Source: Desulfurococcales archaeon (GTDB taxonomy: Archaea > Thermoproteota > Thermoprotei_A > Sulfolobales > Desulfurococcaceae). From it: DNA of 64,000 nucleotides. Positions 1 to 64,000 of this stretch are shown piece after piece. The translations under genes and the position numbers were made by a program. How positions within the stretch are numbered: the stretch's first letter is position 1; every line of letters starts with the position of its first letter. The DNA lies in assembly GCA_027022365.1 (NCBI GenBank), contig JALVYU010000031.1, forward strand, positions 372,001 through 436,000. The letters run 5' to 3'. The notes below the pieces were generated by a model. That model saw nothing but the letters and a program-made list of their open reading frames with translations. It did not search any database and had not been told where the DNA came from.

Positions 1-321
1 CGGTATCCCTATCGCCATGCTTAGTAGTGTCGCGCTGAACACTACGTAGAGGACTATCCTGCTACCCCAAACTATCCTTGAGAACACGTCCTGGCCTATC
101 CTGTTGGTCCCCATGAGGTGCTTGAGGCTTGGGGGCAGGAAGGGCTTGTCCACCATCTTGGTTGGGTCGTAGGGGCTTATCCACGGCGCGAAGACCGCCA
201 TCCCTATGAATAGGAGGACTATGGCTAGCCCTGCGAGTAGTAGGCCCCTCCCGGGGAGGCGGCTGGTGAGCTGCTTTGCCAGCGGGGATAGGAGGCTCTT
301 GGGCTTGATCCTCGTCTCCAT
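1..321 (-). CDS. dppC: Dipeptide/oligopeptide ABC transporter permease, DppC type (partial)
   Basis: N-terminal part of the second inner-membrane permease of a peptide ABC importer; the gene runs off the left edge. The frame reads METRIKPKSLL, then a membrane segment (LLLAGLAIVLLFIGMAVFAP), then the DppC-typical stretch ISPYDPTKM and LMGTNRIGQDVFSRIVWGSR. The start at 321 follows a GGAGGTG ribosome site with 7 nt spacing that overlaps the end of dppB. It is the third gene of a minus-strand operon after the binding protein and dppB. The ATPase subunits are expected beyond the edge. Confidence 0.9.
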   Translation of the reverse strand, partial: METRIKPKSLLSPLAKQLTSRLPGRGLLLAGLAIVLLFIGMAVFAPWISPYDPTKMVDKPFLPPSLKHLMGTNRIGQDVFSRIVWGSRIVLYVVFSATLLSMAIGIP

Positions 322-334
322 AAGTGTTCACCTC

Positions 335-1357
335 CTAGTACTTGATCCTCGGGTCTAGTAGGGCGTAGATCACGTCCACTATCAGGCTTATGACGGCGAC
401 GAAGAATGCGAAGAATATTATCGCTCCCTGTATGGAGTTGTAGTCGCGGTACTCTATCCTGTCCACTATGAATGTGCCCATGCCGGGCCAGCTGAAAGTT
501 GTCTCGGTAAGTATTGCTCCTCCAAGCAGGATGGCGAACTGGAGCCCCATAAGGGTTATCACGGGTATAAATGCGTTTTTGAGAGCATACCATGTTATCT
601 TGTAGCGGGGTATACCCCTTGCCTTGTAGCTCCTTATGAAGTCCATGCTGAGGACATCCACCATGTTGTTCCTGACGAGCCTGGTGTAGGCACCGCTGAG
701 CACTATTCCCAGGGTTAGGCCCGGGAGTATCAGGTGCTTGATACTGCTTATTAGGGCTGGTATGTTCCCCGTCAAGATGCTGTCCAGCACGTATAGCCCT
801 GTTATTGTCTGGAGGCTTATCCTCGGATCAATCCTTCCACCAGTCGGTAGAACCCCTAGTATGACGCCGAAAACATACTGTAGAATCATGCCGAACCACG
901 GTATGAAGAGCGTGTACGCCACTATGCTGTAGATCCTCATCCCCGTGTCGATCTTGCTCCCCCTCTTCAGAGCCGCTATCATCCCGGTCACCAAGCCTAT
1001 GATCACGCTGAACGTGAACCCCCAGATGGTCAGCTCGAGGGTTGCAGGGAACCTTGTAGCGATATAGTTTATCACTGGTACACCCATGGGGGAGGCAAGC
1101 GTTACCCCGAAGTTTCCGTGGAGCACGTTCCAGAGATAGTCGAAGTACTGAATGATCAAGGGCTTGTCCAGCCCGGCCAGATGCTCTAGGTGCTTGAGCT
1201 GTTCGGGCGGAATATTCCTGGTACCCACAACCGCTAGTATGGGGTTGCCGGGGAGGATCCTTAGGAGTATGAACACTATCGTGTAGAGGATTAGGATTGT
1301 CGGGATTATCATGAGCGCCCTTACCACTATGTAGTATCCGAGGCCCTTCTTCGCCAT
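335..1357 (-). CDS. dppB: Dipeptide/oligopeptide ABC transporter permease, DppB type
   Basis: A 340-residue integral membrane permease of the DppB family, which forms the channel with DppC. It shows the family N-terminal signature LRILPGNPI (about residue 32), six predicted membrane segments, an EAA-like cytoplasmic loop around DFIRSYKARGIPR, and the usual C-terminal end YALLDPRIKY. Length is normal. It lies between the substrate-binding protein (124 nt upstream) and dppC (13 nt downstream). The peptide specificity cannot be read from the sequence. Confidence 0.93.
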   Translation of the reverse strand: MAKKGLGYYIVVRALMIIPTILILYTIVFILLRILPGNPILAVVGTRNIPPEQLKHLEHLAGLDKPLIIQYFDYLWNVLHGNFGVTLASPMGVPVINYIATRFPATLELTIWGFTFSVIIGLVTGMIAALKRGSKIDTGMRIYSIVAYTLFIPWFGMILQYVFGVILGVLPTGGRIDPRISLQTITGLYVLDSILTGNIPALISSIKHLILPGLTLGIVLSGAYTRLVRNNMVDVLSMDFIRSYKARGIPRYKITWYALKNAFIPVITLMGLQFAILLGGAILTETTFSWPGMGTFIVDRIEYRDYNSIQGAIIFFAFFVAVISLIVDVIYALLDPRIKY

Positions 1358-1480
1358 CTATTACACCCTAATACCCTGCTCCATGATGACACCGTAAGCA
1401 CGGCTGTCTAGGGGATGGGAGAGGAAAAAGAGGATTAACCTAAGATCACCGGCTTAAAAACCGAGTGAATACGTTTATCC

Positions 1481-3172
1481 CTAGCCCTGCACCTTGTATA
1501 TCGTGTTGTACATCAGTATCATGGTGGGGCTGGGTATGATGCCACCGATATCGCTCCTTGTCACTATGAATAGCTTGCCCTGGAACAGCGGGACATATGG
1601 TACCTGCTCGGCAAGTATCTTCTGTACCTCCTCGTAGATCTTGGCGCGCTCCTGCTGATCGACTATTGTCTGCGCCTTCTCGAGCAGCTTGTTCACCGTC
1701 TCGTTGGCGAACCCTGTTCCGCTCCACCCGTTAGCGTTGCTGTCGAGGAACGGGGTCAGGTAGTCGTCGGGGTCGAGGTAGTCGGGATACCATCCCAGCA
1801 GGTATGCCTGTAGCTGTCCCTTCCTAATGTATGATACGTAGGTGCTCCACTCGGCGCTCTTGATCGTGACCTTTACCAGCCCGGTCTTCTCCCACTGCTG
1901 GGCTATGAGCTGCGCGATATCCGCCTCGGTGTCACCGTAGTGCGTCGGGGTGTACCACAGCGTTATCTCTAGGGGCTTGTCCTTGCTGTAGCCTGCCTGC
2001 TCGAGTAGCTTCTTGGCCAGCTCTATGTTGCCGTCACCATATATCTTGAAGGCGTCTATGTGGCTCCACAGCCCCTTGGGCACGAGGCTGTAGAGGGGCT
2101 CGCCAGCCCCCAGCAGTACGGTGTCGATGATCTGTTGCCTATCGATCGCAGCGGCCAACGCCTTCCTGACCAGCAGGTTGTTCGTCGGGGATACCTTGGT
2201 GTTGAAGCATATATACCTAATGAAGCTACCGGGCACCTCGATGACCTTGAACCCGCTCTGCTGCTTGAAGTACTGTATATCGGTTGGCCTCAGAGTCCTC
2301 CAGGCAATATCGATCTCGCCGCTCTCAAGCGCCAGTCTTAGAGCTGATGCGTCGCGGTAGAACTTAATGATTATCTTCTCCGTCTTGGGCTTCGGGCCGT
2401 AGTAGTACGGGTTGGCCTCGAGCACGAGCTCCACGTCACGGACGAACTTCACTATCCTGTACGGCCCTGCTCCTCCCCAGGTGGCGTCGCTCGCGATCTT
2501 GTCCTCCGGGTACTTGGGGTTAACCGGGAAGTATGGTGGTGTCGCGACTAGTGCTAGGAAGAAGCTGGTCGGCTGCTTCAGGTAGAACACCACGGTTCTA
2601 TCATCCTTGGCCACAACCTTCTCGACAAAGCTCGTCACGAGCCATGAGGGGTCTCCCTTGATCTTCATTACACGCTCAATACTCCTAACAACATCCTTTG
2701 CGGTCAGGAGGGTTCCATCGCTGAACTTGAGGTTTGGTCTGAGCACGAAAGTCCATACCTTGCCGTCACTGCTAACCGTCCAGTTCTCGGCCAGGCCAGG
2801 CACGATCTCGGTTGTTCCCGGCTTGTACTTGACGAGGCCCTCCATAACGTTGTAGAGGACCTCCCAGGTGAAGAAGTCATAAGCGTTGGCCGGGTCGAGG
2901 TCCGTAACCTTGTCGGTCACACCGATCACAATCTCGCTTGCGAGCTTCGCCTCCGTCGAACTAGCCGAGCTAGTTGGGGATGACGAAGGGGTTGATGACT
3001 CACTTGTTGTCGCAGAGGGGCTAGACGGTAACGAGGACGAAGTACTCGTAGGTGATGCGGGGGACTTGCCGGCCTGGAACGCGAAGTAGCCGGCCGCCAC
3101 GCCCACAATGATTATAGCGATGATTACCGCTATCGCTACCTGCTTAGATAAGGCTTTGAGCTTCAAGTCCAC
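1481..3172 (-). CDS. Peptide ABC transporter substrate-binding protein (SBP_bac_5)
   Basis: Extracellular binding protein of the DppA/OppA family, 563 residues, starting with GTG after an AGGGTGA site. Residues 10-32 form an uncleaved or signal-like membrane helix. Then comes a Ser/Thr/Pro-rich linker of about 40 residues (36-75), as in archaeal binding proteins tethered to the membrane and often glycosylated. The SBP_bac_5 body begins near residue 80, with typical DLDPANAYD and LRPNLKFSDGTLLTAKDVV. There is no lipobox cysteine. It is the first gene of the operon with dppB and dppC. The ligand, peptide or sugar, is uncertain because both classes occur in archaea. Confidence 0.92.
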   Translation of the reverse strand: MDLKLKALSKQVAIAVIIAIIIVGVAAGYFAFQAGKSPASPTSTSSSLPSSPSATTSESSTPSSSPTSSASSTEAKLASEIVIGVTDKVTDLDPANAYDFFTWEVLYNVMEGLVKYKPGTTEIVPGLAENWTVSSDGKVWTFVLRPNLKFSDGTLLTAKDVVRSIERVMKIKGDPSWLVTSFVEKVVAKDDRTVVFYLKQPTSFFLALVATPPYFPVNPKYPEDKIASDATWGGAGPYRIVKFVRDVELVLEANPYYYGPKPKTEKIIIKFYRDASALRLALESGEIDIAWRTLRPTDIQYFKQQSGFKVIEVPGSFIRYICFNTKVSPTNNLLVRKALAAAIDRQQIIDTVLLGAGEPLYSLVPKGLWSHIDAFKIYGDGNIELAKKLLEQAGYSKDKPLEITLWYTPTHYGDTEADIAQLIAQQWEKTGLVKVTIKSAEWSTYVSYIRKGQLQAYLLGWYPDYLDPDDYLTPFLDSNANGWSGTGFANETVNKLLEKAQTIVDQQERAKIYEEVQKILAEQVPYVPLFQGKLFIVTRSDIGGIIPSPTMILMYNTIYKVQG

Positions 3173-3220
3173 TCACCCTTCATGAAGACGTTGTTTATAC
3201 ACGTATAGAGGATAGGACAC

Positions 3221-3236
3221 AAATATAAACTTTCCC
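3221..3236 (-). promoter_or_regulatory. Probable promoter of the peptide transporter operon
   Basis: Read on the minus strand the bases give GGGAAAGTTTATATTT, a purine BRE followed by a TATA box, about 50 bp upstream of the GTG start of the binding protein. The rest of the 397-bp gap (3173-3569) is AT-rich and also holds the opposite-facing promoter of the next gene; no other gene is seen there. Confidence 0.55.
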
Positions 3237-3527
3237 AAACAGGTGGGAGGATCATTTGTATACCTAGTTATTTATTCAATTATGTATATACGAATTGAAA
3301 AACAATATAAAAACACTCACAGAGGCTTATATAATACCGGCCTATATCCCTGCGTGATAGAGATTAAAGGTTTTCGTCACAGATGGAACCGAAAACAGTA
3401 CTAAACCAATAATATACTGGACTGGCAAACATGCGGCAGGGCACTGATCCTAGTCCTCCATCCACGACATAGCCGCCACGAATATAAAAAGGAGCCTACC
3501 AATACAAAAAAGCATCAAATACAAGAA

Positions 3528-3542
3528 CATTTATATATAGTT
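3528..3542 (+). promoter_or_regulatory. Probable TATA box for the clan CD peptidase-like operon
   Basis: CATTTATATATAG lies about 35 bp upstream of the GTG at 3570, which would put transcription start a few bases before the ribosome site GGTGAT (3561-3566). The assignment rests on spacing and sequence only. Confidence 0.5.
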
Positions 3543-3569
3543 ATCAACAGATAAAAAAAAGGTGATATA

Positions 3570-4436
3570 GTGGCCCCCCATTCTAGGAAGAGAGCCCCAC
3601 ACATAGCGCTCATACTAGCACTCCTGCTGACCCTACCAGTACTAGTAGCGGTCAGCGTCCACGCCGCCAGCATGTACATATTCGGAACCGATAACCCGAG
3701 CCTAACATCACCAACGGAAAGCACATACATAGACAACCTACTAAATTGGATAAACAACGCCGCAAAATACGGTACCCACGGAGTCTCGAGCACAGTCGTC
3801 GATACCGGGGTGACGTCAGCCCAGATATTGTCCGCAGCGTCATCCGCGTCCGGCCCGGCGCTACTCTTCTTCGTCGGGCACGGCTACTATGAAACGATAA
3901 CCGTGGCTACCGGCACGTACACAATGTACTATATAGTCGACAACAATGAACAGCAAGTATACGATGAAGACATATATGAGCAGACGGCTGTAGGCAGATT
4001 CCACCTGGTATTCCTGCATTCCTGCTATCAGGGCCACGTCATAGGAGGAGTATTCAAGATAGGCGACTCCTACTACCACTACGGCATGCCACAGGCCTGG
4101 CTACATACATCCTTCCTATCCTCCAACGGCTACGGATCCCCAGACTACAGCGGCTACGTCTTCATAGGGTGGAGGAACGTGGCACCATTCTTGTCCTCCG
4201 ATATACTGGGCACCGATGATACGCTCTACAGGTTCATAGGGAACTTCTACGACAGCCTATTCGGATACTACACAGTAGCGGCACCAAGCGTTAACAAAGC
4301 GCTGGATTATGCTTCCCAAAAAGTGTTTGGACCTGGAATATTGTTTGGCGAATCACCGCTCTATAATGGCTTTGTTCTAGGTGGGATACAGACAAAAATG
4401 GTTGTGTATGGGGATGGGAGCTATGATGGCTGGTAG
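3570..4436 (+). CDS. Secreted clan CD cysteine peptidase-like protein
   Basis: A 288-residue exported protein that I place in the caspase/gingipain/legumain (clan CD) fold from its dyad spacing. After a signal peptide (hydrophobic residues 11-32, ending VSVHAAS) come a hydrophobic strand ending in His-Gly (LLFFVGHGYYE, about residues 97-107) and, some 50 residues later, a second strand ending in Cys (HLVFLHSCYQG). That is the His-Gly / strand-Cys pattern of the clan. The product lacks a membrane anchor but is followed immediately by a two-anchor membrane protein. Substrate and activation are unknown. The GTG start is chosen from the GGTGAT site just upstream. The family link is a motif reading, not a database result. 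Confidence 0.6.
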   Translation: MAPHSRKRAPHIALILALLLTLPVLVAVSVHAASMYIFGTDNPSLTSPTESTYIDNLLNWINNAAKYGTHGVSSTVVDTGVTSAQILSAASSASGPALLFFVGHGYYETITVATGTYTMYYIVDNNEQQVYDEDIYEQTAVGRFHLVFLHSCYQGHVIGGVFKIGDSYYHYGMPQAWLHTSFLSSNGYGSPDYSGYVFIGWRNVAPFLSSDILGTDDTLYRFIGNFYDSLFGYYTVAAPSVNKALDYASQKVFGPGILFGESPLYNGFVLGGIQTKMVVYGDGSYDGW

Positions 4437-5694
4437 ATCCTCATATATCTTCGTATACGTTCTGGCCGCTATGATAGTCTTCTCGCTGCTCTCATACGGA
4501 GCGACGATCTCTGGTGCTAGTGAGGACGAGAACCAGTTCTTGAAGCCAGTGTTCATAGTCCTTAACAAGGTGTTGGGCTTCAACACGACCGGGTTCAGTG
4601 TCGCGCAGATCAGGTTTATGGGTGATGTCTACCCGGATAATCTGAAGAACATCTTCTCCTCTAACTACGATGTATTGTTGAAGAACGGGGAGAACTACAC
4701 GGTCTCTCTCGATGTTGTTTTGGTTAACCATGTGCTCGGGAGTGTAAAGTATCAGTTCTCGCTACCTCCACTTAGTGCTATTAGGCCTTTACCGAACATA
4801 ACTATGAAGAGTATCGGGAACCATGTATTGGTGAGCACTGGGTTCGTCAAGGAGTCTCTCCGCAGGGCCGCCGAGGTGATCCCGCTGATCTACGGTGATC
4901 ATGGGAGCCGCCTATACATGGTCATACGCCACACGCTCCAGAAGAGATTGCTGGGCCCATGGATCAGGGTATGGAATACCTCGGATGTGGATTACAAGAG
5001 ATATATGCGGCTGGAGGGCGATTACTGGCTAGAAGTACACTTGCTGTCCCCCACCCCGCTTGAACCGCAGGGCGCGGACGTCTACATATTTTACAGTGCT
5101 CGTCTCCCAATGGGTGTTAAGGCCAACTTCACGGTCATGCATATATCCATAATCAAGGAGAACGGCTCATGGATAATAAGCTCGTTCAGCGTGCCTCCGC
5201 AGTGCCTGAACATAAGGGTCTCCAGGTTCTCCGAGCCCCGTCACGATCTCGTGAAGAAGATGTTCGAGAAAGCCAGAACAGCGCTCGAGGCGTATCTCGA
5301 GAAGAACGGTATAGACGGCAAGATAGTGTCGATCAAGCCGTACAGCTGGGTATATCATTTAAAGGCCACCACGTATAGCCTAACCGTAATCCCGACAAAC
5401 ACGTCGATAATACTTGGAGTTGTTAAAACAAACAGTTCCACAATCTATTACGAGATAAAAGTTAACACCGAAACCCTCGTAAGTAGCGTGGAAACACTCG
5501 GAATACTAGGAAAACCCGTTGCTCCGGCTCACAGCGGCACAGCGACACCTGATGCGGGACAGCCAATGCCCTCTCAGCCCGAGTCTCAGGCGAACGGTTA
5601 TGGCATTCCGGTAAATACGGGGTTATGGGCTCTTGTTGCTGGGGCTGTCATAGTGTCTGTAGCCCTAGCCCTGTTAAGTCTTAAGAGAAAATAA
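4426..5694 (+). CDS. Membrane-anchored extracellular protein of unknown function
   Basis: About 422 residues, not recognised. One hydrophobic helix lies at the very N-terminus (YIFVYVLAAMIVFSLLSYG). It is followed by a large beta-rich external part with several N-glycosylation sequons, then a Pro/Ser/Gln-rich linker and a C-terminal helix (GLWALVAGAVIVSVALALLS) ending in LKRK. The topology is therefore a long external domain fixed by the C-terminal anchor. The frame is open back to 4381, but GGGGATGGGAG immediately before the ATGs at 4423/4426 points to a start there, overlapping the preceding gene by 11 nt. It is probably co-translated with the clan CD peptidase-like protein and may hold it at the surface or be its substrate. 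Confidence 0.75.
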   Translation: MAGRSSYIFVYVLAAMIVFSLLSYGATISGASEDENQFLKPVFIVLNKVLGFNTTGFSVAQIRFMGDVYPDNLKNIFSSNYDVLLKNGENYTVSLDVVLVNHVLGSVKYQFSLPPLSAIRPLPNITMKSIGNHVLVSTGFVKESLRRAAEVIPLIYGDHGSRLYMVIRHTLQKRLLGPWIRVWNTSDVDYKRYMRLEGDYWLEVHLLSPTPLEPQGADVYIFYSARLPMGVKANFTVMHISIIKENGSWIISSFSVPPQCLNIRVSRFSEPRHDLVKKMFEKARTALEAYLEKNGIDGKIVSIKPYSWVYHLKATTYSLTVIPTNTSIILGVVKTNSSTIYYEIKVNTETLVSSVETLGILGKPVAPAHSGTATPDAGQPMPSQPESQANGYGIPVNTGLWALVAGAVIVSVALALLSLKRK

Positions 5695-5703
5695 TTTTTT
5701 CCC
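5694..5703 (+). terminator. Poly-T transcription terminator
   Basis: A run of six T residues (AATTTTTTCC) directly follows the stop codon of the membrane-anchored protein, as expected for archaeal intrinsic termination. No hairpin is needed or seen. Confidence 0.45.
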
Positions 5704-5821
5704 TAGATCATCCCTTGATTGATTGTAATGGATTTTATGCGTGGTTCTTTATCCTAGATATTTTGAGATAATGTTAATATATTATTACGGCCTTATATTG
5801 TTCTGTCCAGGGTGTACATTT

Positions 5822-7087
5822 ATGGGTCTATGGGAATCCTACAAGAGATTCCCGGTGATCTATAAGATCCTTATCGGGTTCATCCTAGGCATCATTGCGG
5901 GGATTATAGTCGGTCCCGGTATTGCCGTGATCTATCCGCTGGGCACGCTATTGATCCGACTACTAAAGATGATCGTTGCACCCATTGTGCTGTTCTCACT
6001 AGTCGTTGGTGCCGCCAGTATAGCTCCTAAGAAGCTGGGAAAAATAGGTACAAAGATAATAATCTATTATCTAGCCACATCGGCTGTTGCAGTAGTGATA
6101 GGTATATTCATGGCGAGACTGTTCAACGTCGGTGCCGGCGTGAATCTCGTCAAGACCGGGGGAACACAGATCAAGGTCAGACAGCCGCCCAGCATTGTCG
6201 ATGTCCTCCTCAACATAGTCCCCACCAACCCATTCGCCGCGCTTACAGAGGGCAAGGTCCTCCAGATCATATTCTTCGCCATCGTTCTCGGCATAGCGCT
6301 CACCTACCTAATGAACAGTAAGAATGAGAGGCTAAGGAAGGCGGGCGAGACGACCTACCGTGTCTTCGACGGCCTGGCCGAGGCGATGTACAAGATAGTC
6401 AGGGGCATCCTAGAATACATGCCCATAGGAGTATTCGCGCTGATCGGCTATGTGGTTGCCAAGTATGGGCCGAAAATACTAGGTCCTCTAGCCATAGCTG
6501 TTGTAGCGCTCTATGTCGGCCTCTTCATACACATATTCCTGACCTATGGAGGTATACTCGCAGCCTTCAAACTAAACATCATCAAGTTCTTGAAGGGCGC
6601 CAAGGAGGCAATGCTGACAGCCTTCGTGACCAGGTCGTCATCAGGAACACTCCCAGTGACCATGAGGGTTGCGGATGAGAACCTCGGCGTTAAGAAGACG
6701 GTTTACTCGTTCACCCTACCACTTGGAGCAACGATCAACATGGACGGCACAGCTATGTACCAGGCAATAGCGACCTTCTTCATCGCCAACGCCCTAGGAA
6801 TACATCTAACCCTCGCCCAGCAGCTAATGATAGTAATGACAGCCGTACTGGCCTCGATAGGTACCGCTGGCGTACCGGGTGCAGGCCTTATAATGCTGGC
6901 GATGGTACTGCAGAGCGTCGGCCTACCCTTGACAGACCCTAACGTCGCGCTGGCCTACTCGATGATCGCAGGCATCGACGTCATACTAGACATGGGCAGG
7001 ACAATGGTCAATGTAACAGGAGACCTTGTAGGTACATCAATAGTTGCAAAGACGGAGGGAGAACTAGACCTGACCAAGTGGAAGTAA
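5822..7087 (+). CDS. Sodium-coupled dicarboxylate/amino acid symporter (GltPh-like, DAACS family)
   Basis: A 421-residue membrane transporter closely resembling the archaeal aspartate:Na+ symporter GltPh, including the N-terminus [19 protein letters not shown]. Key motifs are present: the serine-rich HP1 tip [10 protein letters not shown], the TM7 motif NMDGT, the HP2 loop GVPGAG, and the TM8 substrate and sodium residues in [12 protein letters not shown]. The frame is open upstream to 5741. The ATG at 5822 after AGGGTG fits the family start and length, so the longer version is rejected. It would import aspartate or a C4 dicarboxylate with sodium. It is monocistronic, with its own gap on each side. 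Confidence 0.93.
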
Positions 7088-7347
7088 GCCTCTATATAAT
7101 TATCTCAATATAATATTTCTTCTTAACTATTCATTCACTCAGGGATCAAAGAACACAGGGAGCCCGCATAATCTATTCTGAACAGCCCCATGAAGTATCC
7201 GGCGATGTAGAACAAGCTATAATGGCATTAAAACAGAGATGACAGTATTAGAGTTAGACAATATGTCCAGATGAAGACCTGGCTCCAGATATACAAGTAT
7301 AGCGGCAACGAGATCATTGGTTCTGAGAATTAGATAGGATTTTACCA

Positions 7348-7590
7348 ATGTATTCCGCGATAATGGCCTGGGCCCTTTCAGATGAAATGAGTATTCATGA
7401 TCATATCTATGAGGAAAGAATGTTGAACGACAAGATATCCATAGAAACCATTATGAAAAACGATAAGATAATCAAATCAGCCGAGAAGATGATTGAGGAG
7501 CTCAGGAGCTGGCACTATCTAATACCACCAAGTATATCAGCGATAGAAAGACCGGGACGAGTAGAAGGAAAAACAATAATATTAAGGTAA
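7348..7590 (+). CDS. Small hypothetical protein, possibly the 3' end of a decayed gene
   Basis: An 80-residue frame, helical and charged (NDKIIKSAEKMIEELRSW), without a clear ribosome site. Between 7120 and 7347 short stretches in other frames also look coding (for example QMKTWLQIYKYSGNEIIG near 7265). This suggests a longer gene broken by frameshifts. No family is recognised. The gap 7088-7347 holds no other feature. Confidence 0.35.
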   Translation: MYSAIMAWALSDEMSIHDHIYEERMLNDKISIETIMKNDKIIKSAEKMIEELRSWHYLIPPSISAIERPGRVEGKTIILR

Positions 7591-7599
7591 TATGAAAAA

Positions 7600-9978
7600 T
7601 TACAGGCTACTCGACAGTTCCTTAATGATTTTCTCGGCCTGCTCCACTAACTGCTTGGCCTGCCCAACCATCTGCTGAGCAGCCGTTACATCGTCCTGCT
7701 TCAGCTTCTCCTCGGCCTTGTTCAGAAGCTGTGTCGCGTTGCCGAGTAGCTTGTATGCTTCTTCTATCATCTTCAGCGCTGTCTCGTTCTTCTCACGCTC
7801 GGCTTTTATCTTGAGCAGTGATAGTGTCTTGTTATCCTGGTAAATCTTGGCCTTCAGGGCCTTTATCTCGATCTCGAGCTGTACCTTAGCCTTTTCCTCG
7901 GCCGCCTTTATAAGTTTCTCCGCTTCGTCGACAAGCATCTTGGCCTCTATGATCTTGAGCTTTGCCTCGCCTACACATATTATAGCGTCAGCGGTCTTGT
8001 TCTCCCTGAGCATCTTCTCCGCATCGTCGAGCAGCTTCGATGCATTTACTAGTAGTTCTCTGGACTTGTTCAGTAGTTTCATCGCGTCCGTCACGTTGAG
8101 CTTCTCCGCTTCACTGTAAAGCTTGTCTATCCGTGTCATTGTCTTGTTGATGTCCTCCTTCATACTCTTGATAATCTTTTCCAGCTCCTGCTTAACTTTC
8201 TCCTCAACGTCCCTGATCATCTTCTTTACTTCCTCCATCTTCTTCTCAATCTTCTTGATCAGGTCCTTGACCATGTTGAGTATCTTGGCTGCATCGGTCA
8301 CGTTGCCTTGCTGGAGCGTCTTATTGGCTTCTTCAACCATTTTCAGTGCTTGCTGTAGAGTCTCGTTGAGCTCCGCGATCACCTTTTCTGCCTGGGTGGC
8401 ATTGATCTTCTCCGCCACCTGCATGAGCTTTGCTAGGGTCTTATTGTATTCTCTTAGTATTGTTATGGTCTTATTGATCTGGTTCTCGATGTCTATCTTG
8501 ACCTTCTTTACAGTCTCAATTACTCCTTCAGCAGTACTCATCGTAATGTTTACCTGTACGATGATCGAGTCTATCTTGTTGATTAATTGTAGCGCAACGG
8601 TCTCATTCACTTCTCCGTTCTTAACCATCTTCTCCAGCTCGGCATAGAGCTTCTTGGCCTCTTCCAGCATTTTCATTGCCTGCTTGATCATGTTTAATGC
8701 ATCGCTGCAGCCGCACTTCTCAGCTTCTTCAGCTATCTTCTTTAGATGTTTTTCGGCTTCCTCGATCCTAGTCTTTAGCTCCTTCAGCTTCTCAGCTACG
8801 TCCTTTACAATGTATTTAGCCGCGTTCTTCTCTATCATGCCCCATGCTTCGTGTAGCATTGTCTTTATCTCAGCCATTATTTTCAGTGCACCGGTGAGGT
8901 TGCCGTTCTCGATCATCTCCTCCGCTCTCATGGCTAGTCTGACCATTATCTTGTATTGCTCAATGGTCTTGTTTACCAGCTCATATAACCTCGTGTTATT
9001 AGTCTTGATCGCTTCTTCGCGTAGTCTCGCCAGGGCCTGGTTGAGGCTCCTGAGCCTATCCATTATCTCTTGTAGCGTCATGTTAGCTGTTTTCTTCACG
9101 GCTTCCTTCACGGCAGTTGCGTTGGCCGTCATATTTGTCTCTACATATACTTTAATTATCGGTATTGCCTGTTCGATGAGCTTCAGTGCTTGGCTCACAT
9201 GGGTTAGCGCCAGGTCTATTGATACGCTTATCTCCTTAGTCATATTGCTGATGGGGAGGCTCTTCTTGATTATTCTCAGTATGTCTACCGTCTTGTTTAG
9301 CTCGTGCATGGCCTTTATCATGAGCTTATAGGCTTCCTCTAGACTCTTGGTCTTCATCGTCGTGTTCACTGCTTGCAGCGACATAACCTCCACGGTGTCA
9401 GCGAATTCCCGGACATGCATGATCTTCGCTATATTGTCTACTTCTTTCACGACACTTATGATCTTCGCTGTGTTCCCGGTCTCTATTACCTTAGTTATAT
9501 TAACATATAGCTCGTGTAAGAGCTCCTTGTACTGCGTTGAAAGAGTCTTGTTGAGGCTCGCGATCACCTGGTCGACGATGGTCTTGATCACAGTCATGGT
9601 GACGTTTGATGGAGTGGTCTTTTCCAGGATGATAGCTAGTTCATGGTATACGGTGTTCTCCTCCGAAACCAGTTTCTCGAGCTGATCTACTGTCATGCTG
9701 TTTATCTTCATTGTAGAGATGCTGATCAGCTCCTTAACCTTACTCCTGAGGTCTTCTGGAATACTTGAAGCGTTGAGCGACCTATACGCCTTCTCGATCA
9801 TTATCTTCAGGAGTATTGCTTGGCTCCTCAGCACAGTCGCGTTTACGAGTGGACCGGGCTGTGTCTGCCCGTATGCCTGGATCCCGGCCGCCCACGTCAG
9901 AGTGGTTGCCGGGAGCAGAGATAACATTATTAGTGTTAGGACCATAATTGATCCTAGTAGCTTATACACGGCCTTCAC
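7600..9978 (-). CDS. Large secreted alpha-helical coiled-coil repeat protein
   Basis: About 792 residues from a GTG at 9978 (ribosome site GGTGAG just upstream); the frame is open to an ATG at 10017 that lacks a site. A signal peptide (GSIMVLTLIMLSLLPATTLTWAAG) is followed by almost pure alpha helix rich in Lys, Glu, Ala and Leu. A unit of roughly 100 residues recurs, with marks such as NVTDAMKLL, GNVTDAAKIL and DVTAAQQMV. Asn-X-Ser/Thr sequons are very frequent, so heavy glycosylation outside the cell is likely. There is no C-terminal anchor. Rod-shaped surface or stalk proteins of the Desulfurococcales are a fair comparison, but homology is not shown. It is divergently transcribed from a membrane-anchored winged-helix protein that may control it. 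Confidence 0.8.
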   Translation of the reverse strand: MKAVYKLLGSIMVLTLIMLSLLPATTLTWAAGIQAYGQTQPGPLVNATVLRSQAILLKIMIEKAYRSLNASSIPEDLRSKVKELISISTMKINSMTVDQLEKLVSEENTVYHELAIILEKTTPSNVTMTVIKTIVDQVIASLNKTLSTQYKELLHELYVNITKVIETGNTAKIISVVKEVDNIAKIMHVREFADTVEVMSLQAVNTTMKTKSLEEAYKLMIKAMHELNKTVDILRIIKKSLPISNMTKEISVSIDLALTHVSQALKLIEQAIPIIKVYVETNMTANATAVKEAVKKTANMTLQEIMDRLRSLNQALARLREEAIKTNNTRLYELVNKTIEQYKIMVRLAMRAEEMIENGNLTGALKIMAEIKTMLHEAWGMIEKNAAKYIVKDVAEKLKELKTRIEEAEKHLKKIAEEAEKCGCSDALNMIKQAMKMLEEAKKLYAELEKMVKNGEVNETVALQLINKIDSIIVQVNITMSTAEGVIETVKKVKIDIENQINKTITILREYNKTLAKLMQVAEKINATQAEKVIAELNETLQQALKMVEEANKTLQQGNVTDAAKILNMVKDLIKKIEKKMEEVKKMIRDVEEKVKQELEKIIKSMKEDINKTMTRIDKLYSEAEKLNVTDAMKLLNKSRELLVNASKLLDDAEKMLRENKTADAIICVGEAKLKIIEAKMLVDEAEKLIKAAEEKAKVQLEIEIKALKAKIYQDNKTLSLLKIKAEREKNETALKMIEEAYKLLGNATQLLNKAEEKLKQDDVTAAQQMVGQAKQLVEQAEKIIKELSSSL

Positions 9979-10027
9979 GCCTCTCACCTCACCCCCTTTC
10001 TCTCTGTTCAAAACCATATAAGAATCC

Positions 10028-10075
10028 CCGTGAAACCCGCCGTGAAACCCGTGAAACCAGGTAATGCTATAAATA
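10028..10075. promoter_or_regulatory. Divergent promoter with three CCGTGAAACC repeats
   Basis: CCGTGAAACC occurs exactly three times, at 10028-10037, 10040-10049 and 10049-10058. Next to it lies TATAAATA (10068-10075), which can serve the plus-strand gene at 10132; its complement reads TATTTATA for the minus-strand coiled-coil gene. The plus gene has GGAGGT at 10115-10120. The repeats look like an operator for both genes. Confidence 0.5.
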
Positions 10076-10131
10076 CCGATACTTATTATTCACGTTAAGA
10101 AATACAGTGTATCTGGAGGTATGTTCAAAAC

Positions 10132-11070
10132 ATGTTGATTAGAAATTCGATATTAGTAATTTACGCAGCGCTCGTTATCGGGCTCCTTGTAGCCGCGCTA
10201 CCTCAAGTCACGGCGCAACAGAGCTACAGTGCAGAGATAATAATTGATTCTAATGGCGTGGTAAAAGTAGTAATTAACGGTACCGCCGTCTCCGGGCTTA
10301 ACAAGTACCCTGCCCCCGTCGACCCGATCATATCTACGATGACCGCCATGCTTAACGGGAAGGAAGTCGCGTCAATATACGTTAACAAGACAATATATAT
10401 AGCAACCACAGCTAACGGCACAATACAGATACAATACATAGGAAACATCACGAGCAACAACAACTATCTCGAATTCAACATAAACAATATAGGAGCACCC
10501 GTAAAGATAGTCTTATCCCCCAACATAGTCCTCCTCAGCATACCAAGCAACATCATAAGCGTTAGAAACATCGATGGGAAACTAGTAATGGTTATACTCC
10601 CACCGGCCACGATAAAGTACACGATCACGAAGACCGTGCAGACAGCCACGCCCGTGCCGACCGGGACTGCTTCGGCGGCACCGCCACAGCAGACAACGTC
10701 TACTCCCGTATCAAAGAGTCAGTCCGGGGGGCAGAACACCGGCGCGTCGCCCGGACAGCCCATCGTTCCCACGACAACCACCTATATCGTGGCAGCGATT
10801 ATCGCTGCGGCCGTGATTGGTGTAGCGGTATATTATTTCAAAAAGACAAGGGCGGCGAATATCCCCGACATACTAGATAGGGCTGACAAGATGATCCTCG
10901 AAGAGATAAGAAGAGCTGGAGGGACTATAATGCAGGGCGAGCTCCAGAAGATCCTCGGCTTCCCCAAAGCCACGCTATGGAGAAGGGTTAAGAAGCTCGC
11001 CCAGCTCGGTTTTTTAGAGATCGTCAAGGAAGGGAACTCTAATAGGTTAATACTAAAAAAGAAAATATAA
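10132..11070 (+). CDS. Membrane-anchored winged-helix regulator with external domain
   Basis: A 312-residue protein with a signal peptide (ALVIGLLVAALPQVTAQ) and an external beta-rich domain of about 150 residues. A Thr/Pro/Gln-rich linker leads to one membrane helix near residues 222-240 (TTYIVAAIIAAAVIGVAVYY). A C-terminal cytoplasmic winged helix follows (LEEIRRAGGTIMQGELQ, LGFPKATLWRRVKKLAQLGF). Archaea have several such one-component membrane regulators that read an outside signal and bind DNA inside. It is divergent from the coiled-coil surface protein, so control of that gene is a reasonable guess. The signal sensed is unknown. Confidence 0.8.
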   Translation: MLIRNSILVIYAALVIGLLVAALPQVTAQQSYSAEIIIDSNGVVKVVINGTAVSGLNKYPAPVDPIISTMTAMLNGKEVASIYVNKTIYIATTANGTIQIQYIGNITSNNNYLEFNINNIGAPVKIVLSPNIVLLSIPSNIISVRNIDGKLVMVILPPATIKYTITKTVQTATPVPTGTASAAPPQQTTSTPVSKSQSGGQNTGASPGQPIVPTTTTYIVAAIIAAAVIGVAVYYFKKTRAANIPDILDRADKMILEEIRRAGGTIMQGELQKILGFPKATLWRRVKKLAQLGFLEIVKEGNSNRLILKKKI

Positions 11071-11332
11071 GTACAACTCTCTTTATAGTCGAGTCTTTGA
11101 TAATATGTGGAGGTTTTACTATATTGGTAAATCGCTTTTGGAAGCGGGATCTACAATGATATATCTGGTATTCTTCTTTCACCGGCTTAGTCATATTGTA
11201 TTCCATACATCTTATTGTATGAGTGAAAAGCAGATCCACAACGAATTTATTTTTAATGATACAATGAGATAATATTTGCTCTAACAATGGTGCGTTATTA
11301 GCCACTATAGCGGATGAGGAGCTGCTGAGGAC

Positions 11333-12631
11333 GTGATACTAATAGTTCTCGGGATACTGGTGCTGGTTCTCCTGTATGGTCTGCTGACATTTGAGGTAAT
11401 GCATCGCACGGCTGCAGCGATATTTGTTGCCGGCATTATTCTTGTGCTTAATCTTGTTTTCCACTTCATGGAGTATACCGATATATTGGGCGGTATCGAC
11501 ATAGATACTATTCTCCTGCTTATGAACATGATGATCATAGTCGGCATCCTTGGTAAGACAGGGTTGTTCGAGTACTTATCGCTCCAGCTGGTCATGAGCT
11601 TCAAGGACAAGCCTTACAGGCTCCTCCTGATCCTCCTCATACTCACCGGTGTCGTGAGTGCTTTCATAGATAACGTGACAACAGTGCTCCTCATAGCCCC
11701 TGTAATCATCGATGTGTTCGAAGAGATAGGCGTCACCCCTGTCCCGGCCCTCTTGGGGATAGTTTTCGCGAGCAATATTGGTGGAACTGCGACCCTGATA
11801 GGTGATCCGCCCAACATACTGATAGGGAGCATGGCGGACATAGGGTTCATGCAGTTCATATATAATCTAACACCAATAGTATTTGTCGACCTCCTAGTCC
11901 TCACAGCGATACTCCCCTACCTGTTCAGGGGATGGTATAGGGAATATTGTGAAAAACTCGGGAGAATCGACGATGAAGTACTGTATAAGAAGCTCAAACT
12001 GATACAGGAGGGGCTTGACGAGAAGCTTCTCCGGCGAACCATCGCTATACTCGCCATAGTCATAGCTCTCTTCTTCCTCGAAGACGTGTTCAAGTACCCG
12101 CCAGCCGTTCCCGCCATGATAGGGGCCGGGCTCCTCATGGTCTTTGTGAGGAAGAAGCTCTTGATAGAAGACATTATGAACTTCATCGACTGGACAACAC
12201 TGGTGTTCTTCATGGCCATGTTCATAATAATCCAGGGAGTACAGGGGATGGGGTTGCTTGACTGGATAGCCATGAACATAATGGGCCTCACAACCGCGAA
12301 GACAGGCCTTATACTAGTTATTACTTGGGTGAGCGCGTTCCTCTCGGCATTCATAGACAACATACCGTTCGTGATGAGCATGATCCCAGTAATAAAATCG
12401 ATAACCACAACACTAGGAATAAACCCCCTGCCACTGTACTGGAGCCTGAGCCTTGGAGGATGCCTGGGAGGAAACGGTACAATGGTCGGAGCATCAGCGA
12501 ACATCGTGGTAGTAAGCCTGGCGAGCAAGCTAGGGCACGACATAAGCTTCCGGGAATTCCTAAAGTACGGTATGACTGTCATGACAATAACAGTAGCAAT
12601 AGCAACAATATACCTGCTGATAAGATACTAG
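11333..12631 (+). CDS. ArsB/NhaD-type ion transporter (SLC13/IT superfamily)
   Basis: A 432-residue membrane protein with two inverted halves. Each half carries the family signature: SAFIDNVTTVLLIAPV in the first and SAFIDNIPFVMSMIPV in the second. The re-entrant motifs NIGGTATLIGDPPNILIG and LGGNGTMVGASANIV are also present. This is the COG1055 pattern shared by arsenite exporters (ArsB), NhaD sodium/proton antiporters and related permeases. No arsenate reductase or ArsR lies nearby, so the ion transported is open. Start is GTG at 11333 behind GAGGA. The gap 11071-11332 holds only a TATA-like TTTATTTTTAAT near 11243. Confidence 0.85.
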   Translation: MILIVLGILVLVLLYGLLTFEVMHRTAAAIFVAGIILVLNLVFHFMEYTDILGGIDIDTILLLMNMMIIVGILGKTGLFEYLSLQLVMSFKDKPYRLLLILLILTGVVSAFIDNVTTVLLIAPVIIDVFEEIGVTPVPALLGIVFASNIGGTATLIGDPPNILIGSMADIGFMQFIYNLTPIVFVDLLVLTAILPYLFRGWYREYCEKLGRIDDEVLYKKLKLIQEGLDEKLLRRTIAILAIVIALFFLEDVFKYPPAVPAMIGAGLLMVFVRKKLLIEDIMNFIDWTTLVFFMAMFIIIQGVQGMGLLDWIAMNIMGLTTAKTGLILVITWVSAFLSAFIDNIPFVMSMIPVIKSITTTLGINPLPLYWSLSLGGCLGGNGTMVGASANIVVVSLASKLGHDISFREFLKYGMTVMTITVAIATIYLLIRY

Positions 12632-12685
12632 ACCACACAGTAATTCACGGCCACGAGACAATATACTGGTTCGAGGTCCTAGCCC

Positions 12686-13273
12686 ATGTGCTCACTTCCC
12701 CCAAGACTCGAAAAAGCACTGAGAATACTCTCTGAGATTCTCTCCGGAATTGGTGCTAGGTGGGTATTAGTCGGGAGCACGGCGAGCTGTTTAAATGGTG
12801 TCGAGGTCCAGCCCGAGGACATAGACGTTATCGTTGAGTCTGGCAAGGCCTACGAGGTCGACAGCGTTTTTGCCTCTCGCTTCCGGGTCTTAAGGAGGAT
12901 GAAGTATAGCTCTAGCGAGGTATACTCGAGCCACTACGGGGTCTTCGAGATCCAAGGCGTCAAGGTGGAGGTTATGGCAAGCCTCAAAATATGTGGAGAA
13001 CCCGGCTGCCTAGAGGTAGAGTTCGATGAGCTTTACCGCTACTCTAAGAGCCTCAGGATAGAGGATACAGGTCTTAGGGTAGCGCCTTTAGAGTGGCAAT
13101 TAGTAGCTAATACCCTGATCCCGGGGAAGGAGAAACGCGTAGCCAAGATCCTCGAAGCCCTCAATACCAAAGGCGTGAATGTCGAGATCCTAGATAATGT
13201 GCTGGGCAAGGCCCCGCAAAAGACCAGAAAACACGTCATAGAACTCCTAAGAAACACCCACAAGATATACTAG
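12686..13273 (+). CDS. Nucleotidyltransferase-fold protein
   Basis: A 195-residue protein with the minimal nucleotidyltransferase signature: VLVGSTASCLNG followed by PEDIDVIVE, i.e. Gly-Ser then Asp-X-Asp on the next strand, with a possible third carboxylate in VKVEVMAS. The ATG follows GAGGT at 7 nt. It has no HEPN partner next to it, so it is not an obvious MNT/HEPN toxin pair. A stand-alone archaeal NTase that modifies RNA or protein is possible. It borders the defence island but its base composition matches the flanking housekeeping genes. Confidence 0.75.
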   Translation: MCSLPPRLEKALRILSEILSGIGARWVLVGSTASCLNGVEVQPEDIDVIVESGKAYEVDSVFASRFRVLRRMKYSSSEVYSSHYGVFEIQGVKVEVMASLKICGEPGCLEVEFDELYRYSKSLRIEDTGLRVAPLEWQLVANTLIPGKEKRVAKILEALNTKGVNVEILDNVLGKAPQKTRKHVIELLRNTHKIY

Positions 13274-13350
13274 TAAGAATACTTTCCCGCCTGGATAAGC
13301 AGGGCCAAGTTATTGACATTTTATTATTGCTCTACGTATATGGCTATGAG

Positions 13351-13782
13351 CTACTTAAGCATATCTGCATTGATCTTTTGGAAAACGTTATTGGTATATA
13401 TATCTTCCACCGAAACAGGGTCGCAATCGTATACAGCTATGTATCTACTATATAGTGGCGATAAGTATCCGAAAGGTCTTACAAGGTATTTTACGAGTCC
13501 TCTGGTTAAGTTGTCATTTTATATTAGTTTTGCCGCCCAATAAACACTATGCTCCAAAACATGCTTGCTAATCCATCTGTTGGTTTTGGAATGCTTACCT
13601 AGAATAATGGCTAGTCTTGAAACCGAGTATACTGAATACGGTTCTAGCCCTTCTTCATATATGATTCTCGGAATATCTGCTGAACCAAATGATATGAGAG
13701 CACCCATTGCGAAGGCAAGCTCGGCAAAACCATTGAGTACCGGTGTATAGCCAGTACCCCATTCTAAATGTACTCTTATTAT
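13351..13782 (-). pseudogene. Decayed gene of unknown family
   Basis: On the minus strand one frame stays open from 13782 to a TAA at 13519-13521, then continues in the same frame with protein-like sequence (RPFGYLSPLYSRYIAVYD, DIYTNNVFQKINADMLK) to a TAG at 13351. The first part includes FAELAFAMGALISFGSADI and ISKHVLEHSVYWAAK. There is no clear start. It reads as a truncated gene with an internal nonsense codon. It fills most of the 589-bp gap before the helicase gene; the rest of the gap shows nothing else. Confidence 0.4.
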
Positions 13783-13862
13783 TCATTTTGATATCTTATT
13801 CTGGATTTCTATACAGACATTTTTTACTTGGATTATGTATAATTATCTATTGGTGAATTTAC

Positions 13863-16805
13863 GTGGATTATCACATGGTTTTGGGTAGGGTTTTTAAAGA
13901 TATTTTGGCTGAGGAGTGTAGGAAGATTGGTAATAATTGCAGTATTGGCAGCAGTGTTTGCGAGATTTCTCATCCCGATTACTGTATTTCGTGGAATGAG
14001 CTGTTAGGTATTATCAAAAAGCATACTAGTGAAGACCCCTCTATTATTGCTCGAAAGCTTATTGGTGACGGACTAATTATTAGAATTAGCGACGATTGCT
14101 TTCGTTCTATATTTTTTGATTTACTTCTCAGGGCTAGTGATCTTAGGGTTAGACCTAATGATAGAAAGATGGTATTGTCTTCGTCATACAGTGTTCAGAG
14201 CCGTGAGGCACCCTCATATAGTGACCGTGTTATACTTCCCCGCAAAGAGATACGTGACGGTGAAAAATATCACGTGATTTCCAGGAAACTTTATGATACC
14301 ATAGCTAAACTATTACCTAATGACATAGTTGACGTGTTTATTGAGACAATCAGTAAATATTTTTGTAATAGAGGTTCAAGGGGATTTGATGCTTATCAAG
14401 CATACTCTATTTATGAGGCGTTGAATAAGCTTGATACATCGAGGGGTATTCTAATTGTTGCACCGACGGGTTATGGTAAAACCGAGATATTTACGGTAAT
14501 TGTATTAATTGATCTACTAAGAAACTTTAGTTCTGGGTGGAAATACATATTTGTGTATCCGAGGAAAATGCTTGAAATAGACCAGATGAGCAGGCTTGTA
14601 GAGCTTATAAGAATACTTAACCAGAGACTTTCTGGTAGAAAAATAAGGATCTATATCAGAGACGGCGATACAAACGACCTGAAGGACAAATACAATGATG
14701 CAAGACTGGGAGACCATATAAGGTTTCGAGGTATAAAATGCAGCGATAACGGAGAATTATTTATTGTGAAAACATCTACTGGACCGAGAGTTGTCTGTAA
14801 ATCGGGAGATAGAGAGGAAGAATATGATTTCATAATACCCTTCTCTGATCCTAGTACGATGACTAAGAACGCTGATATAATTGTCACTAATCTCGATACA
14901 CTATTCTTCGCGAGCTTCACCAAGCGGGGACACGACATTGATGTAAACGACATAATTAAGACAAGGCTCATAGTATTTGATGAAATACATGAATACGACT
15001 CTGTCAGGCTTGCACAGATTCATTATTGGCTGAAAATATTCTCTGCTCTCCAAGAAAAACTATTCGGTGAAAAAATCGTTGTTCCTATTCTATCCTCAGC
15101 AACAATACCTAATCCTATAAAATTTGCTTCAACACTGATAGGTGTAGATGAAAAAGAAATAATAGATCTTAGATACGATTTTATGCGCAGAAAATACAAA
15201 GACATTAAATTCAGTGGACACAGAGTAAAGATATACCTATTCATACAGACAATGCCATGGGTAAGCTGGGAAACTTACTTATCAGAGCTTTCAGCACTCA
15301 TACTTTACCTCCACAAAATCTACAGTGTAGCTAATCGACCCTATGTCCCCCAATCAATTTTCTTCGTGAACAACATTAGAGAAATAAATAGGCTCAAAAC
15401 AATAACCAGGCAAGCACTATCCCTTGGTTCACCCCTCGATATTCTATGTGTCAGGAAAGTAGAGTGCTCTGTAGAAGATTCACGTATGAAAAGAGATCAT
15501 TGTAGACACTACTACGAATACCTGACGCCTGACAATATCAAGAAGGAAATCAATGAGAGGATACAAGAAGATAGAAAGAGAGCAAACATCCTAGATCTTC
15601 TTATTGAGGGCTTGGATGTAGTATTCAGTAAAATACCTTTGAGTGAACGAGAAGAAATCTACAACAAGCTTAGGAGCAGAGAACTAGGAGTCGTATATGC
15701 AACTACTTCGCTTGAACTTGGAGTAGATTATCCCTACGTATCAATAATAGTGAATGCTGGGTTCGATAAGATAGAAAGCATGATACAGAGAATAGGGCGC
15801 GGAGGCAGAAGTTCTGAAAGTCTATGGACGATGCTCACCATAATACTTGCCAGGAATAATCCCCTAGACTACAGGTTGTTCTCCGACACAATAACCCGTG
15901 AAAAAATAATAAGAGAAGATGTAAGTAGTGAAAGAAAAATCTATATATCAAAGGATCTCTTCCCAGTTAAGACAAACATGTTACTGAAAAGCATTCTAGC
16001 CTATAGTATTATACATAGGAAATCACCCATACTCTACGGTGGAAGAACACTCAATAAACATGAGGTCTTAAAACAGACAATAAATGAAATGATCAATATA
16101 CTTAAAGACACAGGATTCAGGGAATTCGCAATAAGGGAAGCAAGAATAGTTGATGAAAATGAATACGAAGAAGTCAAGAATGGACTAATAAAATTATTAG
16201 AGATAGTAGAGCAACCAAACATTGCCAGACTCATGGAAGAGCTAAGCGTAGAATACGTATCAATAGAAAACATGATCCAGAACCTCTACGGGCTACATAG
16301 TATCCTCAGCGAGCTCAAAAACAATATCGAGGAAAAAATACAGAAGCACATGCGCGTAGAAGATCCTGGCCTCCGGAAAATAAGTAGAGTTGCTGAGTCA
16401 ACCATTAATACTGTGAAAGATTACTTGAATATATTACTGGAATATATTAATGTATTAGAGAAAATTGTCCCCGCGCAAGCCGATGATATAATCTATTATA
16501 GCCGGTTCATAGAGCTATCTGAGATATACGAGTTCGTAAATAATGCTATCAGAAGAGTAGATGAAATAATCAATCTGGACGAGAGAAACCACGTAGAAAG
16601 GGAAACAGTAGTAGCTAAGTTGAGGACTCTATTAAACACTATTATGATGTATGATTCTCAGAAATTATGGAACGACACGAGAATACTCATAGAGAAAATC
16701 CTCAGCGATATAACGAGACCCAAATACCATGTATCATTCATGCCTATTTTGAAAAAACTCGTAGAGCTAAAGAAAGATATCGAGAAAACACTTGGTAGGG
16801 TGTAG
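13863..16805 (+). CDS. DISARM-like superfamily 2 helicase (DrmA/COG1205-like)
   Basis: A 980-residue helicase. A winged-helix-like N-terminus (about 30-100) precedes the RecA pair. Motifs seen are the Walker A APTGYGKTE (about residue 200), VTNLDTLFF, the Walker B DEIH (about 373), motif III SSATIPNP, TTSLELGVDYP, and motif VI QRIGRGGRSS (about 642). The last 300 residues are helical. The NLDTLFF-DEIH layout is that of COG1205 helicases such as DrmA and MrfA, but the DUF1998 part is encoded separately by the next gene, as in DISARM. The GTG start follows GGTGA. Translation is almost coupled to the DUF1998-PLD gene 4 nt downstream. It is AT-rich with AGA/ATA codons, unlike the GC-rich genes of the 35-48 kb island. 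A repair role like MrfA is the alternative. Confidence 0.75.
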   Translation: MDYHMVLGRVFKDILAEECRKIGNNCSIGSSVCEISHPDYCISWNELLGIIKKHTSEDPSIIARKLIGDGLIIRISDDCFRSIFFDLLLRASDLRVRPNDRKMVLSSSYSVQSREAPSYSDRVILPRKEIRDGEKYHVISRKLYDTIAKLLPNDIVDVFIETISKYFCNRGSRGFDAYQAYSIYEALNKLDTSRGILIVAPTGYGKTEIFTVIVLIDLLRNFSSGWKYIFVYPRKMLEIDQMSRLVELIRILNQRLSGRKIRIYIRDGDTNDLKDKYNDARLGDHIRFRGIKCSDNGELFIVKTSTGPRVVCKSGDREEEYDFIIPFSDPSTMTKNADIIVTNLDTLFFASFTKRGHDIDVNDIIKTRLIVFDEIHEYDSVRLAQIHYWLKIFSALQEKLFGEKIVVPILSSATIPNPIKFASTLIGVDEKEIIDLRYDFMRRKYKDIKFSGHRVKIYLFIQTMPWVSWETYLSELSALILYLHKIYSVANRPYVPQSIFFVNNIREINRLKTITRQALSLGSPLDILCVRKVECSVEDSRMKRDHCRHYYEYLTPDNIKKEINERIQEDRKRANILDLLIEGLDVVFSKIPLSEREEIYNKLRSRELGVVYATTSLELGVDYPYVSIIVNAGFDKIESMIQRIGRGGRSSESLWTMLTIILARNNPLDYRLFSDTITREKIIREDVSSERKIYISKDLFPVKTNMLLKSILAYSIIHRKSPILYGGRTLNKHEVLKQTINEMINILKDTGFREFAIREARIVDENEYEEVKNGLIKLLEIVEQPNIARLMEELSVEYVSIENMIQNLYGLHSILSELKNNIEEKIQKHMRVEDPGLRKISRVAESTINTVKDYLNILLEYINVLEKIVPAQADDIIYYSRFIELSEIYEFVNNAIRRVDEIINLDERNHVERETVVAKLRTLLNTIMMYDSQKLWNDTRILIEKILSDITRPKYHVSFMPILKKLVELKKDIEKTLGRV

Positions 16806-16809
16806 TATT

Positions 16810-19215
16810 ATGGTTTTTCCTATAAATCCGCATGATGCCGTCAGAGAGGGAATAAAACTATTAAATTTCATAAATAAGGCTACTGGCTGGGACAAGTTTG
16901 GATCAGAACCGTACATTGATACGATCAAATTACTCTATACTGATAGCAGGGAGGAAGATGAGATCACCTTCTACGATCTCTTCTATAGGCTTCCACCCTT
17001 TGAGCCCATAGCTTATCCGGATACCAGTTATGGTAATGCAAAGTTTACAGGCGATAGACTATGGGTTCTCGATGTAGTAGAGATGATTAATCATGGTAGA
17101 CTAAAAAAGATATGTAGAAGTCTTAAGAGGAGTATGTGTATTCCGTCTAGATGTGATTACAGTATTGAGGGAATTGTACGTGGAGACCGAGTGAAATTAA
17201 CCCATATCATTGTCTTCAGGATAATTGGTGATCTTGATGGAACACTTACCCTCAGATTCATCAAAGATAACAAATACTACATTATACAGTACGGGTTCTC
17301 ACCTGAAACGATCAATGTAATTAAGAGAGATATTTGTAAAGAAATAGGATGCGTTGATGAGAGATTTGTAGACATAATATCTAAGAAATGGAAAGACATT
17401 GAAAAAGCTATAATGCAAAGATATACGCCCAGATACGATATTAACATACTGAACTATATAACCTATTGTTATAATGGAAGATACATAACAACAGACCCTA
17501 TTATACAATATATGGGCGGAAAACACATTAGGTGTCCGCCTTGTCGGAATCAGAGATTTTCGAGGCTTTTCATATGTAAAGATTTTCCTGGTCTAGGCAG
17601 GTTTCACTACAGCCGCAAAATATTCCCTAAAGTATACGTAAACATAGAGCCGGAGATAATATACTCTTTTAACCAGAGAAAATCCCCGCTCACAATAGAT
17701 ATTGCCGACAAAATAAGGATTATTTCACAGGTATCCAGGTTAACCCTATATCTTCCAGGAAACAATATTCTCGAACTAGAGCCTGGTATTAAACCCTACA
17801 CAGACCTTGTCAGAACAAGAGGCCTCATAGTCTACATCGGAAAAGACTTCGTGAAAGCAATTATATCTTACTTACTGGATGTGGACAAGGAATTATTAAG
17901 GATTCTTGCAACCAAGTACATTGTACTTAAAACCAGTATGTTCAGGCTCGGCTCATCGAAATCTGATACGGGAAGAGGAATCCTCGATCACGATCAAAAA
18001 CGCATTGAATTTTATGCCGGTGAAGAACCCATCATAGACCTTGTAAACGATATATTGAAGACGCAAAATATCTTCTCAGAGAGCTTCGTAGACTATGTGG
18101 GATCTGTTTTAATGCATACTATATCACATTTATTATTAATGGAGCTCAGCAGAAGACTCGGAATAGATCCGAATAAGATCTCATACGTCTATGGTGCACA
18201 TATTCTTGGAAATGGAGACAAAGTATACTTTGCAGCCATTGTTGAGAAAGACAAGTATGGAACAATAATGTTCAATAGAGCGATTAGAGAGCTCCTCCAA
18301 GAGCTTGGGGAAGGCGATTATGAGAGAGGCTTTTACAGATTACTGAAAGATATAAATAACTATGTCGCTTCTATTGTGAAGAAATATGAACGCGAATACA
18401 GAGCCTATATAAAGGAAAACGAATGTTCTTTATTATCAAGCGATCTAAACGATCTTGAGAAAAAAGTGCTCGAATTCATTATAGACATTATAGTGGCTAC
18501 GAGGAGATATCTAGAATCTAATAACGTCTATCCTGATTTTTCCATATTTAAACATATCATAGTGTCTTTGCTAAATACTCATAACACAGAGGTATACGGC
18601 CACATCATCAACTGGATCATGTATAAGTTAAAAGGAGAGATAAAGGACAAATATGAGCTACAAGGAATAGTCGAAGACATTATTGAGAGAAAACTCGAAT
18701 CACTGCTACTATGCTACGGTCCCGATTACTGTCTCGATGGTTGTAGCCTAGACATACATTTAGAGAAGGATTGTACAAAAGCTATGACGGAGAATCTTGA
18801 AACAAGTAGGAGGCTATTTGAAGCATTCGCTCGCTTAATAGGAATAAGCGAAGATGTCATTAATTCTCCTGTGAAAGGAATAACTATCTACAGACTCATT
18901 ACGACAGCCAGGAAAAGCTTGTCCATAGAGACTTCGCATACAAATGACCAGGCAATTGACGCCCTAACTAATCTCCTCGAAAAAGGAGTGAGAGTACATA
19001 TCACGATCGATAAGAGAATTATCAAGGAGGTAGAGGATAGACTTAGAAAACTCAAAAACATGTATGGTGATAGATTCACGTACAAAGAGTCGGAAAGGCT
19101 TATGCATTATAAGACATATGTTGTAGATGACACCCTAAGAATAGAGACATCATGGAATTACTCCACTGCATCAAATATTGAGCAGGGAATGATCATTAAA
19201 AATCTCTTGGTTTAG
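16810..19215 (+). CDS. DUF1998-like protein fused to a phospholipase D-type nuclease domain (DrmB-DrmC-like)
   Basis: About 801 residues. A DUF1998-like segment runs from about residue 430 (VLMHTISHLLLMELSRRLG) to a Cys cluster near 640 (LLCYGPDYCLDGCSLD), the pattern DrmB shares with MrfA C-termini. The last 100 residues form a PLD domain with one HKD motif, HYKTYVVDD (His766, Lys768, Asp773), followed by ETSWNYS. In DISARM the DUF1998 protein (DrmB) and the PLD protein (DrmC) are usually separate, so this is a fusion. The frame is open to 16792 inside the helicase gene, but the ATG at 16810 has GGGTG 7 nt before it. The first 400 residues are unrecognised, with one CPPC pair. Confidence 0.7.
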   Translation: MVFPINPHDAVREGIKLLNFINKATGWDKFGSEPYIDTIKLLYTDSREEDEITFYDLFYRLPPFEPIAYPDTSYGNAKFTGDRLWVLDVVEMINHGRLKKICRSLKRSMCIPSRCDYSIEGIVRGDRVKLTHIIVFRIIGDLDGTLTLRFIKDNKYYIIQYGFSPETINVIKRDICKEIGCVDERFVDIISKKWKDIEKAIMQRYTPRYDINILNYITYCYNGRYITTDPIIQYMGGKHIRCPPCRNQRFSRLFICKDFPGLGRFHYSRKIFPKVYVNIEPEIIYSFNQRKSPLTIDIADKIRIISQVSRLTLYLPGNNILELEPGIKPYTDLVRTRGLIVYIGKDFVKAIISYLLDVDKELLRILATKYIVLKTSMFRLGSSKSDTGRGILDHDQKRIEFYAGEEPIIDLVNDILKTQNIFSESFVDYVGSVLMHTISHLLLMELSRRLGIDPNKISYVYGAHILGNGDKVYFAAIVEKDKYGTIMFNRAIRELLQELGEGDYERGFYRLLKDINNYVASIVKKYEREYRAYIKENECSLLSSDLNDLEKKVLEFIIDIIVATRRYLESNNVYPDFSIFKHIIVSLLNTHNTEVYGHIINWIMYKLKGEIKDKYELQGIVEDIIERKLESLLLCYGPDYCLDGCSLDIHLEKDCTKAMTENLETSRRLFEAFARLIGISEDVINSPVKGITIYRLITTARKSLSIETSHTNDQAIDALTNLLEKGVRVHITIDKRIIKEVEDRLRKLKNMYGDRFTYKESERLMHYKTYVVDDTLRIETSWNYSTASNIEQGMIIKNLLV

Positions 19216-19237
19216 ATTTTATAGCGCCCAATGCTTT

Positions 19238-20479
19238 CTAAACAACAATACTACAGCCCTTACGTAAAAGGTCGATGAAATAATATTCTCCCCAGCCAAT
19301 TATTCCGGTTGATAACTTGTTTAAATTTTTCATTTTAACTCCTTGTAAAGGGCTCCATTTTCCCCTGGAGGGCCATATATGTGATTTACCATATTTTAGA
19401 AGCGGCTTTGGAGGAACAAGTCCTATTTTAATAGTATTACCTCTTCTATGTTCCATGAAAATACTTCCCATTAATCTATTAATTGTCTCCAATACTATAT
19501 CTCGTGCATCCTTTTCTTCGATTAATTCTTTCAGGCTAAAACTATTAAAGACTTTCATAAAAATGATACTACACATGCTGACTAAATCGTTTAAATTAAC
19601 AAAGATACCTCCACAAGTTTTCTTATTTATATATAATATGTAATATGATAGTAGCAAGAGGTTTCCAGCAAGAAATAATTTAAACGTGTCATCAGAGAGG
19701 TTAAGTCTATCAATTATAACATTTCTTGTCTTCACTCCATCATAGACGTTTGCAAGTAGATAGACACCATTGTCTACAAGATCATCCGTTAGACAATTTA
19801 TCTCTATACTACCTCTGCGAATATCGATTAATCGAGTTAAGCTGTCGCCTCTTCTTTTAACATAGTAGACTTCGAGGACCCCACTACAAGCGGGGTAAAG
19901 ACCCATAAAGTGTGTTTCTTTTACATTTCCGAAACATTTGTGTATAGTGATTCTCCCTGTTACAAGCCCCAATGATATATCAAGTTCTGGATTCTCGGGA
20001 TCCTTTATGAATGATAATATTCTATTTGATAGAATTAGGTTATTACTATATTCTTTGTAGATTGGAAATCTATGGAGTATTGTTTTCGAGTAAAAATAAT
20101 TCTCGATATATTTTCTCTGCATACTTGTTAATTTTCCTGTATTAAAAGGTTTGAGGGAACCATACGTTAGAAGCCATTTCCTTCTCACGAGTCTCGGAAG
20201 ATCTTTAGGGTATTTTGTCCTATAGTAGGAATGCTTTCTAAGATCTATTCTGCCGGTATAAGATATGCCGATAGTTACATTGTTGATAATATCCTCTAAT
20301 AATATAAGATTATACTTTAGTCGAGTGAATGATGGGTGCTCTGGGTATCGTTGATATAGATTTTTAATAATGGTTTTTCTTCCCAGTATCTCTGATAGTT
20401 TACAGAGTGTTGTCTCTGTATCCTTCAGACGTTCTGCTAGTTTGAACCAGTCTATATAGCACTTATTACTGGAAGACAT
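19238..20479 (-). CDS. Unknown protein linked to the DISARM-like methyltransferase
   Basis: About 413 residues, not recognised. It is basic in the N-terminal half (LRKHSYYRTKYPKDLPRLVR) and hydrophobic in the middle (FKLFLAGNLLLLSYYILYI). There is a short Gly/Pro-containing motif near the C-terminus (IGLVPPKPLLKYG) and no clear catalytic signature. It follows the methyltransferase on the minus strand. The frame is open to an ATG at 20512 inside that gene, but the ATG at 20479 lies just after its stop. It meets the plus-strand helicase operon tail to tail (22 nt apart). It may recognise DNA for the methyltransferase or act as an effector; neither can be shown from sequence. Confidence 0.7.
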   Translation of the reverse strand: MSSSNKCYIDWFKLAERLKDTETTLCKLSEILGRKTIIKNLYQRYPEHPSFTRLKYNLILLEDIINNVTIGISYTGRIDLRKHSYYRTKYPKDLPRLVRRKWLLTYGSLKPFNTGKLTSMQRKYIENYFYSKTILHRFPIYKEYSNNLILSNRILSFIKDPENPELDISLGLVTGRITIHKCFGNVKETHFMGLYPACSGVLEVYYVKRRGDSLTRLIDIRRGSIEINCLTDDLVDNGVYLLANVYDGVKTRNVIIDRLNLSDDTFKLFLAGNLLLLSYYILYINKKTCGGIFVNLNDLVSMCSIIFMKVFNSFSLKELIEEKDARDIVLETINRLMGSIFMEHRRGNTIKIGLVPPKPLLKYGKSHIWPSRGKWSPLQGVKMKNLNKLSTGIIGWGEYYFIDLLRKGCSIVV

Positions 20480-20493
20480 CACTATACAGCCAC

Positions 20494-22347
20494 TTATAGA
20501 TCGAGTATGCATTGTTTCCTTAACAAATGTACTATTCTTTCTACTTGTTTTTCTTCTCTATCCCAGTCTATTCCTTTGTCCACATGTTTTTTCTTTGTAA
20601 TTAAATACTTAGTCTCTCTGAAGTCTTTGATAATATTATCTATTATTTGATCTATTGTGGTTGGCTCATACTTAGCCCTATTGAAGACCATAGCGTATAC
20701 TCCCCTGGTCCTAGATCTTCCAAGTTTTCCGGGGGCTTCTCCTATGAACCAATAAATGTTTACTGGTTTGAGCTTCGTGTATATTATTGTCGCGTTTATG
20801 ATTCGTGGTAATATCTTGGCGTATTTTGTGCTGGAAATACTTATGAGCAATACATAGTAGCTGGGTGTATGTTTCCACCTTGAAAGTACTTTAACGAATT
20901 GCTCATAGAACTCAATATATGCCTCTGGATCAGATAGGTTGTAGGTTTCTTGGCTCCTTGTATCTCCTGACGGCTCATCAACTAGATCTAAGAAGTAATT
21001 GTATAGGAGGGACATATCAATGTATGACTGATACCCTGGATAAGGGGGATCAGTTACTATCGCGTATACTTCTCCGTCATAAATGTATTTCGTGCTGTCT
21101 TGCCTTAGAACCATGTAGTCACCGCTAAAATCTATTTCCTTACCAAAGCATATTTTCTGGATAATTGCGAGTTTCGATGCCAGTGTTCCCCTTCCTATAC
21201 TGTATATTTTTCCATTCCTTAATCTATGTGCAAAGGGGTTCAGCTCTACGGGGTTTTCGGGTAACCAGTAGCTCTTTATTATTAGTCCTGGATTAACCTT
21301 TGCGTATGGTTGGTAATATATCGCTAAAAGAGAACATGTTCTAGCAGTATCTCCCACTATTAAACCAGCTATATCCCTACAGTTTGGTGGTGTTTTCTCT
21401 ATGAATTTTATTAAGGAGATATATTGTCTCCAAGTGAATAGTTTTGAGTACTCATATATGCCTTTATTAATTAATCTCTTTGTCTCCTTCAGCAGAGGTA
21501 TTTTCTGATCATACTTTGAAGCTAGTTCAACATATTTATTCTTAATGCTTTCTTCTTGCATAGCAAGATGCCTTCTAATAATCTCCGATGTCTTGTCACT
21601 ATCGTCTAGTAGGCTATAGAATTTTCTCTCACCACTAGTTGTTAGTATTTCAACAGCATATGCTCTATAGTTATCATGTACTTTGGGGAGTTTATCTGCT
21701 GGTAGATTTATCTTTGGCTCTCTCGGTTTTATTTCACCGTATTTCTTGATCTCTTCTTTATCGATCCATTCAAGCCTACCATTTTCCCTCAGTACAAGAT
21801 ATTTATCTATCCCGTTATTTCTCCTCTTAGATGAGACCCATAATGGTGCGCGGCAAGGTGGACAACGAGAAAGGAATACATGTATTATCTCTCCAATCCC
21901 TGGTATTCTCCAAAGATACCTCGTCTCTCTATATGCCTCCACATATCCTTTTAGGAGACAGGAGTATATGTCGAGGCAACTCGTCTTCCTAGCTAATTTT
22001 AGGGTTGACTTAACTATTAGTTCCGCTGCTCGGTCGATGTCTATGCCTACTATGTTATAGCCTAGTCTTAGTGCTTCGAATACTATTGTCCCTCCACCCA
22101 TGAAGGGGTCCAGGATCCTCTTGCCCCTCGTTGAACCCCAGCATCGATAGGGGTCCTTGAGACATGCCATCATCTCGGAAACTCTTCTCGTCGATAACGA
22201 CGCCAGTAATGCTCTGCTGAGAAGAAAGAATCTTCTACCCCACCACTTAAACACATTGTATGGATTACTACGTCTACCTTTCTCTGCTAGGATAGACCTA
22301 TATGATATTTCGGCAACTATGCTTGGAGGAAGATTCTCTATCAGCAT
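20494..22347 (-). CDS. DNA methyltransferase with DUF1156-like N-terminus (COG1743-like)
   Basis: A 617-residue amino-methyltransferase. The N-terminus (SNPYNVFKWWGRRFFLLSRA) matches the DUF1156 pattern of a WW(G/A)RR block. The AdoMet motif I is DPFMGGGTIVFEALRLGYN (about residue 79), followed by GIDID. The catalytic motif IV is TDPPYPGY (about 433), typical of N6-adenine or N4-cytosine methylation. A CPPC pair near 160 may belong to a zinc ribbon. It is encoded divergently from the broken ATPase and convergent to the helicase operon. In DISARM and related systems the methyltransferase marks host DNA so that the helicase/nuclease part spares it. The target site is unknown. Confidence 0.82.
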   Translation of the reverse strand: MLIENLPPSIVAEISYRSILAEKGRRSNPYNVFKWWGRRFFLLSRALLASLSTRRVSEMMACLKDPYRCWGSTRGKRILDPFMGGGTIVFEALRLGYNIVGIDIDRAAELIVKSTLKLARKTSCLDIYSCLLKGYVEAYRETRYLWRIPGIGEIIHVFLSRCPPCRAPLWVSSKRRNNGIDKYLVLRENGRLEWIDKEEIKKYGEIKPREPKINLPADKLPKVHDNYRAYAVEILTTSGERKFYSLLDDSDKTSEIIRRHLAMQEESIKNKYVELASKYDQKIPLLKETKRLINKGIYEYSKLFTWRQYISLIKFIEKTPPNCRDIAGLIVGDTARTCSLLAIYYQPYAKVNPGLIIKSYWLPENPVELNPFAHRLRNGKIYSIGRGTLASKLAIIQKICFGKEIDFSGDYMVLRQDSTKYIYDGEVYAIVTDPPYPGYQSYIDMSLLYNYFLDLVDEPSGDTRSQETYNLSDPEAYIEFYEQFVKVLSRWKHTPSYYVLLISISSTKYAKILPRIINATIIYTKLKPVNIYWFIGEAPGKLGRSRTRGVYAMVFNRAKYEPTTIDQIIDNIIKDFRETKYLITKKKHVDKGIDWDREEKQVERIVHLLRKQCILDL

Positions 22348-22474
22348 TAATTATCCCTTTTCCAATCATAAGCCCCGGCTCAAAACCTAATATATGGTAG
22401 TATATTATGTAAGATAATATAAGATAATAATTGTCAACAACTAGTCATGAAAAATACTAAGTCGGTGCATTATT

Positions 22475-23902
22475 ATGCCGCATTTCGTGTTAAAACTGAA
22501 AAACTATGGTCCTTTCTCAAGCCTCGATCTCGTTGTAAAGCCTTTGACAATAATAATTGGAAGAAATAGCCTTGGAAAATCTATGTTATTATATCTTCTA
22601 TGAGGTCTTGGAAACATCTATCACGGAGAAATCGATCTAAGGAAAATATACGGGGAGGAGGCTTACATAGAGAAAATCAATAGGATCAGCAGGTATATTA
22701 TTGATGGGGGCCTTAGCGAGAAAGGCGTCCAGGATCTATTAATGGAGTTCATGTTTGAAGCTGTTAAGTCTTTCGATAGACTTGTTACAATGAATTTTGG
22801 CGAGGTTCTCGCTAAAACCTATTGTGTTAATTCGCTTGACGATCTCGTGAAGAGGGGATAGAGGGAGGCGACAATAAGTCTTAGAGGTCCTTATGGCGAG
22901 TTAGAAATCACTATTAGGAACGGGAAGGCTGAAGCATCATGGATAGATGTTGCCATTGAAGAAGCATTGGCGGATATCGCGGATAACATGGTTGAATATG
23001 ATAAAGACAAGAAGACCCTAAAGATAAACATTGGAGATAATAAGCCGTTAGCCATGAGTATGCAGAACTATGAAGATGTTAGATTATTCGTGGCTGAAAA
23101 AGTGGTTCCAGCAGTGATTGAGCATATAATAGGCTTCTCTCATTTCCACGAGGATAAAGTTATACTCGTAGATGGTAGAGCAGGTATTATGAGGGCTCTG
23201 AACAGGCTTTACAGCATCCTTACAGAGCAGCAGCTTGCCTTTCTCAGCATGGTAGATAGAGAGTTTTTGAGGAAAACTAGAAGCTTGTTCGAAGACTATT
23301 TCGTCGGAGAATACGATGTAGAGACGGACCTGCTTAAAGACATTTACAGGGAATTTGGTATATTAGACATTGTTCCTAGATACGAGGCAGGTATTAGAAA
23401 AATCTACGTGAAGCTATGGACAGGCATCTATCAGTCTCTCGAAGAATCCCCAGCAGGAATTAGAGAAATACTGCCTCTGGTCATTAGTTTAATCAGCACT
23501 AGGCTGAAAAACATCTATGTCGAAGAGCCTGAGGCCCATCTTCATCCAGGAGCGATATGGGCTTTATCCAAGATCATAGGATACGCTGTCTCTCAGAGGA
23601 AGACAAACATATATATGACAACGCATAGTGACTACCTCGTCTACTGTATAAACATACTTATACAAGTACACCGAGTAATTGGGAGGAAACATCTTCAAGA
23701 AGAACTGAGCAAGATAAACATAGATCCGAGAGTAGGCATAGACCCCGACACTGTTTCAGCATATCTTCTGCGCCGTGAAAACGATAATGTTGTCGCCGAT
23801 AACCTTGTAATAGGCGAGGAAGGTATTGATGAAAAACACTTCTCAGACATCATAACAGAGCTTGCAGTGAGGAGAGAATACATTGACACGATTGCAAGGT
23901 AG
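22475..23902 (+). pseudogene. AAA/OLD-like ATPase gene with two in-frame stop codons
   Basis: From ATG 22475 the frame encodes LKNYGPFSSLDL and a Walker A of the RecF/SMC/OLD type (IIIGRNSLGKSMLLYLL). TGA at 22601-22603 and TAG at 22859-22861 interrupt it, both in the same frame with no indel. The C-terminal half (from about 22967) is open and keeps the signature IYVEEPEAHLHPGAIWALS and the switch TTHSDYLV of ABC-type AAA ATPases. Without the stops it would be about 475 residues, a normal size for an AAA_21 defence ATPase. The neighbouring small gene overlaps its 3' end by 20 nt. It is most simply a recent pseudogene. Confidence 0.75.
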
Positions 23903-24320
23903 GAAGACCAAGTCATCAAAGCCGATAATAATAGACCTAGACAAAGTAATTGACAAGAAAAAACTCGGTGAAAACAAAAAGTATGCCGATAAAATATTCG
24001 TCTACAATGAACAGATCTTTGTCATAGAGGAAGCGAAGAAACCCAAACTAAAAGACGTAGACCAAGTAATCGAGACAATCAAATCCCTCAAATCTAGGCA
24101 CCCCGCCTACGAGCAGGTGATCAATATCATAGAGAAACACTGCAGTCATATAGAAGATCATATACACGGAATAGTTCACGGACTCAAAAGCGTCGACTCT
24201 ATGGTAGCGAAATATGCCTCGGAGAATAAGGAGACGATAGTCCCAGTAAACTGCAATGAAAAACTATGGTGCACAATCAACCAACTCACAAAGAACAAGA
24301 ATTATCAAAACAGTCCTTAA
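23883..24320 (+). CDS. Small partner protein of the AAA ATPase
   Basis: A 145-residue protein, unrecognised, starting with TTG after GAGGAG and overlapping the ATPase frame by 20 nt, so the two were translationally coupled. It contains IFVYNEQIFVIEEAKKPKLKDVDQ, a central His/Cys-rich helix (IEKHCSHIEDHIHGIVHG) and a C-terminal VNCNEKLWCT. Two-gene ATPase plus small-protein cassettes are common in archaeal defence islands. The gene is intact although its ATPase is broken. Confidence 0.55.
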   Translation: MTRLQGRKTKSSKPIIIDLDKVIDKKKLGENKKYADKIFVYNEQIFVIEEAKKPKLKDVDQVIETIKSLKSRHPAYEQVINIIEKHCSHIEDHIHGIVHGLKSVDSMVAKYASENKETIVPVNCNEKLWCTINQLTKNKNYQNSP

Positions 24321-24522
24321 CTCTATTTTGTTATTACAGTAATTATGAGAAACGCCGTTCTATGGTCTAGAGCCCATATCCAACACCTACTACGATACAC
24401 CATCACTCTACATCGGGTTATTTGTATTATTTCAAGTACATAGTCTATGCTGAAGGCATTATAAGATCCTATGGGTGGAAAGATTAATTGTTCTTAAATG
24501 ATTCATAGATATTTAAATGGTG

Positions 24523-24752
24523 ATGAAATTGTCTAGAGTCATAAGGGTAAGATATGAAGGGGGGTCCTTAAGCCTCTTAAGCCTTTAGGATTAATGGAGG
24601 GGGAGGAACTTATCGTAGAGGTAAAAGAGATGCTTGGTAAAAAGAGAGGGGTAAGGAGGTTCTTTGGAATAATAAAGACCAAGGACTCTAAACCGGGAAG
24701 AGAGGAAGACTATTATGGACATCTCTCGGAAAGATGTCATATTTCTAGATAG
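24523..24752 (+). pseudogene. VapB-type antitoxin, frameshifted
   Basis: The first frame gives LSRVIRVRYEGG and then stops. The next part is in another frame (LKPLKPLGLMEGEELIVEV). Together they match the VapB/DUF104 antitoxin pattern seen intact at 25501. The break is consistent with loss of one G in the run of six G around 24557-24562. A sequencing homopolymer error is possible. It overlaps the following PIN gene. Confidence 0.55.
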
Positions 24753-25177
24753 TATTTTCGTTATTCTTGGAGGTTCTATCGCTAGGGACATTATAGAGGG
24801 TTCTTCGAGGTTTGCAATTAATTCGGTAGTCTTTAGTAAGATATCGTTTAATCTCTTGAAACTACTATATGAAGAAAAATTCGGAGAATACCGCTTCTAT
24901 AATATGAAATCAAGCCTATTGGCGCGAGATTACGATGTTTTTAAAAGGTTATGAAATAGCTTGGTCTTTCCTGGATGAACTATATAGTAAGGACAGATTG
25001 GTGTTTATCTCCATAACCATGCAAGTAGTAAGCGACGCTGCTGAAATAGCTACAAAATATAGACTACTGCCCAATAACGCACTAATAGCAGCAACATGTA
25101 GGCACTACGATATAAACAGCATAGTAACTTTCGACGAAGACTTCAAAAAAGTACCATGGCTCAAAGTGATTCCCTAG
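24715..25177 (+). pseudogene. VapC-type PIN ribonuclease, frameshifted
   Basis: The first frame (24715-24954) holds VIFLDSIFVILGG and FAINSVVFSKISFNLL. The second (24935-25177) holds the PIN C-terminus: LLPNNALIAATCRHY and IVTFDEDFKKVPWLKVIP. The switch falls near TTTTTAAAA at 24939-24947. The first strand keeps Asp (FLDS) but the following residues are unusual. A full PIN domain needs both frames, so this is scored as a broken gene unless the frameshift is a read error. Confidence 0.6.
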
Positions 25178-25475
25178 TTCCATGAGAATATTATCGATCA
25201 GGATTATCAACGGTGAAGTAAAAGGACTATAATTCCCTACTCAGATTCAAAAACTATGACTCCCCTATAGAATAAACAAGACCAATGCAGGGAATTTATG
25301 AATAGCGAGCCTACAGGGATTTGAAACCAGATCCACTATTTCCAGAGGCTGATGGATAAATACTTAGTTTTATTGCATAGAGTAAAGCGGGATCTGCAAC
25401 AATGCCAGGAAAATGATTTAGTAAATTTGTGGCTGCAAACTTATTCCATCACAACATGCTTTAATCCTTCGCAAC

Positions 25476-25483
25476 TATAAATA
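25476..25483 (+). promoter_or_regulatory. TATA box of the second VapBC pair, probably leaderless
   Basis: TATAAATA is centred about 22 bp before the GTG at 25501, so transcription would begin at or beside the start codon. No ribosome site is visible, which fits a leaderless message. The gap 25178-25475 shows no other feature. Confidence 0.5.
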
Positions 25484-25500
25484 TAGTCGGGTGTAACTGC

Positions 25501-25698
25501 GTGTCTAAAGTTATTAGGGTTAAGTACGAGAATGGTATATTGAAGCCTTTAGAGCCAGTAGATCTAGAGGAAGGAGAAGTAGTCTTGGTTACCATTAAGC
25601 GTGATATAAGGAGAGTGCTCAAGAAATATCGAGGGATTCTAGGAAGAACATCAATTAGAGAACTCCTAGAAATCGAGGAAGAGGCTCATATTCAATGA
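25501..25698 (+). CDS. vapB: VapB-type antitoxin (DUF104)
   Basis: A 65-residue protein with the family pattern VIRVKYENGILKPLEPVDL, EEGEVVLVTIKRD, and an acidic toxin-binding tail ending RELLEIEEEAHIQ. It overlaps the PIN toxin gene by 4 nt (ATGA), the usual coupling. It would bind and neutralise VapC and bind its own promoter. It is intact, although the toxin downstream is not. Confidence 0.8.
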   Translation: MSKVIRVKYENGILKPLEPVDLEEGEVVLVTIKRDIRRVLKKYRGILGRTSIRELLEIEEEAHIQ

Positions 25699-26157
25699 GG
25701 CTAGCTTACATTGATACTAGCTTCATACTTAGCATCCTCCTGGAAACCGAGAAGAGCGGTCTGGCCGAGCAAATCTTAGAAGCACACAGCGACCTACAAT
25801 TCATGATTTCAGGAATTGCAGTTAATGAAACCCTCTATGTCGCAACTTATGAGTACTACAAGCAGAAAGGAATGATTAGGGGGAGATACGGTTTAAGAAA
25901 GTTAATTGCGAAGCAAGGGTATCCTAAATAAGGTAATAGATACAGTAGTCTCCTTCCTAAAAGATCTAAACGTCGAAATGGTAAGTGACTATTTCGACTA
26001 TAACGAATATTTCCAAATAATACAAGATTTTAAACTCCTTCCTAATGATGCCTAGATAGCATTAACTTGTCGGCACTATGGCATCAACATCATCTTAACT
26101 TTCGATGAGGACTTCAAGAGGGTTTCATGACTTAAGATTATCCCACAGAGGGGATAG
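25695..26157 (+). pseudogene. VapC-type PIN ribonuclease, broken by a frameshift and two nonsense codons
   Basis: The N-terminus is normal (LAYIDTSFILSILLETE with the first catalytic Asp, then MISGIAVNETLYVA). The frame ends at 25931, and the rest continues in the +1 frame (ILNKVIDTVVSFLKDL). It carries TAG at 26053-26055 in LLPNDA-IALTCRHYGI and TGA at 26128-26130 in FDEDFKRVS-LKIIP. Comparison with the neighbouring pair suggests the TGA replaced TGG (Trp). The toxin is dead while its antitoxin is intact, the order of loss expected when a toxin is no longer selected. Confidence 0.75.
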
Positions 26158-26269
26158 ACTAAATCAATATTATCACAAACATATAGAGAGTCCATGGTGT
26201 TTTACAATTTTAATTCTTGTTTATAATTACAAACTGAATACCTCATCCTAGAATGACGGGTTTTCATTA

Positions 26270-26401
26270 TCAATTAGCCTGGTATTTTTTAGCTTCCGAT
26301 TTCCCTACATTCTTAATAGCATGCCCTAATAACTTTATAATACCCGCTCCTCGGCATCCAGTCCCTATTTTATAAATATCATTGCAAACAAGCCGTGGCA
26401 T
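26270..26401 (-). CDS. Possible 43-residue basic protein
   Basis: A short frame MPRLVCNDIYKIGTGCRGAG...KYQAN with GGAG 7 nt before its ATG. It is basic and Gly-rich, and no family is recognised. It may be a real small protein or the surviving end of a decayed gene. The rest of the 600-bp gap 26158-26760 holds nothing I can identify. Confidence 0.3.
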   Translation of the reverse strand: MPRLVCNDIYKIGTGCRGAGIIKLLGHAIKNVGKSEAKKYQAN

Positions 26402-26760
26402 GTATAGTCTCCATGTGGAATCTACGCCGAGAAAATAACGGTAATAAATGGCGGGCAGGCTGGAAAACTCGGTGATCTATGATTAGAAGGTGTTAATGGT
26501 ATAGTTGCTTTTGAAGAGAGGTGGGGAGAATACTTAAGTAGCGGGCCTACTGGGGGTTACGGCTCAAGGATCATTTGCCGATGGCGGGAAAACAAAAGCC
26601 ATGAGTATCTTGTCAATAAAGCCTTGGAGTTTGGAGTTGTTCTAGGAGTGGCTTATAGTTGATGGGGCGGGACATGGGTATTGTCCTGAGAGCTGTAAAG
26701 TCCTTGTGGCTGTAGGTTTGGGTTATGGATATGGGTTGTCTTCCGGTCCTGGATCGAGGA

Positions 26761-27684
26761 CTATGTCTTCTTGCTAAGCTCATAGAGTGCTGCGGCTAAG
26801 TATGATATGAGGCCTGCGTAGCTAGTGGTCTTGCTAATTAGTTCTTTGCGGCAACCGGCGAGCCTAAGGCCTCTTCTTACTGCTAGGTCTTCGGGGAGGA
26901 ATATGTCTAGGTTGCCTGTGTAGGCCATGTAGGCTAGCTTGGCTGTCCAGGGCCCAACGCCTCTTAGCCCGATTAGCTCATCGATAGCCCTCCTAGGCGG
27001 TAGTCCCCCTATTTTTTCGAGATCGTATCCCTGCCTGACAATGGCTTCGGCTATCCCGATCACGTACTCGGCCTTCCTCCTACTGAGCCCTATGTTTCTG
27101 AGTTTTTCGGCGCCTGCGTCAAGCACTTTCAATGGTGTTGGGAAACCGTAGAGTGTCCTGTTCTTGCTGATGCTTATTTTTTCGCCGAGACGCTCGACAA
27201 GCTTGGATGTTATCCGTAGGGCCAAGTATATGGGTAACTGTTGGTTCACGATGGCCTTTACCAGCGACTCCCACATACTCGGGTTTAGGGCTGGCCTCAG
27301 GCCAGGGTACTCCTCGATCATCCTTCCTAGGCCGGGGCATATCTCTATAATCGTGGATGTATCGGGGTATACATATTCTGTGTTCAAGACATGCTTGACT
27401 ATTTTTACAGCGGTTTCGGGCGGACCACAGATTACGTGTATTTTTATTAGCGGCTCCCACCCCTCGCTAAGAATCGTTGCCTCATACGCTACCTCTTCCT
27501 CAACACCCCACGTAACTAGTCGTGCGCAGGATCTCGACTCCTCATCATAGATGCACGGCGTCGGCCTGTTCTTCAGCGTGAATTGCTTCAGGTGCGGCGT
27601 TATTGTGTAGGGTGCCCGCGGCTTAATCACTATCACTGGCTCCTCGTCATGGACATCTCTAGTAGTCACTATGTCTCGCCTCAC
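26761..27684 (-). CDS. HhH-GPD DNA glycosylase, AlkA-like
   Basis: A 307-residue base-excision repair glycosylase. The N-terminal 120 residues form the AlkA-type beta domain. The HhH-GPD part begins near MWESLVKAIVNQQLPIYLA, has the hairpin LIGLRGVGPWTAKLAYMA, and then the catalytic Asp in IFLPEDLAVRRG (LPxxD). Expected substrates are alkylated or oxidised purines. There is no C-terminal iron-sulfur cluster. The start is a GTG without a clear ribosome site. It is monocistronic and marks the end of the defence island. The gap 27685-28111 shows no gene or clear regulatory element. Confidence 0.88.
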   Translation of the reverse strand: MRRDIVTTRDVHDEEPVIVIKPRAPYTITPHLKQFTLKNRPTPCIYDEESRSCARLVTWGVEEEVAYEATILSEGWEPLIKIHVICGPPETAVKIVKHVLNTEYVYPDTSTIIEICPGLGRMIEEYPGLRPALNPSMWESLVKAIVNQQLPIYLALRITSKLVERLGEKISISKNRTLYGFPTPLKVLDAGAEKLRNIGLSRRKAEYVIGIAEAIVRQGYDLEKIGGLPPRRAIDELIGLRGVGPWTAKLAYMAYTGNLDIFLPEDLAVRRGLRLAGCRKELISKTTSYAGLISYLAAALYELSKKT

Positions 27685-28111
27685 AGAACACTATGTGGTT
27701 GACGAGTAATTATCTTAAGGCCGTTATGGAGCTGGGAGAACCTAGTATCCAGGACGGTTGAAGCCAAAGTATTGTTCCCCTGTAAATCCCGACCTAGCAA
27801 TTACGGTTCCCCCATAAGCCTCGGCTTTCACTGGTTACCACGGCTTAGAAGCATACTTCACGGCCAATTATCGTTCCAGCTGTCGGCTTGGATGAACGGG
27901 AAAAATACATAGTCTCGAGAATAACTAAATTGCATGCTTAGCTTTCGTACACATCCCGGAAATAGATACTGAATATACCGAATCTTTCAGAGCTATATGT
28001 TCTACCATGCATAGCGTGTTCGCCTTGAGGAGGGGAATACTGGGCTGAGGGTTCTCCCAAGAATTATTAATTGGAAAAACTGTCTGGGTCTATGTGCCTG
28101 GCTTGCGTACA

Positions 28112-28846
28112 CTACTTCCTGAGCTTTACGGGCTGTTTCTTCTTTAGCCCGCTGTAGAGTAGGCTGAACGATAACGCGAAGAACAGGATGGAGGAGGCCA
28201 GTGTGATGATGCTGAGCAGTGATAGTTTGTGGTATGTCTTGACCGCTATTCCTATCAATGCTATTGTCGCAGCCATTATTATCAGGCTAGTAATGATGTT
28301 TTCGCGAGGGGTTCTGAGAACCACCTTGTTGCCGCGGGGATCAACGGGTCTGCCGCAGTGGGGGCACTTGAAATACTCTATCCTAGAACCACATATGGGG
28401 CATGTATCAAGCCCTACCGGGAGAGAATGGTTGTTCCCACACTTGACTACATGAAGGGAGAGGTCGCCACCGCACCACGGACATGTTAAACGATTATTGA
28501 AGCGACGATAAACATTTAATAGGATTGTTCTCACAATGCTGGGCTTACCCCTTACTAGTAAGAACAGATTCGGTTTAAGCCTGGCAGCCCCTGTATAGTT
28601 GCTGGGTGTTTCTGTACTAATTATAACATATTCTTCGCCACTAGTAGCAGAATATCCGTGATAACTATTGATCATATCGGTTGCCAGGGCGGCTAACTCC
28701 TCAGCTTTTTCCTGATCAATGTTCTTGCCCCAGTACAGCGGGTATCCATCGAGAACAACGACGTATTCGTCCACACCGTCTATACTGGAGATATAATCGT
28801 TAATAGCTTTTAGGGGATCAGTGCTGTTAGTGGCTAAACGACTCAT
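28112..28846 (-). CDS. Roadblock/LC7-like domain protein with zinc ribbons and membrane helices
   Basis: About 244 residues. The N-terminal part (INDYISSIDGVDEYVVVLDG, then a strand pattern to about 110) resembles a Roadblock/LC7 domain. Next are three CxxC pairs (CPWCGG, CPICGS, CPHCGR), i.e. one or two zinc ribbons, and two C-terminal membrane helices (about 180-235). The frame is open to a GTG at 28867, but GGGTGA lies 5 nt before the ATG at 28846. It is the third gene of a minus-strand group with a second Roadblock protein, so it may anchor a small-GTPase-type switch at the membrane. No GTPase is seen here. Confidence 0.65.
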   Translation of the reverse strand: MSRLATNSTDPLKAINDYISSIDGVDEYVVVLDGYPLYWGKNIDQEKAEELAALATDMINSYHGYSATSGEEYVIISTETPSNYTGAARLKPNLFLLVRGKPSIVRTILLNVYRRFNNRLTCPWCGGDLSLHVVKCGNNHSLPVGLDTCPICGSRIEYFKCPHCGRPVDPRGNKVVLRTPRENIITSLIIMAATIALIGIAVKTYHKLSLLSIITLASSILFFALSFSLLYSGLKKKQPVKLRK

Positions 28847-28957
28847 CACGTTCACCCATTTATCCACCGATCAGCTACTATGATCTACGATTATTGAGAC
28901 TAGTTAAGCTAGTTCTACTTAGGAGAAAAAAGTAAAATAAAAATATTATAGGTTTTT

Positions 28958-29479
28958 TCACCTGACAATAACCTTTATAATTAGCGGCTCTTCCGGCGAT
29001 TTCATAGGCTCTACCTGTATCCGTACATTAGCCTTTGCGTTTTTCTTCCTGAGCACCTTCCTGATGACATAGGCGGCTATGAAGGACTCAGGTGATAGTG
29101 TGAACTTTATACCTTTCCTCTGTAGTAGGAGTGCTACCGGCTTAAATACGCTGTCATACACCTTTATAGTATAGACACTACCGGATGATGCCTTGTCCCC
29201 TGACACTTCCACCTCAACTTTTTCACTTACCCCTGTCAGCTTGAAGATTTTAGGTATATCCTTCTCTAGATCCTCTACATCGCCGAGCTCCACTCCGAGA
29301 TCCTTCAGCATCTCATCCGCTATTTTCGTGACTTCCCGAAGTATCAGCTGCGTGAGCGCTGCTGAGCCGGAGCCTAGTACCTTCGAGAGCGCTAATTGAT
29401 ACATTGCTATAATGGCGTTTATAGTACCGGTTGGGATCTCCTTCTTATCCGACAAATCAAATCTTCCCTCGCTCGCCAT
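28958..29479 (-). CDS. Conserved-looking protein of the Roadblock cluster
   Basis: 173 residues, unrecognised. There is a helical N-terminal half (INAIIAMYQLALSKVLGSG, LTQLILREVTKIADEMLKDL) and a C-terminal alpha/beta part ending VRIQVEPMKSPEEPLIIKVIVR. The half between resembles a heme-NO-binding or V4R-like fold only vaguely, so no assignment is made. It sits 25 nt after the 120-residue Roadblock gene and is probably co-transcribed with it. Confidence 0.65.
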   Translation of the reverse strand: MASEGRFDLSDKKEIPTGTINAIIAMYQLALSKVLGSGSAALTQLILREVTKIADEMLKDLGVELGDVEDLEKDIPKIFKLTGVSEKVEVEVSGDKASSGSVYTIKVYDSVFKPVALLLQRKGIKFTLSPESFIAAYVIRKVLRKKNAKANVRIQVEPMKSPEEPLIIKVIVR

Positions 29480-29504
29480 GATTATCGACCTAACGCCCCT
29501 CTTA

Positions 29505-29867
29505 TTAGAGGGCCGCCTTTATCCTGGGAAGCTGTTTCTTAAGTTCATATCTAAGTCTCCCGAGCACTGCACCACGCTCAGCAATTAGTGCTACAATGTT
29601 TTCCCCTATGTCCGACACGAGAGCTATGGAGCCAGTGAATTCAAGGGTAGCTATTTCCGGCTTACCAAGTTCCAGCTCCTTGCCCAACGTCTCGATCGAA
29701 CCCATTGCCGCGGTCAGCATCGCCGCCAAAGCTTCTTCATCGAATGATCCACTCGCCATGATACTCTCGATCATGAATCCCTCCTTGCTTATTACAAATA
29801 CACCCTGTACATGGGGTATACGGGATAGATCAGTTAATACTCGTTTGAGCGGTGTAACTCCAGCCAT
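29505..29867 (-). CDS. Roadblock/LC7 domain protein
   Basis: A 120-residue single-domain protein with the MglB/Roadblock pattern: LTDLSRIPHVQGVFVISKEGFMI, LAAMLTAAMGSIETLGKEL, IATLEFTGSIALVSDIG and ENIVALIAERGAVLGRLR. It starts at ATG 29867 with AGGTGAAG upstream. These dimeric modules act as regulators or scaffolds for Ras-like GTPases in archaea and bacteria. It heads the cluster of three minus-strand genes. Confidence 0.85.
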   Translation of the reverse strand: MAGVTPLKRVLTDLSRIPHVQGVFVISKEGFMIESIMASGSFDEEALAAMLTAAMGSIETLGKELELGKPEIATLEFTGSIALVSDIGENIVALIAERGAVLGRLRYELKKQLPRIKAAL

Positions 29868-30020
29868 TTACTTCACCTGTTAGAGAAACTAACTTTGGTA
29901 GTCTCTTAATGCGGTGGTCGCTTATTAAGATTTTCGTTTTAATAATCAGCTGTGATTCAAATGGATTTTTATATAATAGATTATAACATATAAATAACTC
30001 TGTAAATTAAATAAGATTAA

Positions 30021-30836
30021 TTATGTTAAATCATATATGAAGATCCTAGCTCTTTTGATCACTCCTTTGTGTTGCGATATGATTTTATTAATTATATCTT
30101 TTATTCCTTCAAATGACCCTATTTTAAGATTATTTACGGAGGAATCGGAGAATACACGTAATCCTACTTTATTGCTCCGCTTAATTAGCCACACACATGT
30201 GGAGCCTAGCCTTATAATTAATACAACATTGTTTTTCTCGGAGAGGATCCTATCAATAACTCTTAACAAATCATCGGACCCTGTCTCGATTAAACGATAA
30301 TCCCTACGTAATAATATATTCGCCCTATAAGTAACGTCTTCGAGCTGCATGGAAGCCTCATGGCTATAAACGAGTCTATCACCACTAGTTTCCTCGACTT
30401 TCTGATCGGATGAACCAAGCATCTCTATTATTTCGTCCCTAAGCCGATTAATCTTGAATTCTAGGATATATTCCTCGGGCGTTCCTCCTAATACTTGGAA
30501 ATTGCTATGTAACATTTCTCGGTCGATCTCGAACTCATGCCTGCTTAATTTAAATACTTCTATAAAGCCCTGCTGACTCCTCATTATGTTGTAGAAAACT
30601 TTGCTATCTGGTTTAATCGGAGTATTTTCTCTAAGTAAAACAATTACGGCGTTATAGCTAATCGATAAATACCCTAGAGCTGAGACGTTGTAATCATACG
30701 GGTTATGGTAGAATCGTAGAATGATATCCTTATCGCTATGTACGAAATCGATCATGTAAAGATAATACTTTAAGAGTTCATAGGTACTATAGTACTCTTT
30801 CAATTTATAGAATCGGCCTGTAAGCATTGATATCAT
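30021..30836 (-). CDS. Hypothetical protein upstream of the Roadblock cluster
   Basis: 271 residues, unrecognised, AT-rich. Alternating strands and helices (NAVIVLLRENTPI, NVVLIIRLGSTCVWLIKRSN) with a central charged helix (INRLRDEIIEMLGSS). The last 100 residues have a strand-helix layout loosely like a Roadblock domain. It lies 153 nt upstream of the Roadblock gene with the same orientation. Confidence 0.6.
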   Translation of the reverse strand: MISMLTGRFYKLKEYYSTYELLKYYLYMIDFVHSDKDIILRFYHNPYDYNVSALGYLSISYNAVIVLLRENTPIKPDSKVFYNIMRSQQGFIEVFKLSRHEFEIDREMLHSNFQVLGGTPEEYILEFKINRLRDEIIEMLGSSDQKVEETSGDRLVYSHEASMQLEDVTYRANILLRRDYRLIETGSDDLLRVIDRILSEKNNVVLIIRLGSTCVWLIKRSNKVGLRVFSDSSVNNLKIGSFEGIKDIINKIISQHKGVIKRARIFIYDLT

Positions 30837-31363
30837 ATTGTATATCCCTCATTTTCTAACACATTGAATTAATAATTCTGTCATTCGCAAACTATCTTAC
30901 TAAGATATGTCTTATCTTCAAATATATTTTTCTCATGATCTATATATCTATGAATTCCTACCCAATAAAATAGATAATTTATATGATTTCGATCAATAAT
31001 ACATAATGTTCTGGACAATTATATACATAATTATATAATACTATATCTAGACATGTATTATGCATTCAAAACATTAATAAAGCCACACTAATCAAAACGT
31101 ATCGAAAAAGTGCGTACAATGACCACTTATATTCGTTTTGACTTTCATTTATGAATATAAAATTTATTGAGATATCAGGTTAAAGAACCTAATATAACGT
31201 ACAGCAATAACTTAGTAATTAGTTAATAAATATATGAGATCTTGATTTTTTAATAACGAATTATGGATAAAGCACGTGATATATTTTTGTATGTTGTTTT
31301 CTTAACTAATTTTAGATCAGGTATAATATTTTATTATGAAGATAATTATTGAACTGTTGAGAG
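30837..31363. other. AT-rich intergenic region without a gene
   Basis: About 527 bp of strikingly AT-rich sequence between divergent genes. It holds many TATA-like stretches and a short inverted repeat (ATAATACA near 30995, TGTATTAT near 31055). No open frame, RNA gene or clear repeat family is seen. It must contain the promoters of both flanking genes. Confidence 0.5.
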
Positions 31364-31372
31364 GTGAATTCT

Positions 31373-31903
31373 TTGGATAATGATGTTGATAATAGCTATA
31401 AGAGGGTCTTATTACTCGTTACGAAATACGTTCTGGTAATGGTTATCGTTGCTTTGATCGTTGGCGTGGTTTATAGGGAGTATAGTAAAACGATGCTACA
31501 GGGATTGCCTCTGGAGAAGACTATTCTCGCCTCTTACTACCTCAGCTTATCGCATGGCCACATAATAGTCGTGTGCGTGGTTATACCAGTAGTGCTCCTA
31601 GTACTCACGCACCTTGTGGCGAGGACAGGGCTTGGACACCCGGACTACCGCTCGCTGAGGAGGGCATTGATAATATATCTCGTAGGGGCTACCGGTGCCG
31701 TAGCACTCCTGGTCTACAAGGGCCTGGGGATAATATACTTCTACTCACAAAACCCGTCAGCAGGCCTCACCATGGCGGACAACATGCTGTTCCTGAGGAG
31801 CCACGCACTCAGAGAATCACTGTATGGGATCATCCACCTCCTACTCGGCATAGGCCTAGCGTGGTATGCTATATCATTGCTAAGAGCGACGAGAACTAAA
31901 TAA
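31373..31903 (+). CDS. Small membrane protein, four helices, unknown
   Basis: About 176 residues with four hydrophobic segments (near 15-35, 60-80, 100-118, 150-168) and two short conserved-looking loops, SLSHGHII and FLRSHALRE. Two histidines sit in membrane-edge positions, which recalls small heme or cytochrome-linked membrane proteins, but this is not enough to name it. TTG at 31373 is preferred over the GTG at 31364 because GGTGA ends 6 nt before it. Confidence 0.7.
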   Translation: MDNDVDNSYKRVLLLVTKYVLVMVIVALIVGVVYREYSKTMLQGLPLEKTILASYYLSLSHGHIIVVCVVIPVVLLVLTHLVARTGLGHPDYRSLRRALIIYLVGATGAVALLVYKGLGIIYFYSQNPSAGLTMADNMLFLRSHALRESLYGIIHLLLGIGLAWYAISLLRATRTK

Positions 31904-32030
31904 ATAGATTTAACTCCTGTGTATTCCCAGCAATATGTTCGTCGTGGTACCGCTGATGATCCTCGGTTATAGGCTATATATCCTGTAAGCCGTTAATACC
32001 AGTGAATAGTAGTTAGCAGGCGGCCGTGGG

Positions 32031-33062
32031 CTAAAATCTGAGTAGTAGCGATGACAGAGTGTATCCTATTCCGCCGCCTAGGTAGTCGAAGCACAGCACG
32101 ATAGTTGAGATCTCTCGGGCACGGCCAGTATACGAGACCAGTGTATTGATGAGTGGTTCGAGCGGGCTGGATGAAACAGCTAGAGCGATTAATACTAGGA
32201 AGAATATAGTCGGCCCAATCCTCACGAAGACGAATGAAGTAAACAATAGTACAACTAAGGTATAGACCCCCATTAACATAGAAACTGTTCTCATACTTGC
32301 CAGCTTCTTAATACCCTTCCTGCTGATCATGAACTGGATAGACATATATGTGGCTGTCTCGAGCTCAACTGCTAAGAAGACTAGGAAACCAGGTATGCCT
32401 TGTCTTGCTCCGAGCTCAAATACCATTCCCATCCAGAGGTACTGTAGGAGCCAGTTAAGAGTTGCTAGTGCTGCGAGAGGAGCGGCTTTCCTGATTAGTG
32501 CTGGATCCCCAGAGAAGAACTTGGGCTTTATCTCGGCACCGCCAAGACGGGCGAAATATAGGAGTAGAATGAACCCGAAAGCTGTGGATACCGATAAGAC
32601 TGCGAGGAAGACTATCTTATTCGGCGTTATATATGTGAGTATCGGGGCTATGAAGAATGCTGCGGCCTCAGCTCCAGAGATTAGTGAGAAGAATTTCGAG
32701 GGATCCCTTAGGTGCTTGGACCAGCTTACCTCTAGATTGTATATGTATCCTCCAGTATAGATGCCAAGTAGCGCAGAGACCGATATTCCTATGAGGTAGA
32801 TCGTGACGTTATTGAGAAGCAGAGCTAGCGTTATCGTTGAGAAGAGGAAGAATAGGTGGACAAATGGCAGCGTCTTGAAAAGTCGTTCGCTATGAAGTAG
32901 TAATGGTACGAATCCCCGCGTAACTATGACGATGCCATAAATGGTTCCGAAAACCGGGGCGGCATTAGTGTATGCAAGGAAGTTTGTCGAATATATGGCG
33001 AAGGCGCCAATTATCGTAATTAGGAAATCCAAATAAACAAGGCCGGGTGATTGATCCCTCAA
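32031..33062 (-). CDS. Major facilitator-like transporter
   Basis: A 343-residue protein with about ten membrane segments and a duplicated six-plus-four helix layout. An interior basic loop (RLGGAEIKPKFFSGDPALIRKA) occurs near the middle. There is no sugar or drug signature, and it is short for the superfamily, so the substrate is open. The start is TTG at 33062. Confidence 0.65.
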   Translation of the reverse strand: MRDQSPGLVYLDFLITIIGAFAIYSTNFLAYTNAAPVFGTIYGIVIVTRGFVPLLLHSERLFKTLPFVHLFFLFSTITLALLLNNVTIYLIGISVSALLGIYTGGYIYNLEVSWSKHLRDPSKFFSLISGAEAAAFFIAPILTYITPNKIVFLAVLSVSTAFGFILLLYFARLGGAEIKPKFFSGDPALIRKAAPLAALATLNWLLQYLWMGMVFELGARQGIPGFLVFLAVELETATYMSIQFMISRKGIKKLASMRTVSMLMGVYTLVVLLFTSFVFVRIGPTIFFLVLIALAVSSSPLEPLINTLVSYTGRAREISTIVLCFDYLGGGIGYTLSSLLLRF

Positions 33063-33390
33063 CCCAGTAGCCCCGCCAAGCCATGATGCTGATAATGGTT
33101 TTTGGCTTGTTCTATGCTTGTACTATGGAAATAACTCGTAGATATTCATTGATAATCATGAGGAATATTGTTGGGCCAAATAATTCCTCGTACAAAAATG
33201 ATTGTTTCGCCCAGGATCGCCGTATTCCCAACATCGGCAGAGACTATTGCTTAATGATAGTTGTCAATGTTAACTAGTCATCTGCTCGTGGGAATTGTAT
33301 CACCGATTAAGTGATTAGTGGTATTGACCATATTGATGCTCGTTATCACGAGTATTGTTTATGGTCTGTGTTCCTCAATTCAATCGGTAC

Positions 33391-33400
33391 TTATATATTT
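33391..33400 (+). promoter_or_regulatory. Probable promoter of the corQ-corR-like pair
   Basis: TTATATATTT, preceded by GGTAC, would start transcription near 33425, about 37 bp before the start codon. A short hairpin, CTCGT-tatc-ACGAG, lies upstream near 33340-33355. The remainder of the 399-bp gap 33063-33461 carries only a weak 64-residue frame (33083-33277) that I do not accept. Confidence 0.45.
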
Positions 33401-33461
33401 TTACTAAACAATAATAATCTATTATACCCGGGATAACTCCGACTGGCAAGGGGCTTTTGTC

Positions 33462-34085
33462 TTGGTATTATCTAGTACATTGGTACGTAAGGACTTTAAG
33501 GCATCGATCGATCTGGAGGATGTTTTGGAGAAGAAGATCATGTTCTGGAGAAAGATATACTATAGAGAGAAAGAAAACAGAAGAATCAGCCCTAATACGG
33601 CACCACATCACAAGAAGCACCTCGGCTCGGCTGGTTATCCAATCAGTATCATGAGGCCAACATTTACTTTGATTGATCAAAGTGATCCCATCTATATTAG
33701 AACATACAGAATGATCGTGCGGGGAATCCTTGACTATAGCGTTTCGCTTATGAAGATACTTATGAAGGCTTCTGGCAAAAGCCTCGGGTACAGGCTTGTC
33801 GATAACGGGGATATTAGGTCGATCGATGACCTCGTCGATATATTCTTTAGACAACGGATAGGGTTACTAGACATAGTTGACGAATCAATAAATGTTATGA
33901 GGATAAACCTATACGAGTGTATGAGCTGCTACGGGACAAGATATATTGGTGTGTCACTATGTGATTTCGAGGCAGGCGTTATCGAAGGCGTTCTCGAGAG
34001 GCTATACGGTAAAAACACTACTATAGAGAAGTACTGCTGGGGACTAGGATATCATTTCTGCGGGTTCGAATCATATTTCGAGTGA
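33462..34085 (+). CDS. corQ: V4R-domain regulator, CorQ-like
   Basis: About 207 residues, TTG start. The C-terminal half is a V4R (4-vinyl reductase) domain with its Cys pattern: YECMSCYG, VSLCDFEAGVIEGVLERLYG and EKYCWGLGYHFCGFE. The N-terminal 60 residues are basic and unassigned. In Thermococcus onnurineus CorQ (V4R) with CorR (LysR-type DNA-binding domain) turns on the CO dehydrogenase/hydrogenase operon in response to CO. Here the same pair stands just before that operon, so CorQ is the likely CO or redox sensor. The homology is inferred from domain and position; the sensing ligand is not shown. Confidence 0.75.
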   Translation: MVLSSTLVRKDFKASIDLEDVLEKKIMFWRKIYYREKENRRISPNTAPHHKKHLGSAGYPISIMRPTFTLIDQSDPIYIRTYRMIVRGILDYSVSLMKILMKASGKSLGYRLVDNGDIRSIDDLVDIFFRQRIGLLDIVDESINVMRINLYECMSCYGTRYIGVSLCDFEAGVIEGVLERLYGKNTTIEKYCWGLGYHFCGFESYFE

Positions 34086-34091
34086 TAATGT

Positions 34092-35237
34092 ATGACCTGG
34101 AGATGCATGCTCATAAGGATCTCGTCTCACTGCAACGGGGGATGCATTAACTGCCCATTTGTCTCCTCGAGCTCGAAGGAGAAGCAGATACTACCATATA
34201 GGGTCTTCGAGCACTTCATAGAAGTACTGGACAGACTAGAATTCAATGAGGCTGTTTTCCTCTGCCCTAACCCACTAACAGTCCCCCATGTCGAGAAGTT
34301 TATCGAGAAAGCAGGCGAGATAGCTCGGAGAACATATATGGTTATCCCTCTGAGGGCGATCCAGGTTTTGCGTAGGAGTACCGCCGAGAATCTCGACGAG
34401 ATCTTCCTCCTAGCGACCGATAAAGCCGAGGCATCCCTGGCGGAGAAGTACTTGAAATCACTTGTTAGCCAGGGAATGGAGAACATATCTGTGTACTTGG
34501 GCGTTAGGAGGATCGAGAATCTTCTAGATAATGTCGCCAGTTTTAGGGCGATCCTTGAGAAATATAATATTAGGCTGAGGATCGGTGAGCTCCCATATAT
34601 TGACCTTAACACTCTTAAGATAACGAATTATCTGAGAATGAAGGGCTACGAGGTAGGGTTGCCGCATGGCTACATGCTGGGCTATACTGCGTCTGTATGC
34701 TTCATAGACGGCTACGCGGTCACTGTTCTCGAGAAACCAGTAACGCTTGAGTGCAGGAAGATCTATATAGACTTCTACGGCCGTGTCTCGAAGTGCCCAT
34801 ACCTTGTTGGCCGCATGAGCATGTACTTGGACGATATAGACATACGCTCCCTTAGGAGGATCATGTACTCGCGGTGCCCGATCAAGGGGAACCTAATAGA
34901 TCTCATACCTGTGATTGATATAGGGTTCCTAACAGGCGATAACAACGTGTTAATACCCAAGGATATCATCGTGTTGCTGGAGATACTCGCCAACATGCGG
35001 TCTTTTAGGCAGGCATGCGAGCTCCTAGGATATAATCCCTCAACATATATATCCAAGATAAGAGCCCTGGAGAAGAAGCTGGGATACAGGTTGATCGACT
35101 CCTACAAGGGCGGTAATAGGAGGGGCTACACGGAGCTGACGCCCCAGGCCATGAAAATCATTAAGAGATACCGTGAGCTCAGAGAACATATATCCAAGAA
35201 GCTCTTTGATGAGGGATACGTTAATTTTATGATCTAG
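34092..35237 (+). CDS. corR: CorR-like regulator: radical-SAM-like domain with C-terminal LysR/ModE-type helix-turn-helix
   Basis: 381 residues, starting 6 nt after the V4R gene. The N-terminus has CNGGCINC, a Cys-X3-Cys-X2-Cys motif in the radical-SAM position. Later cysteines (LECRKIYIDFYG, SKCPYLVG, SRCPIKG, about 215-280) resemble a SPASM-type auxiliary cluster region. Residues about 300-370 form a ModE/LysR-type winged helix: FRQACELLGYNPSTYISKI, then ALEKKLGYRLIDS. DNA binding by the C-terminal part is well supported. Whether the Fe-S part does SAM chemistry or only senses CO or redox is unknown. It probably activates the coo operon downstream. Confidence 0.72.
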   Translation: MTWRCMLIRISSHCNGGCINCPFVSSSSKEKQILPYRVFEHFIEVLDRLEFNEAVFLCPNPLTVPHVEKFIEKAGEIARRTYMVIPLRAIQVLRRSTAENLDEIFLLATDKAEASLAEKYLKSLVSQGMENISVYLGVRRIENLLDNVASFRAILEKYNIRLRIGELPYIDLNTLKITNYLRMKGYEVGLPHGYMLGYTASVCFIDGYAVTVLEKPVTLECRKIYIDFYGRVSKCPYLVGRMSMYLDDIDIRSLRRIMYSRCPIKGNLIDLIPVIDIGFLTGDNNVLIPKDIIVLLEILANMRSFRQACELLGYNPSTYISKIRALEKKLGYRLIDSYKGGNRRGYTELTPQAMKIIKRYRELREHISKKLFDEGYVNFMI

Positions 35238-35299
35238 CCGTTTTCTATGATCTAAACAATATCTTCTTGGCCGATACCCTGTCCTGCAAACACGACTCC

Positions 35300-35312
35300 A
35301 CCTTAAAACATT
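35300..35312 (+). promoter_or_regulatory. Possible promoter of the CO dehydrogenase/hydrogenase operon
   Basis: ACCTTAAAACATT sits about 40 bp before the GTG of cooF, with AAGGTG (35330-35335) as ribosome site. It is the only TATA-like element in the 105-bp gap after corR and would start the 13-kb operon. A CorR binding site is expected upstream but no clear repeat is visible. Confidence 0.35.
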
Positions 35313-35342
35313 ATTAACATAGAGTATTCAAGGTGTAGCTAG

Positions 35343-35963
35343 GTGTCGCTAAGCCCAAGTGATTATGTTATATTCATAGATCCTGCACGTTGCATGGGAT
35401 GCAGGGCCTGCGAAACAGCATGTGCTGTCGAGCACTCAGTATCTAAGAATATATTCGGCGCAGTGCTCGAGAAGCCCCTCCCCGTGCCGAGGATCAGGGT
35501 TGTAACCGTCGACGGACTCCTATACGCGCCTATGAGGTGCCAGCACTGCAGGGACGCTCCATGCATGAATGTGTGCCCGACCAAGGCAATCCACAGATCA
35601 CGTGAGGGATTCGTGGTACTTGACCCTAACAAGTGCATAGGATGCCTCATGTGCGTGCTCGCATGTCCCTTCGGCCACCCCCGATACGACCCCGACACGA
35701 AGACCGTTGTTAAATGCGACTTCTGCATCGAGAGGATAAGGAGAGGGGAGGTCCCGGCATGTGTCGAGGCCTGCCCAACAGGGGCTCTAAGGTATGGGAG
35801 GCTCGAGGAGTTCCTCGAAGAGCTGGCGGCGGCTAAGGCAAGGGAGATGGTTAGCGGTAAGCCGATGCCGGGCATAGTCGTCTATAAGCCGGTCATAGAG
35901 GCAGGAGAGACGCCTAAGCCCATGGATGTAAACTCCATGTATAAGCCCGTGTCCTGGAGGTGA
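35343..35963 (+). CDS. cooF: CooF-type four-cluster ferredoxin of CO dehydrogenase
   Basis: A 206-residue iron-sulfur protein with four Cys motifs of the DMSO-reductase/HydN/CooF type: CMGCRACETAC, CQHCRDAPCMNVC, CIGCLMCVLAC and CDFCIERIRRGEVPACVEAC. It carries electrons from CooS to the hydrogenase. The C-terminal 50 residues (after ALRYGRL) are a linker rich in Pro and Ala. It is the first gene of the operon. GTG start, with the next gene starting after the overlapping GGAGGTGA. Confidence 0.93.
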   Translation: MSLSPSDYVIFIDPARCMGCRACETACAVEHSVSKNIFGAVLEKPLPVPRIRVVTVDGLLYAPMRCQHCRDAPCMNVCPTKAIHRSREGFVVLDPNKCIGCLMCVLACPFGHPRYDPDTKTVVKCDFCIERIRRGEVPACVEACPTGALRYGRLEEFLEELAAAKAREMVSGKPMPGIVVYKPVIEAGETPKPMDVNSMYKPVSWR

Positions 35964-35971
35964 GCCTCTAC

Positions 35972-37882
35972 ATGAGTAGTAGATGGGATTATCTTAAGAG
36001 GAAAGTCCCCGCGAAACAGGTTTCCATAACCCCCGGAGTATCCGAGATGATCGAGAAGGCGGAGGAGGAGGGCGTAAAGACAGCGTGGCACAGGTATTTG
36101 GAGCAGCAGCCCCAGTGCTCGTTCGGCCTCCTCGGAATATGCTGTAGGAACTGCAACATGGGGCCGTGCAGAATAGACCCGTTCGGCTACGGCCCCCAGA
36201 GAGGTGTCTGCGGCGCGACGGCAGACACGATCGTGGCCAGGAACATCGTTAGAATGATCGCTGCCGGCGCAGCGGCCCATAGCGACCACGCCAGGGACGT
36301 CTTGAAGGTCTTTAAGCTGACGGCTGAGGGAAGGATTAAAACCTACAAGATCACTGACCCGGATAAGCTCGTCTGGCTAGCCACAGCCCTAGGGGTGGAG
36401 GTAGGGGATAGGAGGATCGAGGACATAGCCGTTGATGTAGCCAATATCCTCGAGAAAGAATTCGGGAAACAAGGCGATGAACCCCTGAGCCTCGTCAAGG
36501 CGCTCGCTCCCAAGAAGAGGCTGAAGGTATGGATGAAGGCAGGCATTGTTCCCAGGAACATTGACCGTGAGGTCTGTGAGTGTATGCATAGGACCCACAT
36601 GGGAGTGGATGCTGACCCCGTGAGTCTTCTCCTCCATGGAGCGAGGACGAGCCTCGCCGATGGCTGGAGCGGATCGATGATGGCGACACTGCTCAGCGAC
36701 ATATTGTTCGGGACGCCGAAGCCGGTCAAGTCGGTCATGAACCTCGGCGTCCTCAAGGAGGATATGGTCAATATAATTGTTCATGGCCATAACCCCATAC
36801 TCTCCATGAAGATCGTTGAGACCGCGATGAGGGACGATATACAGGAGTACGCCAGGAAATACGGTGCGAAAGGAGTAAATGTTGCGGGAATGTGCTGTAC
36901 AGGGAACGAGGTGCTCATGAGGCTGGGCGTCCCGATCGCCGGTAACATGCTGATGCAGGAACTAGCAATAATAACCGGCGCCGTCGAAGCCATAATCGTC
37001 GACTACCAGTGCGTGATGCCGGCCATCGTAGACGTGGCCGGGTGCTACCATACAAAGATCATAACCACCGAGCCCAAGATGCACATACCGGGCGCAGTAC
37101 ACGTCGAGTTCGAGCCGGAGCACGCCGACGAGATAGCAGAGAAAATCGTCAAGATAGCTATCGAGAACTACCCGAACAGGAGCAGGGAACGCGTACGTAT
37201 CCCGAAGCACAAGGTAGAAGTCGTCGCCGGGTTCAGCGTCGAGGCAATAGTCGAGGCCCTCGGAGGAACCCTGGATCCTCTCGTCGACGCCCTGAGGAAC
37301 GGCACGATCAAGGGTATTGTAGGCATAGTCGGGTGCGTCAACCCCAAGGTCAAGCACAACTACAGCCACGTAGTGCTCGCCAAGAAGCTGATCGCTAACG
37401 ACATACTCGTTGTCGGAACGGGCTGCTGGTCCATAGCCGCGGGTATACATGGGCTATTATCTCCGAGCGCCGCCGAGATCGCGGGTCCGGGCCTCAGAAA
37501 GATATGTGAAGCCCTCAAGATACCGCCGTGCCTACACATGGGAAGCTGCGTTGACTGCTCAAGAATACTCATAGCATTAAAAGCCCTCGCGGAGGCACTC
37601 GGGGTAGACATAGCGGATCTCCCCGCCGCGGGCTCGGCCCCCGAGTGGATGAGCGAGAAAGCAGTAAGTATAGGGACATACTTCGTAGCGTCAGGCCTAC
37701 TCGTACACCTAGGGACGATACCGCCCGTAATGGGCAGTAAAAAGGTGACAAAGCTCCTGACGGAGGACATAGAAGACGTCGTAGGAGGCAGGTTCTACGT
37801 AGAGCCCGATCCCGAGAAAGCGGCGGACACTATAATCGAGGTAATAAGGGAAAAGAGGAGAAGACTAGGGTGGCCGGTCTAG
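35972..37882 (+). CDS. cooS: Ni-Fe-S carbon monoxide dehydrogenase catalytic subunit
   Basis: About 636 residues. It oxidises CO + H2O to CO2, two electrons and protons. The D/B-cluster cysteines lie in QCSFGLLGICCRNCNMGPC and GVCGATAD (about residues 47-85). C-cluster ligands are visible: His in VHGHNPILS (about 269), Cys in GMCCTGNEVL (about 307), GCVNPK (about 454), GTGCWSIAAG (about 483) and MGSCVDCSR (about 526). It is the monofunctional CooS type, not the acetyl-CoA synthase subunit. The frame is open to a GTG at 35960, but GGAGGTGA favours the ATG at 35972. Confidence 0.96.
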   Translation: MSSRWDYLKRKVPAKQVSITPGVSEMIEKAEEEGVKTAWHRYLEQQPQCSFGLLGICCRNCNMGPCRIDPFGYGPQRGVCGATADTIVARNIVRMIAAGAAAHSDHARDVLKVFKLTAEGRIKTYKITDPDKLVWLATALGVEVGDRRIEDIAVDVANILEKEFGKQGDEPLSLVKALAPKKRLKVWMKAGIVPRNIDREVCECMHRTHMGVDADPVSLLLHGARTSLADGWSGSMMATLLSDILFGTPKPVKSVMNLGVLKEDMVNIIVHGHNPILSMKIVETAMRDDIQEYARKYGAKGVNVAGMCCTGNEVLMRLGVPIAGNMLMQELAIITGAVEAIIVDYQCVMPAIVDVAGCYHTKIITTEPKMHIPGAVHVEFEPEHADEIAEKIVKIAIENYPNRSRERVRIPKHKVEVVAGFSVEAIVEALGGTLDPLVDALRNGTIKGIVGIVGCVNPKVKHNYSHVVLAKKLIANDILVVGTGCWSIAAGIHGLLSPSAAEIAGPGLRKICEALKIPPCLHMGSCVDCSRILIALKALAEALGVDIADLPAAGSAPEWMSEKAVSIGTYFVASGLLVHLGTIPPVMGSKKVTKLLTEDIEDVVGGRFYVEPDPEKAADTIIEVIREKRRRLGWPV

Positions 37883-37929
37883 CGGCTGAAAAACCGGTAG
37901 GATTCACATCTTACTAAAAGTGATGAATA

Positions 37930-38727
37930 ATGAAAATTCTTGTATCGGGGAAGGGCGGCGTCGGGAAAACCTCAATATCAGCTATGCTCTCACTGATTTT
38001 TTCCCGTAACGGCTACAACGTACTAGCCCTCGACACAGACTCAGTGCCCAATCTCGCGTCGAGCCTAGGTATACCTATAGGTGAAGCAGAGAAAATTGTG
38101 CCGCTGGCGAAGAACGATAAGCTCGCAGAGGAGAGGACGGGTGCCAGGCCGGGAGAGGGCTGGGGCATACTCTTCTCACTAACGCCTAGTGTAGACGATA
38201 TAGCCGACAAGTACGGAGTTAAGATCAATGATAGATTGAAGCTGGTGGTCGTTGGAAGCATAGATATGAGCAAAGAAGGATGCCTATGCCCTGCAATAGC
38301 CCTGGCCAAGGCATTTCTAATACACGTAATGACGCGTAGCCGTGAGGTCATCATTGTAGACGCAGAAGCGGGAGCAGAGGTGTTCGGCAGAGGACTCGCT
38401 GAGAAATTCGACCTAAACATCACGGTCTCCGAGCCCACCATTAAATCACTGGTAATTGCTAGAAAACTCATTAGAATGGCTGACGAGCTTGGTATCAGGA
38501 ATAATATCTTGGTTGTAAACAAGGTCACCGATGAACTCACGGTCGCCCGTTCTATCAAGAAGGTATTCAATTATGAAAGAGTTGATTATCACATCGTCCG
38601 GTACGACCCTGAAGTTATGAAGCTGGAAATGCTTGGAGAAGGCCTAGATAAATTGGGTCCCAACTCAATATTTTTTAAGGACGTCCATTCTCTATATGAG
38701 AAAATCCTCAAATTAAAGAGGAAGTAA
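37930..38727 (+). CDS. cooC: CooC nickel-insertion ATPase
   Basis: A 265-residue ParA/MinD-type ATPase that loads nickel into the C-cluster of CooS. It has the deviant P-loop SGKGGVGKTS (residues 6-15), LALDTDSVPNLASSLG, and the Cys-X-Cys nickel motif GCLCPAIALAKA (about residue 117). It lies 47 nt after cooS. Confidence 0.94.
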   Translation: MKILVSGKGGVGKTSISAMLSLIFSRNGYNVLALDTDSVPNLASSLGIPIGEAEKIVPLAKNDKLAEERTGARPGEGWGILFSLTPSVDDIADKYGVKINDRLKLVVVGSIDMSKEGCLCPAIALAKAFLIHVMTRSREVIIVDAEAGAEVFGRGLAEKFDLNITVSEPTIKSLVIARKLIRMADELGIRNNILVVNKVTDELTVARSIKKVFNYERVDYHIVRYDPEVMKLEMLGEGLDKLGPNSIFFKDVHSLYEKILKLKRK

Positions 38728-38749
38728 CAAAGCCCCGGGGGTGACGAGC

Positions 38750-38953
38750 ATGTGTGAGTCGAAGGCTATAGAATTAACGGAAGCAGGTGAAAAACTACTG
38801 CTCGACGACGTTGCCCTGCTGGAGAACAAAGACGACGCGATAATACTCTATAATATCGAGGGCAAAAAGATCGAGCTGCCCAAGGATCAATACGTGATAG
38901 CACGGATAGACTTCCTGAAACACAAGATCTACTTCAGAAGATACGGAAAATGA
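38750..38953 (+). CDS. cooT: CooT-family small nickel protein
   Basis: About 67 residues. The frame is open to 38741, but GGGGGTGA lies just before the ATG at 38750, and this start gives Met-Cys-Glu, the Cys2 used for nickel by CooT. The body (LLLDDVALLENKDDAIILYN, ARIDFLKHKIYFRRYG) matches the small CooT fold. It supports nickel delivery to CooS or to the hydrogenase. Confidence 0.8.
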   Translation: MCESKAIELTEAGEKLLLDDVALLENKDDAIILYNIEGKKIELPKDQYVIARIDFLKHKIYFRRYGK

Positions 38954-38966
38954 GGTTTAACTAACA

Positions 38967-40898
38967 ATGACTTTACTCCAATATGTTTTTCTCCTCCCAA
39001 TAATTTTCCTGTCCGTATCAACTGTTTCAACATTTTACATAAGAGGAAGAACGGCGTCGATCATATCCTCAATACTATCACTCGCGGCATGCCTCTCTAT
39101 GTTGTTTTTATCAATCAATGTTTTTCTATACTCTAAGACGTACAGGTATGATTTTATTTACTGGCCGTTTCCCTCCCGCACTATGAACGGTTTTGCAGTA
39201 TTCAGGATCAGAATAGATGCGTTATCGGCTTACTTCATATTCATAATCGGCTTAATAGGAGCTATAGCCACGATCTACGGTTTAAAATACATAAACAAGT
39301 ACTCGACCGAGCACATGGGGTTTTTCTCGCTTAACTACTCGCTCTTCATTCTTTCAATGTACATGGCCGTCATCGTATCGGATCTATTCTGGTTTATAGT
39401 GTTCTGGGAATTAATGACGCTATCGTCACAGTTCCTAGTATCTTTCGAGAAGGAGAAGAAGAGAGCTATTTGGGCGGGATACAAGTATTTTACAGTGACC
39501 AAGATCGGGTCGGAGTTCATCATTATCGGGTCACTGATAGCGGTCTTTGTATTGAATAACTTCAATACCTCCTTTAGAAGCATCTCCATAAATGCCGCGG
39601 AGCCTCTGGGGTTCATAACGGTTTTACTAATGTTCATAGGCCTCGCGGTGAAGGCCGCAGTAGTGCCTTTTCACACATGGCTGCCGGACGCCCATCCCGA
39701 AGCACCATCCCATGTCTCGGCACTTCTCAGCGGGGTCATGATCAAGATCCCTATTTACATGATGATTAGATTATTCTACGAATTCACTGCTCCAGGGCTT
39801 GTTTGGGGCATTATAGTCTCTACAATTGGGGCCGCTACACTTACGGTAGGGACTATGTATGCTTTAAAACAGACTGACTCGAAGAGGCTTCTAGCGTATC
39901 ATAGTGTCGGGCAGATCGGGTACATTGTGCTGGGGCTCGGCGCATCTCTCCTACTGGTTTCTCTAAAAGACTACCTATTGGCCGGCGTAGCCCTGATCGC
40001 CTGCCTCTACCATCTAGTCAACCACGCGTTGTTCAAGTCCGCATTATTCCTTACAGCAGGCTCTGTCGAGTATGCTACTGGTCTCCGCGACCTGAACAGG
40101 CTGGGCGGGCTAGCCAGGTATATGCCCTACACCGCTCTAGCAGCCCTTATAGCTTCATTATCTATCTCGGGCATACCCCCGTTCAACGGGTTCGTGAGCA
40201 AGTGGCTAGTATATTGTTCCACGTTCTTGGCTGGAGGATTGTTATTGGTTTATGGAGTGCTCGCACTCTTTATAAGCTCGGTAACCTCGGCGAGCTTCAT
40301 AAAATTCTTTACAACAATGTTTACGAGGGAGGCCTCGAGGATCAATGCATCGGGGGTCAGGGAAGTCCCTCGTTCTATGAGCTCTTCCCAACTAGTATTA
40401 GGTATTCTATGTATTGTGTTCGGGGTATTCCCGCTGGTACCGCTCAGCCTTATTTTACCGGTGCTGGGTGTTGAAGCACCACACATCTATGATGTTATCG
40501 GCAGATCGGTCTCTATCAACATAGGCTATATAGGTATCGGGTCGTCTGCACACTTCTATCCACTAGTGATCGCTGTGATACTCTCTGCTTTCCTGCCTCT
40601 CATCTATGTCGTGGTGGTCAAGGGGGCGGATGCCAGGTATGAGCCGTGGACGTGTGGATCGCTTGTCGAGAAGAGGAAGTTATTGTATCCGGCTAGATCC
40701 TACTATAAGGACTTCGAGGAAGTTTTCGGGGAGATATATTCTGTGGGCGATTATTTCTATAAGATGATCGTAGGGATCATCCCGCGGAGGGTTTACTCTG
40801 CTTTCAAGCGTTTTGTAGGTCTGGCTGAGGATCCCGTGGTCATGTACATGGTGATGCTGGCCATCATCGTGATCGCACTGCTTGTGATGGGTGTTTAG
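38967..40898 (+). CDS. Antiporter-like membrane subunit of the group 4 hydrogenase (NuoL/HyfB/CooM type)
   Basis: A 643-residue subunit with about 14-16 membrane helices. It has the Proton_antipo_M pattern: WLPDAHPEAPSHVSALLSG (TM7/8), the Lys-containing KAAVVPFHTW, LLAYHSVGQIGYIVLGLG and HALFKSALFLTAGSVEYATG. The cytoplasmic C-terminal part is like that of CooM/HycC. It would couple electron transfer to ion movement. First of the hydrogenase genes. Confidence 0.9.
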   Translation: MTLLQYVFLLPIIFLSVSTVSTFYIRGRTASIISSILSLAACLSMLFLSINVFLYSKTYRYDFIYWPFPSRTMNGFAVFRIRIDALSAYFIFIIGLIGAIATIYGLKYINKYSTEHMGFFSLNYSLFILSMYMAVIVSDLFWFIVFWELMTLSSQFLVSFEKEKKRAIWAGYKYFTVTKIGSEFIIIGSLIAVFVLNNFNTSFRSISINAAEPLGFITVLLMFIGLAVKAAVVPFHTWLPDAHPEAPSHVSALLSGVMIKIPIYMMIRLFYEFTAPGLVWGIIVSTIGAATLTVGTMYALKQTDSKRLLAYHSVGQIGYIVLGLGASLLLVSLKDYLLAGVALIACLYHLVNHALFKSALFLTAGSVEYATGLRDLNRLGGLARYMPYTALAALIASLSISGIPPFNGFVSKWLVYCSTFLAGGLLLVYGVLALFISSVTSASFIKFFTTMFTREASRINASGVREVPRSMSSSQLVLGILCIVFGVFPLVPLSLILPVLGVEAPHIYDVIGRSVSINIGYIGIGSSAHFYPLVIAVILSAFLPLIYVVVVKGADARYEPWTCGSLVEKRKLLYPARSYYKDFEEVFGEIYSVGDYFYKMIVGIIPRRVYSAFKRFVGLAEDPVVMYMVMLAIIVIALLVMGV

Positions 40899-40900
40899 CC

Positions 40901-41794
40901 GTGGTGTGGCTCAATACTCTCTATGGTGTACTTAATGCCTGCTTCATATTATTGGTGGGCCCACTCATAGACGGCGTTGAGAGGAAGATCCGTGCAAGGC
41001 TCCAGAACAGGAGGGGGCCCTCGATACTGCAGACATGGTATGACCTAGTAAAGCTGCTTAGAAAACCCGCTGCCAGAACAGGTGTTCCCTCAACGCTTTT
41101 CAGGTTATCCGTCTACATAGGATTTGTAAACCTATTGATAGTCTCGCTTTTCATCCCCTCGATACTCTGCGGCGGTATGGGTTTCTTCGGTGACCTGATC
41201 CTCTTCATATACCTTTTATCGTCTTCCAAGGTATTCGTCCTAATAGGGAGCTACAGCTCCGGTAGCCCTTACGCCTCGATAGGCTCTACTAGGGAAGTAT
41301 CGCTGAGCATGGCGTCGGAGCTGGTGCTGGCCGAGATAATTGCGCTGATCGCTCTGTCCAGGAGCAGTCTTTTACTGAGCAATGTTTTCCCTGTTACAGC
41401 GGTTTTGAGGCCATCGGTTCTCATCGGGCTGGGAGTACTGGGTATTATAGTCTATATCGAGCACTCTAGATTACCCTTCGAAATCGGTGAGGCCGAGCCC
41501 GAGCTCGCCGGGGGATACACCATAGAGTATGCTGGCAGAGACCTAGGATTCATCCTATGGTCGAACACTATAAGGAGAACACTACTGACGACTTTCCTGA
41601 TAGACCTGATTATCCCGCTCGACGTATTATACCACCTGGTCATCTACCCCGTCCTCTTGTTCTCGATAATGATTGTTTTCACAGCTATCGAGACTGGTTG
41701 GGGAAGGCTCAGGATAGATATCTCCCTCAAATACGTCAAGAGGTTAAGCTATGTCATGTGGGGTGTGATCCTGCTTGCGCTCATCGGGTATTAA
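40901..41794 (+). CDS. NuoH/HycD/CooK-type membrane subunit of the hydrogenase
   Basis: A 297-residue subunit with eight helices. It has the NuoH signature: GVERKIRARLQNRRGPSILQ, the loop YASIGSTREVSLSMASELVL, and the acidic SRLPFEIGEAEPELAGGYTI. It links the hydrogenase module to the antiporter-like subunit. The GTG start follows the previous stop by 2 nt. Confidence 0.92.
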   Translation: MVWLNTLYGVLNACFILLVGPLIDGVERKIRARLQNRRGPSILQTWYDLVKLLRKPAARTGVPSTLFRLSVYIGFVNLLIVSLFIPSILCGGMGFFGDLILFIYLLSSSKVFVLIGSYSSGSPYASIGSTREVSLSMASELVLAEIIALIALSRSSLLLSNVFPVTAVLRPSVLIGLGVLGIIVYIEHSRLPFEIGEAEPELAGGYTIEYAGRDLGFILWSNTIRRTLLTTFLIDLIIPLDVLYHLVIYPVLLFSIMIVFTAIETGWGRLRIDISLKYVKRLSYVMWGVILLALIGY

Positions 41795-41798
41795 TCAA

Positions 41799-43481
41799 GT
41801 GAGGCCCAGGAACAAGTACGAGCTCATGATTGATCTGAGGCGCTTCGGCGAGCCCCGTCTCAGGGGTAAGTACTTGTTTCTATCCAGGATAAAGAGCGGT
41901 AGATTAAGGGATCTAGTTGATTATCTCCACTGGAGGCTAGGGGGATATTATTCGACATCCATAGGCGTTGATGAGAGGCCTCTTGACGGTTACTTCCACG
42001 TCTACCACGTCTTCGTCCTTGAAGAATACGGGGTGTACGTACTGGTTGATCTCATCGCCGACCCCGGGCATCCCGTCGTCGAATCAATAACTCCCGTTGT
42101 ACCCGCCGCTAATTGGGCTGAGAGGGAGATAATGGATTTTATAGGGGTCAAGTTCAGAGGGCACCCCGAACCCCATAGGCTCATACTTCCTGATGACTGG
42201 CCTGAAAACGTCTACCCGTTGAGAAAGGATTACCCGTACGATGACAAGCTCCCTACAAGCGATAAAATAGCTAAGCTTGTACGCGAATCCTCGCCAGCTA
42301 CATGGGAACCTGAAGCCCCTGGGGATCATACCGTTATACCGGTTGGCCCTTATCACCCAGCCCTCCACGAGCCCGAGTACTTCGAGCTATTCGTTGAGGG
42401 CGAGAAGATTGTTGATGCTAGGTATAAGGGCTTCATGGTTCACAGGGGGATCGAGAAGATCGCCGAGTCCAGGCTATCATACAACCAAGTGTCTTTCATA
42501 GCGGAGAGAATCTGCGGTATCTGCGGCTTCACGCACAGTACTGCGTACTGCCAGGCCGTGGAGGAAGCAGCGGGGATCGATGTGCCTGAGAGAGCGGAGT
42601 ATATTAGGAGCATACTCCTCGAGATCGAGAGGATCCATAGCCACTTCCTATGGATGGGCGTCGCCTTCCACCTCCTAGGCTACGATACAGGCTTCATGAT
42701 AATGTGGAGGCTGCGCGAAAGCATCATGGATCTAGCCGAGGAACTGACGGGGAGCAGGAAGATGTATGGAGCGAACATCGTCGGAGGGATCAGGGATAAA
42801 TGGGATATCAGGGACGATAAAGCGGCCTTGATCAAGAGAATGCTGGACGAGATAAGGGAGGAATACCTGAAGTACATCCCAAAGATCATTTCCCTGGAGG
42901 AGATCAAGAAGAGGACACGGGGAGTAGGAGTATTATCGAGGAGCGATGCAAGGAAGTACAGCGTCCTCGGCCCACACGCAAGGGCGTCCGGGATAAAAAC
43001 AGATGTACGCAAGTACAGGCCATACGCCGCCTACAAGTACGTCAACGTCGAGATCCCAGTACTAGATGACGGAGACATATACGCGAGAATGATTGTCAGG
43101 CACGAGGAGATCCTGGCATCAATCGATCTAATACATAGGCTTCTAGACAATATCCCTAAAACCCCCCTCCACGCCGACACCAGCTATATCCCTGAGAGAA
43201 GACATGGGATCGGGTGCACCGAGGCCCCGCGGGGCGAGGACCTGCACTTCGTCATAACCGGGAGGGACAACAAGCTCTATAGGTGGAGGCCTAGGGCCCC
43301 GACATATAATAATCTCCTATCAGTCCCAGCCATGCTCCGCGGGGAATACCTCGCGGACGCACCAATAATAATTGCAAGCATAGACCCGTGTTTCTCCTGC
43401 ACAGACCACGTCGTAGTCGTAGACCTTAGATCCGGTAGGAGGAGGCCCTTGAGAACAAGAGGAGTTGTAGGGGGGCGGTGA
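41799..43481 (+). CDS. Fused NuoC-NuoD type hydrogenase large subunit (HycE-like)
   Basis: About 560 residues. The first 150 are a NuoC/CooU-like domain (HPVVESITPVVPAANWAERE), the rest the [NiFe] large subunit. Nickel ligands are present: RICGICGFTHSTAYC (L1) and SIDPCFSCTDH (L2). These are the two CxxC pairs of an active group 4 hydrogenase, not of complex I. The fusion is as in HycE of formate hydrogenlyase. A 20-residue extension follows the last Cys motif and could be cut off on maturation. The frame is open to 41775; GTG 41799 lies just after the upstream stop. Confidence 0.93.
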   Translation: MRPRNKYELMIDLRRFGEPRLRGKYLFLSRIKSGRLRDLVDYLHWRLGGYYSTSIGVDERPLDGYFHVYHVFVLEEYGVYVLVDLIADPGHPVVESITPVVPAANWAEREIMDFIGVKFRGHPEPHRLILPDDWPENVYPLRKDYPYDDKLPTSDKIAKLVRESSPATWEPEAPGDHTVIPVGPYHPALHEPEYFELFVEGEKIVDARYKGFMVHRGIEKIAESRLSYNQVSFIAERICGICGFTHSTAYCQAVEEAAGIDVPERAEYIRSILLEIERIHSHFLWMGVAFHLLGYDTGFMIMWRLRESIMDLAEELTGSRKMYGANIVGGIRDKWDIRDDKAALIKRMLDEIREEYLKYIPKIISLEEIKKRTRGVGVLSRSDARKYSVLGPHARASGIKTDVRKYRPYAAYKYVNVEIPVLDDGDIYARMIVRHEEILASIDLIHRLLDNIPKTPLHADTSYIPERRHGIGCTEAPRGEDLHFVITGRDNKLYRWRPRAPTYNNLLSVPAMLRGEYLADAPIIIASIDPCFSCTDHVVVVDLRSGRRRPLRTRGVVGGR

Positions 43482-43484
43482 TAA

Positions 43485-43988
43485 ATGAACAGGATCAAGG
43501 TGCTCCTCGAAAATCTTAGAAGAGGAGTCGTGACGGAGCAATACCCCTTCAAGCCCATCAGAGTCCCGGAGAGGCTGAGGGGCAAACCAGTAATAGACCC
43601 TGATAAGTGCGCTGGCTGCGGGGCATGCGTTAATGCATGTCCTCCAAACGCGCTTACAATGCGTGACGATAAGCACAGCTCGATGAGGTTCATAGTGTTA
43701 TTCATTGGTCGATGCATCTACTGCGGGAAATGCGAGGAGGCCTGCCCGTTCGGCGCTATAAGGCTTACAAGGGAGTTCGAGCTGGCCGCTGAGAATAGGG
43801 AGGACCTCTACCAAGTGGTAGGGCTGAGACTGTATCACTGCCCATTGTGCGGCGAGCCCTTCACGACTGTGAGGCTGATCAAGAGGGTCGTGGAGGCCCT
43901 GCCCGAGGAGCAGAGGGCAGCGGCCACCTTATGTCCCAGATGCCGCGAATCAGTTACGGCCCACTACAGGAGCTATGCCCGGAGGTAG
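43485..43988 (+). CDS. Hydrogenase ferredoxin subunit (NuoI/HycF/CooX type) with C-terminal Cys pairs
   Basis: A 167-residue subunit with two [4Fe-4S] motifs, CAGCGACVNACPPN and CIYCGKCEEACPFG. A C-terminal pair of CxxC motifs, YHCPLCGEPFTT and LCPRCRES, can bind a zinc ribbon or rubredoxin-like iron. It passes electrons to the small subunit. The 3-nt gap to the large subunit gene shows tight coupling. Confidence 0.92.
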   Translation: MNRIKVLLENLRRGVVTEQYPFKPIRVPERLRGKPVIDPDKCAGCGACVNACPPNALTMRDDKHSSMRFIVLFIGRCIYCGKCEEACPFGAIRLTREFELAAENREDLYQVVGLRLYHCPLCGEPFTTVRLIKRVVEALPEEQRAAATLCPRCRESVTAHYRSYARR

Positions 43989-43994
43989 GTATCC

Positions 43995-44573
43995 GTGAAA
44001 CTGTATCGGAGGAGCCTATGGGTCTTCCACCTGAACAGCGGGAGCTGTAATGGGTGTGATATAGAGATACTCAACGCCCTAGCCCCTAGACAGGACGCTG
44101 AGAGGCTGGGCGTAAAGCTTGTCGGGTCGCCGAGACACGCGGACGCAATACTTTTCACCGGCCCGGTCACGAGGGAAGCCCTGCCCAGTGTTGTCAGAGC
44201 CATTCAGGCGGTGCCGGAGCCGAAGATCGTCTTGGCCGTGGGCGCGTGTGCCTGTGGGGGAGGTATCTGGCACGACAGCTACTGTGTCCTAGGGGGGATA
44301 CAGGGGCTCTACAGGGTATTGAAGAGCATGGGTGTAGCGCCTCCGAAGACGATCTATGTGCCTGGATGCCCCCCTAAGCCCGAGGCGATAATTCACGGCA
44401 TAATGCTGGCCAGGGGGCTTGCGGGACAGAGGCAGGCTAGATCCGAGTACTTCGAGGAGCAGGGCCCGGCGGTGAAGGCCGAGGAGGATCTCCACAGGTT
44501 ATTCCATAAGTGCTTCCCGGGACGCCTGCCGCCTAAGACCGCCCGGGTCGAGTGGGGGGTGACACGCTATTGA
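43995..44573 (+). CDS. Hydrogenase small subunit (NuoB/HycG/CooL type)
   Basis: A 192-residue subunit holding the proximal [4Fe-4S] cluster: GSCNGCDIEILNA, AVGACACGGGIWH and VPGCPPKPEAIIHG are the family cysteines. GTG start. The C-terminal 40 residues are extra to the minimal fold. It forms the catalytic dimer with the large subunit. Confidence 0.93.
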   Translation: MKLYRRSLWVFHLNSGSCNGCDIEILNALAPRQDAERLGVKLVGSPRHADAILFTGPVTREALPSVVRAIQAVPEPKIVLAVGACACGGGIWHDSYCVLGGIQGLYRVLKSMGVAPPKTIYVPGCPPKPEAIIHGIMLARGLAGQRQARSEYFEEQGPAVKAEEDLHRLFHKCFPGRLPPKTARVEWGVTRY

Positions 44574-44854
44574 ATACTAGCTGGTTCTTGTCGTTGTACA
44601 TACCGGTTATCACCTGTGTCTTCATAGCGGCGATAACGCTGTACATGTACAGGATACTCCGGGGCCCGACGATACCCGACATGGTGCTGGGTATCGACTG
44701 TATGAGCTACGACCTAGCCGTCTTTATAGCACTGGTATCGCTGTACTACGATACGTCCTTCCTCATCATAGGCTCCCTCATGATCTCTCTATGGGCGTTC
44801 ATGTTCGACGTATACATCTCGAAGTACTACTTGAAGAAGGAGCTGGGTGATTAG
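44570..44854 (+). CDS. mnhF: MrpF/MnhF-type antiporter subunit
   Basis: 94 residues, three helices. MrpF signature: YRILRGPTIPDMVLGIDCMSYD. It starts with TTG at 44570, overlapping the stop of the small subunit, behind GGGGGTGA at 44554-44561. First of seven Mrp-like genes that add a Na+/H+ antiporter module. Confidence 0.85.
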   Translation: MNTSWFLSLYIPVITCVFIAAITLYMYRILRGPTIPDMVLGIDCMSYDLAVFIALVSLYYDTSFLIIGSLMISLWAFMFDVYISKYYLKKELGD

Positions 44855-44855
44855 A

Positions 44856-45230
44856 ATGCTCGGCGAGATAATTCAGCAGATAGTGTTCGGTATAGGTGTG
44901 TGCCTAGTAACCATTGGCGCCGTATTCGATCTATTGGCGGCGCTCGGCCTGGTGAGGTTCCCGTGCTTCTACGTCAGAATGCATGCGGCGACCATAGGGG
45001 TTATAGGCGGGGCCGTCGTCCCCCTGATCGGCGTCTCCCTCATCAGCCTCGTCTCCGACCAGCTCGGCCCCTACAGGTTCATGTTTGCGGGTATATCGTT
45101 CTTCACGGCACTGCTGATAATGATCACGGCCCCCGTCGGGACGCACATACTCGCCAACGCTGCACATAAGCTGGATCTATCGCCTAAGGAACCCATTATA
45201 GTTGATAAGATGGGGGAGGATAAGCGTTGA
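44856..45230 (+). CDS. mnhG: MrpG/MnhG-type antiporter subunit
   Basis: About 124 residues, three helices. MrpG signature: LLAALGLVRFPCFYVRMHAA and TAPVGTHILANAAHK. The ATG at 44856 lies behind GGGTGA; the frame is open 9 nt further up. Gap to mnhF is one base. Confidence 0.87.
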   Translation: MLGEIIQQIVFGIGVCLVTIGAVFDLLAALGLVRFPCFYVRMHAATIGVIGGAVVPLIGVSLISLVSDQLGPYRFMFAGISFFTALLIMITAPVGTHILANAAHKLDLSPKEPIIVDKMGEDKR

Positions 45231-45475
45231 TCTATCCGTTGCTACTCCTATGCTTCTTCTCGACGGCGGGGATGATCTCGTCGTACCTGGCTATACGAGA
45301 GAAGGACTTGCTGAGGGCGATAGCGTTGTCGGCTGTCCAGTCAGTAGCATTCGCCCTGCTCTACGCGGTGCTGCTAGCACCCGATATACTCCTCGTGTAC
45401 CTCGCGGTCGGCCTCGGGATATACCCGATCATACTCATCTATACAGTAAAGAAGACGAGGAGGTATGAGGAATGA
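45227..45475 (+). CDS. DUF4040/MbhD-type antiporter subunit (MrpA C-terminal-like)
   Basis: 82 residues, three helices. EKDLLRAIALSAVQSVAFALL and LLAPDILLVYLAVGLG match the MbhD/DUF4040 piece related to the MrpA C-terminus. TTG start, overlapping mnhG and the next gene by 4 nt each. Confidence 0.8.
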   Translation: MIYPLLLLCFFSTAGMISSYLAIREKDLLRAIALSAVQSVAFALLYAVLLAPDILLVYLAVGLGIYPIILIYTVKKTRRYEE

Positions 45476-46269
45476 GGAGGGGCATCTCTAGGTCTTCACT
45501 AGTGATAGTCTCGCTCGCACTAGCTCTCTCACTGATACTCGTCTACTTCGCGGCGATGGGAGGCCTAGGCGGCCACCCCTCCGCATCAATAGTGGGCATA
45601 GGCCAGTTCATAGTAAACAACACGTACAACGTGTTTAACAGAACATACTGGGCAGGGAGCCCGGAGGCGGTGACGTCCATTATATGGGATTACAGGGGCT
45701 TCGACACCATTTTCGAGACAACCGTGCTCTTCGCGGCGGTTATGGCGGCCCTCCTCCTAGTCCCCGGAGGCATCAGGGGCCGCATACAAGGGTCTGGAAA
45801 GGACGAGGGGTTGACACTGATTGTTAAGACGGCTTCGAAGATAATATCGTGTATAGTGGTCGTCCTAGCGCTGAACCTGGCCCTGAGGGGATACATATCT
45901 CCCGGAGGAGGCTTCGCGGGCGGCTCATCCTACGCTATAGCCCCGCTGCTTCTGATCGCCGGGTTATCGGTTTTCTACCTTGTACGGCTGGGGTACAGGT
46001 TGTCCCGCGCCATCGGTCTCAGAACCCTTGGGCTGGTGGGCCTAGTTGTTGTTTCGTCCCTACCGCTGCTCTACATGGGCTACATTATCCAGAACCAGGC
46101 AAAGCCCGGCTCGATGTTCCCGGGCTACCCTGTTTTCCTGGGCCCGCTCTACCTCGGCGGATCCCTTATCTACATGAATGTCTTCGAGTTCCTCGTCGTC
46201 TCGATGGAGTTCATCATAATATTCATAGCGATGTTCCTGCTCGACAGGGGGTGTGGCGGCAGTGCTTAG
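45472..46269 (+). CDS. mnhB: MrpB/MnhB-type antiporter subunit with MbhE-like N-terminus
   Basis: 265 residues. The N-terminal 105 residues are MbhE-like (VTSIIWDYRGFDTIFETTVLF); the remainder is MnhB (YISPGGGFAGGSSYAIAPLL). In Mbh complexes these are two genes, here one. It belongs to the membrane antiporter module. Confidence 0.87.
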   Translation: MRRGISRSSLVIVSLALALSLILVYFAAMGGLGGHPSASIVGIGQFIVNNTYNVFNRTYWAGSPEAVTSIIWDYRGFDTIFETTVLFAAVMAALLLVPGGIRGRIQGSGKDEGLTLIVKTASKIISCIVVVLALNLALRGYISPGGGFAGGSSYAIAPLLLIAGLSVFYLVRLGYRLSRAIGLRTLGLVGLVVVSSLPLLYMGYIIQNQAKPGSMFPGYPVFLGPLYLGGSLIYMNVFEFLVVSMEFIIIFIAMFLLDRGCGGSA

Positions 46270-46663
46270 CTGGATACTGGTCTTGTACGTCTACCTTACA
46301 CTCTTCGTGACGGGCGGCATCGCGGTTTACGGAGTTGTCGCGAAGAGGAATATAGTTAAGAAGATCATTGCCCTGACGATCTTTAACGACGCCGTAAACA
46401 CGGTAGCGATATTTATAGGATACCGCTTAATACCCCGCCCGCTCCCACCGATCATGCCAACGATCCATCCTAATAGGCAGATCTACTCGGCATTCATATC
46501 GTCATCGGTTGATCCCCTCCCCCAAGCACTCGTAATAACGGCCATAGTAATAGGTGTAGCCGTCACATGCTTCCTCGCGTTCCTCGCCATAAGGCTCTAT
46601 GATAGGTTCGGCACGACGGATTACCAGGAGATTAAGAGGCTGGTCAGAGGTGGTAAGAGATGA
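46253..46663 (+). CDS. mnhC: MrpC/MnhC-type antiporter subunit (NuoK-like)
   Basis: 136 residues, three helices: VAKRNIVKKIIALTIFNDAV and PLPQALVITAIVIGVAVTCF follow the MnhC/NuoK pattern. It overlaps the end of mnhB by 17 nt, with a GTG start. Confidence 0.87.
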   Translation: MAAVLSWILVLYVYLTLFVTGGIAVYGVVAKRNIVKKIIALTIFNDAVNTVAIFIGYRLIPRPLPPIMPTIHPNRQIYSAFISSSVDPLPQALVITAIVIGVAVTCFLAFLAIRLYDRFGTTDYQEIKRLVRGGKR

Positions 46664-47148
46664 GGAGATACATTGTCTTGTTCATATTCTACTTCATAAT
46701 CTACTTGTTGCTCTCAGGGGGAACATACTTCACGGACGTCTTCTTCGCCGCCGTAGTTGCCGCCATAGCCTCGGCTCTCACCGCTAAGCTGCTGGTGAGG
46801 AACGAGGAGAAGCTCGAGCTACGCCGCTTATATTACCTACTAAAGTATTTCTTCAGGTACATGCTCGTCGATGAGATCCGTGCACACATCGATGTCGCGC
46901 GCCGTGTATTGACGGGGGAGATCAGGCCTGGCATTGTAGCGGTTCCCTACTATGTCGGCTCCGACTACGCGAAGACATTGATCGCGAACTCTATAACCAA
47001 TACTCCTGGAACCGTCGTGGTCGGCATAGATGATCGTGAGAAGCTCATGTATGTTCACTGGATCGACGTGAAGGCCCTAGATCCCTCTACGTGCAGGATG
47101 TATATCTCGAGGGTGTTCGAGGAATACGCTATGAAAATATTTGAGTAG
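46660..47148 (+). CDS. mnhE: MrpE/MnhE-type antiporter subunit
   Basis: 162 residues, one or two N-terminal helices and a soluble tail. The MnhE motifs IRPGIVAVPYY and LIANSITNTPGTVVV are clear. It overlaps mnhC by 4 nt. Confidence 0.88.
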   Translation: MRRYIVLFIFYFIIYLLLSGGTYFTDVFFAAVVAAIASALTAKLLVRNEEKLELRRLYYLLKYFFRYMLVDEIRAHIDVARRVLTGEIRPGIVAVPYYVGSDYAKTLIANSITNTPGTVVVGIDDREKLMYVHWIDVKALDPSTCRMYISRVFEEYAMKIFE

Positions 47149-47162
47149 GTGGTGCGTTAGAC

Positions 47163-48725
47163 ATGGTTCCGGCTGTAGACCCGTTACTAGGCCTGGTCGT
47201 GCTCGTACTTGCCCTCGGGGGATTCACGACCCCCCTGATAAGCCGTCTGTCAAGGAATAGATACGCCGTGAGGACGTACCCGCTGATATACTGTGCCGCG
47301 TCATTGGCGATGGCATCGCTGATCATGGAGCATGTATGGGTGGCTGGAGAGCCTGTCGTCTACCTGCTCGGCGGCTGGAGGCCGCCGGTCGGGATACTCT
47401 ATATTGCTGACGGGCTCAGCGCCTTGCTCGGCGTCGTAACCTCGCTGGTTATGCTCCTCATAATGATATATAGTACGGGATATCTCGAGGGCTCCGGGAG
47501 AGAATACACCTACTATTCCCTGATGCTCCTCCTCGAGGCGGGGATGCTTGGATGCATTTACACGGGCGACGTCTTCCATCTCTTCGTCATGCTGGAGGTG
47601 ACCAGCCTGTCCGCGTACGCGCTGGTAGCGTATATCCGTGACAAGCGCGAGGCCCTCTACGCGTCCTACAAGTACGCCATCTACGGCGGCCTCGCCACGA
47701 CAATATATTTCCTGGCGGTGCTGTTCATCTATGGGGGCGTGGGATCCCTCACGATAGGGGATATACATTTGAGGATGGCCGCCTACATGTCCCGGTACGC
47801 TAGGCCGGTCTTCCTGTGCGGGCTCGTATTCACTATCCTCAGCTTCACCGCGTTCCTCTACAAGGCGGCCGTCTTCCCCCTCCACTTCTGGCTCCCCGAC
47901 GCCCATCCGGAGGCGCCGTCTCCTGTATCGGCGGCCCTCTCCGGCCTCGTCGTCAATATAGGTGTCTACGGGATCGTTAGGTTCGCCTACACAATATACC
48001 ATGGCCTCCCCGACCCCGGACTATACAGTTTATCCCTCATGATCACAGGGGGGCTCGGGTGCCTGTCAAGCCTTGTCGGGGCGGTATTGATGGCCAGCTA
48101 TAAGGATGTTAAGAGGATAATAGCCAGCAGCACGATCATGAACATAGGGTTCATGATGATGGGGTACTCGACGGGTTCACCGCTAGGCATAGCCGCCTCA
48201 ACACTCCACCTAATGAACCACTCGTTCGCCAAGAGCCTCGCGTTCCTCTCAAGCGGCGTCCTCATCAAGTCAGCGGGATCAAGGGTTCTCGAGAGGCTCC
48301 GGGGGCTCGGCCGGGCACTGAGGTATGCCGGGATCCCGTTCGCCATATCCCTCCTCTCACTAGCCGGCGTACCGCTCTTCAACGTGTTCGTGAGCGAGTA
48401 CTTGCTGGCAGCATCCTTCATCCACACCGGGAAATGGGTGTTCCTCTGCTTCTTCATGGCATCCTACATCATAAGCACGATCGTCTACCTGAGGATACTC
48501 TACGAAGTATGCCTAAAGACCCCCGCCGCCCCCACAACCCATAGAAGCGGCAGGGAATGGATCCCCGTCGCCGCCATGCTCACCGCCCTATCAATAACCT
48601 GTATAATCACAGGAATACTCAGCGGATACATAATAAGCAAAATAATCATGCCGGCAAGCCAGTGTCTCTACACAAACACAGAATACCTAGAAACAGTGAA
48701 AAAATACCTACTAAACATACACTGA
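47163..48725 (+). CDS. mnhD: MrpD/MnhD-type antiporter subunit
   Basis: 520 residues, about 14 helices. Proton_antipo_M motifs: LHFWLPDAHPEAPSPVSAAL, KAAVFPLHFW, ASYKDVKRIIASSTIMNIGF and HSFAKSLAFLSSG. Last gene of the 13-kb run. With the MrpB, C, E, F, G-like subunits it would exchange Na+ for H+ using the gradient built by the hydrogenase. Confidence 0.92.
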   Translation: MVPAVDPLLGLVVLVLALGGFTTPLISRLSRNRYAVRTYPLIYCAASLAMASLIMEHVWVAGEPVVYLLGGWRPPVGILYIADGLSALLGVVTSLVMLLIMIYSTGYLEGSGREYTYYSLMLLLEAGMLGCIYTGDVFHLFVMLEVTSLSAYALVAYIRDKREALYASYKYAIYGGLATTIYFLAVLFIYGGVGSLTIGDIHLRMAAYMSRYARPVFLCGLVFTILSFTAFLYKAAVFPLHFWLPDAHPEAPSPVSAALSGLVVNIGVYGIVRFAYTIYHGLPDPGLYSLSLMITGGLGCLSSLVGAVLMASYKDVKRIIASSTIMNIGFMMMGYSTGSPLGIAASTLHLMNHSFAKSLAFLSSGVLIKSAGSRVLERLRGLGRALRYAGIPFAISLLSLAGVPLFNVFVSEYLLAASFIHTGKWVFLCFFMASYIISTIVYLRILYEVCLKTPAAPTTHRSGREWIPVAAMLTALSITCIITGILSGYIISKIIMPASQCLYTNTEYLETVKKYLLNIH

Positions 48726-49200
48726 CACACAATTAAAGAAGCCAAATAACCCCCAAGCAGATGAAAAACAATAAAGCACAGAACACCCCTCCCAAAAACC
48801 ACCCTCCACCCTCATCCCAGCAACAAAAACAACGCCAGACCAGACAATACCAGACCCAAAGAAGCCATAGAGAGCTCATCCACGGATCAGGCCATAACAC
48901 AATAACACGGGAGCCACTACTACAGAAGTACAGCCTCCCCGCAGAAACAGATGAAGCGAGAACACATAACTAGAAGCCGAGATCACACGTCAAAACCGGG
49001 ACAACCCCCATATAATTATATTAATATGTAATACAGAAAAACAACAAACACCACAGCCCACACAATATAGGAACGCCTCATCCGTAGTATAAGGACAGCG
49101 TAAGGCGAAGAAACAAAACATCAATATGCAGAATAAAAGAGTTGTCCTAACCACTAAATAAGAACGTTGGAATCAAGGTAGTACTGCTTACGGTTATATT
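48726..49200. other. C/A-rich intergenic region without a convincing gene
   Basis: The plus strand here is unusually rich in A and C and poor in G and T. A 70-residue frame (48761-48973) is low-complexity Gln/Pro/Thr sequence and is not accepted. No RNA gene or repeat family is recognised. The genes on each side end here (mnhD and the minus-strand gene at 49201). Confidence 0.5.
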
Positions 49201-49896
49201 TTATTCCCTCGCGGCGACAACACTTTGCCCCCCACCATTTCTCGGAGACTTAGAGTCCCCAGTTATCTTCCATAAAGGTTTAACGATAATATTCCTCCCA
49301 ATGATAAGGCCCGCAAAATACTTTAGAAGCCATATCAACCTATATAGCCTAACATAGTCTTCGTCAGAACCGCACCTGAATAAATAATAGTAGCAAAAAT
49401 AATCAGAGCACCGCCTAAATCTAAGCTTAACAAAATTACAGCTAACATCATCAAATTCAGACAAGTCTATCCTCGAACCAAACTCTGTTTTCTCCATTAT
49501 ATCCCTTATACTAGACACAACATTCCTTAGATCAATAAAACCCTGGCTCCTAATCCTGTTACTACTCACAATCTCATATCCAAGAAGGAGACCATCATAT
49601 TTACCATGCACCAGATCACCAAGCTTAACACTCCTGACAAAATACTTGTCGAAAAAAACCAAATACTTATTCAGATCCAAAACATCGTAGACAGTAACAT
49701 AATCAACCCTGTCATATAATGAGACAACAGACAAGAAAGTTAAACCCACATCGAGAAAACCATACTCACTGCTAAAAACACCGTACTCACAATAACCCCC
49801 ATAACAGCCATTAAACCAGCACCTAAAAATCTTCTCTAAAAAATCATCAATAATCATATTCTTACTTGCCATCTTGAAACCTACAATATACATCAA
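49201..49896 (-). CDS. Hypothetical protein beside the type III-A CRISPR locus
   Basis: 231 residues, unrecognised, rich in Tyr, Cys, Phe and Asp (CWFNGCYGGYCEYGVFSSEYG, RRCSDYFCYYYLFRCG). The C-terminal end is basic. ATG starts at 49896 and 49872 are both possible. It is divergent from csm2 and separated by a 317-bp promoter region. The unusual composition mirrors the A/C-rich plus strand, so it could be a false frame, but its 690-nt length and consistent protein-like pattern favour a real gene. A CRISPR accessory role is only suggested by position. Confidence 0.5.
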   Translation of the reverse strand: MMYIVGFKMASKNMIIDDFLEKIFRCWFNGCYGGYCEYGVFSSEYGFLDVGLTFLSVVSLYDRVDYVTVYDVLDLNKYLVFFDKYFVRSVKLGDLVHGKYDGLLLGYEIVSSNRIRSQGFIDLRNVVSSIRDIMEKTEFGSRIDLSEFDDVSCNFVKLRFRRCSDYFCYYYLFRCGSDEDYVRLYRLIWLLKYFAGLIIGRNIIVKPLWKITGDSKSPRNGGGQSVVAARE

Positions 49897-50127
49897 TGAA
49901 AAACCCTCATTACATTTAGTAATAGTAAATTAATCCCTTCAGGTGTCACATGCATGGGCAAAACTTTATTCTTACATTACTTTCTATATTAATCTCAAAA
50001 TCTTATAGTTACTTTTATATCAATATCAACGTATTGTTAGACTTATTTGTCGGAAAAAATGATACGTGGAATCGTATGGAGCAAGACTAAATGTCATCCT
50101 TTATATAGTTTTTTATCATTTTACACA

Positions 50128-50173
50128 GAATTTTTATCGAAAAAGGTTTATTTTTATGAATTTTTATAGAAAA
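50128..50173 (+). promoter_or_regulatory. csm promoter with two 16-bp direct repeats
   Basis: GAATTTTTATCGAAAA (50128-50143) and GAATTTTTATAGAAAA (50158-50173) differ at one base and are 30 bp apart, three helical turns. The TATA-like GGTTTATTTTTATG lies between them, about 55-70 bp before the GTG start of csm2. The rest of the gap 49897-50127 is AT-rich without a gene. Confidence 0.5.
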
Positions 50174-50213
50174 TATCCACAAGTTATTTTAATCTAAAGT
50201 ACATGGTGGTATC

Positions 50214-50672
50214 GTGTATAGATCGAATGCATTAACAAACATATTCTATACCATTATCAATAAGAAGGACTATGTTAATGCATTGAATCAGCTTAGAAAT
50301 ATACAAGTTTATGGAACAACCATGACTTCTTATCGTAAGATCCATTCACTAATTACGGATGTCGTCGATAAGGTATTATCGTTTGAGCAAGCAGGACAAG
50401 GATCAAGTATTACTAACGAGAAGGTTTCTATGATTGTTTCGGAGTTAGTGAGAGTCTCGCTCCTTGTACTGTATCAGATGAGGCGTGGATTGATTAATCG
50501 AACAGTGGCAGAAGGTTTGCACAGTATTTTAAACACCATTACGTCTACCCTCCAGAATTACCTTAGGAGCAGGGATTCAAAGTATATTGAGCTTGCAAAG
50601 AAACAGGTTGATGCATTAAAGATCATTATTGACGGTATACTGGCACTCCATTATGAAAAATTCAAGAAATAA
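50214..50672 (+). CDS. csm2: Csm2 (Cas11) small subunit of type III-A
   Basis: 152 residues, all-helical, with the Csm2-type pattern (VSELVRVSLLVLYQMRRG, the C-terminal KQVDALKIIIDGILALHY). GTG start after GGTGG. It begins the operon csm2-csm3-csm4-csm5-cas10. The family is assigned by position and helical fold, because Csm2 is poorly conserved. Confidence 0.72.
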   Translation: MYRSNALTNIFYTIINKKDYVNALNQLRNIQVYGTTMTSYRKIHSLITDVVDKVLSFEQAGQGSSITNEKVSMIVSELVRVSLLVLYQMRRGLINRTVAEGLHSILNTITSTLQNYLRSRDSKYIELAKKQVDALKIIIDGILALHYEKFKK

Positions 50673-50691
50673 GGAGGAGGTGGTAGGTATC

Positions 50692-51654
50692 TTGTCCCAG
50701 GAGAAAGGTTGGATTCGTAGGAGGATCCTAGGTGTATTAACTATAGATTATAGGCTCGTGAATACCACTGGATTACTCATAAGATCTCCGTCCGCAAAAG
50801 CCGTTATCGGTGGACACGATATACAGCCAATGATTATTAAGAAGAAATACGTATTCAGGGAACCTACGGGGGAGGGCGGAGGGAAAACCGAGGGCGTTGA
50901 GGTTGAGGTCCCATTTATTCCCGGATCGAGTATAAAGGGTAGAATGAGGAGTCTTCTAGAACTATATGAGGGTGCACGCCTTTATTTTGATGGTAAAATC
51001 CACATCCATGTTAGGGATCTCAATAGACAGGATAGGTGCAATGATCTAGATCATGCCCTGGATAATCTGTTCGGCTCCCCCTCTATCCAGGTTAAAAATG
51101 TAGCGGAGAAAAAGGATCTACTGAAAGATATTCAGGATAAGATCGCTCCTACTAGGCTTATCGTTGAAGACGTGTTCCCATCGGAGAAATACGTGCTGGA
51201 GTTGCTGAATCGATACGGTGTTGTCAGCAAAGAGGATTTCCTCGAGGAGAAATCCGAGAATAGAATCGACAGAATAACAAGCGCTGCTGACCCTAGGTTT
51301 ATATTACGGGTTAAGCCTGACGTTGAGTTCGCGGGTAGAATGACACTATTACTCTTCGATGTCGACTACAAGTATGATAAGATCAAGGAGTACCTGGATC
51401 TTCTATTGACAGGCTTCAAGCTTATCGAAGACACGTATCTCGGCGGCAGCGGGACACGTGGATATGGTAAGGTAAGATTCAAGGACTTAGTGATAAGGCT
51501 TAGAACACCCGGCTACTACCTAGGTAAAGAAGACGAGATAGAAATTGTAAAAGCCGGTAGCATTGATGAGCTATTAAAGACTAAGGATAAGGTACTAAGC
51601 AAGATCAATGAATATATTGTAAAATATGTCGACGAAGAGCAGTTGTCTGGATAA
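50692..51654 (+). CDS. csm3: Csm3 (Cas7) backbone and target RNA-cleaving subunit
   Basis: About 320 residues, a RAMP protein. It has the catalytic Asp motif IGGHDIQPMI (Asp about residue 43), the VPFIPGSSIKGRMRSLLE loop, the RIDRITSAADPRFI stretch, and the Gly-rich end LGGSGTRGYGKVRF. The frame is open to 50629. Only TTG 50692 or GTG 50680 lie after GGAGGAGG, and TTG has the better spacing. It overlaps no neighbour and is 17 nt before csm4. Confidence 0.88.
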   Translation: MSQEKGWIRRRILGVLTIDYRLVNTTGLLIRSPSAKAVIGGHDIQPMIIKKKYVFREPTGEGGGKTEGVEVEVPFIPGSSIKGRMRSLLELYEGARLYFDGKIHIHVRDLNRQDRCNDLDHALDNLFGSPSIQVKNVAEKKDLLKDIQDKIAPTRLIVEDVFPSEKYVLELLNRYGVVSKEDFLEEKSENRIDRITSAADPRFILRVKPDVEFAGRMTLLLFDVDYKYDKIKEYLDLLLTGFKLIEDTYLGGSGTRGYGKVRFKDLVIRLRTPGYYLGKEDEIEIVKAGSIDELLKTKDKVLSKINEYIVKYVDEEQLSG

Positions 51655-51671
51655 GGGGGAGCCTAAAGGAA

Positions 51672-52730
51672 TTGATATACTGGTACAAACTACATTTTAC
51701 TTCACCGGTCCACGTCGGTGAGCGTGGAATAGGAGTTGAATCAGTAAGCAACGTCATACACTCAACAACTATTCATGGTGCATTGATAAACGCCCTACTA
51801 TTGCTGAACAGAATCAATCCACGGGACGTGAGAAACATAGATCTAAGGCTTAACACACCAGCACCAATACTCGATATAGAAGGTTCGACCGAGAAGCTCT
51901 TATGGCTGAGAGGCCTCCATATTCTCTGGGCAGAGAAGCTCAGACAGTATCTCAAAGACGATGTACGATTATACAATGAGCTCATTAAGAAGCTTAAGAG
52001 CACATTCCTTGTAACAAGCTCGTTCCTCGATCACGATATACTCGAGTGTCGCGTCGAGATGCATGGGGCAAATAGTCGTGATGAGGAAATCATGATCAGG
52101 TGCGGCGGCGATGAATATAGACTATTAAGTATTGGCGGGTACTTCGGGAACATCATATTAACTAACGATATCGGCGACACAGAGATCGCGGGGATAGCGG
52201 AGCACGAGATAAGGCCTAGGAACAGAATTGATAGAATAACAAGTGCCGCCGAGCCATACCATCTCGGACTGATAAGGTTTCATAAACCATTATTGCTTGG
52301 AATCAAGAATAATTCAAGCATATTATCTCGAAACGATATCGAGGCAGCACTAAGGTTTCTCGGCGATACAGGTATAGGCGGGGAGAGAACATATGGTTTC
52401 GGCAAGTTCTCATTCGAGAAAACAGACGGTATAAGGGTAAACAATGATGATCAAGCTAAGCACGTCGTAGTGCAGGGACTCTATTCTCCCCCGCCAGAAA
52501 AACTCGGTGAAATACTAGGGAATTCAATATACCAGTTAATGATATATGGCTTTAGAAGCGGATATACGGGCATTGTCCGCAAACCCGTGCCCGTGCTCCG
52601 TGAGGGTAGCATCATATATTGTGACGGGGAATGCAACGGCAGAACAGTTATTGATCGCGAGCCCCTGGGAACCATCATAAGATCATTTAATCCCATCACG
52701 ACCCCTTTCAAGACCAGCGATAATACTTAG
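51672..52730 (+). CDS. csm4: Csm4 (Cas5) subunit of type III-A
   Basis: 352 residues, RAMP fold: FTSPVHVGERGIGVESVSNV, IHSTTIHGALINALLL, RNRIDRITSAAEPYHLG and TGIGGERTYGFGKFSFE. It caps the crRNA 5' tag and contacts Cas10. TTG start. Confidence 0.88.
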   Translation: MIYWYKLHFTSPVHVGERGIGVESVSNVIHSTTIHGALINALLLLNRINPRDVRNIDLRLNTPAPILDIEGSTEKLLWLRGLHILWAEKLRQYLKDDVRLYNELIKKLKSTFLVTSSFLDHDILECRVEMHGANSRDEEIMIRCGGDEYRLLSIGGYFGNIILTNDIGDTEIAGIAEHEIRPRNRIDRITSAAEPYHLGLIRFHKPLLLGIKNNSSILSRNDIEAALRFLGDTGIGGERTYGFGKFSFEKTDGIRVNNDDQAKHVVVQGLYSPPPEKLGEILGNSIYQLMIYGFRSGYTGIVRKPVPVLREGSIIYCDGECNGRTVIDREPLGTIIRSFNPITTPFKTSDNT

Positions 52731-52740
52731 GTGTTACTCC

Positions 52741-53931
52741 ATGAAGTCGAATCTATTCACTAAATACGTACTGGAAGCAAGCGTGGTGTCCGAGGTTTTC
52801 ATCTGGAGCGGTAATGATGTACTGGTTGGTTACGATATAGTCTTTGTGAATGATAGGGCTTACTTAATCGACCATGATCTGATGGCCTCTAAATTGCTCG
52901 AAACAAGTAGCCGGAATATTCTTGGTGAACTGAAGAACGTTTTAGACAGGGGATTAAGTCTTCTGGGATTTTTGAAAAAATATGGCATTAGGGTTGATGA
53001 TATATCGCGGGATACCCTCCCCGTAAAGGATCGAAGGATATTAATGGAAACCTATAGATATGTGAAGGATCATATACGAATGAAAAACAAACCCTATATC
53101 CCGGGATCGGAGATCAAAGGGGTATTGAGAACGGCATTACTTAACTTCTTCGTCAGTACTGGGAAAATACCGAGAAAAACAATTGATGAAATCATGCAAG
53201 GTCTCGATGAAAAGATAATTAAAGAAAAAAATGCTGGATGGGGTGTTGAGAAAATATTTAAGATGATCCTATCATATGAAAACTATAGTAGACGGGTACA
53301 GCAACACTATGTTGATATCCTTCATTACCTACATGTTTCCGACCCTTTAGAGATGAGGAGCAGATACGCCGTTGACACCATAGCCGTTGTTAAACGCACT
53401 GATCCCGGAAAAACCACCGCTATACAGCCCATTATCGGGCTCGAAGAAGGATCGAGGTTTATCTATGAGGTAAACCTGTACAGGCCTATTAGAGAAGATG
53501 CATCCGGATATAGTACTGAAATCGGTAAGTTATTGGAGAAGTACAACAAGGTATATACCGTCTTCTTCGACGCATTAAGGTATTTCTCATTGAAGCTAAT
53601 AGATTATGAGATAAGGCAGTTGAGTAAGCTACCCAGTGCGCGCCAATTCGTAGAGAGGCTTAAGAGCTGGAGAGGCGAAGTCGAGGCCGGGAAAGCCTAT
53701 TATTTCAAGATCGGGTTCGGCGCCGGAATGTATTCTAAAACTATTTATCTTAGCCTTAACAGGAAAGAACAGGCCCAGCTCATAGATATTATGTCTAGGA
53801 AAATAAGGCGGAGGACCAGGGGAAAAATCCATGTATGGGATACACTGACCTTAAAACTAGTTGGTTCACGGTATCCTAGTGAAATCGTCCCCTTCGGCTG
53901 GGTAAGGTTTTCATTTAAAAACATTTCATGA
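52741..53931 (+). CDS. csm5: Csm5 (Cas7-like) subunit of type III-A
   Basis: 396 residues. It contains PYIPGSEIKGVLRTALLN, typical for Csm5, and the late Gly motif FKIGFGAGMYSKTIYLSL. It caps the 3' end of the crRNA in the complex. It follows csm4 by 10 nt. Confidence 0.87.
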   Translation: MKSNLFTKYVLEASVVSEVFIWSGNDVLVGYDIVFVNDRAYLIDHDLMASKLLETSSRNILGELKNVLDRGLSLLGFLKKYGIRVDDISRDTLPVKDRRILMETYRYVKDHIRMKNKPYIPGSEIKGVLRTALLNFFVSTGKIPRKTIDEIMQGLDEKIIKEKNAGWGVEKIFKMILSYENYSRRVQQHYVDILHYLHVSDPLEMRSRYAVDTIAVVKRTDPGKTTAIQPIIGLEEGSRFIYEVNLYRPIREDASGYSTEIGKLLEKYNKVYTVFFDALRYFSLKLIDYEIRQLSKLPSARQFVERLKSWRGEVEAGKAYYFKIGFGAGMYSKTIYLSLNRKEQAQLIDIMSRKIRRRTRGKIHVWDTLTLKLVGSRYPSEIVPFGWVRFSFKNIS

Positions 53932-53945
53932 AACGGTGAGCAGTA

Positions 53946-56855
53946 TTGAGTAATTACCTGTATGAATTAATATACAGCGCCCTCCTCCACGATATCGGTA
54001 AGATCAAGAACAGGGTTGAGAAGAGAGGGTTCCACGAAAAGCACAGCGTCGAATTTCTAAGCCTATACGCCGACATGTTCAAAAAGATCGGTACTAGATT
54101 CGATGTTATCGAAAAACTGGTGTTATGTCATCATATCAGCCGCAGAGATCGTAGGGGTAGAGAGGAGCTCCATATATGTAGCAATCTTAGTGATGAGGAG
54201 CAAAGCCTCCTAGGGACGCTTCGCGAGGGGGATCACAAAGCCGCCCCCGACAGGATCACCAGAGAGAATCCTCTCGGCGGTGGAGAAGGCTCGAAGAAGC
54301 TGTTGAAGCTGGTCTCGCCTCTATGGGTTAAAAACTATTACGACCTGACAAAGAACAATGATAAGCCTATAAATATTGAAGACTATGCGGAGAACATTAT
54401 AGCTAATAGCAGGATCTGCTATAATCCTGTACCATTGACTGTTCTTAGCAAGTACGGTTCAGGTGTTTCAACAATCATTAACTCTTACCAGGCCAGTCAA
54501 TGCACTGATGAACAGTATCTTAATGAGTATTATAGGTTGATCCTTAGGGATCTCGAGGACAAGTTCGACAGGCTGAGGGAACTCGTGATCCACGACTACA
54601 TGGATAAAGACACGGTTCTAGCCTCCCTAATCAACTATATAAGGTACTCGCTACTACTCGTACCCGATGACGTCTATAATACATTGTTTCCTGATACAAG
54701 TCTCGCGGTACACTTAATACTGTCTTCGGCCCTCGCTTCTTCATACTATATCGGGGGATCAGATAAGATACGGGTTGCACTCTTAGATCTAAGCGGTATC
54801 CAAAACTATATTGCCTCGTACGCTAAGACCAGCGGCGTGCTGAGACAGATAAGAGGCCGTTCCCTACTCCTACAACTCGTAATGCGTGCATCCGCTGAAT
54901 ACATACTTGATAGACTAGGATTGCCTCCAGTCCATCTCATCCTCCTACGAGGAGATAACGCGTTATTCATTCTGCCCGAGAAGATCAACGACGAGGATAG
55001 CGGCAAACTATTCCTCGACGCCGCAAGAGAGATCGAGGAGAGCATCTATAGGATCTTCCACGGCGACATATATGTTGCAGCAGCAGTATCGGAGCCATTC
55101 ACCCCCCTATATAGCATGCCATGGAAACCCGATTTCGGCGAGAAAGGCTTCTCCAAAGCACTCATCGAACTCGGCGAAAAACTAAGCCTTGACAAGATGA
55201 GGAAGTTCTCACGAATAACCAGCTCGCTAAGCGAACACGTAAGCCTCGATGACAATGATCAAAAAAGTGTAGATGAGTGCGAACTATGTAGAGCAACGCT
55301 ATACAAGGATAAACTCGTCGACATAAGAAAGTATGGTAAAGCCTGTGGACTTGACTACCTAGATGCAGAAAAAGCCTGTCTAGCATGTCTATTCTCCCAT
55401 ATAGCCGGCTACGCTGCCGAGAATCTCAGCTTCATAATAGAGATCCGCGACAAGAAAATAACCGAGAAAATATTCAATGACCTTCTGTCCGGGGAACTAC
55501 CCTCCAAGTTCAGGATCGAGGACTATAAGATAGGTATAATACCATTAGTAGGGCTTGACCGTACATATATACTTATATCATTCCAGGAAAAGAACGCGGA
55601 AAAACATAGTAGTAAAAACGTTGATGAAGAATGGAGGAGACTATATAACTTCCTAATAAACATTGTTATTGATAAAGTCCTCAAAACATACGGATATGAA
55701 ACATATTCTTCAGGAATAAAAACTATCCGTATAACTGTAATGAAGATTAATGACCCGCTCAATTCTATTCCAAAGCAAGAATATTGTGGGGCAAGACTAC
55801 CGACTATGTTAGGTCATGGTATCCGTGTAGTATATAGCTTCACAACATTGTTCACTAACTTTACCACAAAAGGAATGAATGATCTAGGTGAACTCGCGGA
55901 AGTTGATAAAGAAAAAGAGACCTATCTATCATGGATAAAAATCGATATTGACAGGATGGGTGAGAACGGATTATATCTTATTGGAAGTATTAGTCGTTAT
56001 ACTACATTATCGGAGCTCGTCAATTTCTTCACTAACATGCTGGGGTACGAGCTATTAAAGCAGAAATCAAAGCGCTTGGATGGCGGGGAGGAAGGAATAT
56101 GGAGGAAATCTATTGTGGTCTTCAGCGGCGGAGACGATACTCTTATTATATCACGCTTTGTCGAGGGACTCTATTACTTGTACTACTACCATGACTGGTT
56201 CAAGAGGTTCTTCGGCGAAATAAGCGGTAAAGAACCATTGACCGTCTCAGCAGGCATGTTTGTATCGGAGGCAGATTATCCGTCATACCTGGCTTATAAG
56301 GAGGCCTTAAGGCTATTAGAAAAGGCTAAGGACGAGGGAAGAAATAGGATCAGCACGTCTATCCTCGATCTACACGTACCATCAGCAAAGGATACCGTCT
56401 CCTCAAAGCAGCCGAAGAAAACCCTTGAATGGGATAAATTCAAGAATATCATCTCATTATCCACGGATACCACTGTAACAAGTTTCGTCAAAGAACACAA
56501 GGTACTAGCGTTCAAAATAGCGTCTTTAATGGAAAATATCAGCGCCGCATCATACGGCATCCTCAATAGTATAGCGTCCGGATCCCCTATACGGAGGGAA
56601 CAATACAGGGAACTCGCAGAGAAGATCGTTGCATACACTTATGTCTATAAGAAGTTCGAGAAAACAAGTACGGGTGGCTCATCGCTCAAACAAGTACTCG
56701 ACACCATAACGAATAAGCTAGGGGTAGGTGATGCTACGCCGAAAAACCTGATCGATCTAATGGTCAAGGACAAGATAGACGAGATACTGCTTATAACATC
56801 CAGCGTTTACAGGGCATTATCCTTAATCCTACTGAGGATCAAGGAAAACATCTAG
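53946..56855 (+). CDS. cas10: Cas10 (Csm1) large subunit with HD nuclease and cyclase domains
   Basis: 969 residues, TTG start. HD domain: SALLHDIGKIKNRVEKRGFH with the following EKHSVEF. A zinc finger (CELCRATL, later KACLACLFSH, about 440-480) separates the palms. The second palm has the GGDD cyclase motif VFSGGDDTLI (about 725), so cyclic oligoadenylate should be made on target binding. Both the DNA-cutting HD and GGDD motifs are intact. It closes the csm operon. Confidence 0.93.
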   Translation: MSNYLYELIYSALLHDIGKIKNRVEKRGFHEKHSVEFLSLYADMFKKIGTRFDVIEKLVLCHHISRRDRRGREELHICSNLSDEEQSLLGTLREGDHKAAPDRITRENPLGGGEGSKKLLKLVSPLWVKNYYDLTKNNDKPINIEDYAENIIANSRICYNPVPLTVLSKYGSGVSTIINSYQASQCTDEQYLNEYYRLILRDLEDKFDRLRELVIHDYMDKDTVLASLINYIRYSLLLVPDDVYNTLFPDTSLAVHLILSSALASSYYIGGSDKIRVALLDLSGIQNYIASYAKTSGVLRQIRGRSLLLQLVMRASAEYILDRLGLPPVHLILLRGDNALFILPEKINDEDSGKLFLDAAREIEESIYRIFHGDIYVAAAVSEPFTPLYSMPWKPDFGEKGFSKALIELGEKLSLDKMRKFSRITSSLSEHVSLDDNDQKSVDECELCRATLYKDKLVDIRKYGKACGLDYLDAEKACLACLFSHIAGYAAENLSFIIEIRDKKITEKIFNDLLSGELPSKFRIEDYKIGIIPLVGLDRTYILISFQEKNAEKHSSKNVDEEWRRLYNFLINIVIDKVLKTYGYETYSSGIKTIRITVMKINDPLNSIPKQEYCGARLPTMLGHGIRVVYSFTTLFTNFTTKGMNDLGELAEVDKEKETYLSWIKIDIDRMGENGLYLIGSISRYTTLSELVNFFTNMLGYELLKQKSKRLDGGEEGIWRKSIVVFSGGDDTLIISRFVEGLYYLYYYHDWFKRFFGEISGKEPLTVSAGMFVSEADYPSYLAYKEALRLLEKAKDEGRNRISTSILDLHVPSAKDTVSSKQPKKTLEWDKFKNIISLSTDTTVTSFVKEHKVLAFKIASLMENISAASYGILNSIASGSPIRREQYRELAEKIVAYTYVYKKFEKTSTGGSSLKQVLDTITNKLGVGDATPKNLIDLMVKDKIDEILLITSSVYRALSLILLRIKENI

Positions 56856-56928
56856 CGAAACAAAACCCATAAAGCAATGTATCAAATTACCATCACTACT
56901 TTTTATACCCAACAGTAATGCCTACTTT

Positions 56929-57217
56929 CTAGCACCACGCTCAGCCCCACTAATTATTTCCTTCACCTTATGGGAGAACTTCTTTATCATCGAATACTAG
57001 AATCTTTTTCAAATGGTATCTTTAACTTATCCTTTATGTATCCATTTATTATTAGTAGGCGGTATCTATTTGAATTAAAATAAGCTATTAGATTGACCAG
57101 AATATTCTATCATAAAATCCGTATTTTTACTCGTCCCAGGTTTTCTTAAGATATTCTCTGCCTAGCCCGTGGCATTTAAAATACTCTATAGTATCCTCGC
57201 TGTGAAGTAGCCATTTT
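56929..57217 (-). pseudogene. Decayed gene of unknown family between cas10 and csx1
   Basis: Three frames on the minus strand join into one protein-like reading: KWLLHSEDTIEYFKCHGLG, then REYLKKTWDE with a stop, KYGFYDRIFWS, LIAYFNSNRYRLLIINGY, and an end SHKVKEIISGAERGARK with TAG at 56929. Several frameshifts and stops break it. It fills the gap between the csm operon and csx1; the remainder of 56856-57390 shows a TATA-like stretch before csx1 and nothing else. Confidence 0.45.
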
Positions 57218-57390
57218 ATTTAGAAGACCTTAAGAGCACCTAATTAGAGCATGTATGGGTATTGTTCTCCTAGGGATAAATTGTTTATATTGTTTTTGTA
57301 ATTGAGGCTAACAAGTTGTTTGTGGAAAGGACTAAAAATTCTAAAAACCATATATATGTTTAGATCTTCTACTCTGCTGGTGTAGCATTA

Positions 57391-58890
57391 ATGTCAGGTC
57401 TGAAGATACTACTTATTGCCCCTTGGGGATACCCCCCTCTATGGAGGACTAGTAATTATCAATTGAATAATGTGTGGATTGCCGGAAGAACATTTAGTGG
57501 TCGTTGTACGGGTTGTAGTAGTTCTCTCTGCCTCTACTTCACATTAAAGTCGAGTAGCAAGATTGCTGACACATGGCTACTTGTCATAGGATCTGACTCA
57601 GTTATAAGTCCTGAAAAACGTTGGCCTATAAGAGAAAATGTAGAAAAATGGTTTAATGATATAAAGAAACAATTATTCGATACAACCAAGTGTGAGGAAA
57701 TTAGTAAAAAGAGTGAATGGCTTGAAGACATATATGTAGAAGTCGTACCCAGTATAGGCCAGTATTATGGATATTACTTCAAGGGAGACATTATTGAAGT
57801 ATTCGTCGAAGCATACCGTGCTATAACCAACTATATGGAAAAACTGAAACCAAGTATCATAGTACTAGATACCACGCACGGCCTAAACATATTAACAATA
57901 GCTACGCTTTACGCTACAATAGCAGCTTCAATAATATATAATAAGAAAGTCTATATTTTCAACTCAGAGCCCTATCCACCAGGCACAAGAACTAAGGCTT
58001 GCGTCAAAGGAGAGAAACCTGTTCCTATTGATAATACACCCGAGTTAAACATACATGACATATCGACTCTGCAATGGATTATAGATTATTTAAGGGCACT
58101 AAACTTTCTAAGGTATCTTAATGAAAAGCCTTTAGCAAAAATGATCAGAGTCATTGAAGGCATAGAAAATCCGCTCATAAATAAGCTTGTCACAAATATG
58201 ATCTGCATGATTGAGGCATTAAGGACTGGATTACTTGGACTAATATATAATAACAGTAAGTTTTCCAACGGAGAAAACATATCATTCACAATAAGAAGTA
58301 TTGTTGAAAAACTAAAAGAACTACCCAAAATACAGAGGGATAAACCATGGACAAAGCCCATAGTCAGAGACAAGAACGTCGAATACGAACTAAGCATTAA
58401 GGATATCCCGATAAGATATATACCAATACTCGATGCTCTAAGAAAGATCATTGGGGAATTAGAAGGGCTCGCAGAGATTGAATCGTTAAAAGAGTTTACG
58501 AAGCAAATTGCTATACTGCTTGACAGTAAAGGATACTGGGAGAAGAAGCAGATCATTGTACATGAGGCATTCGATCTATTAGATATTGTTGAGGAAATAT
58601 ATGAGAATGAAAAGACAACCGAGATCGATAGAGAATTACTCAGAAAGTACTGGAAGAAAAGGAAAGGTATAAAGGACGATAGGGAAGGAGCGTCGGCGGA
58701 GTCAAGTCACGAGCTCGTTTCGCCCAGAAATTTCGCCGCTCATGCTGCTTTAAACCATAATGTGCTTGAGAAGATCAAGACGAGTGATGATGGAAAAGAT
58801 ATTGTTGAAATAGTTTACAACTACACTGATCTCAAGAAAACAATCAAGCAAATCGGCGATAAAACTAGTCTGATGAAATGTATATCTTGA
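57391..58890 (+). CDS. csx1: Csx1-type CARF-HEPN ribonuclease
   Basis: 499 residues. The N-terminal CARF domain starts LLIAPWGYPPLW and has the ligand motif VLDTTHGLNILTI (about 158). The C-terminal HEPN domain carries RNFAAH (Arg-X4-His, about residue 448), the RNase catalytic pair. It would be activated by cyclic oligoadenylate from Cas10 and cut RNA non-specifically. Encoded just after the csm operon, in its own unit. Confidence 0.88.
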   Translation: MSGLKILLIAPWGYPPLWRTSNYQLNNVWIAGRTFSGRCTGCSSSLCLYFTLKSSSKIADTWLLVIGSDSVISPEKRWPIRENVEKWFNDIKKQLFDTTKCEEISKKSEWLEDIYVEVVPSIGQYYGYYFKGDIIEVFVEAYRAITNYMEKLKPSIIVLDTTHGLNILTIATLYATIAASIIYNKKVYIFNSEPYPPGTRTKACVKGEKPVPIDNTPELNIHDISTLQWIIDYLRALNFLRYLNEKPLAKMIRVIEGIENPLINKLVTNMICMIEALRTGLLGLIYNNSKFSNGENISFTIRSIVEKLKELPKIQRDKPWTKPIVRDKNVEYELSIKDIPIRYIPILDALRKIIGELEGLAEIESLKEFTKQIAILLDSKGYWEKKQIIVHEAFDLLDIVEEIYENEKTTEIDRELLRKYWKKRKGIKDDREGASAESSHELVSPRNFAAHAALNHNVLEKIKTSDDGKDIVEIVYNYTDLKKTIKQIGDKTSLMKCIS

Positions 58891-59061
58891 TAATGGGATC
58901 CCTGCTGGAAGGAAATCAGTATACATGTTAGTAGACGATCTAGGGATGGGTGTCTTTATTGGTAAACAGTATCTCTAATACTGTATTTCAATTGGTGCCT
59001 CAGTGAGTTTGAGGAAGCTGTTCAACATCATTGATTGATGCTCTGTAAAAACATGTTTTTC

Positions 59062-59895
59062 TCACTGCTTCTCTATGCTTAGCAATGTTTTTGCGAGCCT
59101 GACGGCTTCTGGTAGTGGTCTGCCGTTTATTGTTAGGCCCAGCCTATCGGTTACGGCCCATATCTCCTGGGGCAGCTTCTTCTCTGTGAGTAGCAGGCTG
59201 AGGATCTTCTTCATGTTGTCTGTTAGCTCCAGCTCTATCACTGGTATTTCGATTATTCTTCTCATGTACTCGTGTATGTAGTACGCTGTATCTATTCCGA
59301 GGATGCTCGAGGCCAGGAGGAGGAACCCTGTCTCTGGCTTGAATCCCGCGGTGAGGTTTACTAGGACTCTGTCGTAGTCTCTGCTCTTGGCCACTCTCCA
59401 GGCGATCTTCTCGATGAGGTTCAGGATCCCTCTCCAGAAATCCCTGCCGAAGCCCTCGACCATGACCGCCTCGACGCCTCCGACCCGGTGGCCCTTCCCA
59501 AGGTACTCGTCCCCGAGGCCATGCCTCCCCAGGTACTCCATGATTATCCTCGACGCAAACATGCTCGTACCCGTATCGGTCGGGTACAGGACGATATCGT
59601 GGATCACGCCGCTGTAACCCCTGCTTATCAGCAGGTCTACGTATCCCATGAAGGAGTTCAGCTCGGCGGAGGCCCGACGGGGATCAGACTGCACATACGC
59701 CAGGACATCCCTGAAAACACTGGACGATACACGGGCGTGCTCGCCCGCGTCCTTGTCCCAGAACGAGTCGGGCGCCGCGCGGGACCACTCCCTGAGCCTC
59801 TCCGCGTGCTTCCCGAGTATATCGTATTCAACAGCGTCTCGAGCCGCATTCCTAATAATACTGGTCCCAACCGTTGTCAAGTGGAGAAACCTCAA
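59062..59895 (-). CDS. CARF ring-nuclease-like protein (APE2256/Crn1 family)
   Basis: About 277 residues. The start is TTG 59895, with GGTGGTGATC directly upstream; a longer frame to 60126 has unlikely sequence at its front. CARF motifs: LHLTTVGTSIIRNAA at the N-terminus, and VLVNLTAGFKPETGFLL near the middle, whose Lys and the Ser/Thr of the first motif match the catalytic residues of Crn1. The last 70 residues look like a winged helix (LLLTEKKLPQEIWAV). It would degrade cyclic tetra-adenylate and switch Csx1 off, or act as a CARF regulator. Confidence 0.72.
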   Translation of the reverse strand: MRFLHLTTVGTSIIRNAARDAVEYDILGKHAERLREWSRAAPDSFWDKDAGEHARVSSSVFRDVLAYVQSDPRRASAELNSFMGYVDLLISRGYSGVIHDIVLYPTDTGTSMFASRIIMEYLGRHGLGDEYLGKGHRVGGVEAVMVEGFGRDFWRGILNLIEKIAWRVAKSRDYDRVLVNLTAGFKPETGFLLLASSILGIDTAYYIHEYMRRIIEIPVIELELTDNMKKILSLLLTEKKLPQEIWAVTDRLGLTINGRPLPEAVRLAKTLLSIEKQ

Positions 59896-60645
59896 GAGAT
59901 CACCACCAACCAGTAGTATTGTTCTAGTAGGAATAAAACATTGTCCGTCTCCCACAGGCCCACCCAGCCCCATATACCCTCTACGTGGACGCTGATCCCC
60001 AGGGCGTCTCCAGGGATCTTGATCTTTTTCAATTATTGGATCTCTGGCGGATGTAAACCGGGGAGTTACCAGGCACCATAGCCCCCAAACACACAACCAG
60101 AACAAAAAAGACGAAATACAAATCATAAAATCACAGCTGAGCCCTCAAACCCTTCCAGAGAGAATATCTCCCATGATCGCGCCACAGCCACATACACTCG
60201 TCAGGAACACCTATTCAGCAAAAACGAACACCAAGCCACAGATAAACACCAACATGAACGACAACAACGTTCCACAGCCTCCCCATAAAAACCCAAGAGA
60301 AAAACTGGTTACCCCTCCCCATCGTTCACAAAACGTTCGTTTCCCCAGTTCATTTTAACTGTTCATTTACGCCGGGAGAACATTGAGGAAAAATAATGCT
60401 GGATACAGCTGAGCTGTATAAACAACCGGACACGAAACAATTCTTCACCCACACCCCGAGCCGTTCAAATACTCGTCCACAGCCCGAGAAACAACTATTA
60501 TAGGGGGCGTTCACGAACAACAGTTCACAAACAATAAATTCGCCCACGTTCACATTTTTACGAACACCTCATCTGTTTCCTCTAATCAAATTTACAGAAG
60601 AATATACTGGAGAAAAATTGAAAGAGAGCCCTGAAAGACCATATT
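59896..60645. other. Intergenic region rich in GTTCA/GAACA motifs
   Basis: About 750 bp with no accepted gene. From about 60200 to 60570 GTTC or GAAC steps occur over a dozen times, for example CGTTCACAAAACGTTCG (60323-60339), AGTTCATTTTAACTGTTCA (60348-60366) and GTTCACGAAC (60509-60518), a perfect palindrome. The plus strand is A/C-rich. A 67-residue frame (60350-60553, minus) is G/T-rich and low in protein character, so it is left out. Confidence 0.45.
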
Positions 60646-60646
60646 A

Positions 60647-61000
60647 CCTCCAGTTTATTCTTGTTTGTCTCTCGGATAAACACCACCACGTACCCCTTGA
60701 TCAATAATCCGGTGCTCAACCTCTTTCAGTTCTATTTGTTTGTTTCATACCCATGACTTTCAGTTTTCTTTGTTTGTATCGATCACGCTTTGAATACCTT
60801 TCTTACGGGCGTATTCCCAGAACTCATAGCTTTCAGTTATTTGTATTTGTTTCCCTTCAAATCCCGACTACTGGGCGAATAATCCCGAATACGAAGAGAT
60901 AATCTTTCAGTTTTTTGTGTTTGTTTCTGGATGGTTCTCAATTAGCTTCTGGAACGAATACAAGTATATCATCATCCTTTCAGTTCTTTTTGTTTGTTTC
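60647..61000 (-). CRISPR. Short CRISPR array, six degenerate 24-nt repeats
   Basis: Repeats on the plus strand read CTTTCAGTTCTTTTTGTTTG+TTTC (consensus), at 60977-61000, 60904-60927, 60830-60853, 60757-60780, 60723-60746 and a poor one at 60647-60671. On the minus strand the repeat ends GAACTGAAAG, the usual 5' tag for Desulfurococcales/Sulfolobales arrays, so transcription is leftward and the leader lies at 61001 and beyond. Spacers are 49, 50, 49, 10 and 51 nt. Repeats vary at the middle T-rich positions. The most degenerate repeat is at the far end, as expected. Confidence 0.8.
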
Positions 61001-61145
61001 TGTTCTTGTTTGTTTATTTGGTTGTTTTAATATTTTATGTTTTGCTCTGGTGTTTTCCCCAACGATCCATTGGCCCGGTGAGAGCCACCATAAACCGGTT
61101 GGTATAGATCAGCGATAAAGTGTTAAGCATAGGCTAACACAGAAT
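61001..61145 (-). promoter_or_regulatory. CRISPR leader
   Basis: A/T-rich 145 bp between the first repeat and the divergent cas6. On the minus strand it contains ATAAAATATTAAAAC (TATA-like, near 61025-61040) about 25-40 bp before the first repeat. It is taken as the leader from position and composition only. Confidence 0.45.
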
Positions 61146-62057
61146 ATGGTGGGGGTTGTCTTGGTTTTGTTTGGGGACTTGTTTGGTGGTAGGTGGTTGT
61201 TTGAGTCGGGTGTTTCCGGGTATTTTTTGCTGCGTGTTGTTGTTAGGGTTGTTTGTGATGGTGGCTGGGTGGTTCTGCCTCCTTTTACGGGGAAGGTTGT
61301 GAAGTCATTACTTATCCGTGGTTTTGGTGGGCTGGATAGTGTTTTTGGCGGTGTGTTTAACCCTAAGCCGATCCATGTCTCGCCCCTGCTTGTTGGTGGT
61401 AGGTGGTTGTGGAAGCGGGGCGGTGAGAGGGGGGTTCTCCGTGTCCGGTGCGGGTCTGAGGCGGTCTTCTATGTTGGGTGTACTGAAGATGTTGCGGGGA
61501 TGGTTTTTAGTGGTGTTGAGGGGCTGAGTGGTGCTGAGCTATTTAATGCCCGCTGGGAGCTCGTCTCCCTGGATATTGAGAGGTATGATCTCCCCTCGGA
61601 GGACCTGGGCATCGGGATCGATGGGCATGACAGGGTTGTCGTGGAGTTTAAGAGCCCCGCCATACTCGTCGATCCCTATAAGGCCTCGCCCAGCAACCCG
61701 AGGTTCCTGCCGCTTGCAGGGGTCTTGTTCTCGTACAATATAGGTGATCTGCTCCGTATGAGGAGGCGGGAGCATAGATGGGAGTCGAGGTTCTGGGCCG
61801 CTGTCGATATTGTCAATGCTGTCCTGCACGAGCATAGACGTATACTGGACAACATATATACCGTCACGTATAACTATGATGGCAGGATAGGCTACGGGGT
61901 CGGCGGCAGGGCGGTCTACTATATCGTTAAGAGGATTATAAGGGAGAAGCCCTGGGTCAAGGCGTTCCTGGAAAACATAATCGTGCATGCAAGGATCATG
62001 GGCGTAGGCTCGAGCAGGGCGAACGGATTCGGCCACGTATCTATAAGGCTAGAGTGA
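61146..62057 (+). CDS. cas6: Cas6 pre-crRNA endoribonuclease
   Basis: 303 residues. LPPFTGKVVKSLLIRGFG at the N-terminus and the C-terminal Gly-rich loop GVGSSRANGFGHVSI are Cas6 features. A central FLPLAGVLFSYN is also seen. It would cut the array transcript 8 nt before each spacer. The first 20-30 residues (VVLVLFGDLFGG) are odd, and a start at TTG 61197 may be the real one. Divergent from the array leader, so both may share control. Confidence 0.8.
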   Translation: MVGVVLVLFGDLFGGRWLFESGVSGYFLLRVVVRVVCDGGWVVLPPFTGKVVKSLLIRGFGGLDSVFGGVFNPKPIHVSPLLVGGRWLWKRGGERGVLRVRCGSEAVFYVGCTEDVAGMVFSGVEGLSGAELFNARWELVSLDIERYDLPSEDLGIGIDGHDRVVVEFKSPAILVDPYKASPSNPRFLPLAGVLFSYNIGDLLRMRRREHRWESRFWAAVDIVNAVLHEHRRILDNIYTVTYNYDGRIGYGVGGRAVYYIVKRIIREKPWVKAFLENIIVHARIMGVGSSRANGFGHVSIRLE

Positions 62058-62075
62058 CAACCGCCTCATCACCGC

Positions 62076-62816
62076 CTACCCGGCCACGAGGCCCCTGGGT
62101 AATGGCACGTACTCGGCCCTGATCCTCCCCCTATAGCTGTACGTTATCTTGTACATGGGTGCTGCGCGGACGTAGCCTATGATGCTTTTCTCGCCTATGA
62201 AGGGATTGTTTCTCGTGACTAGGACGGCGCTGTAGTCTCTCACGTCTACCCCCATCTCCTTCATGTCGCCTATGTTTACCGGTATGGTTGAGTGGCCCTT
62301 ATACAGTGGGCCCGCCTCTACGATCTTGTCTGGACGGATAATCCTTGCCCTGATTATCCCCCACCGCTTCTTACCGATCCTAATGTATCTCGGCAGGGGC
62401 TTTTGGGGGTCGTGTATGATTATGGTCTTGTACAGGGAGCCGGGCCCCACCGCGTAGTAGTGTACCTGCAGGGGGTGTACCAGCTTCGGCTTAGCCTTCT
62501 CTGGGATCGCCAGTGTCTCCGGCGTCGGCGACAGGAATATCCTTGTATAGGACACGTGGATCGGCTCCGCCGGGTAAACGTAGAAGCCTTCCCTGATGGC
62601 CTCTGAAACCACCCTGTAGCTCGGGGGAATGGTTCTCCCCATGATGGTCTCCGAGCTGTAGCCTAGGAACCCGTAGATCAGCGGGTAGTTGTGTATGAAG
62701 GGGTGCGTACGGATCATGGGGCCCGGGGACAGTGTTGATTCCTTTATGCTCTCCTGCATCTTGGAAAACACTAGTAGTCCGTGGACTTCGAGGTAGGCTA
62801 TGCTTACCGTGCGCAT
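62076..62816 (-). CDS. csc1: Cas5/Csc1 of type I-D CRISPR
   Basis: 246 residues, Csc1 type: THPFIHNYPLIYGFLGYSSE, the motif NPFIGEKSIIGYVRAAPMY and a basic end. It lies 3 nt after the Cas7/Csc2 gene in a minus-strand run. In type I-D it caps the crRNA 5' end. Its presence with Csc2 marks a type I-D effector, but the large subunit Cas10d/Csc3 is not in the window. Confidence 0.75.
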   Translation of the reverse strand: MRTVSIAYLEVHGLLVFSKMQESIKESTLSPGPMIRTHPFIHNYPLIYGFLGYSSETIMGRTIPPSYRVVSEAIREGFYVYPAEPIHVSYTRIFLSPTPETLAIPEKAKPKLVHPLQVHYYAVGPGSLYKTIIIHDPQKPLPRYIRIGKKRWGIIRARIIRPDKIVEAGPLYKGHSTIPVNIGDMKEMGVDVRDYSAVLVTRNNPFIGEKSIIGYVRAAPMYKITYSYRGRIRAEYVPLPRGLVAG

Positions 62817-62819
62817 CTC

Positions 62820-64000
62820 CTACTTCTTCCCCTTCTTCTTTCCTTCCCTGCCAGCCAGCTTTGCGAGCTCGTCATGCTTTGCCTTGGCGTCACTCCACGC
62901 CTCCCTGGCAATATTTTTGAGGTCGGCCTCTCTCCTCACCGTCTCTGCGATGCCGCTGCTTATACAGTATTTGGCGTACGGCGTGGCCTTCCCGATCTCC
63001 CTGATGTAGCCCTTATAGATCGTCAGTGCCTCCTCAGGGGTCTTCGGGGCGGAGGACAGTATTTTAAGGGCCGCCTCATAGCCGCTCCCCACCTCGTAGG
63101 GAGCCGCTATCAGCCCAGCGATCTCAACTGCTACTCTGCCGAAGTGCGTCTGAACGGCGCCGAGGCGATCGATGGTGGCGAGGCTGTAGAGTACTAGTAG
63201 GAGCTCGTTCCACGTCAGGTTCTTCAGGGCGATCTTGCCGACGAACAGTACTCCGGGCTTCACAGCGCGGTCCTGGAGGAGCGCCTGCCCGGTCACGTGG
63301 AGCGCCTCGTCCACCGCGTTCCTCGTGAAGGTGAATGTAGCGTCTTCCTCCCTAACAACAGCGTAGTAGACGTCCCCCTCGACCCTGCTCTTCACATTAT
63401 AGTCTCCGCCCTGGACGGCGAACCCGTAGATGAGGCAGGCCGGGCATCTCCCACAGTACCCGACGCCCTTGGATCCGCCTGTGACGTTTACTATGCACTG
63501 CCACCCGCCGCCCAGCAGCTCCTCGAGAACCGCTGATGTCTCCAGCGTGTAGCTTATCCTGTCGAGCACCACGAGGGCTTGGGCCCCGGCTTTCTCGGCG
63601 TACTCTACTGCTTCCCGGCTGTGCAGCCTAACGTGTGTGGACATGAGCTTCTGCACGGTGTATATGTTGATCAGGCCCGGCCTCCCGGCCTCCACGGCGT
63701 CCCCCCTACCGTACCCGTAGAAGGTGATCCGGGCCGGGAGCTTGACGAGGTCTCCGCCGCCACTCCCGCTCTCCTCAACCTTGCCTACTACGGGCACATC
63801 CAGTGCCTCAAGGTGCTTCTCGATGCCGGGTATCGGCGTCGCCGTGGAGAGTATTGTCAGCGAGCCGCTCTCCGCGAACAGCTTGACCAGTGCCAGGCTG
63901 GAAAGGTAGTCCAAGAGACCCCAGGAATGGTACTCGTCGAAGAAGACGATCGGCTTGCTGCCGAGCCGTAGATTAACCGTTCCCAGCCTGGCAAGCCTGT
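62820..64000 (-). CDS. Chimeric ORF: Cas3-type helicase N-terminal part joined to Csc2 (Cas7) C-terminal part, partial
   Basis: A single open frame runs from the right edge to 62820. Reading from the edge, it has KPIVFFDEYHSWGLLDYL (Walker B DEYH), LTILSTATPIPGI (motif III) and a motif IV-like ALVVLDRISYTLE: a Cas3' helicase as in type I-D. Then, without a stop, it continues VTGGSKGVGYCGRCPACLIYGFA and FTRNAVDEA, RLGAVQTHFGRVAVEIAG, which are typical of Csc2 from its Cys motif to the end. Helicase motifs V-VI, all of Csc3 and the first 100 or so residues of Csc2 are missing. The join lies near 63480-63530. A Lys-rich tail follows. A deletion or an assembly join could explain it. Confidence 0.7.
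   Translation of the reverse strand, partial: RLARLGTVNLRLGSKPIVFFDEYHSWGLLDYLSSLALVKLFAESGSLTILSTATPIPGIEKHLEALDVPVVGKVEESGSGGGDLVKLPARITFYGYGRGDAVEAGRPGLINIYTVQKLMSTHVRLHSREAVEYAEKAGAQALVVLDRISYTLETSAVLEELLGGGWQCIVNVTGGSKGVGYCGRCPACLIYGFAVQGGDYNVKSRVEGDVYYAVVREEDATFTFTRNAVDEALHVTGQALLQDRAVKPGVLFVGKIALKNLTWNELLLVLYSLATIDRLGAVQTHFGRVAVEIAGLIAAPYEVGSGYEAALKILSSAPKTPEEALTIYKGYIREIGKATPYAKYCISSGIAETVRREADLKNIAREAWSDAKAKHDELAKLAGREGKKKGKK

Follow-up and report, generated by a model that had tools for sequence, protein, structure and literature searches.

A CorR-like regulator with a radical-SAM-derived cysteine domain upstream of an archaeal CO dehydrogenase operon

Why does a protein with a DNA-binding domain, encoded directly upstream of a CO dehydrogenase (CODH) operon in a Desulfurococcales archaeon, carry the cysteines of a radical-SAM enzyme? 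The reading that we prefer, and to which we give a probability of about one half, is that this protein is the CorR-like factor of a CorQ/CorR pair and controls the CODH–energy-converting hydrogenase (ECH)–Mrp operon by means of a radical-SAM-derived Fe–S domain.

Locus, domain make-up and radical-SAM ancestry

Within the window (the whole stretch of 64,000 nucleotides analysed here), a V4R gene and corR sit directly upstream of a CODH/ECH/Mrp operon that starts with cooF. Six bases separate the end of the V4R gene from the start of corR. The features, by window position, are:

33462–34085, + strand: CorQ-like partner, a V4R-domain protein of 207 aa (Pfam V4R, E 1e-10)
34092–35237, + strand: CorR-like regulator, an intact ORF of 381 aa (radical-SAM-derived domain, twitch-like cysteine patch and LysR/ModE-type winged helix)
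34131–34154, + strand: site A, CX3CX2C (C14, C18 and C21), from the homologue alignment
34263–34274, + strand: C58-P-N-P at the position of the radical-SAM GGEP motif; C58 is the proposed fourth ligand of site A
34737–34889, + strand: site B, a twitch/SPASM-like patch (C221, C235 and C262), from the profile and homologue alignments
34944–35234, + strand: winged helix, residues ~285–381
35288–35294, + strand: AAACACG, proximal operator half-site, the only half-site of the tripartite operator recognizable in the window
35303–35317, + strand: cooF promoter, A+T-rich stretch resembling a TATA box (by eye)
35343–35963, + strand: CooF-like 4Fe–4S ferredoxin-type protein (Pfam Fer4_11, E 1.6e-26)
35960–37882, + strand: CooS, Ni–CO dehydrogenase (Pfam Prismane/CODH, E 9.6e-190)
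37930–38727, + strand: CooC-like P-loop ATPase (Pfam CbiA/ArsA/ParA, and position)
38967–48725, + strand: ECH and Mrp-type antiporter genes (ORFs, subunits named by eye), the putative regulated operon

Elsewhere in the window, a DUF2871 protein (Pfam, E 4e-7) is encoded upstream of the regulator pair at 31364–31903, and by eye the regions 50214–56855 and 61146–62057 resemble a type III CRISPR effector set (with a 969-aa HD-domain, Cas10-like protein) and a Cas6-like protein.

The order V4R gene, HTH regulator, CODH cluster is that of CorQR. In the usage of Kim et al. (2015), CorQ is reportedly the V4R half of the pair and CorR the HTH half; excerpts of PMC6557876 give the two domain names in reverse, relative to that usage. 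According to excerpts of the published accounts, Thermococcus onnurineus CorQR is a CO-responsive activator of the CODH cluster (PMC4791640, PMC6557876), mutants in corQ and corR exist for this species (PMC4791640, Table 2), a transcriptional regulator lies within the TON_1016–1031 cluster (PMC2718504), and TON_1017–1031, which the window CODH/ECH/Mrp genes resemble, is assumed to be one transcription unit (PMC4731540). Judged by gene order and descriptions, the likeness extends to the regulators, a V4R protein and a LysR-type HTH protein beside a CODH–ECH–Mrp cluster (PMC6557876); unlike the window protein, the T. onnurineus pair is described, as far as these excerpts go, with no mention of a radical-SAM-like domain.

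The C-terminal winged helix of the CorR-like ORF agrees with the original prediction of a LysR/ModE-type fusion. Pfam HTH_1 matches residues 295–353 (E 5.2e-7, above cut-off), and NCBIfam ModE_repress matches residues 290–370 (E 6e-7, below its own cut-off). An ordinary LysR regulator was rejected, given that the HTH is C-terminal, not N-terminal, and that Pfam finds no LysR substrate-binding domain in the ORF. Three ModE/PBP_like regulators (L040, L041 and L042) were likewise rejected as kin, having the same HTH and a different sensor. Nor is the fusion a misassembly, because the same fusion occurs at 17 loci from 17 genomes, one per genome.

Single-model searches see the N-terminal region faintly: Pfam Radical_SAM matches residues 9–83 (E 0.068, below cut-off), NCBIfam TIGR04167 (ArsS) and TIGR04317 (tungsten-cofactor oxidoreductase maturase) match weakly below their cut-offs, and Pfam SPASM gives a weak match in one homologue only (E 0.43). 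A sensor profile, built from 15 sequences over the first 280 window residues, was compared using hhalign with 18 radical-SAM ORFs of the window’s own genome (from 20 loci, of which two lacked a clean ORF; Pfam marked 30 places in total). Five of the 18 scored 89, 88, 79, 71 and 42% probability, the other 13 at most 16%; 18 reversed sequences reached no more than 2.9%, and 36 other ORFs of the window no more than 1.9%. Against a profile of four radical-SAM sequences the probability rose to 96.5% (E 8e-10, 154–255 columns). Those four were the best single matches, a choice that inflates the figure, but the controls show the signal to be specific. In the profile alignment, C14, C18 and C21 fall on CX3CX2C, C58-P-N-P falls on G-G-E-P, and E-C221...K-C235-P falls on the Y-C...P-C stretch of the SPASM region.

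Solved structures add little: phmmer with the CorR-like query found no match among them, and the best profile match (7wzv_A, a ‘4Fe-4S cluster-binding domain-containing protein’, E 0.038) is too weak alone. An AlphaFold2 model built from two near-identical sequences only (the window protein and L003, 93%) is unusable (pLDDT 45.9, pTM 0.35); at that low confidence it alternates strands and helices in an order compatible with repeated β–α units. The profile comparisons thus support the predicted radical-SAM-like domain, with residues 1 to ~265 appearing to derive from a radical-SAM enzyme that had a twitch/SPASM-type C-terminal patch.

Distribution and the V4R partner

A scan of genome contigs found a 93% identical copy of the regulator in one Desulfurococcales MAG. 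Two genome samples, a draw of 398 across the phylum and a draw of 397 relatives searched with the sensor-domain alignment, yielded another 16 CorR-like loci that are complete or almost so; the window brings the total to 17. Among the 397 genomes, 15 encode a close CooS (at least 69% identity), and 14 of these have the regulator (E below 1e-16); the remaining one, G517, is 56% complete. The regulator was found in none of the 27 genomes whose only CooS is below 65% identity, where no sensor match was better than 1e-10. A search of plasmids found no relative.

At 14 of the 17 loci the CorR-like gene immediately precedes cooF and shares its strand (cooF of G177 read by eye). The three exceptions differ in kind. 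In G467 the distance is ~3 kb, with intervening ORFs; in G456 the corQ–corR pair is divergent from cooF; and the G111 copy (L084:8686–10272, − strand) is not at a CODH locus. This last protein, of 528 aa, has site A and C58, lacks the twitch cysteines and bears a C-terminal extension. Its gene adjoins a formate dehydrogenase/ECH cluster (formate dehydrogenase named by eye), so CO is not necessarily the signal, and the family as a whole is not restricted to CO; CorR-like proteins may serve formate-hydrogenlyase loci too.

The window’s genome also encodes a 377-aa paralogue (L043:7683–8816, + strand; ~471682–472815 of contig C31, the contig of the window) with a ModE_repress match (E 2e-10), no CX3CX2C and no C58. 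It adjoins a second ECH cluster and is followed by a second CooS, 43% identical, with CooF and Mrp-like genes (L110, C31:481937–483736). This second CODH/ECH set may be under the control of the paralogue.

The V4R partner, which the original prediction did not include, is encoded next to the CorR-like gene at 12 of the 17 loci. Its cysteines C153, C156, C167, C192 and C200 are invariant in the five CorQ-like sequences aligned. The NCBIfam model for the C-terminal region of MsvR also matches it (E 1.2e-11), well short of that model’s cut-off. The V4R half of MsvR, a methanogen regulator, resembles CorQ; MsvR carries its own HTH, whereas CorQ here matches V4R alone and the HTH sits on CorR. Viral contigs scanned with the CorQ alignment gave no match.

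These features give body to an alternative in which the sensing of CO or redox falls to CorQ, and the radical-SAM-like part of CorR, with structural cysteines (Fe–S or zinc), serves CorQ as a docking scaffold. Besides the adjacency and the invariant cysteines, it can draw on MsvR, whose V4R cysteines influence redox-dependent DNA binding according to excerpts of PMC3729527, and on G456, which keeps CorQ although its CorR lacks site A. The regulator loci with no V4R gene beside them point the other way. No V4R protein was detected in G454 (93% complete) or G005 (85%), and in G241, G199 and G111 the V4R genes lie elsewhere in the genome; site A is retained at these CorQ-less loci, with the exception of C14, missing in L037. 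A sensor borne purely by CorQ is disfavoured by G454 and G005, which hint that CorR is able to act in the absence of CorQ, and we regard the docking-scaffold explanation as possible but rather doubtful.

Two cysteine sites and the lost SAM motifs

The reading in which the radical-SAM-derived domain of CorR itself takes part in sensing draws on the pattern of its cysteines. The 15 aligned homologues share 17–97% mutual identity (17–51% between lineages). Four sequences of the g25 group are 79–97% alike and L038 and L039 81%, so the 15 represent about 11 independent lineages. Outside this alignment stand L003/L004, which come from a single MAG and are 93% identical to the window; G456, which lacks site A and is truncated by its contig; and the L043 paralogue.

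The N-terminal CX3CX2C of the original prediction is present at residues 14–21, and its cysteines prove to be conserved in homologues, as that prediction required, though not evenly: C21 in 15/15, C14 in 14/15 (Phe in L037) and C18 in 10/15, with His in the four g25 relatives (CX3HX2C) and CX2CX3C in one sequence. All three cysteines at CX3CX2C spacing occur in nine of the 15. The later, SPASM-like cysteines also foreseen correspond to C221, C235 and C262, each found in 13/15; the profile alignment places them within or close to the SPASM region of bona fide radical-SAM proteins. What had not been foreseen is C58. It replaces the first Gly of GGEP, with GGE gone, in every aligned homologue, and is present in 16 of 17 once L003/L004 and G456 are counted in.

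The patterns of loss relate C58 to one site rather than the other. The G456 protein (L083:1–1609, − strand), whose paired V4R gene retains its cysteines, is a natural site-A deletion: C14, C18, C21 and C58 are all missing, and the equivalents of C221, C235 and C262 are kept. L036 and L084 have lost site B and keep C14, C18, C21 and C58. C58 thus tracks the N-terminal triad, not the twitch patch, and from this we infer that it completes site A as a fourth ligand; the single co-loss event in G456 is suggestive of such a role, not proof. C14, C18, C21 and C58 would then hold a [4Fe–4S] cluster, with Cys58 standing in for SAM. As G456 lacks site A yet has the same operon, site A is not essential everywhere.

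Might the cysteines instead bind zinc or another metal and make the protein a sensor of metal supply, such as that of nickel for CODH? The g25 group, with His in place of Cys at position 18, would fit, Cys/His exchange being common in zinc sites, but the spacing and surroundings match a radical-SAM Fe–S site in the profile alignment, and we think this explanation unlikely.

SAM chemistry, doubted from the start, shows signs of loss. Just ahead of the third cysteine the 15 homologues have N, G, T, S, D, I or P, never an aromatic residue; the 18 radical-SAM ORFs of the window’s genome always have F, Y, W or H there (L091 has two CX3CX2C motifs, of which the second was scored). An exact GGE or GWGEP is seen in just nine of those 18 ORFs, so the absence of GGE is by itself a weak sign and does not exclude SAM; the distinctive feature is the invariant Cys, found at this position in 0/18 by eye. 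The nearest enzymes, those of the SPASM/twitch type (best models TIGR04167 and TIGR04317, both weak), share the CX3CX2C spacing, the register of the GGEP strand and SPASM-like C-terminal cysteines, and differ from the window protein in its CPNP, the missing aromatic, the winged-helix fusion and the position of a CODH regulator. From these motifs, SAM chemistry has probably been lost in the CorR-like protein. That it remains a radical-SAM enzyme despite its unusual motifs, SAM being the sensed ligand or substrate, is very improbable: the complete CX3CX2C in nine of 15, the twitch-like patch in 13 of 15 and the GGE-less half of the 18 radical-SAM ORFs would allow it, but the Cys at the SAM-contacting corner and the non-aromatic residue, each in all 15, and the CX3HX2C of four relatives argue against it.

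Operator and proposed mechanism

Also beyond the original prediction, several relatives have a tripartite operator, GAACACG-N11-CGTGTTC-N8-GAACACG, before the cooF TATA box, and it is nearly unique in their genomes. The g25 group has GAACACG-N11-CGTGTTC-N8-GATCACG upstream of cooF, followed by a TATA-like stretch. L033, L079 and L080 show the same elements at equal or near-equal spacing, with a score unreached in 300 shuffles each, although the pattern had been loosened after L080 was inspected and the shuffles are therefore not an independent test. Sites in G467 and G517, inspected only after the motif was fixed, read GAACACG-N11-CGTGTTC and CGTGTTC-N8-GAACACG. Genome searches covered 12 genomes, namely G517 and 11 of the 17 regulator holders (without G177, G005, G241, G199, G456 and G111). 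GAAYACG-N11-SGTRTTC occurred at six distinct places, four of them cooF promoters (none for the reversed-pattern control), and SGTRTTC-N8-GAWYACG at seven, six of them cooF promoters (one for the control).

The operator is less clear elsewhere. At the window’s own cooF promoter the best tripartite fit was equalled by 11 of 300 shuffles, the cooF promoter of G454 has no convincing operator (33 of 300 shuffles as good), and L037–L039 have other inverted repeats upstream (by eye). An exact N11 match at window 60792–60816 (432792–432816 of contig C31), away from the CODH operon, is probably due to chance.

How might such a protein work? We propose that the SAM-contacting GGEP became C-P-N-P, SAM chemistry probably being gone, and that Cys14, Cys18, Cys21 and Cys58 would hold a [4Fe–4S] cluster with Cys58 at the SAM-binding corner; Cys221, Cys235 and Cys262 would hold a second, dispensable cluster. 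The signal would be CO binding or a redox change at the unusual corner of site A, or would be relayed by CorQ. A sensor borne purely by CorR is disfavoured, because G456 has lost site A and retains CorQ and the operon. The signal would shift how a winged-helix dimer is seated on the operator that immediately precedes the cooF TATA box, and the shifted dimer would switch the operon on, making CorR a putative activator rather than a repressor.

Other regulators that likewise control CO-oxidation genes, CooA, RcoM and CoxC, have heme or MHYT sensors, and we know of no radical-SAM-derived domain in any of them. A literature search, which covered few subscription journals, found no description of a radical-SAM-derived DNA-binding regulator like the CorR-like protein. 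With two defined cysteine sites in CorR, the question of how the heme-free archaeal CorQR perceives CO becomes testable by mutating a few residues, and the cooF operator offers a direct binding assay. If true, the proposal would clearly exemplify how a radical-SAM fold can be put to use in a DNA-binding sensor. More tentatively, and short of calling it probable, we suggest that in archaea of this phylum a radical-SAM enzyme may have become a transcription factor when an invariant cysteine closed the open iron corner, turning a catalytic [4Fe–4S] cluster into a gas or redox sensor that directly controls CO-driven hydrogen production.

Follow-up and report, generated by a model that had tools for sequence, protein, structure and literature searches.

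What does it mean for a type I-D CRISPR locus when its helicase gene and its backbone subunit gene are found as one open reading frame? The right-hand end of a 64,000-nucleotide stretch of a Desulfurococcales archaeon genome (the window; positions 372,001 to 436,000 of contig JALVYU010000031.1, here C31, assembly GCA_027022365.1) raises this question. The initial annotation had described an in-frame chimera of Cas3 helicase and Csc2 there and offered two readings, a deletion remnant or a new fused protein. The minus strand of the window carries a single open frame (62820-63998) that runs off the window edge. The full gene begins with a TTG codon at window position 64652 (C31:436652), 652 bases outside the window, and encodes 610 amino acids in 610 codons (L002:1821-3653, minus strand, corresponding to window 64652 down to 62820). 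This one frame, together with alignments to Cas3' of G015 and Csc2 of G039, two genomes of the same family, confirms the chimera as first described (Table 1).

Table 1. Coordinates of the chimeric gene, its parts and the surrounding CRISPR loci (window numbering unless a locus or contig is named).
Feature	Coordinates	Strand	Remarks
cas3'-csc2 chimeric gene, in-window part	62820-64000	-	about 393 codons
Cas3' part	63540-64000	-	residues ~219-371 of 610; DEYH, STATP, first strand of second helicase domain
Join	63504-63542	-	codons 372-383; pairwise alignment limits, unique 29-mer
Csc2/Cas7d part	62820-63503	-	residues ~384-610; Cys motif YCGRCPACLIYG, natural C-terminus
csc1 (cas5d)	62076-62816	-	246 aa, apparently intact; TIGR03159 above cut-off, PADLOC Cas5d
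cas6	61146-62057	+	303 aa, apparently intact; PADLOC Cas6; convergent with csc1
Leader 1	60998-61145	+	~150 bp, ~87% identical to inverted leader 2
CRISPR array 1	60723-60997	+	five repeats CTTTCAGTT..TTTGT
CRISPR array 2	64822-65065 (outside window)		uniform repeats
Type III-A effector genes	50214-56855	+	csm2-like, three genes in csm positions, cas10/csm1
Csx1 and CARF7/ring-nuclease-like protein	57391-60126	+ (Csx1), - (CARF7)	CARF-HEPN (Csx1); III-A neighbourhood
I-A genes and C39 adaptation genes	L003:3406-7468 and L077:471-6018

Both partners are cut short at the join. The Cas3' part comprises about 371 residues, of which residues 1-218, including Walker A, lie outside the window, and chimera residues 1-381 align at 57% identity with the complete 744-residue Cas3' of G015. 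It retains Walker A (APTGAGKS), DEYH, STATP and the LVVLDRISYTLE strand, and the alignment with relatives shows motifs V (AIELGIDNPRA in relatives) and VI (QRIGRIGRRE in relatives) to be missing, as had been proposed; Pfam gave a sub-threshold DEAD match on this end of the protein. The Csc2 part is about 71-72% identical to Csc2 of G039 (residues 376-534 aligned) and starts near residue 101 of its relative, so that the first ~100 residues, including the VPxI...RR region, are lost; profile matches likewise begin only at position 88 of Pfam PF18320 and position 75 of TIGR03157. The order of motifs first noted, from DEYH and STATP into the Cys motif and C-terminus of Csc2, is thus present in the alignments, and the join was placed where the Cas3' and Csc2 alignments meet. 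Judged by these alignments, the union of two domains at such identities is far beyond chance. Some phmmer matches to other Csc2 proteins started at residue ~314 and extended over the join; since intact Cas3' aligns along the whole of residues 1-381, we attribute these extensions to chance. An Rfam search returned no matches, and a fold prediction for the window part of the chimera, made from a shallow alignment, gave a mean pLDDT of 45.7 and low values over most of the chain, which makes it uninformative.

The in-frame state of the join means little on its own since it would arise by chance in about one case in three. The 610 codons contain no stop, and relative-rate comparisons revealed no amino-acid acceleration in either part of the chimera compared with its relative, the join itself being known from one genome. 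Of 12 such comparisons one was lopsided, that of Csc1 with outgroup L084, in which the relative evolved faster than the genome studied here; it was disregarded, as the L084 reading is not a verified frame. The gene thus bears no direct mark of decay; an intact frame and the lack of acceleration fit either a recent event or remaining constraint, between which rates cannot separate.

If the chimera were part of a working type I-D effector, the remaining subunits should be encoded somewhere in the genome. A concatenated query of the G039 cas3', cas1, cas4, cas10d and csc2 products found cas1-cas4-cas10d in G039, G038 and G015, three genomes of the same family; in the genome under study, whose assembly is 99.97% complete, it matched, apart from the two parts of the chimera, only a distant cas1 (35% identical) on the small contig C39, where that gene lies with csa1-like and cas4-like genes. 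Cas10d/csc3 and I-D-type cas1 and cas4 were thus not found in the assembly, nor were the 3' half of cas3' or the 5' part of csc2, so the proposed loss of Csc3 extends to the whole genome, including the search elsewhere that had been suggested. The TIGR03174 (Csc3) profile also gave no match here, and we do not rely on it because its controls were equally empty. Of what a functional I-D system needs, the locus has csc1/cas5d, and cas6 with leader-bearing arrays; it lacks a complete Cas3' helicase (about 371 of ~744 residues), a complete Csc2/Cas7d, the Cas10d/Csc3 large subunit with its HD nuclease, and I-D cas1 and cas4 of its own.

The genes beside the chimera, csc1 and cas6, appear intact. 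csc1 begins 4 bases 3' of it, following normally as originally observed, and is 54% identical to csc1 of G039. Relatives of cas6 in same-family genomes are 37-50% identical, and several of these genomes have no csc2 or cas3' match. Leader 2 and array 2 lie directly upstream of the chimera, and the two inverted leaders bracket the I-D locus. The repeats of array 1 drift in their middle bases and those of array 2 do not, while the leaders of the two arrays are nearly the same. Two more small arrays of the same repeat class are found on contig C26 (L094:3746-4463 and L095:3965-4692), and their leaders share 89-95% identity with the two leaders of the I-D locus. Each adjoins a tRNA-Leu gene, one with the anticodon tag and the other with cag, and the sequences between tRNA and array are similar. 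Given the inverted leaders and the two C26 copies, repeats for further recombination exist in this genome.

A fusion maintained by selection might be expected to recur in other genomes. Across 229 genomes of the class, the two halves otherwise matched separate frames only. Among 398 sampled genomes of the phylum, 22 contained Csc2; the open frame has 616 codons here and does not exceed 402 codons in any of the other 21. Scanning genome contigs with the Csc2 alignment gave seven named loci (among them Desulfurococcales, Pyrodictium, Metallosphaera and Vulcanisaeta), all with separate genes and none fused, and the same contigs gave no match to the whole chimera. Plasmid records held only Csc2-sized matches and no fusion, and viral contigs had neither a relative of the Csc2 part nor a copy of the join DNA. 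No second cas3'-csc2 join was found in these collections, and the recurrence that would have been a sign of a selected fusion is thus missing. Broken csc2 genes do occur: the I-D loci of G202, G531 and Vulcanisaeta sp. JCM 14467 (L093) resemble the present one in this respect, which indicates that I-D decay is not unusual, but in these csc2 is split into several frames rather than joined in frame to cas3'. Cas subunits bearing a foreign domain or a fused subunit are also known from described variants, namely HNH-Cas5 of I-E2, HNH-Cas8f of I-F4 and the multi-Cas7 effector of III-I (PMC12669027); these keep whole domains, whereas the chimera is a single case with both partners truncated at the join.

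On this evidence we interpret the locus as the remnant of a dead type I-D effector, either recent or not yet decayed, with a probability of about 0.8. A rearrangement with ends in cas3' and csc2 would have placed the 5' half of the helicase gene in frame ahead of the final two thirds of the gene for the backbone subunit. Without motifs V and VI the product, if made, could not act as a Cas3' helicase, and without the N-terminal ~100 residues it would be no normal Cas7d filament subunit. Work on type I-D has described the recruitment of Cas3' to Cascade (PMC10212523; PMC9123187) and has assigned to Cas10d both the HD nuclease and the recognition of the PAM (PMC10212523); with Cas10d absent, neither a PAM reader nor an HD nuclease is available, and from what is known of the family the locus should no longer support I-D interference. 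A leftover of gene loss is the most likely explanation, as two further CRISPR systems are present in the cell.

The part of the original proposal that named a deletion fares less well than the part that named a remnant. In G038 and G039, cas3' is divergent from a cas1-cas4-cas10d-csc2-csc1 row, and in other families of the order it lies downstream of csc1 in a csc2-csc1-cas3' row; no relative examined has a cas3' that precedes csc2 in the same orientation. Because these orders place cas3' either divergent from or downstream of csc2, a simple deletion cannot make the join from them. The G039 I-D locus (contig C35, JALWZC010000035.1, a metagenome-assembled Desulfurococcales genome) and that of G038 are homologous to the present one (cas3' 45-48%, csc2 71%, csc1 52-54% and cas6 47-50% identical) and likewise have arrays with related leaders, but they hold a complete divergent cas3' and a complete row, whereas in the present locus the shortened cas3' and csc2 form one gene and the remainder is absent. 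From such an order, one inversion that begins within cas3' and ends within csc2 could have produced the head-to-tail join and would have left csc1 in place behind it; later loss would then have removed the other half. We infer this route from two sister genomes, and its reciprocal product was not found. A plain internal deletion from an unsampled co-directional cas3'-csc2 order would yield the same remnant with no inversion; it would be the simplest event had that order existed, and the genes in between, cas10d and cas1-cas4, are just those that are missing. As none of the relatives examined has this order, we regard the deletion as a possible though less favoured course, an estimate that concerns the route only and falls within the remnant explanation.

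Two further explanations would deny that the chimera is a remnant. Under one, selection would have favoured a truncated helicase and a truncated Cas7d that cooperate with Csc1 and Cas6, for instance in binding crRNA or in regulation. The in-frame join, the 610 stop-free codons and the even rates of both parts would fit this idea, as would the apparently intact csc1 and cas6 beside the gene and the leader and array directly upstream of it. Among the genomes and collections searched, however, the join occurs in this genome only, and motifs V-VI, the Csc2 N-terminus and the large subunit are missing, which makes a selected fusion very unlikely. Less probable still is its specific form, in which the expressed chimera, with Csc1 and Cas6, would build a slim I-D particle free of the large subunit or would be a regulator that binds crRNA, made of a shortened Cas7 and an attached ATP-binding domain. 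The other explanation is an assembly or binning artefact in which two pieces of an intact I-D locus were put together erroneously, and the division of the assembly into 44 contigs gives it some room. Against it, the join lies ~59 kb from the end of a 494-kb contig, and the 29-mer that spans it occurs once genome-wide even when up to 3 mismatches are allowed, so there is no repeat at hand that could have misled the assembler; in addition, the missing I-D genes are nowhere in the assembly, and a wrong join would hardly be in frame and keep csc1 in place. An artefact is therefore very unlikely as well.

The remnant is better supported than a new fused protein because Csc3, cas1 and cas4 are gone, both parts are incomplete and the join was found in no other genome or collection searched: the locus is most likely what is left of a known system, unusual in that two of its genes are joined in frame, and not a new kind of protein. 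As a fused protein it would have neither the recurrence in other genomes that had been proposed as a check nor, in either part, what the respective family needs. Read as a remnant, the locus illustrates one way in which class 1 CRISPR systems die, an internal rearrangement near repeated leaders in a cell with other CRISPR systems present, and for annotators it means that a Csc2 or Cas3' profile match at such a locus does not signify a working I-D system. A functional fusion would represent a new class 1 subunit architecture, to which no finding points.

The cell's two other systems are of types III-A and I-A. An apparently complete type III-A system adjoins the remnant, and about 20-30 kb from the remnant, at C31:456-466 kb, are type I-A genes (csa3, cas7a, cas5a, a 385-residue gene lacking an assignment, cas3', cas3'' and a second, distant cas6), accompanied by an array of 13 repeats; contig C39 carries adaptation genes and a further array, of 15 repeats. 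Most type III loci rely on a Cas6 supplied in trans (PMC12669027). Given this, and given that relatives of the retained cas6 occur in genomes with no csc2 or cas3' match, it is plausible that III-A shares it, and we see about an even chance that the neighbouring III-A complex obtains crRNA through this cas6 and the arrays with their leaders.

The remnant and the III-A genes belong to one 16.2-kb island, which extends from window position 48873 to C31:437075 (L002:4076) and contains III-A, Csx1, the CARF protein, both arrays and cas6, csc1 and the chimera; its right edge is the trailer end of array 2. The island is absent at the syntenic site of G006, a genome of the same genus (L104), which is 91% identical over 35110-48872 and resumes at 65075 (window numbering), with 85% identity in the right flank. 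As the whole island is absent there, it was gained or lost in one piece or in a small number of steps. G+C content is 0.36-0.43 on the III-A side (window 48873-60130), 0.58 in the I-D remnant and 0.53-0.54 in the flanks, a contrast that hints at different origins of the III-A side and the remnant. Beside the island site, G006 has a glycosyltransferase gene (L104:14578-14959) whose match covers residues 2-127 only and contains a TGA; the gene is cut off by the end of the contig.
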